Source: a virus | Virus record (IMG/VR): IMGVR_UViG_3300032291_003299 | Span: 1 to 25,931 of that record | Strand: one strand, 5' to 3' | DNA: 25,931 bases | Part shown: one piece after another, positions 1 through 25,931 of the stretch | Layout of the letters: each line of letters begins with the position of its first letter | Numbering within the stretch: position 1 is the stretch's first letter | Translations under genes and position numbers: made by a program | The notes under the pieces: generated by a model | The model's database searches: none | Seen by the model: the letters and a program-made list of their open reading frames with translations, nothing else | Told to the model about the DNA's origin: nothing

Positions 1-207
1 GGCTGTTGGGTTATAGGATGTTCCGCCTGCTGAATATAATACTTGACCTGCAGAAGGAGATGTTGTTGTTCCTGTTCCGCCCTGCAATGTAGTTAGAAAT
101 GCTACTGAATCTATTTCTTTATTTGAGTTGGCAATAAGCGGGCCAGCACCGCCAGTAAGTCCATTGACTACAAGCTTATTCTTTACTTTAAAATCTTTAT
201 CTGACAA
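1..207 (-). CDS. Tail fibre protein, N-terminal fragment (runs off the window)
   Basis: Only the first 69 codons are inside the window; the C-terminal part lies to the left of position 1. The likely start is TTG at 205-207, because an in-frame TGA lies three codons upstream and translation from TTG gives SDKDFKVKN, which matches the DKNFKVK N-terminal module of the fibres at 3332-5164 and 9131-10705. The module continues with an AGP-like motif and a QGGTGTTT stretch, also shared by those paralogues. An AGGGGA Shine-Dalgarno-like run lies 13 nt upstream, which is long. The N-terminal module probably attaches the fibre to the baseplate or to another fibre (inferred from its being shared). The specificity domain cannot be seen. 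Confidence 0.75.
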   Translation of the reverse strand, partial: MSDKDFKVKNKLVVNGLTGGAGPLIANSNKEIDSVAFLTTLQGGTGTTTSPSAGQVLYSAGGTSYNPTA

Positions 208-255
208 TCTGGTTCACATATCCCCTAATTGGTATGACTTAATTATAGCACTGCT

Positions 256-591
256 TTATTCTGGAGCTGCCAGCCATTCTTGAGCATCTTCATCCCACCC
301 ATAGATTTTGTCATCTTCTGGATAAGGTTTTGGAGCAAGCCAGTTGCATGTTTCTTCGTCTAGAGTCCAGGATGGAAATCTTTGAGGCGGAATAAAGGCA
401 TCTCTTGCTTCATCATAGTAGTAACCTATACCCGCATAGTTCTTTCTTATGTTTCCATTATAAGATGTTTTAATCCATGTTCCGCCTAAATTATCAATAA
501 GCCATTGATATCCTTCATCTGGATCATTGTTGTCTCCTACTGTTACACGAGTAACAATATTATTCTCATTAATTTCTGCCCAGTGTGCCAT
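256..591 (-). CDS. Small tail-fibre-associated protein of unknown function (111 aa)
   Basis: This is a soluble, acidic, tryptophan-rich protein beginning MAHWAEINENNIVTRV and ending in DEDAQEWLAAPE. The start MAHxAxxxxNxIVxxVxV resembles small proteins found beside tail-fibre genes in many aquatic phages (from memory, not searched). Its ATG overlaps the stop of the upstream fibre gene by one base (TAATG at 591), which suggests translational coupling to the glycine-rich adhesin. Tryptophan-rich short proteins at this position often act in fibre assembly or as fibre tips, but no recognisable domain proves that here. There is no signal peptide and no membrane segment. Confidence 0.75.
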   Translation of the reverse strand: MAHWAEINENNIVTRVTVGDNNDPDEGYQWLIDNLGGTWIKTSYNGNIRKNYAGIGYYYDEARDAFIPPQRFPSWTLDEETCNWLAPKPYPEDDKIYGWDEDAQEWLAAPE

Positions 592-1487
592 TATGCTGTC
601 CTCACAAAATCTCCGTTAGCTGTAAATGTATGAATTGTATTTCCACCACTTGTTGTTATCGAACCACCCGTTGCCGTCATTGAGCCAGTTGTGTATCTAA
701 TTATTACTATACCAGAACCACCTCTTCCTGCAGTTCTATTATCTGCGGTTCCTTGTCCACCTCGTCCAGTATTTGCTGCTGCATCAACACCAACTGCCTG
801 CCCTGTTTCTTCCCATCCGCCCTGACCTCCAATGGAATAAGTTACACCATTAATAGTCGACGCTCTACCTAGACCTCCAGTCATTCCAGGTCCATAACCA
901 GCAGTTCCGTTTTGACCAGCGCCGCCAGCGCCACCTCCTGAACCTGCACGTCCACCTACAACTGCTGCATATCCAGTTCCACCAATATTTCCATATCCTG
1001 CTGCGCCTGCGATAAGTATTGGCGCCTGAACTCCTCCCGCACCTTGTCCAGATGAAAATGCTCCACCGCCACCACCAGATCCTCCAGCGCCGCCAGCGCC
1101 ACCTCCATAACAAGTTCCAAGACCTCCGCCGTATGCAGTGTTACCAAAAAATGTTGAGTTTCCACCTTGTGAACCATTACCGTTTGTAATAGTAACTCCA
1201 CCAGCTGCGCCAATTACAACTGGGTATGTTCCAGTAGCTGACATTGTAGAAGTTCCTTCAATAAAACCTCCACCTCCACCTCCACCACCTGCTGATGATC
1301 CGCCTCCTCCGCCACCTGCAATAATTGTATATGTTACAGAAACGGGGGAAACTGAAGAATAGAATTGCTTCCATACCCCATTAACTTTAACCCATTTTTG
1401 TGTAATTGTTTTCCAAGATCCGCCAACTTTTACATATTGAGCATTTACTGATTTCCATGCTCCGTTGACTTTAATATGCTCTGTCAT
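591..1487 (-). CDS. Glycine-rich tail adhesin / fibre (298 aa)
   Basis: The start is placed at ATG 1485-1487 (MTEHIKVNGAWK), two bases after the upstream stop, not at an in-frame ATG eight codons earlier that lies inside the upstream gene. The N-terminus carries three close repeats of the form VKVxGxWK within the first 45 residues, a short beta-type motif common at the start of phage fibres. From about residue 60 to 260 the protein is dominated by poly-glycine runs and GGxGG motifs, ending in GGSGIVIIRY, a signature of glycine-rich phage adhesins; such domains form polyglycine-II-like lattices in known receptor-binding proteins. The C-terminus (GGNTIHTFTANGDFVRTA) looks like a small beta domain. 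It probably contacts the cell surface. Its receptor is unknown. Confidence 0.85.
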   Translation of the reverse strand: MTEHIKVNGAWKSVNAQYVKVGGSWKTITQKWVKVNGVWKQFYSSVSPVSVTYTIIAGGGGGGSSAGGGGGGGGFIEGTSTMSATGTYPVVIGAAGGVTITNGNGSQGGNSTFFGNTAYGGGLGTCYGGGAGGAGGSGGGGGAFSSGQGAGGVQAPILIAGAAGYGNIGGTGYAAVVGGRAGSGGGAGGAGQNGTAGYGPGMTGGLGRASTINGVTYSIGGQGGWEETGQAVGVDAAANTGRGGQGTADNRTAGRGGSGIVIIRYTTGSMTATGGSITTSGGNTIHTFTANGDFVRTA

Positions 1488-1489
1488 AA

Positions 1490-2287
1490 TTAAGCCGTAT
1501 ACACTGCCCAAATATCTCCATCATTTCCGCCTGATGGGTTAGAGGTTGATGCTGTAACATTTCTTAATCCAATTGTTGTTCCAGGATCGTTTACTGGTCT
1601 TAAATAATAAATTTTTCCAAAACCGTCTGCAGATAATCTTACGGAGCCATCATACACATCAAATACTGCATCATTATTATTATTGTATCCATTTGTTCCG
1701 CCAGTAGAAGCTAAGTACATTTCTCCGCCTTCTAATCCACCTCTACCAGCCCAAATTTTTACTGAGCCATTTGTTACCTGGAATTTACTTACTCCACCTA
1801 TTCTGCTTATTAAGCCAGAGCCATCAAAAGTAACTAGTCCGTCTGAGGCAATTCTCATTCTTTCATTTTGCCCTAGAGTCTCAAAAACAATATTAGAATA
1901 ACCTTGCAACTTAATTCCATTTAGTCCACTATCAAACTTTAAATAATGAGATGATTGATCTGATGCCCAAGAGATTCCAGTTCCAGTTCCACCATTCATG
2001 TGTATATTTCCAGTAACAGAAAATTTTTGCTGTGGAGTGACTGTGCCAATTCCGACATTTCCTGCAGCATCAATCACAAAAGGGGATGAATCTGGATTAG
2101 ACTCATCTTCAACTCTAAACGCTTCTCCTGCTCCTCGCTGTGTAATTCGAAGGGCGGCAACTGAAGTAGAAGCATCAATTACTTGATTAGTGCTAAATGA
2201 ATTAGTTACACTTGTAGTAGGAGGAGTGATTGCAAATGTAACATCTTCCCAAGAAGAGCCGTTATATATCTTAAGTTTCTTTGCCAT
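1490..2287 (-). CDS. Tail fibre protein with GNVGIGT motif (265 aa)
   Basis: The protein starts MAKKLKIYNGSSWED, a variant of the KRWNG..W module found at 5425-6807 and 6818-8101. A good AGGAG Shine-Dalgarno lies 7 nt before the ATG. Around residues 85-95 it has AAGNVGIGTVTPQQKFSV, the beta-helical fibre motif often placed before a trimeric shaft or an S74 domain, but no S74 chaperone follows here. It ends instead in NPSGGNDGDIWAVYTA, an end seen on phage fibres that stop with a short beta hairpin. It sits 8 nt after the stop of the 2296-3339 gene and two bases before the glycine-rich adhesin, so the three are probably co-translated. It is probably a homotrimeric fibre. Confidence 0.8.
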   Translation of the reverse strand: MAKKLKIYNGSSWEDVTFAITPPTTSVTNSFSTNQVIDASTSVAALRITQRGAGEAFRVEDESNPDSSPFVIDAAGNVGIGTVTPQQKFSVTGNIHMNGGTGTGISWASDQSSHYLKFDSGLNGIKLQGYSNIVFETLGQNERMRIASDGLVTFDGSGLISRIGGVSKFQVTNGSVKIWAGRGGLEGGEMYLASTGGTNGYNNNNDAVFDVYDGSVRLSADGFGKIYYLRPVNDPGTTIGLRNVTASTSNPSGGNDGDIWAVYTA

Positions 2288-2295
2288 TTAGTCTC

Positions 2296-3339
2296 CTATA
2301 ATTCGGCTGAAAAGCCGATCCATCCATTTGTAGCGTCCATTAATAAAATTGCTGTATCTCCAGTTGCTCCATCTGATGTTCCTTGACCTATGACAAATGA
2401 GGCAGACCATACTGATGCTCTATTTGAACTAAAGCTGGTTGCTGGATAAGTTGTTGAACCATTTACTGCTGATAAAGAAATGTCTGATAAAGATGAGTAT
2501 GTTCTAGTTGGAGTTGCCCTCATGTTTGTTTTTAAATCTACAATAAAATATGAAGTAGCGCCATTATTTTTCGATCCAATTACTCCTGAACCAGAAATTA
2601 ATCTTTGATAGTATGATTGACACTTTGCGTACTCGCTATTATAGTCTCCGCCTGCTAAGGAAAAAGTTGTTGCAGAAGAACCAATTTCTAGTTGAACTCC
2701 TGTTACGTCATAATAAAAATCAGATGGATTTGTAGTTGCAAAATTAGGTACCATCATAAAGTTAACACTCATACCATTTATGGTTGTTGGAACTGTTCCA
2801 GTAACAGTATACCTAGTCCATGTTGTTGGGAATTGTCCATTTGGAATATTTATTTGAGCAATTGTAGTATCTGACCATCCATCATATGAAGCTGGTGTAG
2901 CTGAATTATATCCATAAACTGATGCTTGAATGCTTGTTAAAGCAGTTCCCCCAACATTGCTTGTATATGAAGATGCTGATGCTTTCATATAAAATGAAAG
3001 GGTTACTATCTTACCAATCATTGGTTGAGCAACAGTACTATCTATCATTTGCCCTAAATGATGCCATGAAGTTCCTCCAGAAAGTTGTGTTGAACTCATG
3101 CTTCCGCATCTTAAAGCATATTTAGATGGGGTAAATGTTGAGTTTGTTAAAACTCTTTGAAAGTTATTGCTTTGATAAAGAACCGAAGCCCACCTATCTA
3201 GCAAATAGCTTCCTGCTGGAATTGCTGATGAAGAGCTTCCAATTCCTCTTTGTGCAATTTCCATTCCGCCGTTGATAACAAAATTTTTACCAGCGGCTGT
3301 GGAATTAATTGATGATCCTAAATCTCTAGCTCTACTCAT
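2296..3339 (-). CDS. Tail fibre with carbohydrate-binding-like module (347 aa)
   Basis: The protein starts MSRARDLGSSINSTAAGKNFVINGGMEIAQRG. The INGG(M/F)xIxQRG motif (residues 21-32) is a family signature shared with three other fibres in this block, although the usual Trp of IWQRG is Ala here. A beta-sandwich resembling carbohydrate-binding modules follows, then VQLEIGSSATTFSLAGG and a conserved CQxYYxR segment, and the C-terminus is WIGFSAEL. The start overlaps the upstream fibre gene by 8 nt and has a GGAGG Shine-Dalgarno at a spacing of 9. The role inferred is recognition of cell-surface glycans. The exact sugar cannot be read from sequence. Confidence 0.82.
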   Translation of the reverse strand: MSRARDLGSSINSTAAGKNFVINGGMEIAQRGIGSSSSAIPAGSYLLDRWASVLYQSNNFQRVLTNSTFTPSKYALRCGSMSSTQLSGGTSWHHLGQMIDSTVAQPMIGKIVTLSFYMKASASSYTSNVGGTALTSIQASVYGYNSATPASYDGWSDTTIAQINIPNGQFPTTWTRYTVTGTVPTTINGMSVNFMMVPNFATTNPSDFYYDVTGVQLEIGSSATTFSLAGGDYNSEYAKCQSYYQRLISGSGVIGSKNNGATSYFIVDLKTNMRATPTRTYSSLSDISLSAVNGSTTYPATSFSSNRASVWSASFVIGQGTSDGATGDTAILLMDATNGWIGFSAEL

Positions 3340-5164
3340 TTACTGTAGCCTCCAGCGCTTCTAGTCTTTCTATTAATTCTTGATTTGCTTTTACTAGAGC
3401 AGATACAATTGAATTATAATCTACAGACCAAGGTACACCTTCTCCGCCTGGAAGAACAATTTCCTCATTTTCAATGTCTTGAGCAATAAATCCATACTGC
3501 TTTCTTTCTGAGCCAATAAAATTAAATTGCTTAGGAACTAATGATTTTATAATATCTGTTGCATTTGAGTAAGTCTGAATATTTTCTTTTAAGTCTTGAT
3601 CTGAAACATCTGATCTTCCAAAGATAAAAGTTGTTGCTCCAGATCTGCCTAAGTACATGTTTGCAACGTCGTTTCTAATTGTTAAAGAGTTTGCTCCGTT
3701 ATCCTCTGCTCTTGTTGAGCCATTCAAGAACACGACAAGTCCGTTTCCGCCAGTGTTATTTGCACCATTAATTATATAATTATAAGAATTAGTAGCTGTT
3801 CCTGCAGGCCACAGAGCTGAAAAAGAAATGTCTGCTGCTGGTGCTAAGCTATATAGTGGAACATATTGATAGGTAAGATTCTTTTGAAACCATGCCATAT
3901 CTTTATATGTACCAGTTCCAGTAACCTGAGATAGCCTTATTCCTCCAGTCAATCCAGCACATGTGTTAAATAAACTTGTTTCTCCAGAACCTCCGCTAAA
4001 ATTGTTAGTCATTATAAGTGTTGGGTTTGTTCCATTATCTTGAGCAGGAACTGATTGAGAATTATCACGAAATCCAAAGGTTCCATCTATTTGTAGTTTT
4101 ACTGTGGGAACAGAAGTTCCAATTCCGACATTCCCTGCCGAAGTAATACGCATTCTTTCAATATGTGTGCTTCCTCCACCAACTGGAACTGTATTAAATG
4201 TAATTCTTCCAGGAATATTACCAGCTATTACTGGGCCATCTGTAGTGAATGTTATTCTAGCGGATGATCTTAAGGCTGTGCCATCCCATCCTTCTGCTGC
4301 AATTAGACCCACTCTAGTATCTTGAAATGCTATTGTTGGCGTAGTCATTGTTCCGCCGTAAGTTCTAAGTGCTAAAACTGCTGGAGAATCTCCATCCCCA
4401 TATCTTTCTACAACTAATCCTGATTGATCTGCGCTGTATCCTCTTGATGTTACAGAACCATTTGGTCTAAACTCATGTCTAATTTCACCAGCACTGTTTT
4501 TAATATCAAATAGGTTTGCTGTTTGAGAAGCTAAGCCTGCAATTGTAAGGGGAACTGTTGTTGTAGTTGCGGCAGTAATAGTATTTGCGGCACCTGTAAC
4601 AACTGCATTTACCAAGTTAATAGGAGTAGATGAAATAATCTCAACTGTATCTCCTGCTGATGCTCCTTGTAGCAAGGTAACTGTATTGGTTCCGCCGTTT
4701 GTTGTATAATCAGTTGTTCTTACAAGTAATACGCCATTATAATAAATCTGCTCATATCCGTTTGTAAATACTACATCTGTAGTAAATACAGTCTGTCCAG
4801 CAGTTGCTGTAATTGTTTTTCTACGGATAATATATGGGTCTAGTGAATCACCAGTCTCATCAGAGTCCACCCACAATTGTCCAGTAACTGGATTATCTGG
4901 GGCGGAAGTCTGATATGCAATTCCTGGAGATACCCAAGATGCAGATGTACCATTTGTTCCTAGTAGCTTATTAGCATTATTTGTTTGAGATGGAAGAAGG
5001 GCATCAAATGCAGCTGATGCGCTTGTTTGCCCTGTTCCACCCAAATTTACTGGCAGAGCAGAAGATGAGCCAAGAACACCAGATGAGTCTACAGTAACTG
5101 GGCCAGCAACGGCCAAGTCTGTGACCTGGATATTCTTTTTTACCTTAAAATTCTTATCTGCCAT
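3332..5164 (-). CDS. Tail fibre with C-terminal S74 intramolecular chaperone (610 aa)
   Basis: The N-terminus (MADKNFKVKKNIQV) is the DKNFKVK attachment module, followed by an NLGGTGQT linker and a NGYEQIYYNGVLL segment that is also present in the 9131-10705 fibre. The middle is beta-rich, with AGNVGIGTSVPTVKLQI near residue 350. The last 90 residues form a peptidase S74 domain: SDQDLKENI has Ser521 and Lys526 at the Ser-x4-Lys spacing of the catalytic pair known from endosialidase chaperones, followed by YGFIAQDI and a terminal coiled coil (ALVKANQELIERLEAL). In that family the domain drives trimer folding and then cuts itself off before Ser. AGAGG serves as ribosome binding site, and an inverted repeat GATACC..GGTATC lies in the leader (about 5165-5190). 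Confidence 0.88.
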   Translation of the reverse strand: MADKNFKVKKNIQVTDLAVAGPVTVDSSGVLGSSSALPVNLGGTGQTSASAAFDALLPSQTNNANKLLGTNGTSASWVSPGIAYQTSAPDNPVTGQLWVDSDETGDSLDPYIIRRKTITATAGQTVFTTDVVFTNGYEQIYYNGVLLVRTTDYTTNGGTNTVTLLQGASAGDTVEIISSTPINLVNAVVTGAANTITAATTTTVPLTIAGLASQTANLFDIKNSAGEIRHEFRPNGSVTSRGYSADQSGLVVERYGDGDSPAVLALRTYGGTMTTPTIAFQDTRVGLIAAEGWDGTALRSSARITFTTDGPVIAGNIPGRITFNTVPVGGGSTHIERMRITSAGNVGIGTSVPTVKLQIDGTFGFRDNSQSVPAQDNGTNPTLIMTNNFSGGSGETSLFNTCAGLTGGIRLSQVTGTGTYKDMAWFQKNLTYQYVPLYSLAPAADISFSALWPAGTATNSYNYIINGANNTGGNGLVVFLNGSTRAEDNGANSLTIRNDVANMYLGRSGATTFIFGRSDVSDQDLKENIQTYSNATDIIKSLVPKQFNFIGSERKQYGFIAQDIENEEIVLPGGEGVPWSVDYNSIVSALVKANQELIERLEALEATVNE

Positions 5165-5197
5165 GATACCTCTATTTTACCATTTAAGGTATCTTAA

Positions 5198-5413
5198 TTA
5201 CTCTGATGCTTCTGTAATTACATAAGCTTCTGCAGTATTACCCGCTTCAACCCAACGAAGATATCTTGCATAATCAGAATTAGCGGGATCAGTAGGAATC
5301 CACCATACTTTACCATCTTCATCTGTTCTTACAATTGTTGATCCAAAATCTGTAGTATTAATCTTATAGTCTGAGTTATCTACAAACTCTGGCATTGTCA
5401 TTTCTTCTGTCAT
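5198..5413 (-). CDS. Small acidic protein between fibre genes (71 aa)
   Basis: This 71-residue acidic protein contains EDGKVWWIPTDPANSDYARY near its centre. The WIPxDPxNxDYxxYLxWV pattern recurs in short proteins, or as C-terminal tags, next to fibre genes in many marine and freshwater phages (from memory). AAGGAG lies 6 nt before the ATG, so it is efficiently translated. There is no membrane segment or signal peptide. It lies between two fibres that both end in S74 chaperones, so it may cap or help assemble one of them. That is inference; no enzymatic motif is visible. Confidence 0.72.
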   Translation of the reverse strand: MTEEMTMPEFVDNSDYKINTTDFGSTIVRTDEDGKVWWIPTDPANSDYARYLRWVEAGNTAEAYVITEASE

Positions 5414-5424
5414 TTTATTCTCCT

Positions 5425-6807
5425 TTAGTTAGTTATTTGAGCTTTTAAAGTATTTACTTCTGCTCGTAATTCTTTTACTGCCGCCACAAGTAGCGGAATA
5501 ATATTAGACTCTGCAATGCCTAGGAATTCTTCTGCAGGAGTAATTTCGTTACCCTCTTCATCAAGAACTGCCTCTGTAGTATTTGTCTTAATTATATTAT
5601 TGACCCACTCATAATCCTTGAGCGATTCTTTAACCTCTTGAGCAATAAAGCCTACAGTCTTACCCTCAACAAAATTATGTACTGGGTGCTCTTTCCAATC
5701 AAATGAGACGGGATTAAGAGAATCAATTATATCAAGTCCTGAAGATATAGGCAATACGTTTTCCTTGTATCTTCCGTCAGATGTGGCAATTGATGATGAT
5801 GTTGCAAATATCTGAGAGTTTACTTGAAGTCTATATGCACCCTGAGATCCTGTATAGCCAACTAATAAATATCCAGAGCTATTTATTACTGCTCTTTGAG
5901 TACCCGTTCCAACAAAGAATCTTACTTCAGAATCTTCATGTAGTGTGATCATTGGTTGGCCATATGATGCTAATGTTAAACTTCCACCACCTGCACAATA
6001 AACAGATCCTGATCCTGTGTTTATTGGATTATTAAAAATTAAAGATTTTCCATTATTTATAGACATATTTCCAGATGGGTCTATACGAACAGCTTCTGCC
6101 TGAGAGCCGTATCCTCCAGTTCTAAATACTAAAGTTCCTTGTCCGCTTCCATTAATTGTTGCCCCAATTGATGCACGAACATTTGCAGCGCTATAATCAT
6201 TTAAATTATGACTAAATCCTATTAGGTTGAATCCGTTAGCTGTATTTGTGTTTGGATCATTGATCATTAAAGCATAATTTATACTTGCTCCAGATGCGAT
6301 TGGATTTCTAATTGATAGTGGAGATACTGTATTTGTATGGTCTGAAGCTCCAATTAAAACCTTATGACCTTGAATTGCTAAAGAAACATTTCCATTTGCA
6401 TCTATACGCATTCTTTCTGTTGTGGATGAATTAACATAAAATCTTAAAGAATCATGATATACGTCTATTGCCGAACCATTGCCACTGTTATTAGAAATTC
6501 TTAGGGCATTACTTGCACCAGTACTGTCTGCCCCTTGTATTTGCATTACATCTAAGGCACTATTGCTTTGTCTTGCTAAACTTATTACTCCCCATGCATT
6601 GCTTGTATCTATTGTAAACCTAGAAGAAACGTTTACTTTATTTGTTGAGTTACCAGTTAAATTTAAAGATCCTTGAATTGTTTGTGTTGAAGCAAACGTG
6701 TTAGTGTTTGCTATTGATGCAGCGCCAATTGCGGCAGGAGTGGCGGTCCCTGGGGTACCTACTAATTCCCATTGACTTGTACTTCCGTTCCATCTTTTAA
6801 TTGCCAT
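5425..6807 (-). CDS. Tail fibre with C-terminal S74 intramolecular chaperone (460 aa)
   Basis: The N-terminus MAIKRWNGSTSQWELVG is the KRWNG attachment module, and an AGGAG Shine-Dalgarno lies 7 nt upstream. The shaft contains two copies of the ER(M/V)RID..GN(V/M)S pattern typical of beta-helical fibres (TERMRIDANGNVSL and AVRIDPSGNMSINNG). The final 118 residues are an S74 domain: SDGRYKENV places Ser343 and Lys348 at catalytic spacing, followed by VGFIAQEVKE, a charged insertion and a terminal coiled coil (VKELRAEVNTLKAQITN). Known S74 domains cleave themselves after trimerisation, so the mature fibre probably ends near residue 342. The S74 domain is only distantly similar to that of the 3332-5164 fibre, so this is not a recent duplication. 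Confidence 0.88.
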   Translation of the reverse strand: MAIKRWNGSTSQWELVGTPGTATPAAIGAASIANTNTFASTQTIQGSLNLTGNSTNKVNVSSRFTIDTSNAWGVISLARQSNSALDVMQIQGADSTGASNALRISNNSGNGSAIDVYHDSLRFYVNSSTTERMRIDANGNVSLAIQGHKVLIGASDHTNTVSPLSIRNPIASGASINYALMINDPNTNTANGFNLIGFSHNLNDYSAANVRASIGATINGSGQGTLVFRTGGYGSQAEAVRIDPSGNMSINNGKSLIFNNPINTGSGSVYCAGGGSLTLASYGQPMITLHEDSEVRFFVGTGTQRAVINSSGYLLVGYTGSQGAYRLQVNSQIFATSSSIATSDGRYKENVLPISSGLDIIDSLNPVSFDWKEHPVHNFVEGKTVGFIAQEVKESLKDYEWVNNIIKTNTTEAVLDEEGNEITPAEEFLGIAESNIIPLLVAAVKELRAEVNTLKAQITN

Positions 6808-6817
6808 TTATATCTCC

Positions 6818-8101
6818 TTATAGTTCCGCTGAAAAATCTAAATAATCGTTTGCATTTACTAATGATATCATTACAGGAGTATTATTTGTAAGTCCAGATG
6901 GAACCCAGCAATCTAAATTTAAAATATTTTGCGATGCTTGGTATACGTTAGAAAATGGTCCTACGGCAGTATTCCAATAGTAATTTGATCCTTGATTATA
7001 CAAGGCTACACCTGATGTTTTAGTAAGACTTGGAATAGTACGTAAATTTACTGGAACTGATACAGAAACCATTGCTCTAGTTGTAGATATTGCATTTCCT
7101 GATGCAAAATACATTGTATTTCCTAATGCTGAGTTTTGTGAATATCTAACAAAATATCTTTGACATGCGGCAAGTTCCTGCTGAGGATTTGCAGTATTTG
7201 TAGTAAATGGAGTTGCAATTGGTCCCGCCTCAAATTGTACATTTGCAAAACTATATGTAACAACTCCAGTTGTGACACGATATATATCTGGTCTTAGATA
7301 ATTTCCTTCTCCAATTGTTTTACCAGCTGTGGATGGAACTGGAAAAACTACTGTAAATCTTTGCCACAAAGTGGTTAATGTAATATCTGATGCCATTATA
7401 ACGTTTGTTGCAGATCCACCAGTTCCAAAAAATTGAACTAGTCTTGGTGTCCATACTGCAGTTCCAGAACTTACTTTACCATAAAATGAAAAAGTAGCAT
7501 TTTGTCCAGAGAATGTATTTACATCTTCAATTCTAGTATCTAGATTTGCTGGAGTTCCGCCATCTGTTGTATGCTGAATTTGCATATAATATTTAGGATT
7601 TCCTGGAACATCTGTTTGTCCTGGAGTAAATGTTTGTCTGCTAATTACTGCAACTCCACCTGTTCCAGATGACATATTAAATCTATCGGCAGTATATCCT
7701 CCTGCTGAATTAAATGTAAAAGTTGTACCTCTTTGCCAAATAGAAAAATCTCCATTTATAATCTTATTCTTACCAGTATTAAAATCACCCTGCCATCTTA
7801 ATCCTGTAGATGTTGTGGAGTCTGCATATAATGATTCTCCATTATTTCCCGCCGCAAATCTTGTATATGCTGCATTTCCAGTAGCCGCAAAAATGTCGCC
7901 TTTTGTTGTTAATGCTGTTGGAACAACTGCATTTGTAGTTGTATCTTGATCAATCCAAATATCTCCATCAACTTGTCCTGTAGGATTTGTGGCACCAATG
8001 AATGTAGTTTTACCCACTCTGCCGTCGGTAACTTTGACGGGAGCTAGGTCGGCACCAGCATAGACTTCCCATGCCGTTCCATTCCATCTTTTTACTGCCA
8101 T
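6818..8101 (-). CDS. Tail fibre with carbohydrate-binding-like module (427 aa)
   Basis: The N-terminus MAVKRWNGTAWEVYAG is the same module as in the 5425-6807 fibre, but the C-terminal part is of the INGG type. GKNKIINGDFSIWQRG lies at residues 110-125, followed by a beta sandwich, then VQFEAGPIATPF, CQRYFVRY and a terminal YLDFSAEL. It therefore joins one N-terminal family to another C-terminal family. The spacer GDIWIDQDTTTN (residues 46-57) is also present in the 9131-10705 fibre as GDLWIDQTTGN. AGGAGG lies 5 nt before the ATG. Probable role: host glycan binding at the tail tip. Confidence 0.83.
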   Translation of the reverse strand: MAVKRWNGTAWEVYAGADLAPVKVTDGRVGKTTFIGATNPTGQVDGDIWIDQDTTTNAVVPTALTTKGDIFAATGNAAYTRFAAGNNGESLYADSTTSTGLRWQGDFNTGKNKIINGDFSIWQRGTTFTFNSAGGYTADRFNMSSGTGGVAVISRQTFTPGQTDVPGNPKYYMQIQHTTDGGTPANLDTRIEDVNTFSGQNATFSFYGKVSSGTAVWTPRLVQFFGTGGSATNVIMASDITLTTLWQRFTVVFPVPSTAGKTIGEGNYLRPDIYRVTTGVVTYSFANVQFEAGPIATPFTTNTANPQQELAACQRYFVRYSQNSALGNTMYFASGNAISTTRAMVSVSVPVNLRTIPSLTKTSGVALYNQGSNYYWNTAVGPFSNVYQASQNILNLDCWVPSGLTNNTPVMISLVNANDYLDFSAEL

Positions 8102-8110
8102 TTTATCCTC

Positions 8111-9121
8111 CTATAATTCCGAACTTGCTGACCAGCCAAGCCAAAAAGAACCTAGTGATACTGAATTTGTTGTAAGCTGAACAGATGAATTTCCTACTCT
8201 TTCAAATGCAAAAAATGTTTGATTTGTTCCCGCTGGGGTAGTAATTCTATTGACATTGTTTGCGCTGTCATAAGCTTGCATTGTTGGAGCCGATCTTTTA
8301 GTGACTTTAAATTGAATTGGTACGTATGCATTTGAAACAGTTGGCATAGTTGTTACTATCATTCCATTTGTTCCAGAATTTGTAGGAGAATCATAAGAGT
8401 GTTCATAATATCTTTGACATAATGAAAGCTCTCCTCCTATTGTACCACCTGCACGAGAAAATGATGTTACAACATTTCCAATTTCAAGCTGAAGCCCTGC
8501 AATATAAATTCCGTCTCCAATTGCTTCAACAGCACCATTTGCTCTATAATAAACTAACTGAAATCCATATGTTCCAGTGCTTGTTAATGTTGCAGCTGAT
8601 GGAACTGTTGTTGTCCAGGTAATCGTTGTAAAAGAAGATGAATTAATCGTAAATGGAGCATTAGAACCATCTACTGCTCCGCTAAGCGCATTACCACCTG
8701 AAGTATTATAGCGACTATATAAATATACTCTATCAATATTGCCAATTGCTTTTATTTGCATAGAATAGGTAACTGTTCGTCCAGCAAGTGCTAGAGAATC
8801 TGTATTTTCCATTGTGTAGCCAATTAACATGCGGCCAGCATTGACAGGAACTGCTGTTGAAACAACGCTTTTTAAAGAGTACTTAAAGTTTGATGGGACA
8901 TGTGAACTTGATGTTTCACGAGTAATTGTTTGTGTTGCACCAGCACCTGGATACAAGGCAAAGGCAGAAATTCTATCTGCTGTATATATAACTGTTGCGG
9001 CAGCATCAGTTGTAAATGAAGTGCCACGCTGCCAGATATCAAATCCTCCATTTACAATAAGGTTTTTGCCAGCCACTTGATTATTAAATGGGTTGAATGC
9101 ATTATCTCTAGCTCTTGTCAT
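8111..9121 (-). CDS. Tail fibre with carbohydrate-binding-like module (336 aa)
   Basis: The protein starts MTRARDNAFNPFNNQVAGKN and reaches the family signature LIVNGGFDIWQRG by residue 33, so almost the whole chain is the binding module. It has the LQLEIGNVVTSFSRAGG and CQRYYE blocks and ends WLGWSASSEL, a variant of the SAEL terminus of its neighbours. Its N-terminus is most like that of the 2296-3339 protein. An AAGGAG site precedes the ATG, and the gap to the next gene upstream is 9 nt. Role inferred: receptor binding. Confidence 0.82.
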   Translation of the reverse strand: MTRARDNAFNPFNNQVAGKNLIVNGGFDIWQRGTSFTTDAAATVIYTADRISAFALYPGAGATQTITRETSSSHVPSNFKYSLKSVVSTAVPVNAGRMLIGYTMENTDSLALAGRTVTYSMQIKAIGNIDRVYLYSRYNTSGGNALSGAVDGSNAPFTINSSSFTTITWTTTVPSAATLTSTGTYGFQLVYYRANGAVEAIGDGIYIAGLQLEIGNVVTSFSRAGGTIGGELSLCQRYYEHSYDSPTNSGTNGMIVTTMPTVSNAYVPIQFKVTKRSAPTMQAYDSANNVNRITTPAGTNQTFFAFERVGNSSVQLTTNSVSLGSFWLGWSASSEL

Positions 9122-9130
9122 AGTTCTCCT

Positions 9131-10705
9131 TTATAGCTCCGCCGAAAAATCTATATACGAGTTTCCAGTTCCACCGTCAATTAAAATTGTTGAATTTCCT
9201 GCAACTAATCCAGAAGCAACAGTTACTCCAACATTTACTTGTGATTTATGTCCAGCTACTCCAAAAATAGTTGCTACTGCTACTCCTGCAAATGCTGAGT
9301 TCCAAACTTCAAAAGTGCTTGCTGTTCCATACACTGCAGAAGGCCCTGATCTTTTTGGCTGAATTGGTATATTTATTCTAGCTGTTGTTGTTGATCCGCA
9401 CAATCCAGTGCCGTATGGAGCGTATGCATTTTGCCCAACTCTTTCAAAGTATCTTTGGCATTTTGCTAACTCACCAGCAATATCTCCACCTGAACGAGAA
9501 AATGGGGTAGCTATAGTGCCAGCTTCTAATTGTACTCCAGTAACTGTATAAGACTGTCCATTTGAAAGAGATGTTACCCAAACATCTAATCTAAGTGTTT
9601 TTACATTAGATGCCATAATTCCTGGATTTGTAAAAACAAATTGCGGAGATCCATTTGCTGTAAAACTTGATGTTCCTGTAACATTACCATTAAAATTAAA
9701 TATACTTGCATCTACGGTTGTTGAAGAAAGAACTTGAATATTAATTGTTGTTCCTGCTGGAGCTTGTACCCATGCACCCATAATAATATTTTTGCCCATA
9801 AGCATGAGTGTGTTTTGAGTCTCAACTAATTGCATAAGATATGCAGTTGTTGAATTTGATGTGGCTGTTACTAGTGCCCCAGAGTTAAAATTTACTGGTA
9901 TATTAGAAGTTGTTCTTGCAACTGTAAATGTTCCAGATACATTAAAAGATTGCCATCTGTCTGCAGTATAAACTCCACCGCCTGAATTTGTAAACGAAGT
10001 TCCACGTTGCCAAATATCCATTCCGCCATTTATGCAGAAATTTTTGCCAGCAGCATCAAATCCTGATTTAGCCACATACAATGAATTAGACTGTGATTGT
10101 GTATATGCATCTGTTACTGAGAATAGTGGATTACCAAAGATTTCTAATGTATCTCCTACTTCCGCTGCCTGTGTTAAAACAACAGATGTTCCATTTGTAG
10201 CAGTATAATCCTGACCTCTTGTAATTAAAGTACCGTTAATATAAACCTGTTCATTTCCAGATGTATAAGATAGGGTTAAATTATTATCATCTAGTCCAGT
10301 TACGGTTGTTGTTGCAGATGCAACAGTTTTCCGCCATCTGACTAATTGAATTCCATTTCCAGTTGTCTGATCAATCCAGAGATCTCCAATTACTGGCGAA
10401 GACGGAGTAACTGTTCCACTATATATTTTAGCCCCAACCACACCGTCTGTTGCTGTATGCTGTTGAGGAGTTGTCCATTGTGGAGTTACGCCATTAGTCT
10501 GTAAAAATTTATTGTCTTGGCTAGTCTGAAGAGGAAGGAATGCATTTAATGCATTGCCAGCGGTTGTCTGGCCTGTTCCGCCCTGTGAAATTGGAAGGGT
10601 GGCAGAAGAAGTAACATTACCAGATGCATCTGTTGTTACAGGACCCGCTGTTGTAAGAGAGGGAACTTGTAAGCCAGATTTTACCTTGAAGTTTTTATCT
10701 GCCAC
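9131..10705 (-). CDS. Tail fibre with DKNFKVK module and carbohydrate-binding-like domain (524 aa)
   Basis: The start codon is GTG (10703-10705), with AGGAGGG 5 nt upstream. The N-terminus MADKNFKVKSGLQVPSL and QGGTGQTTAG linker match the 3332-5164 fibre. The next 110 residues (GDLWIDQTTGN, SGNEQVYINGTLITRGQDY) match that protein too. From residue 219 the protein switches to the binding module AGKNFCINGGMDIWQRG, then VQLEAGTIATPFSRSGG, CQRYFERVG, and ends YIDFSAEL. It is therefore a chimera of the two major fibre architectures in this block. Role inferred: adsorption. Confidence 0.84.
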   Translation of the reverse strand: MADKNFKVKSGLQVPSLTTAGPVTTDASGNVTSSATLPISQGGTGQTTAGNALNAFLPLQTSQDNKFLQTNGVTPQWTTPQQHTATDGVVGAKIYSGTVTPSSPVIGDLWIDQTTGNGIQLVRWRKTVASATTTVTGLDDNNLTLSYTSGNEQVYINGTLITRGQDYTATNGTSVVLTQAAEVGDTLEIFGNPLFSVTDAYTQSQSNSLYVAKSGFDAAGKNFCINGGMDIWQRGTSFTNSGGGVYTADRWQSFNVSGTFTVARTTSNIPVNFNSGALVTATSNSTTAYLMQLVETQNTLMLMGKNIIMGAWVQAPAGTTINIQVLSSTTVDASIFNFNGNVTGTSSFTANGSPQFVFTNPGIMASNVKTLRLDVWVTSLSNGQSYTVTGVQLEAGTIATPFSRSGGDIAGELAKCQRYFERVGQNAYAPYGTGLCGSTTTARINIPIQPKRSGPSAVYGTASTFEVWNSAFAGVAVATIFGVAGHKSQVNVGVTVASGLVAGNSTILIDGGTGNSYIDFSAEL

Positions 10706-10714
10706 TTAACCCTC

Positions 10715-13700
10715 CTACAATGCTACTTTGCTTAGTTTTACCGTTACATTTGTGCTTGTTGCATCTGTTATTGTTGCCTGCAAAACTCCGTCAGTGCCAG
10801 AGACTCCTGCAGAAATTGCCACACCAGAAATAACTCCACCTGTTTCTGTAATTGCAAACTCTGTCATATCTACAGACGATCCATTGTTTTGGACAATTAC
10901 CTTAGAAGTTCTTACCTTTGTGCCCTGCTTCAAAGATATCATATATTCGATACTTGTGAATGCTGACAAGGCTGTTGTGTCTACAGTTGTTGCGGTATTC
11001 GCTGATACAGTTGCAGTCTTTGTTTCAATTGGTACTACTAGAGTTCCCCATGTTGCAGATGAGCCATCTGTAGTTAAATATTTTCCTGAGTTTCCTGTTT
11101 GAGAAGGAAGGCTTACTGGTGCTGCCGCCCATTCAACTCCATTTGTAGCAGATGAATTAGCTGTGAGCAAATATCCATTTATTCCAACTGAAAGTTTTGC
11201 TGGGGTATTGTCTGCGGAAGCAACTAATAGGTCACCCTTTGCATCAAAAAGTGACTCGTCTACCTTTAAGTCTAATGCTGTTTGAGTTGCTGTTGATACT
11301 GGCTTATTGGCATCTGATGTATTGTCTACATTTGCAAGCCCCACATCAGACTTTGTAATACCAGTTGGAGTATTAATAACTGGACTTGTCAAAGTTTTAT
11401 TTGTTAATGTGTCTACTGTATCTTGTCCGACAAGGGTAGTAGTTGCGTTTGGAAGGCTTACTGTCCGATCTGCTGTTGGATCTACTGTTGTTAAAACTGT
11501 CTCAAACTCATTATTTGTTGCACCTTCAAAAGTAATAAAGTGTGGTTCTGGAAGGTATATTCCATGAATTCGTGGAGTGCCTCCAGTAGCCGTAATTTCT
11601 GGCCCATTAATTGTTGGGGTTGTAAGGGTTTTATTTGTAAGTGTTTCAGTTTTTGAAGCTGTTGATTTATCATCTAGCTGTGTCTGAATTGCTGAAGTTA
11701 CACCATTTAAATATTGAAGTTCTGTATTAGATACATCTCCAATTGTTGCAGATGATGCATCAATTGCTCCCACCTTTATTCCAGAATATGAAATTCCTGC
11801 TTCTGCAAAGTTTGTTGTGCCAGATGGTTTTGTAGTTGCTCCATGGAATATCTTAACTACTCCGTCAGATGCATCTCTTACAACTCCGCCAAATTTGCGT
11901 CTTGCGCCAACTGAGGCTGAGCCATTAGGGGTAACAGCAGCACTTGTAACATTTGTTGCTGTTTTAGCATATGTAAATGTTGTTGTGGTTGGAACATCAA
12001 TAATATTAAATGTTCCGTTAAATGTTGCGTCTACACCTGTAATTGTTACAACATCTCCATCTAAGTATGTATGATTTGCCGATGTTGTAAGTGTAGCGAT
12101 ATTGTTAGTAAGTGCCTTATTTGTTACTGTAGCAGTAATTGCTGGCGACTGAGTAACGGCAAATTCTGTATAAATACCGAGATCTACAAGGTCTGCCTGA
12201 TTGTTTGTACCAACGAAAATTGCTGGGTCTGTAACAGCAAGGTTCTCTGTTTCTACAGTTGTTCCACCACCACCAAATGTGATTGTTCCTTGAATAGCAA
12301 CATCACCCTGGATGTTTAAATCTCCAGATATACCTACTCCACCTACTACTGTAAGTGCTCCTGTTGTGGCACTTGTAGATTCTGTAGCAATTTCAATGTG
12401 AACATTTTGATCTGGAGTAATGCTCATTTGCTCATTGTCTGAGGCTAGTCCACCTGCGGCAAATATAATTTTATTTTGTGTTCCAGAGTCACCTGTTGCT
12501 AATACTAAATTACCTCTATCTGAATTGCCAGATGCACCTGTTACAAATATATATCCATCTCCAGGTCCTGTAATAGTAAAATCTGGATCAGAAAATGCTG
12601 AAGATGTAATTCCCATATCAATATATCCAGCAAGATCTGTGCCATTATTTGTGTACATGATTATGTCTGTTGAAGCGTTGGCTGCGGCGCTTTGATTTTG
12701 ATGAGCAATTTGTGCGTAGTCATTGTGATTTGTAACAGCAACAACAGTTGGATTAGTTAGAGTATCAGCAAATGTTTTTGCTCCAGGACCAATAGGTAGG
12801 ACTTCTACTCCTGAAAGATCAACTTGGCCATTTACATCTAAGTTTCCTTCGATGTTAATGTCTCCCTGAATACCAACTCCTCCAACTACGGTTAATGCAC
12901 CTGTTGTTGAAGATGTAGAAGGGGTAGGAATTTCAATATGAACATTTCTATCTGGGAAAATTGTCATCTGTGTATTATCAGACTGTAATCCTCCTGCAGC
13001 AAAAACAATGTTATTCTGTGCTCCATTTGCACCAGTTGCAATTACCAAGTCTCCATTTCCTGTGTGCTGTGTAGCTGTTCCAACAGGTGATACTGCGGCA
13101 GATGCTAGGTTTGCGTTTGTTTTAGAATAGGTAAATGTAGTAGATGTTGGAGTCCCATTAATTACATACGTGCCGTTATAAGGAGCGCCAACTCCAGAAA
13201 TTGTTACTTTTTTACCAACCGTAAATCCATGAGCTGCAGCTGTTGTAAGGGTAACTGTATTTGTTGTTAATGCTTTATTATTTACAGAAGCTACTGTAGT
13301 TGCTGGTGCTTCCATAAAAATATAACCATCATTGGCTTTTGTAATTGTAAACTCTGGATCAGAAAATGCGCTAGATGTAACACCCATATCAATCCAACCA
13401 GCAGCATCGTTTCCATTATCTGAATATGCAATAATATCCGTAGAAGAGTTAACACCATTTCCAGTATTTTTAACTACTAGCTGAGCATAATCGTTATCTG
13501 AGTCAATTGAAAACACACCCATTGGATTTGTATAGGCATCTGAAGTTCTTAGGCCAAGTGATTGAGTTCCTACGTTTAATCCATTTGAAGTTACTTGTAA
13601 TCCTGTTGCAAATGTAGGGTTTGCTGATGTTGCAATTGTTAATGTATTATCTACATCGCTATAAGTTTTAGTTATATTTGTTCCAGCCGTTAATGCTAGA

Positions 13701-14200
13701 TCAACTGCATCTTGAGCTCTTTCATCTGTAAAGTATTTATTTGTAGTTCCCTCAGAAACATTGTCTGTATTTAATGTTGGAATATCTGTAGTTAAAGCGA
13801 CAGTTCCCGATGCGTTAGGAAAAGTAATTGTTCTGTCTGCGGTTGGGTCTGTTACAAATAAAGTTGTTTCGAAAGAATTGTCTGTTGTTCCCTCAACAAT
13901 AATTGAGTTTCCTGTGACGATTGCATTTTTATTACTATCTAGTCCAACGACTCCGCCTGCTACGCCTATTTCTCCATTTTGAATGTAGTCTGTAAGTGTT
14001 TGATCTAGAGAAGACGGGACAATGTTTGCATATGTTGTAATTGAATTCCATGCTGTTCCTAATGCTGGAGATACAACAGAAGGACCTATCTTAATTCTAA
14101 GTGTGTCTGTTTCTACTCCAACCTCGCCTGGGCGAAGAACTGGATTATTTGTTGACCAATTTGATGCTGTATCTCTACGTAATTGAATTCTAACTGCCAT
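10715..14200 (-). CDS. Long tail fibre / tropism determinant-like structural protein (1161 aa)
   Basis: This is the largest gene in the window. The N-terminus (MAVRIQLRRDTASNWSTNNP, then GEVGVETDTLRIKIG) matches the Mtd N-terminal domain pattern found at the start of many phage fibres. The centre carries duplications: two copies of a block STDII.Y..NG.D.AG.IDMG.TSSAFSDP (about residues 253 and 510), each followed by VHIEI..STS.TTGALTVVGGVGI, and two copies of a TNKALT..TLTT..H..(G..VTI.GV) unit (about 303-360 and 690-753). KTETLTNKTLTTPTI repeats and KSDVGLANVDNTSDANKPV (about 945-975) are shaft motifs common in fibres. The protein is nearly free of Cys. It probably forms a long trimeric fibre or baseplate connector. 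Confidence 0.86.
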   Translation of the reverse strand: MAVRIQLRRDTASNWSTNNPVLRPGEVGVETDTLRIKIGPSVVSPALGTAWNSITTYANIVPSSLDQTLTDYIQNGEIGVAGGVVGLDSNKNAIVTGNSIIVEGTTDNSFETTLFVTDPTADRTITFPNASGTVALTTDIPTLNTDNVSEGTTNKYFTDERAQDAVDLALTAGTNITKTYSDVDNTLTIATSANPTFATGLQVTSNGLNVGTQSLGLRTSDAYTNPMGVFSIDSDNDYAQLVVKNTGNGVNSSTDIIAYSDNGNDAAGWIDMGVTSSAFSDPEFTITKANDGYIFMEAPATTVASVNNKALTTNTVTLTTAAAHGFTVGKKVTISGVGAPYNGTYVINGTPTSTTFTYSKTNANLASAAVSPVGTATQHTGNGDLVIATGANGAQNNIVFAAGGLQSDNTQMTIFPDRNVHIEIPTPSTSSTTGALTVVGGVGIQGDINIEGNLDVNGQVDLSGVEVLPIGPGAKTFADTLTNPTVVAVTNHNDYAQIAHQNQSAAANASTDIIMYTNNGTDLAGYIDMGITSSAFSDPDFTITGPGDGYIFVTGASGNSDRGNLVLATGDSGTQNKIIFAAGGLASDNEQMSITPDQNVHIEIATESTSATTGALTVVGGVGISGDLNIQGDVAIQGTITFGGGGTTVETENLAVTDPAIFVGTNNQADLVDLGIYTEFAVTQSPAITATVTNKALTNNIATLTTSANHTYLDGDVVTITGVDATFNGTFNIIDVPTTTTFTYAKTATNVTSAAVTPNGSASVGARRKFGGVVRDASDGVVKIFHGATTKPSGTTNFAEAGISYSGIKVGAIDASSATIGDVSNTELQYLNGVTSAIQTQLDDKSTASKTETLTNKTLTTPTINGPEITATGGTPRIHGIYLPEPHFITFEGATNNEFETVLTTVDPTADRTVSLPNATTTLVGQDTVDTLTNKTLTSPVINTPTGITKSDVGLANVDNTSDANKPVSTATQTALDLKVDESLFDAKGDLLVASADNTPAKLSVGINGYLLTANSSATNGVEWAAAPVSLPSQTGNSGKYLTTDGSSATWGTLVVPIETKTATVSANTATTVDTTALSAFTSIEYMISLKQGTKVRTSKVIVQNNGSSVDMTEFAITETGGVISGVAISAGVSGTDGVLQATITDATSTNVTVKLSKVAL

Positions 14201-14205
14201 TTTAT

Positions 14206-14670
14206 TTAACCTACCCCTCCATCAATTATATCATCATTAGGTGTTGTGGTATAGTCTGTTGTTGCAGATCCACCGTCTAAAGAAACAATATAATTTCCGT
14301 ATTCTACATAATTGCCATAATCTAGTGTTCTAACTCCACCCTCACCTGCAAAGTGTGTGTGGTCAAGTAATTCTTTTGGACCAGCTACGTCGTACCAAAT
14401 AGATCCATTATAAACTTTTATTGTATTTTCAGAAGAATCAAAATATGTTCTTCCTTGTACTGGTGAAACTGGTGCTTCTGCAAGAACTTCAAATGAATTT
14501 GATGTTCCTGTTCCGCCGCCGCCAGAACCTGTTAGCAATGACCATGTAGAACCATTAAATATTTTTAATGCTCCCGACACAGTATTATAATAGATTTCTC
14601 CAGCGTAGGTACCTGCAGGATCTGTAGATAAAGCTGGCGGGGCAATTGTTGTTTTAAATTGCTTTGCCAT
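14206..14670 (-). CDS. Small virion-associated protein with two W-containing N-terminal repeats (154 aa)
   Basis: The protein contains two versions of the same ~35-residue unit, GEIYYNTVSGALKIFNGSTW and GRTYFDSSENTIKVYNGSIW, separated by a glycine linker. This G.(I/T)Y(Y/F)....(L/I)(K/V)(I/V)(F/Y)NGS.W unit is a common module at the start of phage fibres (also in the 14673-15977 protein as GQIYYNTVENVMYYYNG). The C-terminus (LDYGNYVEYGNYIVSLDGG) is tyrosine-rich. The ATG follows the upstream stop by two bases with little Shine-Dalgarno, so translation is probably coupled. It likely links or caps longer fibres. Confidence 0.76.
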   Translation of the reverse strand: MAKQFKTTIAPPALSTDPAGTYAGEIYYNTVSGALKIFNGSTWSLLTGSGGGGTGTSNSFEVLAEAPVSPVQGRTYFDSSENTIKVYNGSIWYDVAGPKELLDHTHFAGEGGVRTLDYGNYVEYGNYIVSLDGGSATTDYTTTPNDDIIDGGVG

Positions 14671-14672
14671 AA

Positions 14673-15977
14673 TTATCCAGTTATAACTACTCTGTACTTA
14701 TTAGCTGTTGGCTGCTCCGAAAATGTAAGAGTTACTACAGATGTTGATGTATGGTCTACATCACATTCAATTTGTGCGTATGGAGAAGAATTGTCATAAA
14801 CTTGTACAATTACATCCCGTGTTCCCAAGTTGTGTGTTGCAGTAAATGTAAATGGAGTCACTGCTGTAGTTGTTATATTAGTTGAAAATTTACGAACAAT
14901 TGCATGATAGTTTGTACCATCATTTGTAAGTGTCCAGTTATCATTTGTTTCATTCCATAGTACTTCTACGTCTGTAGATGTACCACGCTCTACACGAATA
15001 CCAGCATCTGCTGTTGGTGATCCTGTAAAGTCGGTATTAAGATTAATCTTATTATCAACAATGTTTACCTGAGTAGTATTTACTGAGTTAATTGTTCCAG
15101 TTACATTTAAATTGCCGCCAACTGTTAAGTTGTTAGTAATTGTTACGTCATCTGGCAATCCAATTGTTATTGCTGCTGTTTCTGCGCCCGAGCCAGATAC
15201 TGTTACCTCATTTGCGGTTCCAGTAACAGTTGCAATGTACGCTCCTGTTGTATCGGCGCCCAACTCTACTGAGTTTGGCTGTACTGTTGTGGTGATTGTT
15301 ACATCGCCAAGATTTGTCATTGTTGCAGAGCCAGCTACGTCTCCTGAGAGAGTAATTACAGGATCTTTATTAAGAGATACTGCTCCTGATGTTACTGTAA
15401 AGTCTGTTGAATTAAATGAAGCAACACCTTTATTTGTTGTGCTTGCATCTTCTCCTGATACTGTAATTGTGTTGTTTGTTACAGCTACATCAATTCCTTC
15501 TCCGCCTGCAACTGTTAATGTGTCAGTTAATAAATCAACTGTATCTGTCCCAGTGTCTCCTGCAATTAAAAGTGCTGTTGCTACTGTTACGGTTCCAGCT
15601 GCGGTTAAACGGCCTTGAGCATCTACTGTAAATGTAGGAATTGCTGTTTGTGATCCATATGAACCAGCTGTTACTGCTGTGTTATCTAAGTCAATTGTTG
15701 TGATACCTGTTGAGTCAACATATGTTCTTGTTAATCCAACGCCGCCTTCAACAGATGAACCAATTACATCTTGAATGACCTCTTGAGAGCCAGACATCGG
15801 CATCCATGGGCCATTTGGTGAAGATAGTCCATTGTAATAGTACATTACATTTTCGACTGTGTTGTAATAAATCTGTCCAGTTACAGGAGCTGATGGATTT
15901 GCTGTAAGCCCCTGAATTCTTGCGTTCTGAAGTTCATTCTTATTAAGATTGATATCAGTTACAAATAATCTTGCCAT
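14673..15977 (-). CDS. Tail fibre protein (434 aa)
   Basis: The N-terminus MARLFVTDINLNKNELQNAR followed by APVTGQIYYNTVENVMYYYNG is a typical fibre attachment region. The middle has DAQGRLTAAGTV, VTLSGDVxG-type (VITLSGDVAGSATM) and NNLTVGGNLNVTGTIN motifs, all recurrent in beta-helical phage fibres. The C-terminal 70 residues (THNLGTRDVIVQVYDNSSPY, then VTLTFSEQPTANKYRVVITG) are a small beta domain that recurs on phage fibres and on the 15991-16428 protein as HNMGYNPNVTVKN. AAGGAG lies 7-8 nt before the ATG. It is probably a trimeric fibre near the baseplate. Confidence 0.84.
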   Translation of the reverse strand: MARLFVTDINLNKNELQNARIQGLTANPSAPVTGQIYYNTVENVMYYYNGLSSPNGPWMPMSGSQEVIQDVIGSSVEGGVGLTRTYVDSTGITTIDLDNTAVTAGSYGSQTAIPTFTVDAQGRLTAAGTVTVATALLIAGDTGTDTVDLLTDTLTVAGGEGIDVAVTNNTITVSGEDASTTNKGVASFNSTDFTVTSGAVSLNKDPVITLSGDVAGSATMTNLGDVTITTTVQPNSVELGADTTGAYIATVTGTANEVTVSGSGAETAAITIGLPDDVTITNNLTVGGNLNVTGTINSVNTTQVNIVDNKINLNTDFTGSPTADAGIRVERGTSTDVEVLWNETNDNWTLTNDGTNYHAIVRKFSTNITTTAVTPFTFTATHNLGTRDVIVQVYDNSSPYAQIECDVDHTSTSVVTLTFSEQPTANKYRVVITG

Positions 15978-15990
15978 TTTCTATTCTCCT

Positions 15991-16428
15991 TTAGGATAGG
16001 TAAGCTATCCCACCGAATGGTTGAGCCATTGTCAGTGTTATTTTGTTAATACTATTATAATCTATTCCTGTTTCTAATATGTCTCCAGCGCTGTTTTTGA
16101 CAGTGACATTGGGGTTATATCCCATATTATGAGTTATCTCAAGGGCCCAGTAAGATCCTTGATTTGTAACCTGCCCGATTGAGAATGAGTATGTCAGAGT
16201 GCTTGTGCTTAATAGATAATTAGTTGCTCCAGCCCAAGTTAGGTCTGTTGGCTTTGGGCCGTAGAATCTTGTTGTTAGCTTGTCGTAGTAAAAATCTCCT
16301 TCAAGCCCCAAGTTCTCTGCAGGAACTCCATTACCATTTAATATTGATTTACCTCTAGGGCCCTGTGGGCCTGGAGTTGCAACAATTACATCATTAACAA
16401 CTTCTGTTACTATTACTGATTCTACCAT
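15991..16428 (-). CDS. Short collagen-like fibre / tail tip protein (145 aa)
   Basis: After a short N-terminal strand the chain has three Gly-X-Y triplets (PGPQGPRGK, residues 19-27), a minimal collagen-like stretch often used to hold phage fibres as trimers. GDFYYDKLTTRFYGPK follows and matches the post-collagen motif seen in many phage tail proteins. The C-terminal half (HNMGYNPNVTVKNSAGD, then FGGIAYLS) is the small beta domain that also ends the 14673-15977 fibre. One base separates its ATG from the upstream stop at 16430. It is likely a short spike or connector. Confidence 0.78.
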   Translation of the reverse strand: MVESVIVTEVVNDVIVATPGPQGPRGKSILNGNGVPAENLGLEGDFYYDKLTTRFYGPKPTDLTWAGATNYLLSTSTLTYSFSIGQVTNQGSYWALEITHNMGYNPNVTVKNSAGDILETGIDYNSINKITLTMAQPFGGIAYLS

Positions 16429-16429
16429 T

Positions 16430-16780
16430 TTAAATTGTCACCGATCTGCTAAGTGTTAGAAATCCTTCTAGCAATTTAATTTTATTTCCATTGCTATCTG
16501 AAACCATAATGTCGTATGATGATTTTGGATAGAATAGTTTGTTTGTTTGGGTAGGAGTCATTTTTATTGTAAGCTTACCAAGCAATGGGGTTATTGTAAT
16601 CCCGCCCGTTGATGGTGACGTTAAAGTAAATGCTAATTTTGATCCACCTTTTGTATCACGGACTTGCATTTTTGCTGTTGCGCCTGTCAAGTCAATAGGT
16701 AATCCATTATTGTCTTTATATTCAACAATAAATGAAAAAGTAGCATTTTGATCTACTTCGAAATTCTTTTGTCCTGCCAT
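16430..16780 (-). CDS. Beta-rich baseplate/upper fibre protein (116 aa, BppU-N-like)
   Basis: The sequence MAGQKNFEVDQNATFSFIVEY followed by DLTGATAKMQVRD, an ITPLLGKLTIKM stretch and SSYDIMVSDSNGNKIKLLEG has the order of short beta strands of BppU-type N-terminal domains found in baseplate proteins. The D(L/I)(T)GA.A.(M/L)Q(V/I)R motif is the most telling. It is the first gene of the fibre block in transcription order. The ribosome binding site GGAG lies about 10 nt before the ATG within sequence that can fold (see the hairpin at 16806-16831). Family assignment is from pattern memory only. It likely bridges the baseplate to the fibres encoded downstream. Confidence 0.68.
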   Translation of the reverse strand: MAGQKNFEVDQNATFSFIVEYKDNNGLPIDLTGATAKMQVRDTKGGSKLAFTLTSPSTGGITITPLLGKLTIKMTPTQTNKLFYPKSSYDIMVSDSNGNKIKLLEGFLTLSRSVTI

Positions 16781-16800
16781 TTGCTAGTACTCCTAAATAG

Positions 16801-16831
16801 GAAAACTCCTATGCTTATTTTAGCACAGGAG
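16801..16831 (-). terminator. Probable intrinsic terminator or regulatory hairpin between holin-like gene and fibre block
   Basis: On the minus strand a 10-bp stem (arms at 16822-16831 and 16806-16815, one G-U pair) with a 6-nt loop AAAATA is followed by TTTTC. It lies between the stop of the holin-like gene and the first fibre gene, so it could end holin transcription. The U tract is short (four), and the arm also carries AGGAG that resembles the downstream Shine-Dalgarno, so a role as a partial attenuator is possible. Confidence 0.5.
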
Positions 16832-16854
16832 CTATCCTAACTGTAATGATTAAA

Positions 16855-17097
16855 TTACTTGTTTGTAAACCCGAATTCTTTATTTGCTGGGCTTAGAGCC
16901 TTAAGAATAACTGGAGCCACTGCTGCGAATCCACCCATCAAAAGATCTCTTGGACTTGTATTGCCAGTCATATATAGAGCAATTGCTGCTGAAAGAAATG
17001 CACGAGCATAAGTTCCAAGTGCTGCTAGAATCTGTTCTGTCATAACTACTTTCCCATCTTTATTTAAATCGGCCTTGTCAAAAGTTTTTGTGGCCAT
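16855..17097 (-). CDS. Putative holin-like small membrane protein (80 aa)
   Basis: This short protein has two hydrophobic segments, about residues 30-46 (YARAFLSAAIALYMTG) and 51-70 (DLLMGGFAAVAPVILKAL), separated by a polar turn NTSPR, and a polar C-terminus with K residues. The order ARAFLxAxxA...GxxAAxxPVxLxAL resembles small phage holins of the r1t-like group; this is a pattern match and was not searched. The N-terminus has DLNKDGKV, a single calcium-binding EF-hand-like loop, which is unusual for a holin. A GAGGAG ribosome binding site lies about 8 nt before the ATG, and an extended -10 lies at 17157-17165. Holins make membrane lesions that release lysozyme. The lysozyme-like gene here is distant (20274) and on the other strand. 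Confidence 0.6.
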   Translation of the reverse strand: MATKTFDKADLNKDGKVVMTEQILAALGTYARAFLSAAIALYMTGNTSPRDLLMGGFAAVAPVILKALSPANKEFGFTNK

Positions 17098-17165
17098 ATT
17101 ATCGTCTCCTCGTGGGCGGTGTGCCCATGAATTTTCGGTTTTACCCGAATACTATAATTCTACCA
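17098..17165 (-). promoter_or_regulatory. Leader of the holin-like gene with extended -10 TGGTAGAAT
   Basis: On the minus strand TGGTAGAAT (17157-17165) provides an extended -10, immediately after the reductase stop codon; the same nine bases occur before the reductase gene. The ~50-nt leader that follows can form TTCGG..CCGAA and GGGC..GCCC hairpins before the GAGGAG site. A clear -35 is not seen. Promoter assignment is tentative. Confidence 0.4.
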
Positions 17166-19100
17166 CTAAGCCGAGATATCCACAAGCTCGCAATTTCCAT
17201 CTGAGCTACATGCAAGCGTGGCATTGGTAGAGGTACCGTCTTCTGTCTCGTAGAAAGATAAATCTTCCCAGCGAATGTCTTTAGGCATCTTTGCAACAAG
17301 TGCCTCATATTCTTCCTTAGCTACTTCTTGGTAAGGAGCTTGCTTGTAAGAGTGATCTGAATGTGGCAGGAAGGAAATTCCAGACACCTCGTCAAAGTGC
17401 TTATACACCCAAGCGCCTACCTCCATCCATTCATCTTCTTTTACTGAAACTGTAATTGAAGGCTTATGCTCGCACCAAGCACGTTGGTAAACTAGCCAAA
17501 TGTTTAGGTGTTCAATAGCTGTTAAATCATTTCTAACAATTGCACCTTCTGGAGCTTTTACTGGAAATGAAAATACGTATGTATCGTTTGGTTTCATTAC
17601 ATCATCTTCTACTGGAATTCCGACTTCCTTTAAAAATGTAGAGATTGGATCTCCTTTTGAACCACGAACTGTACGAATATAATATGGAGAATGCCAAGCA
17701 TGCATTCCTGAAGACACCCCGACCAATTGAGATACTGTTCCTGATGGCTTTACACATGTAATGGCTGCAGACTCTGGAATCCCAATTTTCCCAGCCTCAT
17801 CTTTATTTACTTCTCTTGCTTTTTCTCTAAGTGTCATCAAAAATGCCTCTAAAGAAACTAAGTCATCTTTACCTGACATAAATTTGTGCCCAAACTGACC
17901 AGTTAATGAAACACCAAGTAGTCGCTCTTCTTCTGTATTATCTTTCCAGATTTTGCGAAGATACTTAAAGTCAGTAAGTGTAGACTGCCAAGTTCCGAGG
18001 ATTGTTGCAAGTTCTACTTTACGCTGAATATCTTTCTTTGTATCTTTTTCACGTAGTACGACTTCTGAAAGGTTACAAAACTGATAAGGACGTAGGATAA
18101 TCTCTGAGCAAGGGTTAGTTCCATAGTGTATATCTGGATCTCTTCTTCCATACTTAGCTGCTTGGGCCTGAGCTGCGGCCACATTGTATATACCTCGTTC
18201 TCCTGACTTTGAGTCATAAAGAGATTTCCATTCTGCAATAAATTGCTCCATGTCTGGCTTGCGTGAATACGCAACAGAGTTATTAGACAAAGCACGTTGT
18301 GGACTTGCTTCCCACCAGTTACCTGATTTAGCCTGTGCCATTTCAATATCATTAATATTTGAAAGAGAAATCATTGCTGAGCGGCGAACTCCACCAACTA
18401 CAACAACTTCGCCAATCTTGCACATAATATCGTGGCATTCAATTGGCTTTAGATTTCTTCCTGTAGCGTTCTTAAACTTTGCAATTGTAAAATCAAATAA
18501 GTTAACAAGTGGTTGTGGTCCTGATGAACGTCCGCCCATTGTCTTAAGTCTTGCGCCTGCGGGACGAACTTTAGTAACATCTATTGCTGGAATTTGTCCA
18601 GACCAAAGCAGTGCTAGCAATTCACGGTATGCCTTTGCCCAACCTTGCTTTGAGTCTTCTACTGTAATTACTGTAGTTGACTTCTCTAATGATTCTGGGA
18701 CGGGAGGAAGCTTATTAATGTACTTATACTCAACGGAGAATCCTACGCCTGTACCACACATAAGAATATACATCGTTTCATCAAATGAACGTGGGGAATC
18801 AACTGGTAAGAATGCACAGTTATATCCTGCAACATTATCTCTTTCTAATGCTGCTCCTGAAGTCATAACAGAGCGCATTGATGGCATGACGTTTCTTTCA
18901 AATACACCATTTTTTAATTCCGCAACAAGCTTCTCATCTGGAATATAATTATGATTTGTTTTTAGAGCATTTAACATAAAGTCAAAATATCTATCTACTG
19001 TCTCACCCCACGTTTCACGACGGTTCTCTTCTGGAATCCATCTAGCGTAACGTGATAACGCAATAAAATTTTCGTATGGGTTTGCAATAGTCTTAGACAT
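17166..19100 (-). CDS. Adenosylcobalamin-dependent (class II) ribonucleoside-triphosphate reductase (644 aa)
   Basis: The enzyme reduces ribonucleoside triphosphates to dNTPs in the cytoplasm, using coenzyme B12 to make the thiyl radical. Catalytic residues can be placed against the Lactobacillus leichmannii enzyme: Cys331 in NPCSE (radical Cys, with Asn329 and Glu333), Cys342 eleven residues later (redox Cys, the same spacing as C408/C419), and Cys95 in AGYNCAFLP (its redox partner). The C-terminal pair Cys631/Cys637 would re-reduce the site through thioredoxin. CGTGVGFS (115-122) and KPSGTVSQLVG (451-461) are further class II motifs. The chain is shorter than the ~740-residue bacterial enzyme, with about 50 residues fewer between Cys95 and Cys331. 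As a phage-borne enzyme it would boost dNTP supply during replication. It lies between the holin-like and glycosyltransferase genes. Confidence 0.95.
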   Translation of the reverse strand: MSKTIANPYENFIALSRYARWIPEENRRETWGETVDRYFDFMLNALKTNHNYIPDEKLVAELKNGVFERNVMPSMRSVMTSGAALERDNVAGYNCAFLPVDSPRSFDETMYILMCGTGVGFSVEYKYINKLPPVPESLEKSTTVITVEDSKQGWAKAYRELLALLWSGQIPAIDVTKVRPAGARLKTMGGRSSGPQPLVNLFDFTIAKFKNATGRNLKPIECHDIMCKIGEVVVVGGVRRSAMISLSNINDIEMAQAKSGNWWEASPQRALSNNSVAYSRKPDMEQFIAEWKSLYDSKSGERGIYNVAAAQAQAAKYGRRDPDIHYGTNPCSEIILRPYQFCNLSEVVLREKDTKKDIQRKVELATILGTWQSTLTDFKYLRKIWKDNTEEERLLGVSLTGQFGHKFMSGKDDLVSLEAFLMTLREKAREVNKDEAGKIGIPESAAITCVKPSGTVSQLVGVSSGMHAWHSPYYIRTVRGSKGDPISTFLKEVGIPVEDDVMKPNDTYVFSFPVKAPEGAIVRNDLTAIEHLNIWLVYQRAWCEHKPSITVSVKEDEWMEVGAWVYKHFDEVSGISFLPHSDHSYKQAPYQEVAKEEYEALVAKMPKDIRWEDLSFYETEDGTSTNATLACSSDGNCELVDISA

Positions 19101-19183
19101 TTATAATACCTGTTTTCTCCGCCTAGCGGTTAAATTTAGTGTGAAGATCCTATTCTACCAAAGAACGTTTAAAAGGGGAAGGG
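19101..19183 (-). promoter_or_regulatory. Leader of the reductase gene with extended -10 TGGTAGAAT
   Basis: On the minus strand TGGTAGAAT at 19152-19160 is identical to the element before the holin-like gene and gives a TGn-TAnnnT extended -10. The predicted start near 19145 leaves a ~45-nt leader containing CGCTAGGCGG and a weak AGG ribosome binding site about 9-11 nt before the ATG. The leader is too short for a B12 riboswitch. No good -35 is seen. Confidence 0.4.
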
Positions 19184-20188
19184 CTAAGAAAACTTTTCTA
19201 CTAAATGTGCAAAAGCTTTCTTGGTCAACTGATCCCAATTGTAATCTTCATGTATTTTAGTTGACTGAGCAAAATAATATCCAGAGTAAGCTTTGTAATT
19301 GTATGTCACATCTAACATTAATTCTTCTAAATGTTTTTTATCTGGCTTAAACATTTTTCCAATGTGTCCGTCAGAAATAAAGTTTGGCATAGTCTCATCT
19401 GTAAGTTTAGATTTTAATTTAAGCGGTCCCATATAGTCCACATAGTGAGACCAATCATATGTTGATATTACTGGCATGCCTGTTGCTAAACCTTGCAATG
19501 GAATAAAGCCAAACCCTTCACCCCATGTTGGATAAACTAAGACATGATGGTCATGATAAAGTTTAACAAGATCTTCTTCGCTAAGTTCATCTGTAATCAA
19601 ATCTATATTCTTATAAAGTTCGTGGGGAAGACCAATAATACTTTCTTCATTATCATATACTCTAACAGTGCTAAATTTATGAGCCTTAATAGTTAAATGA
19701 TAATCAGGGTTATTCCCAAATAGCTTTATAAATGTGTCTACTACTAGTTGCCCGTCTTTTCTTGGAGAAGGTTCCCCTATGTGCAAAAATTTCATTGACT
19801 GGCCATCTTGAACAAATCTTTTCTTTGGCTTCCAGGTGCTTTCAATGCCATGTGGATAAACATATATTGGTTTAGTTATTCCATTGTCTTTAAATACTTG
19901 AGCACACCAATCTGATGTTGTCCATACTTCATCGCAAGCATTAAACCGTTCAACCCATTCAGGCTTCATCTCTGTTGATTCCCAAGGAGTATAAGAAATT
20001 TGATATTGATTTCTATGTAATTTAAAATGTTGAGGCTGTGTAAAACTTAATTGAATATCAGCTTTGGGATCAGCAAAAGTTACATGATGACCTAGATTAT
20101 TTAAAGTTTTGACTATATTTTTTCCTGCATAGCCGTAACCAACTGCGGGATTAAGCCCCGACTGAATAGTATAATAAGATATATTCAT
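19184..20188 (-). CDS. GT-B fold glycosyltransferase, GT4-like (334 aa)
   Basis: The protein has the two-domain layout of GT-B enzymes. The N-terminal acceptor half starts MNISYYTIQSGLNPAVGYGY and carries TPWEST (67-72), and the C-terminal nucleotide-sugar half has the FLHIGEPSPRKDG loop (134-146) and GEGFGFIPLQGLATGMPVI (223-241). The last motif is the donor-binding E-x7-E element, but its second Glu is Gln (Glu224 then Gln232). There is no signal peptide or membrane anchor. In phages such enzymes glucosylate DNA or modify virion glycans or host surface polysaccharide. The target cannot be told from sequence. It is divergent from the lysozyme-like gene and would be the first gene of the leftward transcription unit. 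A purine-rich AGAAAGAAAA precedes the ATG. Confidence 0.85.
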   Translation of the reverse strand: MNISYYTIQSGLNPAVGYGYAGKNIVKTLNNLGHHVTFADPKADIQLSFTQPQHFKLHRNQYQISYTPWESTEMKPEWVERFNACDEVWTTSDWCAQVFKDNGITKPIYVYPHGIESTWKPKKRFVQDGQSMKFLHIGEPSPRKDGQLVVDTFIKLFGNNPDYHLTIKAHKFSTVRVYDNEESIIGLPHELYKNIDLITDELSEEDLVKLYHDHHVLVYPTWGEGFGFIPLQGLATGMPVISTYDWSHYVDYMGPLKLKSKLTDETMPNFISDGHIGKMFKPDKKHLEELMLDVTYNYKAYSGYYFAQSTKIHEDYNWDQLTKKAFAHLVEKFS

Positions 20189-20210
20189 GTTTTCTTTCTA
20201 GTTGACTGGC

Positions 20211-20240
20211 TTGACAGGCTTATCCTATCAATGTTATGAT
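20211..20240 (+). promoter_or_regulatory. Sigma70-type promoter for the lysozyme-like operon
   Basis: A perfect TTGACA (20211-20216) and TATGAT (20235-20240) are separated by 18 nt, oriented rightward in the 85-nt gap between the divergent glycosyltransferase and lysozyme-like starts. The predicted start near 20247 leaves about 27 nt of leader with GGAGG at 20261-20265. Confidence 0.7.
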
Positions 20241-20273
20241 TGTAGTTCGTTATCTCTAGAGGAGGAAATGCCA

Positions 20274-20825
20274 ATGGAGAAAATAAAACAACAGGTAAGT
20301 GATTTGGCTCACAACATAGTTACAATAGTAATGATAACATTATTTTTGTTTCCTGTACAGCCAGCAAGTGCCTTAACAGTAAAACCTTTAGTGAAAACTG
20401 AAGCCCAACTAAAGCAAGAAGTCTTAGATAGTTTTAGTAAAGAGATTTACAAGCCATCTGAGATGCTTACAGACGAAGAACTAGTTTTACTACTCAAGAC
20501 TGTAGGATTCGAAGGATCAGGCCTTAAGAAAGCCTGGTCAATAGCAAAGCGTGAATCTAATGGAAGACCGCTTGCATATAACGGGGATAAGAAAACTGGA
20601 GATAATTCCTATGGAATATTCCAGATAAACATGATCGGAAATCTTGGTCCTACAAGACTAGAGAAATTCGACCTAAAGAGTAACAGAGAGTTATTCGACC
20701 CAGTAACTAACGCAGAGATAACGTACTACATGACTGATGGCGGCTCAGATTGGTCAAGCTGGAAGGGTATGACCCCGAAGGCCAAGGAATGGCTTTTGCA
20801 ATTCCCAACTGATGCAAAGAAGTAG
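20274..20825 (+). CDS. Secreted lysozyme/transglycosylase-like protein (183 aa)
   Basis: The start is placed at the ATG of MEKIKQQVSDLAH (20274) because GGAGG (20261-20265) is 8 nt upstream; an ATG at 20268 is only 2 nt from it, and a longer reading frame from 20202 would run through the promoter. Residues 15-27 are a hydrophobic core and PVQPASA (27-33) ends in an A-x-A signal-peptidase I site, so the protein should be exported by Sec. The mature part has KRESNGRPLAYN (92-103) with Glu94 as candidate catalytic acid, followed by SYGIFQIN (112-119), the order seen in lysozyme-like transglycosylase domains. It would cut peptidoglycan at entry or lysis. Signal-peptide export makes it less dependent on a holin. 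A host-like resuscitation or remodelling role is an alternative. Confidence 0.82.
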   Translation: MEKIKQQVSDLAHNIVTIVMITLFLFPVQPASALTVKPLVKTEAQLKQEVLDSFSKEIYKPSEMLTDEELVLLLKTVGFEGSGLKKAWSIAKRESNGRPLAYNGDKKTGDNSYGIFQINMIGNLGPTRLEKFDLKSNRELFDPVTNAEITYYMTDGGSDWSSWKGMTPKAKEWLLQFPTDAKK

Positions 20826-20831
20826 GAAGTA

Positions 20832-21041
20832 ATGCAGATACAATATGTATCTAAGTACATAGCCTTATCGAAAGAGGGCCTTTTTCCAGAGCTTGAATGC
20901 CCAATGGATCAAGGTCCTCTTTTGCCTAACCTGGACTTAGAGGATCAAATATTTATATATTGCCTGGCTTGCGACTACAAGAAAGTCCTTGGATCAAAAG
21001 ATTATAATGATATCGTGAAGGCGGTAAAAAATGCTGGATGA
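20832..21041 (+). CDS. Small zinc-ribbon-like protein (69 aa)
   Basis: The protein starts MQIQYVSKYIALSKEGLFPE and has a CPMD knuckle (Cys23) and a CLAC knuckle (Cys44, Cys47) followed by DYKK, so it may hold one metal ion or a disulphide. Small proteins of this pattern (CPMDxG...YCLxCDYK) occur in aquatic phages next to structural or lysis genes (pattern memory). It follows the lysozyme-like stop by 6 nt with AGGA 4 nt before the ATG, in the same operon. Function unknown. Confidence 0.74.
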   Translation: MQIQYVSKYIALSKEGLFPELECPMDQGPLLPNLDLEDQIFIYCLACDYKKVLGSKDYNDIVKAVKNAG

Positions 21042-21234
21042 ATGTAAAAATGGGCAATGCGCCTGCGAGCAAGAAGAAAACTACTTTCATGTTAAAGTGA
21101 TTCCGCAAAATAGTGCAAAATTAAGTGCGGCGGGAGAAGAAAACTTTTCTTCATATGAATTTCAATCAAAACCTATTATAGATAAAGACTCTATGGGCAG
21201 AGAAATATTCTGGAATGATTTGGGGAGACCATAA
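21031..21234 (+). CDS. Small unknown protein with Cys-rich N-terminus (67 aa)
   Basis: Cys residues sit at positions 5, 10 and 12 (DECKNGQCACEQ), and the C-terminus has SMGREIFWNDLGRP. It overlaps the previous gene by 11 nt and the next by one base (TAATG at 21234), so the three are translated as a coupled set. AAGGCGG lies 6 nt before the ATG. There is no signal peptide or membrane helix. No family is recognised. Confidence 0.68.
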   Translation: MLDECKNGQCACEQEENYFHVKVIPQNSAKLSAAGEENFSSYEFQSKPIIDKDSMGREIFWNDLGRP

Positions 21235-21437
21235 TGGAAGATAAAGAACCTCAGTCATTAGAAGATAACCTGCCTATGGTGAACTATATAATGCTTCACC
21301 GTATTTATGACATGCTGACAATTATGGCTAATAAAGCAGATCCTGAAAAGACAGCTAAGATGATTGAATATCATGAACAAGGATTTCTTCTTGGACCGTC
21401 TCCATCATTTGTCCCAACTGAAGAACCTGTCGACTAG
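21234..21437 (+). CDS. Small unknown soluble protein (67 aa)
   Basis: The protein has a helical centre (YIMLHRIYDMLTIMANKADP, residues 18-37) and a PSPSFVPTEEP tail. It starts on the A of the upstream TAATG and is the last gene of the four-gene operon from 20274. A new promoter begins six bases after its stop. The amphipathic helix could mediate oligomerisation. No family is recognised; similar helical microproteins are common in phage lysis and baseplate regions. Confidence 0.66.
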   Translation: MEDKEPQSLEDNLPMVNYIMLHRIYDMLTIMANKADPEKTAKMIEYHEQGFLLGPSPSFVPTEEPVD

Positions 21438-21442
21438 AATGC

Positions 21443-21471
21443 TTGACATATAAAATATTCCATATTACAAT
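21443..21471 (+). promoter_or_regulatory. Promoter of the predicted small RNA
   Basis: Consensus TTGACA (21443-21448), a 17-nt spacer and TACAAT (21466-21471), pointing rightward. It starts six bases after the stop codon of the last gene of the operon and has no convincing coding sequence downstream. Transcription should begin about 21478. Confidence 0.7.
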
Positions 21472-21477
21472 TATAGA

Positions 21478-21573
21478 TGTGTAGGTGACGGCAGCAATGT
21501 CTCCCTATATAATGTGTAGCAATACACTAGAAAAGCCCAATCGGATCCGCCTCTGATTGGGATTTTTTCTTTT
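21478..21573 (+). ncRNA. Predicted ~95-nt small RNA with three hairpins
   Basis: Between a strong promoter and an intrinsic terminator lies a stretch without a well-supported gene: the only open frame is a 19-codon one without a usable Shine-Dalgarno. The RNA can fold into hairpin 1 (GGUGAC 21484-21489 with GUCUCC 21499-21504, one U-U mismatch), hairpin 2 (GUGU 21514-21517 with ACAC 21524-21527) and the terminator hairpin. The loops of hairpins 1 and 2 both present AGCAAU (21493-21498 and 21518-21523). It does not fold as tRNA and I recognise no known RNA family. A role in binding a protein or an mRNA through the repeated loop is inference. Confidence 0.6.
21536..21573 (+). terminator. Intrinsic terminator
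   Basis: A 7-bp stem CCCAATC/GATTGGG (21536-21542 and 21555-21561) is followed by ATTTTTTCTTTT. It ends both the predicted small RNA and any read-through from the operon starting at 20211. Confidence 0.8.
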
Positions 21574-21779
21574 ATATATAGTATATGGACAATACGGACA
21601 TATAGTGCATATAGTGCGAAAAAAGTGCTTCGGCGAAAGAAGAGCCAATATTCACATATGCAATCATTTGAGAAGTATCCCTTATAAGCCCTCTATGAGG
21701 GTTCTAAAGCCATAACAGGGCATAATTGGTATCTCCGATACTGACAGCCCTTAAAAGGGCGGGAAATAAAAATCTTCCC
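21574..21779. other. Gene-free convergent region with an array of hairpins
   Basis: No credible gene. The left part has GGACAATACGGACA (21587-21600) and two ATATAGTGC repeats. The part at 21689-21779 holds four consecutive perfect inverted repeats: CCCTC-TAT-GAGGG (21689-21701), GTATC-TCC-GATAC (21729-21741), GCCCTT-AA-AAGGGC (21747-21760) and GGGAA-N9-TTCCC (21761-21779). They lie directly behind the stop of the minus-strand operon. Because they are inverted repeats they could act on either strand. Confidence 0.6.
21618..21645 (-). terminator. Possible terminator of the minus-strand small-gene operon
   Basis: Read leftward, GCTCTTC...GAAGC (21627-21645) forms a bulged hairpin followed by ACTTTTTTCGC (six T). 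It would terminate transcripts coming from 22527 and beyond after they pass the hairpin array. The stem is imperfect, so this is tentative. Confidence 0.35.
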
Positions 21780-21860
21780 TTATATAGCCAGAATAACCAA
21801 TGAATAATACATAGCCAAGATAGCTAGTGTAGACCAGATGAATATCTTAGAACTGTTCAT
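21780..21860 (-). CDS. Membrane microprotein (26 aa)
   Basis: The frame encodes MNSSKIFIWSTLAILAMYYSL and five more residues, almost all of it one hydrophobic helix. Its ATG lies inside the end of the upstream 47-residue gene (14-nt overlap, different frame), so translation would be coupled. There is no clear Shine-Dalgarno of its own. It resembles the small single-span proteins common in phage host-takeover regions. Function unknown. Confidence 0.45.
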   Translation of the reverse strand: MNSSKIFIWSTLAILAMYYSLVILAI

Positions 21861-21990
21861 TGTCTATATCTTCTGTAAGGTCAAAATCAAAGATTTCTTC
21901 CTGTCCCGCCCAATTTAAAAATCTAGACAACATAACTCCTGAAAGGATTGCTGTCGCAATTAAAGTAATTAAAGCCCAGATCTTCTTCAT
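21847..21990 (-). CDS. Small membrane or exported protein (47 aa)
   Basis: After MKK there is a hydrophobic helix (IWALITLIATAILSGVML) and then a strongly acidic tail (QEEIFDFDLTEDIDNEQF). This could be a single-span membrane protein with an acidic cytoplasmic or external tail, or a signal anchor. Its ATG overlaps the upstream stop as ATGA. Function unknown; coupling to the neighbouring 26-residue membrane protein suggests they could act together. Confidence 0.6.
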   Translation of the reverse strand: MKKIWALITLIATAILSGVMLSRFLNWAGQEEIFDFDLTEDIDNEQF

Positions 21991-22112
21991 TTGCTATTTT
22001 CCATGATCTGAACATATTCCATGCCATGTGCCATGCAGTAACCAATAGATGAATCATCTTTTCTGGTTACTAACACTGGCAAGCTGCATGTTGGTGTATA
22101 ACATTTATTCAT
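21987..22112 (-). CDS. Small Cys/His metal-binding-like protein (41 aa), apparently leaderless
   Basis: Cys4 and Cys9 (MNKCYTPTCSLP) and Cys26/His29 (YCMAH) give a C-x4-C...C-x2-H set consistent with one zinc site. Position 22112 is the ATG, and a TGGTATACT extended -10 ends six bases upstream, so the mRNA probably starts at or next to the ATG, as in leaderless actinobacterial genes. The VTRKDD stretch matches VTRDGR of the neighbouring 36-residue protein, so the two share a finger fold. The stop overlaps the next ATG (ATGA). Function unknown. Confidence 0.62.
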   Translation of the reverse strand: MNKCYTPTCSLPVLVTRKDDSSIGYCMAHGMEYVQIMENSK

Positions 22113-22118
22113 AATATT

Positions 22119-22127
22119 AGTATACCA
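22119..22127 (-). promoter_or_regulatory. Extended -10 promoter for a leaderless gene
   Basis: The minus strand reads TGGTATACT and then six bases to the ATG at 22112. A TTGCAG hexamer lies 16 nt upstream of TATACT. The distance from -10 to ATG leaves no room for a ribosome binding site. Confidence 0.55.
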
Positions 22128-22132
22128 TAATT

Positions 22133-22243
22133 CTAGTCAACTGCAATATTATGTGCATGATCATCACAATAATATATTTTTCTACCATCTCTGGTTACTT
22201 TAGATGTATATGAGAGCTTATCGCAATATGTACAGAATTTCAT
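22133..22243 (-). CDS. Small zinc-finger-like protein (36 aa)
   Basis: The sequence MKFCTYCDKLSYTSKV, then RKIYYCDDHAHNI, gives Cys4/Cys7 and Cys26/His29, the spacing of a compact treble-clef or zinc-ribbon finger. The ATG follows the stop of the HNH-like gene by two bases (TAGAAATG) and relies on GCGGGAT as a weak Shine-Dalgarno. It is probably a DNA- or protein-binding microprotein. It is related in pattern to the 41-residue protein downstream. Confidence 0.62.
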   Translation of the reverse strand: MKFCTYCDKLSYTSKVTRDGRKIYYCDDHAHNIAVD

Positions 22244-22245
22244 TT

Positions 22246-22527
22246 CTATCCCGCTTTCTTTATTTTTCTTAAATATGTTCTTGCTCTATGGCAATTAGAA
22301 CATACTACTTCACATTTGGCTATTTCTGCATCTATTCGTTTCTTAGATAACGTATTGATTAGTTCCGCCACATTTGCATGCTTGGTGCCACGGACATGAT
22401 CAAAGTCCATCATATAATACGGATAGGATACTTTACAATCCATGCAAGGATTCTTTTCTTTTATGTCTTTTAAATAACGTGCCAGATATTCTTTTTGTTT
22501 CTTAACTGATATCTTCTCTGGAGACAT
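22246..22527 (-). CDS. HNH endonuclease-like protein (93 aa), apparently leaderless
   Basis: The start is placed at ATG 22525-22527 (MSPEKISVKKQKEY), six bases after a TATAAT box, instead of an in-frame ATG six codons earlier that would overlap the -10. Cys28/Cys31 (NPCMDC) and Cys76/Cys79 (VCSNCHR) form the structural zinc site. DFDH (41-44) supplies the catalytic His, and the second His of the fold is in CHRART (80). This is the short free-standing HNH type found in phages as homing, packaging-related or host-degrading nuclease. The lysine-rich N-terminus should bind DNA. Which of these roles applies is not visible. Confidence 0.8.
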   Translation of the reverse strand: MSPEKISVKKQKEYLARYLKDIKEKNPCMDCKVSYPYYMMDFDHVRGTKHANVAELINTLSKKRIDAEIAKCEVVCSNCHRARTYLRKIKKAG

Positions 22528-22533
22528 AAGACA

Positions 22534-22561
22534 ATTATATAACACTGTAATTATCAGTCAA
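22534..22561 (-). promoter_or_regulatory. Sigma70-type promoter of the HNH-like gene
   Basis: Minus strand TTGACT (22556-22561), a 16-nt spacer and TATAAT (22534-22539). The start codon is six bases beyond the -10, so the transcript would be leaderless. Confidence 0.65.
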
Positions 22562-22597
22562 CTAGGATTTAAGATTTAACATAATGTTAATAAAATT

Positions 22598-22810
22598 TTA
22601 TTTTTGAAATATCGGACAATCAACATGCATTACTAATTTGTGATCGACATGCCATAAAATCTGTGCATCTTTTGCAATCCACTCTTTGCATGCTGCACAC
22701 TTTACTGGGTATATAGCTTTTAAAGGTTTCCAGTCTTGATAAAAATTATCTTTATTAGCTTTAGCTACATGTGCCTTACGGTTTGTAGTCTCGTGTTTAA
22801 ATCTTGCCAT
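22598..22810 (-). CDS. Small Cys/His-rich protein (70 aa)
   Basis: The start chosen is ATG 22808-22810 (MARFKHETTNRKAHVAK); an open frame continues upstream but lacks a ribosome binding site and runs through a hairpin and a T tract. Cys38/Cys41 (KCAACKEW), His54/His57 (WHVDH), His62 and Cys65 (HVDC) form a likely zinc site of treble-clef or LIM-like spacing. The N-terminal third is basic and may bind nucleic acid. GGCGGG directly before the ATG is too close to serve as a normal Shine-Dalgarno. It could be a nuclease relative or a transcription modulator. Confidence 0.66.
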   Translation of the reverse strand: MARFKHETTNRKAHVAKANKDNFYQDWKPLKAIYPVKCAACKEWIAKDAQILWHVDHKLVMHVDCPIFQK

Positions 22811-22835
22811 CCCGCCAAACTTTCTATCCGCCTCA

Positions 22836-22851
22836 ACTGCCTGAAGGCAGT
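22836..22851 (-). promoter_or_regulatory. Perfect hairpin in the leader of the 70-residue protein
   Basis: The minus strand has ACTGCC-TTCA-GGCAGT, a 6-bp stem with a tetraloop, about 26 nt before the start codon at 22810. It may be a regulatory hairpin or mRNA stabiliser. It has no T tract, so it is not a terminator. Confidence 0.4.
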
Positions 22852-23107
22852 CAGTCCAATCAACATAAATAATCAATATAGTATTTAGGTGATAACTTCC
22901 AGAATTTAAGCATACAACCCCTATACCCCTTTTTGATAAAAAAAAGAGAACCCCGAAATGATCGGAGTATAAATCCGCCATTCATCGGTTGAACCTATAG
23001 TAGGCCATAGCTTTTATCTGAAAGATATTGTAAAATACAACTTCCGTCATCATCGCACTTGGAGTTTAACCCCTTGATATTATCTCCGAAAACTGTCCAA
23101 GGTAAAC

Positions 23108-23137
23108 AGTATAACATTTGGGATTTTCGAAAGTCAA
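23108..23137 (-). promoter_or_regulatory. Minus-strand sigma70-type promoter
   Basis: Minus strand TTGACT (23132-23137), an 18-nt spacer and TATACT (23108-23113). Transcription would start near 23101 and run leftward for about 160 nt without a good gene before a T-rich tract (22938-22946), then on to the gene at 22810. Confidence 0.5.
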
Positions 23138-23254
23138 TAGATCAAGTCACTTTTGAGAAAATGTTAATATATTTTTAATTTGTATGATACACACATTTAT
23201 AAATGTCCGAATTGTCCGATAGTGCGCCCATAATCCTATGACCTTGAGCGTGAG

Positions 23255-23270
23255 TGTGACCCTTATCACA
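23255..23270. promoter_or_regulatory. Crp/GlxR-type binding site 1
   Basis: TGTGA-CCCTTA-TCACA, a perfect match to the TGTGA-N6-TCACA palindrome bound by Crp-family regulators. Its centre lies 62.5 bp upstream of the -10 at 23325. Confidence 0.65.
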
Positions 23271-23308
23271 AAAATAGTTTGAGGATACTAGCGAGTAACC
23301 CTCTTATT

Positions 23309-23330
23309 TGTCAGACCCCCTTGCTATGAT
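23309..23330 (+). promoter_or_regulatory. Promoter P1, TGTCAG-N10-TATGAT
   Basis: TGTCAG (23309-23314), ten bases, then TATGAT (23325-23330), which also has a TGC extended -10. No -35 hexamer sits at the normal distance. This is the first of four promoters with the same architecture. The leader that follows has the AGTAAG/CTTACT hairpin and an AAAGG site before the ATG at 23381. Confidence 0.55.
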
Positions 23331-23380
23331 TAAAGTATAAAGAAAGTAAGAAAGTCTTACTAAGAAAGGTTAGGTCTAAA

Positions 23381-23554
23381 ATGACTAACAGAATTTGGGA
23401 AAGTCGTAGCGACTACCAAAATGAAAGTGACGCTATGCGTCTTGGCTATGTATCCTGCTCAGCAGGTTGCGGTAGAGTGACAGCATGGTCACTATGCGTA
23501 ATGTGTGGCGGTAACTACGCTACCCATAACCTAGTAGGAAAGGGGTCTAACTAA
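23381..23554 (+). CDS. Small zinc-ribbon-like protein (57 aa)
   Basis: The protein contains two C-x3/2-C knuckles (SCSAGC and CVMC), at about residues 26-30 and 39-42, in a compact chain with a charged N-terminus (MTNRIWESRSDYQNESD). The four Cys suit one zinc ion. It is the first gene after promoter P1 and its stop overlaps the next start (TAATG at 23554). AAGAAAGGTTAGG upstream supplies the ribosome binding site. Function unknown; small zinc proteins in this position often modulate host transcription. Confidence 0.66.
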   Translation: MTNRIWESRSDYQNESDAMRLGYVSCSAGCGRVTAWSLCVMCGGNYATHNLVGKGSN

Positions 23555-23658
23555 TGAACGACTACCTAGACTACATGGATGAAATCTATGAAGAACTCGT
23601 AGAAGAGTTTGGACATGAGATAGAGTCTAAGTGTGACCATAATCACACTAACGCCTAA
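23554..23658 (+). CDS. Very acidic microprotein (34 aa)
   Basis: The chain MNDYLDYMDEIYEELVEEFG, followed by a His/Cys tail (CDHNHTNA), is mostly one acidic amphipathic helix. It is translationally coupled to the previous gene. The last codons also contain a perfect Crp-type box (23632-23647), so the same bases encode protein and carry an operator. The acidic helix could mimic DNA, as in small phage inhibitors, but that is speculation. Confidence 0.55.
   Translation: MNDYLDYMDEIYEELVEEFGHEIESKCDHNHTNA
23632..23647. promoter_or_regulatory. Crp/GlxR-type binding site 2 (inside a coding end)
   Basis: TGTGA-CCATAA-TCACA, with flanking G and C extending the palindrome to GTGTGA..TCACAC. Its centre is 53.5 bp upstream of the -10 of P2 at 23693. 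Confidence 0.65.
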
Positions 23659-23676
23659 CGGCGTGTCGCTTGTAAA

Positions 23677-23698
23677 TGTCAGCCCTATCGGCTACAAT
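23677..23698 (+). promoter_or_regulatory. Promoter P2, TGTCAG-N10-TACAAT
   Basis: TGTCAG (23677-23682), ten bases, TACAAT (23693-23698). TTGTAA at 23670-23675 is also correctly spaced (17 nt) as a -35. A GGCGTGTCG repeat (23660-23668) lies just upstream. The leader to the next gene (23807) is unusually long, about 100 nt. Confidence 0.6.
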
Positions 23699-23726
23699 TC
23701 CTACTATAACAATTAAATAAGGGTAT

Positions 23727-23773
23727 GAGCCTAGCAAATAATCCCGACAGGGTGAGCCTAGCGAATAAGACCC
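23727..23773 (+). repeat. Direct repeat in the leader of the P2 operon
   Basis: Two copies of GAGCCTAGC(A/G)AATAA(T/GA)CCC, at 23727-23745 and 23754-23773. They lie inside a 17-codon open frame (23725-23778) in which they encode SLAN twice. The same stretch can form either CCC-GACA-GGG (23743-23752) or GGGT..ACCC (23750-23773), so two mutually exclusive hairpins are possible. A leader-peptide attenuator is conceivable. Confidence 0.45.
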
Positions 23774-23806
23774 ACTAACTAACTACTAACGAAAGAAGAA
23801 CAGATA

Positions 23807-23959
23807 ATGACTATCACTTATACACTATGGCAAGGCTCTCAACTATTAGCCGTAAATCAAAAGGCTAGCAAGCCTGAAGAAATCTTAGCGGTAATCGCTG
23901 AACTAAATAAACTCGGTAAGGGTTTCACTTATAACATTAGAGAAGTAGAGGTAAAGTAA
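23807..23959 (+). CDS. Small unknown protein (50 aa)
   Basis: The protein starts MTITYTLWQGSQLLAVNQKA and continues with a predicted helix (KPEEILAVIAELNKLGKG) and a short strand (FTYNIREVEVK), a plausible beta-alpha-beta mini-domain. AACGAAAGAAG lies 8 nt before the ATG, the same leader motif that precedes the genes at 24848 and 25295. It heads a run of five overlapping genes. Not recognised. Confidence 0.62.
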   Translation: MTITYTLWQGSQLLAVNQKASKPEEILAVIAELNKLGKGFTYNIREVEVK

Positions 23960-24132
23960 TGATGACCAAATGGGATACTATCCAAGCAGATGTAGCGGAC
24001 GCTTATGTCTACATAGATGAAGAAGAAGCCTATAATAAGGCACTAGAAGAAGGCAACATAAGCCTTATTGATGTTAATGACTTTGATGAAGATGAACTAA
24101 GTAAATCCCTTACACTAGATTGGAATGACTAA
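23959..24132 (+). CDS. Small acidic unknown protein (57 aa)
   Basis: It begins with two consecutive ATG codons (MMTKWDT); the first overlaps the upstream stop (TAATG). About a third of its residues are Asp or Glu, with DEEEAYNKALEEG and DFDEDEL, and it ends TLDWND. It is coupled to both neighbours by TAATG junctions. A DNA-mimic or inhibitor role is conceivable from composition alone. No family recognised. Confidence 0.6.
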   Translation: MMTKWDTIQADVADAYVYIDEEEAYNKALEEGNISLIDVNDFDEDELSKSLTLDWND

Positions 24133-24272
24133 TGACTATTGAACTAAATGAATACGGGCTAATGCTTGACCTAGGGGATTTTCTCTATGTATCTCAATCA
24201 TGGGCGTTTATTATCTTGTCGGTGCTAGGTGTTACAATTTATAAAGTAATCAAGAGAAAGAAGAATAAGTAA
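24132..24272 (+). CDS. Single-span membrane microprotein (46 aa)
   Basis: A polar N-terminus with a Trp (SQSW) is followed by a hydrophobic helix (AFIILSVLGVTIYKVI) and a strongly basic end (KRKKNK). By the positive-inside rule the C-terminus faces the cytoplasm. It is coupled by TAATG to both neighbours, one of which (24272-24385) is also a membrane microprotein. Function unknown. Confidence 0.6.
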   Translation: MTIELNEYGLMLDLGDFLYVSQSWAFIILSVLGVTIYKVIKRKKNK

Positions 24273-24385
24273 TGAATAGACTACTAACTAGCCTAGTGCA
24301 ATTAGCCCTTATCGTTCCCGCCCTCTACATGGGGCGCATTGTATGGCATGACTTTCTAGAAGAAATGAGAGAACTAACTAAATGA
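24272..24385 (+). CDS. Membrane microprotein (37 aa)
   Basis: The chain MNRLLTSLVQLALIVPALYM is a hydrophobic helix followed by an amphipathic charged tail (HDFLEEMRELTK). It could be a membrane protein or a signal anchor. The start overlaps the previous stop, and the stop overlaps the next start by ATGA. A role paired with the 46-residue protein is suggested only by position. Confidence 0.55.
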   Translation: MNRLLTSLVQLALIVPALYMGRIVWHDFLEEMRELTK

Positions 24386-24579
24386 AATCACAATTAGAAA
24401 AAGATTTAGAAATAAAAGAAAGTTTTATAGATTTACTAAATGATGTTTATCCTACTGTAAAGATTGGTTACTCAACTTTTACACCCGCCGAAATTCTAGA
24501 GTGTTGCGATCCTGTAGCGTTTGCGATTGGATTAGTAGAGCATGAAGATTATTTAGCAGAATTAGAAGATGAGACATAA
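24382..24579 (+). CDS. Small conserved phage protein of unknown function (65 aa)
   Basis: The central segment NDVYPTVKIGYSTFTPAEIL followed by ECCDPVAFAIGLVEHEDYL matches a motif of small proteins common in T4-like and other aquatic phages: (E/D)xYPxVxI.....S...L...DP.A(Y/F)..(G/A)L.......(Y). This is a pattern from memory. It ends with an acidic tail. It is the last gene of the P2 operon, coupled by ATGA. Confidence 0.72.
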   Translation: MKSQLEKDLEIKESFIDLLNDVYPTVKIGYSTFTPAEILECCDPVAFAIGLVEHEDYLAELEDET

Positions 24580-24594
24580 CTCACAATAAATAAA

Positions 24595-24719
24595 CGGCGT
24601 GTCGACTTGACAAATCGGCACGGCGCCCACAAAAGCTGCGGCGTCGGGCGTGTCGTTATGAACTTGTTATAAAATCCCCCGAAATTTACGGCGTGTCGAT
24701 TTGACAGACAAATCGGACA
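24595..24719 (+). repeat. Cluster of GGCGTGTCG repeats with hairpins
   Basis: Three copies of (C)GGCGTGTCG at 24595-24604, 24646-24655 and 24689-24698, with a fourth at 23659-23668 before P2. The first and third extend into near-identical sequences (GTGTCGA(C/T)TTGACA... AAATCGG) that fold as hairpins; the third has GATTTG-ACAGA-CAAATC (24697-24713). They occupy the gap between the stop at 24579 and the Crp box of P3. They may be operators, a weak terminator for the operon, or protein-binding iterons. The region is distinctly more GC-rich than its surroundings. Confidence 0.55.
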
Positions 24720-24725
24720 TTTTGA

Positions 24726-24741
24726 TGTGATGCTTATCACA
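24726..24741. promoter_or_regulatory. Crp/GlxR-type binding site 3
   Basis: TGTGA-TGCTTA-TCACA, also readable as the inverted repeat TGTGAT-GCTT-ATCACA. Its centre is 73.5 bp upstream of the -10 of P3 at 24807, 11 bp further than in P1. Confidence 0.65.
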
Positions 24742-24790
24742 CGGCTTGAGCGTCTCACATCTTGGAATTACTGGCTAGTAAGTAGAAAAA

Positions 24791-24812
24791 TGTCAGACGC
24801 CTAATGTATAAT
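24791..24812 (+). promoter_or_regulatory. Promoter P3, TGTCAG-N10-TATAAT
   Basis: TGTCAG (24791-24796), ten bases, TATAAT (24807-24812), followed by TCTACTATAACAA which also follows the -10 of P2 in near-identical form. No -35 at normal spacing. The leader carries AACGAAAGAAGG before the ATG at 24848. Confidence 0.62.
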
Positions 24813-24847
24813 GTCTACTATAACAACAAACGAAAGAAGGTCTGCCA

Positions 24848-25054
24848 ATGGCTACCAAACTATACACAATCGAAAGCCTACTTATAGGAAAAAACTATCG
24901 CTCAAACTCTCGCCACTTTTCAGGCGAAATCGTTTCTGCTGAACCTCGCCCAGAAATTTGGTATGGCGAAAAAACTGAAGCCTATCTCATCGAGGTAAAT
25001 GCTGGCGGTCTGCGAAATAAATTCGCAACAATCGCAGTAAAGGTTGGTGAATAA
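24848..25054 (+). CDS. Small unknown beta-rich protein (68 aa)
   Basis: The chain starts MATKLYTIESLLIGKNYRSN and has GEIVSAEPRPEIWYG and AYLIEVNAGGLRNKFATIAV, alternating strand-like segments that suggest an OB- or SH3-like beta barrel, to be checked by structure prediction. AGAAGG lies 7 nt before the ATG. It opens the P3 operon and its stop abuts the next ATG. Not recognised. Confidence 0.66.
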   Translation: MATKLYTIESLLIGKNYRSNSRHFSGEIVSAEPRPEIWYGEKTEAYLIEVNAGGLRNKFATIAVKVGE

Positions 25055-25180
25055 ATGGGATATATTGAAATTTTTCGCATAGATGAGCAAGGTGCTGGCT
25101 GGGTTGATTTAGCCGAAGCAACACCAGACGAATTATTCAACATCGAAATTGGATTACTAAACGAAGGGGCGTTCGAATGA
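25055..25180 (+). CDS. Small acidic unknown protein (41 aa)
   Basis: The protein reads MGYIEIFRIDEQGAGWVDL and continues with an acidic helix (ATPDELFNIEIGLLNEGAFE). It starts directly after the upstream stop (TAA-ATG) and ends with ATGA into the next gene. The short strand-turn-helix pattern is consistent with a folded mini-domain. Function unknown. Confidence 0.58.
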   Translation: MGYIEIFRIDEQGAGWVDLAEATPDELFNIEIGLLNEGAFE

Positions 25181-25302
25181 ACCTAGACGAATTCAAGAAG
25201 CACGTTATCGCACAACGTGAAGCAAGCAAGGCGCAAGCCTTGTCAGTGCTATCTGCTACAATTACAACTCAAACAAACGAAAGGGAAAACCTAAATGGCT
25301 AA
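25177..25302 (+). CDS. Small helical unknown protein (41 aa)
   Basis: The chain MNLDEFKKHVIAQREASKAQ followed by ALSVLSATITTQTNE is helix-forming and rich in Ala, Gln and Lys. Promoter P4 (25241-25262) and the leader motif for the next gene lie within its codons, so its C-terminal half may be constrained by regulation more than by protein function. It overlaps the next gene by 8 nt. It could be a minor or vestigial gene. Confidence 0.5.
   Translation: MNLDEFKKHVIAQREASKAQALSVLSATITTQTNERENLNG
25241..25262 (+). promoter_or_regulatory. Promoter P4, TGTCAG-N10-TACAAT (within a gene)
   Basis: TGTCAG (25241-25246), ten bases, TACAAT (25257-25262). GTCAG(T/C)..CTATC.GCTACAATT is nearly the same as P2. 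There is no perfect Crp box upstream, only a degenerate half (TTATCGCACA, 25205-25214). The leader holds AACGAAAGGG (25276-25285) before the ATG at 25295. Confidence 0.5.
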
Positions 25303-25459
25303 TGTAAAACAATACCTAGAAATTATTTCTGCGGAATGTGATGAATGCGGTGGAGCAGGATTTTTATTCTTTGGAGATGAAAATAATTATGATGTAGAGC
25401 CTTGCTCTTGCGTAGATGAAATTTCTGATGAACTAACTGTTGATTGGGTGAATGAATAA
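25295..25459 (+). CDS. Small Cys-rich zinc-ribbon-like protein (54 aa)
   Basis: Cys15 and Cys18 (CDECGGAG) are in a DnaJ-type C-x2-C-x-G knuckle, and CSC (at about residues 37-39) supplies the second pair. A single zinc site is likely. The protein is otherwise acidic and ends DWVNE. It follows promoter P4 and overlaps the next gene by TAATG at 25459. Similar DnaJ-knuckle microproteins are common in phages. Function unknown. Confidence 0.64.
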   Translation: MANVKQYLEIISAECDECGGAGFLFFGDENNYDVEPCSCVDEISDELTVDWVNE

Positions 25460-25662
25460 TGTATAAACTAACTTGCGCCTATGATAGCAACGCTCCTCAT
25501 TGGTCTGCCGAATACGAAAACGAATTTGGTGCGTGGGAAAACTTTTTTCTATTTACCGATTGGGGAATGGCTAACGAATACTCAACTGTAAATCTATACA
25601 CGCCAACAGGCAAATGCTATACAAAAGTTTTCTATCGTAGTGGAATGGTGGCAGTAAAATGA
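25459..25662 (+). CDS. Small unknown aromatic-rich protein (67 aa)
   Basis: The chain is rich in Tyr, Trp and Phe (PHWSAEYENEFGAWENFFLF) and beta-strand forming towards the end (STVNLYTPTGKCYTKVFYRS). There is no signal peptide. It lies between two overlapping genes (TAATG before, ATGA after). The aromatic-rich pattern suggests a small beta sandwich. Not recognised. Confidence 0.64.
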   Translation: MYKLTCAYDSNAPHWSAEYENEFGAWENFFLFTDWGMANEYSTVNLYTPTGKCYTKVFYRSGMVAVK

Positions 25663-25850
25663 TGACCCGTAAAGATTATGTCGCAACGGCAGAAATTCTA
25701 AAGTATCTAAGCAACAAAACTCACCCTGCTGTTTTTTCTAAAACTGTTCACGATTTCGCAGAAATGTTTGCGAAAGATAATGAGCGATTTGATGTAAAAC
25801 GATTTCACGAAGCGAGTAATTATAATGTTCCAAACTTCACTTCGAGATAA
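25659..25850 (+). CDS. Small conserved phage protein (63 aa)
   Basis: The chain starts MMTRKDYVATAEILKYLSNK, then AEMFAKDNERFDVKRFHEAS. The (M/L)T(R/K)KDY...A.I(L/I)......F........(F)...FD...F..A pattern is widespread in small proteins of aquatic phages (pattern memory). The first of two ATGs overlaps the previous stop (ATGA). The next gene starts 26 nt before its stop, in another frame. Function unknown. Confidence 0.7.
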   Translation: MMTRKDYVATAEILKYLSNKTHPAVFSKTVHDFAEMFAKDNERFDVKRFHEASNYNVPNFTSR

Positions 25851-25931
25851 AGTAAAACGCATTCAGGAATTGCGTCGCAGTAATGCGGCGCAACCTGTTC
25901 GCAATAAAAAAAAATACACACGCAAGATCAA
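25825..25931 (+). CDS. Basic protein, N-terminal fragment (runs off the window)
   Basis: The start is ATG 25825-25827, inside the previous gene; 35 codons are visible and the frame is still open at the edge. The visible part, MFQTSLRDKVKRIQELRRSN and on through a KKKYTRK stretch, is strongly basic and helical, as in small nucleic-acid-binding phage proteins. No domain is recognisable yet. The 26-nt overlap and lack of a Shine-Dalgarno lower confidence. Confidence 0.5.
   Translation, partial: MFQTSLRDKVKRIQELRRSNAAQPVRNKKKYTRKI

Follow-up and report, generated by a model that had tools for sequence, protein, structure and literature searches.

Candidate promoters and small genes in the window

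The window analyzed here, that is, the complete 25.9-kb stretch of an IMG/VR virus record, carries within its first 20 kb on the minus strand genes for tail-fibre-like proteins, a ribonucleotide reductase (RNR) and a glycosyltransferase, and an arm of small genes with five promoter-like sites (A to E, Table 1) runs away from the latter. Four of these sites (A, B, D and E) had been described in a first-pass annotation as TGTCAG followed after exactly 10 nt by TAnnAT, and all four are found as described; a fifth copy with the same gap, recovered when A or G is allowed at the fifth base (TGTCGG, site C), had been missed. All five are on the plus strand within about 2 kb, confined to the last 2.7 kb of the window and surrounded by short ORFs.

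Table 1. Candidate promoters and neighboring genes in the window.
Feature	Position	Strand	Remarks
Ribonucleotide reductase, class II-like	17166-19100	-	Anchor for gathering relatives
Glycosyltransferase	19184-20188	-	Adjoins RNR, order as in Stanwilliamsviridae
Promoter A	23309-23330	+	TGTCAG (23309-23314), 10 nt, TATGAT (23325-23330)
ORF after promoter A	23381-23554	+	57 aa
Promoter B	23677-23698	+	TGTCAG (23677-23682), 10 nt, TACAAT (23693-23698)
Three short ORFs after promoter B	23807-24272	+	50, 57 and 46 aa; stop/start junctions overlap
Promoter C	24217-24238	+	TGTCGG (24217-24222), then TG, TACAAT (24233-24238); within ORF 24132-24272
Short ORFs after promoter C	24271-24579	+	37 and 65 aa
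Promoter D	24791-24812	+	TGTCAG (24791-24796), 10 nt, TATAAT (24807-24812)
Two short ORFs after promoter D	24848-25180	+	68 and 41 aa
Promoter E	25241-25262	+	TTGTCAGTG-N8-TACAAT; within ORF 25177-25302
Three short ORFs after promoter E	25295-25850	+	54, 67 and 63 aa; arm visible only to window end

For TGTCRG-N10-TAnnAT, the five sites observed in the window compare with 0.16 expected, and none of 100 dinucleotide shuffles contained more than two. Read backwards, the looser pattern TGTCRG-N10-TAnnnT had no match in the window. Two looser matches fitting TAnnnT only are located on the minus strand (185-206 and 23728-23749) and are probably due to chance. A search allowing two mismatches was uninformative, yielding 45 matches versus 38 expected.

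The annotation had placed the sites just upstream of plus-strand gene groups, which needs small corrections: at B, the -10 is separated from the next likely gene start by 108 nt instead of the usual 30 nt or so, and C and E fall within short upstream ORFs. At C, 33 nt lie between the end of the -10 and the next ATG. The 57-aa product encoded behind promoter A showed no Pfam or PHROG match. Upstream of promoters B and D, CGGCGTGTCG-like repeats followed by TTGA or TTGT are present (23650-23670, 24592-24612 and 24688-24706), which also occur in some relatives and are possibly another regulatory or a terminator-related repeat.

Spacing and layout in related phages

Via the window RNR, 80 viral loci (L008-L087) amounting to 1.0 Mb were gathered. 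In this set the 10-nt gap is kept, with 128 TGTCRG-Nk-TAnnAT sites at k = 10 versus 1 to 24 at each of 20 other values of k in the range from 4 to 24. Likewise, four assembled relatives and the window together show 70 sites at spacing 10 versus 2 to 11 at the others (5 to 19). When counting 6-mers upstream of TAnnAT-RBS-ATG in the relatives, i.e., with no motif assumed, TGTCAG at a gap of 10 ranks first (n = 61), and the same count reveals TTGACA-N18-TAnnAT as a second promoter class (n = 60). Named examples for the latter are G005 29740 and G005 18679, the second being a dual site where TTGACA and TGTCAGTG both precede one TATAAT. The 109 distinct TGTCRG sites of the relatives are A/T-rich before the core, show a partial 'tg' after it and frequently bear a G two bases before the -10, whereas within the columns available, reaching at most 12 nt before the core, no -35 element is visible, in line with the earlier observation that a -35 at normal spacing is not conserved.

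The divergent small-gene arm is also where the sites of the relatives are found, matches among structural genes being few and weak; the clustering upstream of small-gene operons, which the first-pass annotation had suggested testing, is thus observed. One-strand sites in the long relatives number 9 in G005, 12 in G006, 12 of 13 in G007, 11 in G010 and 15 in G016, and the distance from the -10 to the ATG is mostly 24 to 35 or 24 to 40 nt. Among 20 relatives searched whole, five had no site.

Of 17 RNR-selected orthologues of gene 24848, 16 retain promoter D at 46 to 58 nt before the ATG, even where protein identity has dropped to 38% and the spacer sequence has changed. Promoter E is likewise retained by 11 of the 15 RNR-selected orthologues of gene 25295. 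Promoter A recurs in L067 and L013, at 71 to 72 nt from the start of the orthologous gene, whereas four others lack it. For promoter B, the motif occurs within 110 nt upstream in 5 of 18 RNR-selected orthologues; in a partly motif-selected set of 45 orthologue matches, one of the matches being a contig-edge artefact, 21 have it no more than 200 nt upstream. Genes inside operons are mostly devoid of the motif in RNR-selected orthologues. An origin of the sites by chance or from base composition has next to no probability: after controls nothing speaks for it, it is contradicted by the shuffles, by the pattern read backwards, by the counts at other spacings and by the retention in orthologues, and the persistence of the spacing peak in the relatives rules it out.

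Across IMG/VR, the 15-base pattern TGTCAGTG-N6-GN-TATAAT was found in at least 120 stretches, compared to 26 for a version one base longer and 48 for one shorter by a base. Among the matches listed, 99 of 119 loci contain a total of 471 further N10 sites, of which 467 share the strand of their index site and 4 are opposite to it, with 0 to 16 sites at other spacings in the same loci; the two control sets gave 3 and 2 further N10 sites. A relative of the window RNR is present in 35 of 50 pattern-selected records among the matches listed. One of the phages, G046, is divergent, with an RNR of 30% identity and few shared small genes (27-51% identity), and still has 11 sites.

Correspondence with RecA-NDp promoters

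If the -10 box is taken to begin at -12, TGTCRG spans -28 to -23 and is thus located, as recognized initially, between the usual -35 and -10 positions. The first-pass annotation had proposed a phage-specific promoter class, perhaps read by a modified host RNA polymerase, an alternative sigma factor or a phage activator, and knew of no described promoter of this form. With its fixed spacing and clustering the class behaves as a real one and would need more than sigma alone, but it is not specific to phages, as the same consensus characterizes the LexA/RecA-independent damage promoter of actinobacteria, RecA-NDp or P1, given as tTGTCRgtg-8 nt-TannnT (Gamulin 2004, in the wording quoted in PMC5656591). 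Recast as TGTCRG, 10 nt and TAnnnT, this already described consensus has the same core and spacing as the phage sites, and promoter E, TTGTCAGTG-N8-TACAAT, matches it in full. Shared are the core at about -26, the exact 10-nt distance to TAnnnT, the missing conserved -35 and, less clearly, a frequent 'tg'. RecA-NDp promoters serve DNA-repair genes, whereas the phage sites are present in many copies per genome ahead of small phage genes, their -10 is closer to TATAAT and their extension is looser.

The 'gtg' extension is present at sites C and E and absent from A, B and D. Throughout the relatives, TG follows TGTCRG at 58 of 141 on-spacing sites versus 102 of all 485 TGTCRG, and as it also follows 40 of 122 off-spacing ones, this sign is weak by itself. 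Many sites lack the extension, e.g., TGTCAGACCCC, and are thereby looser than the mycobacterial consensus, whereas all 11 sites in G046 read TGTCAGTGG. An extended -10 alone was rejected as explanation, the TG being partial and TGTCRG at fixed spacing the stronger part.

In actinobacteria, DNA-repair genes are switched on via such promoters by the damage sensor PafBC, a WYL heterodimer of which PafB reads the -26 motif and PafC contacts domain 4 of sigma-A; the complex acts with the housekeeping holoenzyme and is activated by single-stranded DNA (ssDNA) on its WYL domains (PMC11804915). Binding of RecA-NDp by PafBC has been established in vivo, and the published reading of PafBC promoters rests on mycobacteria. 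A base-specific element at a position where sigma makes no contacts would be accounted for by PafB reading the -26 motif. Judged from sequence, the five sites are hence quite likely RecA-NDp (P1)/PafBC-type promoters on a freshwater actinophage, read by the host's PafBC. The promoter class is already known; for its use as main phage promoter, no report joining phage promoters with PafBC or RecA-NDp was found in titles, abstracts and term counts of the open-access literature.

In the mechanism proposed, the main sigma factor of the host's housekeeping RNA polymerase would recognize the -10 box, often with a partial extended -10, at promoters that appear to offer no usable -35. Sigma adaptation would be provided by host PafBC loaded with ssDNA, which would bridge to sigma region 4 while reading TGTCRG(TG) at about -28 to -23, so that no phage-encoded activator would be needed. 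Transcription would start about 7 nt after the -10, giving a leader of about 17 to 28 nt with a Shine-Dalgarno sequence ahead of the small genes. With the ssDNA signal supplied by infection or phage DNA replication, the arm would, as we infer, become active when the DNA enters or is replicated, and its expression should respond to ssDNA. The host of these phages would presumably possess PafBC.

If this holds, a common freshwater actinophage group leaves a large gene arm to an ssDNA sensor of its host rather than keeping it under its own sigma factor or activator, and phage gene timing is tied to DNA entry or replication. PafBC would then gain a role in infection, for which no report was found among the titles, abstracts and term counts of the open-access literature. 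Besides, hundreds of natural -26 element variants would become available for dissecting sigma adaptation, and metagenomes could be screened by a sequence mark for phages of PafBC-bearing hosts.

Candidate regulators of the small-gene arm

The mode of action proposed for host PafBC has a phage counterpart in the middle promoters of T4, where MotA box and -10 are used together with sigma appropriation by AsiA. As in the window, an activator element replaces the -35 at a short fixed gap to the -10 of phage operons; in contrast, the T4 element has another sequence and its activator is phage-encoded, whereas none has been recognized here. By analogy, a phage-encoded activator, MotA-like or of another non-WYL fold, might read TGTCRG at -26 and substitute for the -35 contact, in which case the resemblance to the host class would be mimicry or convergence. 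Such an activator has an outside chance: MotA demonstrates that phages work in this way, family matches of most small phage proteins are uninformative or lacking, and part of the sites follow the host consensus only loosely. What argues against it is the identical core, A/G choice and spacing of the host class, including TGTCAGTGG in the divergent G046, and the outcome of domain searches, in which none of 63 phage records (13 and 50) had a WYL domain and none of 15 had Sigma70_r2 or HTH_11. With many of these records being fragments, a missing regulator gene is weak evidence, and short novel proteins would escape such searches; nevertheless, a regulator supplied by the host is the simplest reading. 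For the more specific variant that the small-gene arm of a widespread freshwater phage group, with 8 to 15 promoters per genome, is governed by a non-WYL phage-encoded sigma adaptor reading the host's damage -26 element, the chance is slim; such a phage could control the host's damage regulon in addition to its own genes.

Another WYL or -26-binding regulator of the host in place of PafBC, either SiwR-like or ClgR, is distinctly improbable. SiwR likewise works at -26 as a WYL activator upstream of a -10, at the dinS promoter of M. smegmatis, yet as a homodimer on one operon and via a conserved GGA triplet within a palindrome, not via TGTCRG. ClgR has been reported to recognize the P1 motif (cited in the text of PMC5656591), whereas RecA-NDp was later attributed to PafBC by in vivo mapping of binding sites.

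Highly improbable is that TGTCRG represents a repressor operator or stoperator over ordinary sigma-A promoters, as known from L5-type repressor sites. Stoperators of L5 do contain TGTCA, and the dual site of G005 has TTGACA at normal spacing, but an operator needs neither the fixed 10-nt gap nor the constant strand and regular distance from -10 to ATG, and a conserved -35 is missing.

Host affiliation and further observations

By RNR and gene order, the nearest cultured kin are Streptomyces phages of the Stanwilliamsviridae, whose RNR is about 65% identical to that of the window and which share the glycosyltransferase-RNR order and a divergent small-gene arm. WhiB, which according to the literature is confined to actinobacteria and serves as an actinophage mark, is encoded in 3 of 20 relatives, and a WhiB search in phages pointed to Streptomyces and Rhodococcus kin. 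Because of WhiB, the Stanwilliamsviridae-type RNR and the gene order, the phages look like actinophages, and from habitat and low GC we infer Nanopelagicales as a likely host order. Searching genome contigs by RNR for a host yielded only distant or probably misbinned ones. Among them is CAINGU010000031.1, binned as a cyanobacterium, with an RNR 80% identical to that of the window and no promoter site in 13 kb, which is probably a misbinned phage contig.

In contrast to the window, the Stanwilliamsviridae members PinkiePie and Comrade, with higher GC and other hosts, show no promoter cluster in the parts examined, and no sites were detected in the half-genome of TM4 examined (RefSeq). The mycobacterial motif has been reported as not conserved in S. 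venezuelae, which would explain the finding for PinkiePie and Comrade but not for TM4. Use of the promoter class may follow the host.

Further observations concern individual proteins. The promoter-bearing arm of G006 encodes a small CDACGS...CGHH protein (L298, 6185-6385), probably a DUF7455 match; a DUF7455 search gave no matches. In G034 (12486-14489), G038 (15782-17776) and G052 (95635-97638), the RNR is encoded in a single frame of 707 to 711 aa whose alignment is broken in two near residue 411-416, and hence seems to hold a short insert, either a domain insertion or a mini-intein-like element. In the window, the genes at 3332-5164, 5425-6807 and 10715-14200 include two for proteins with a Peptidase_S74 chaperone domain and one for a protein with an Mtd_N domain, suggestive of an elaborate receptor-binding apparatus.
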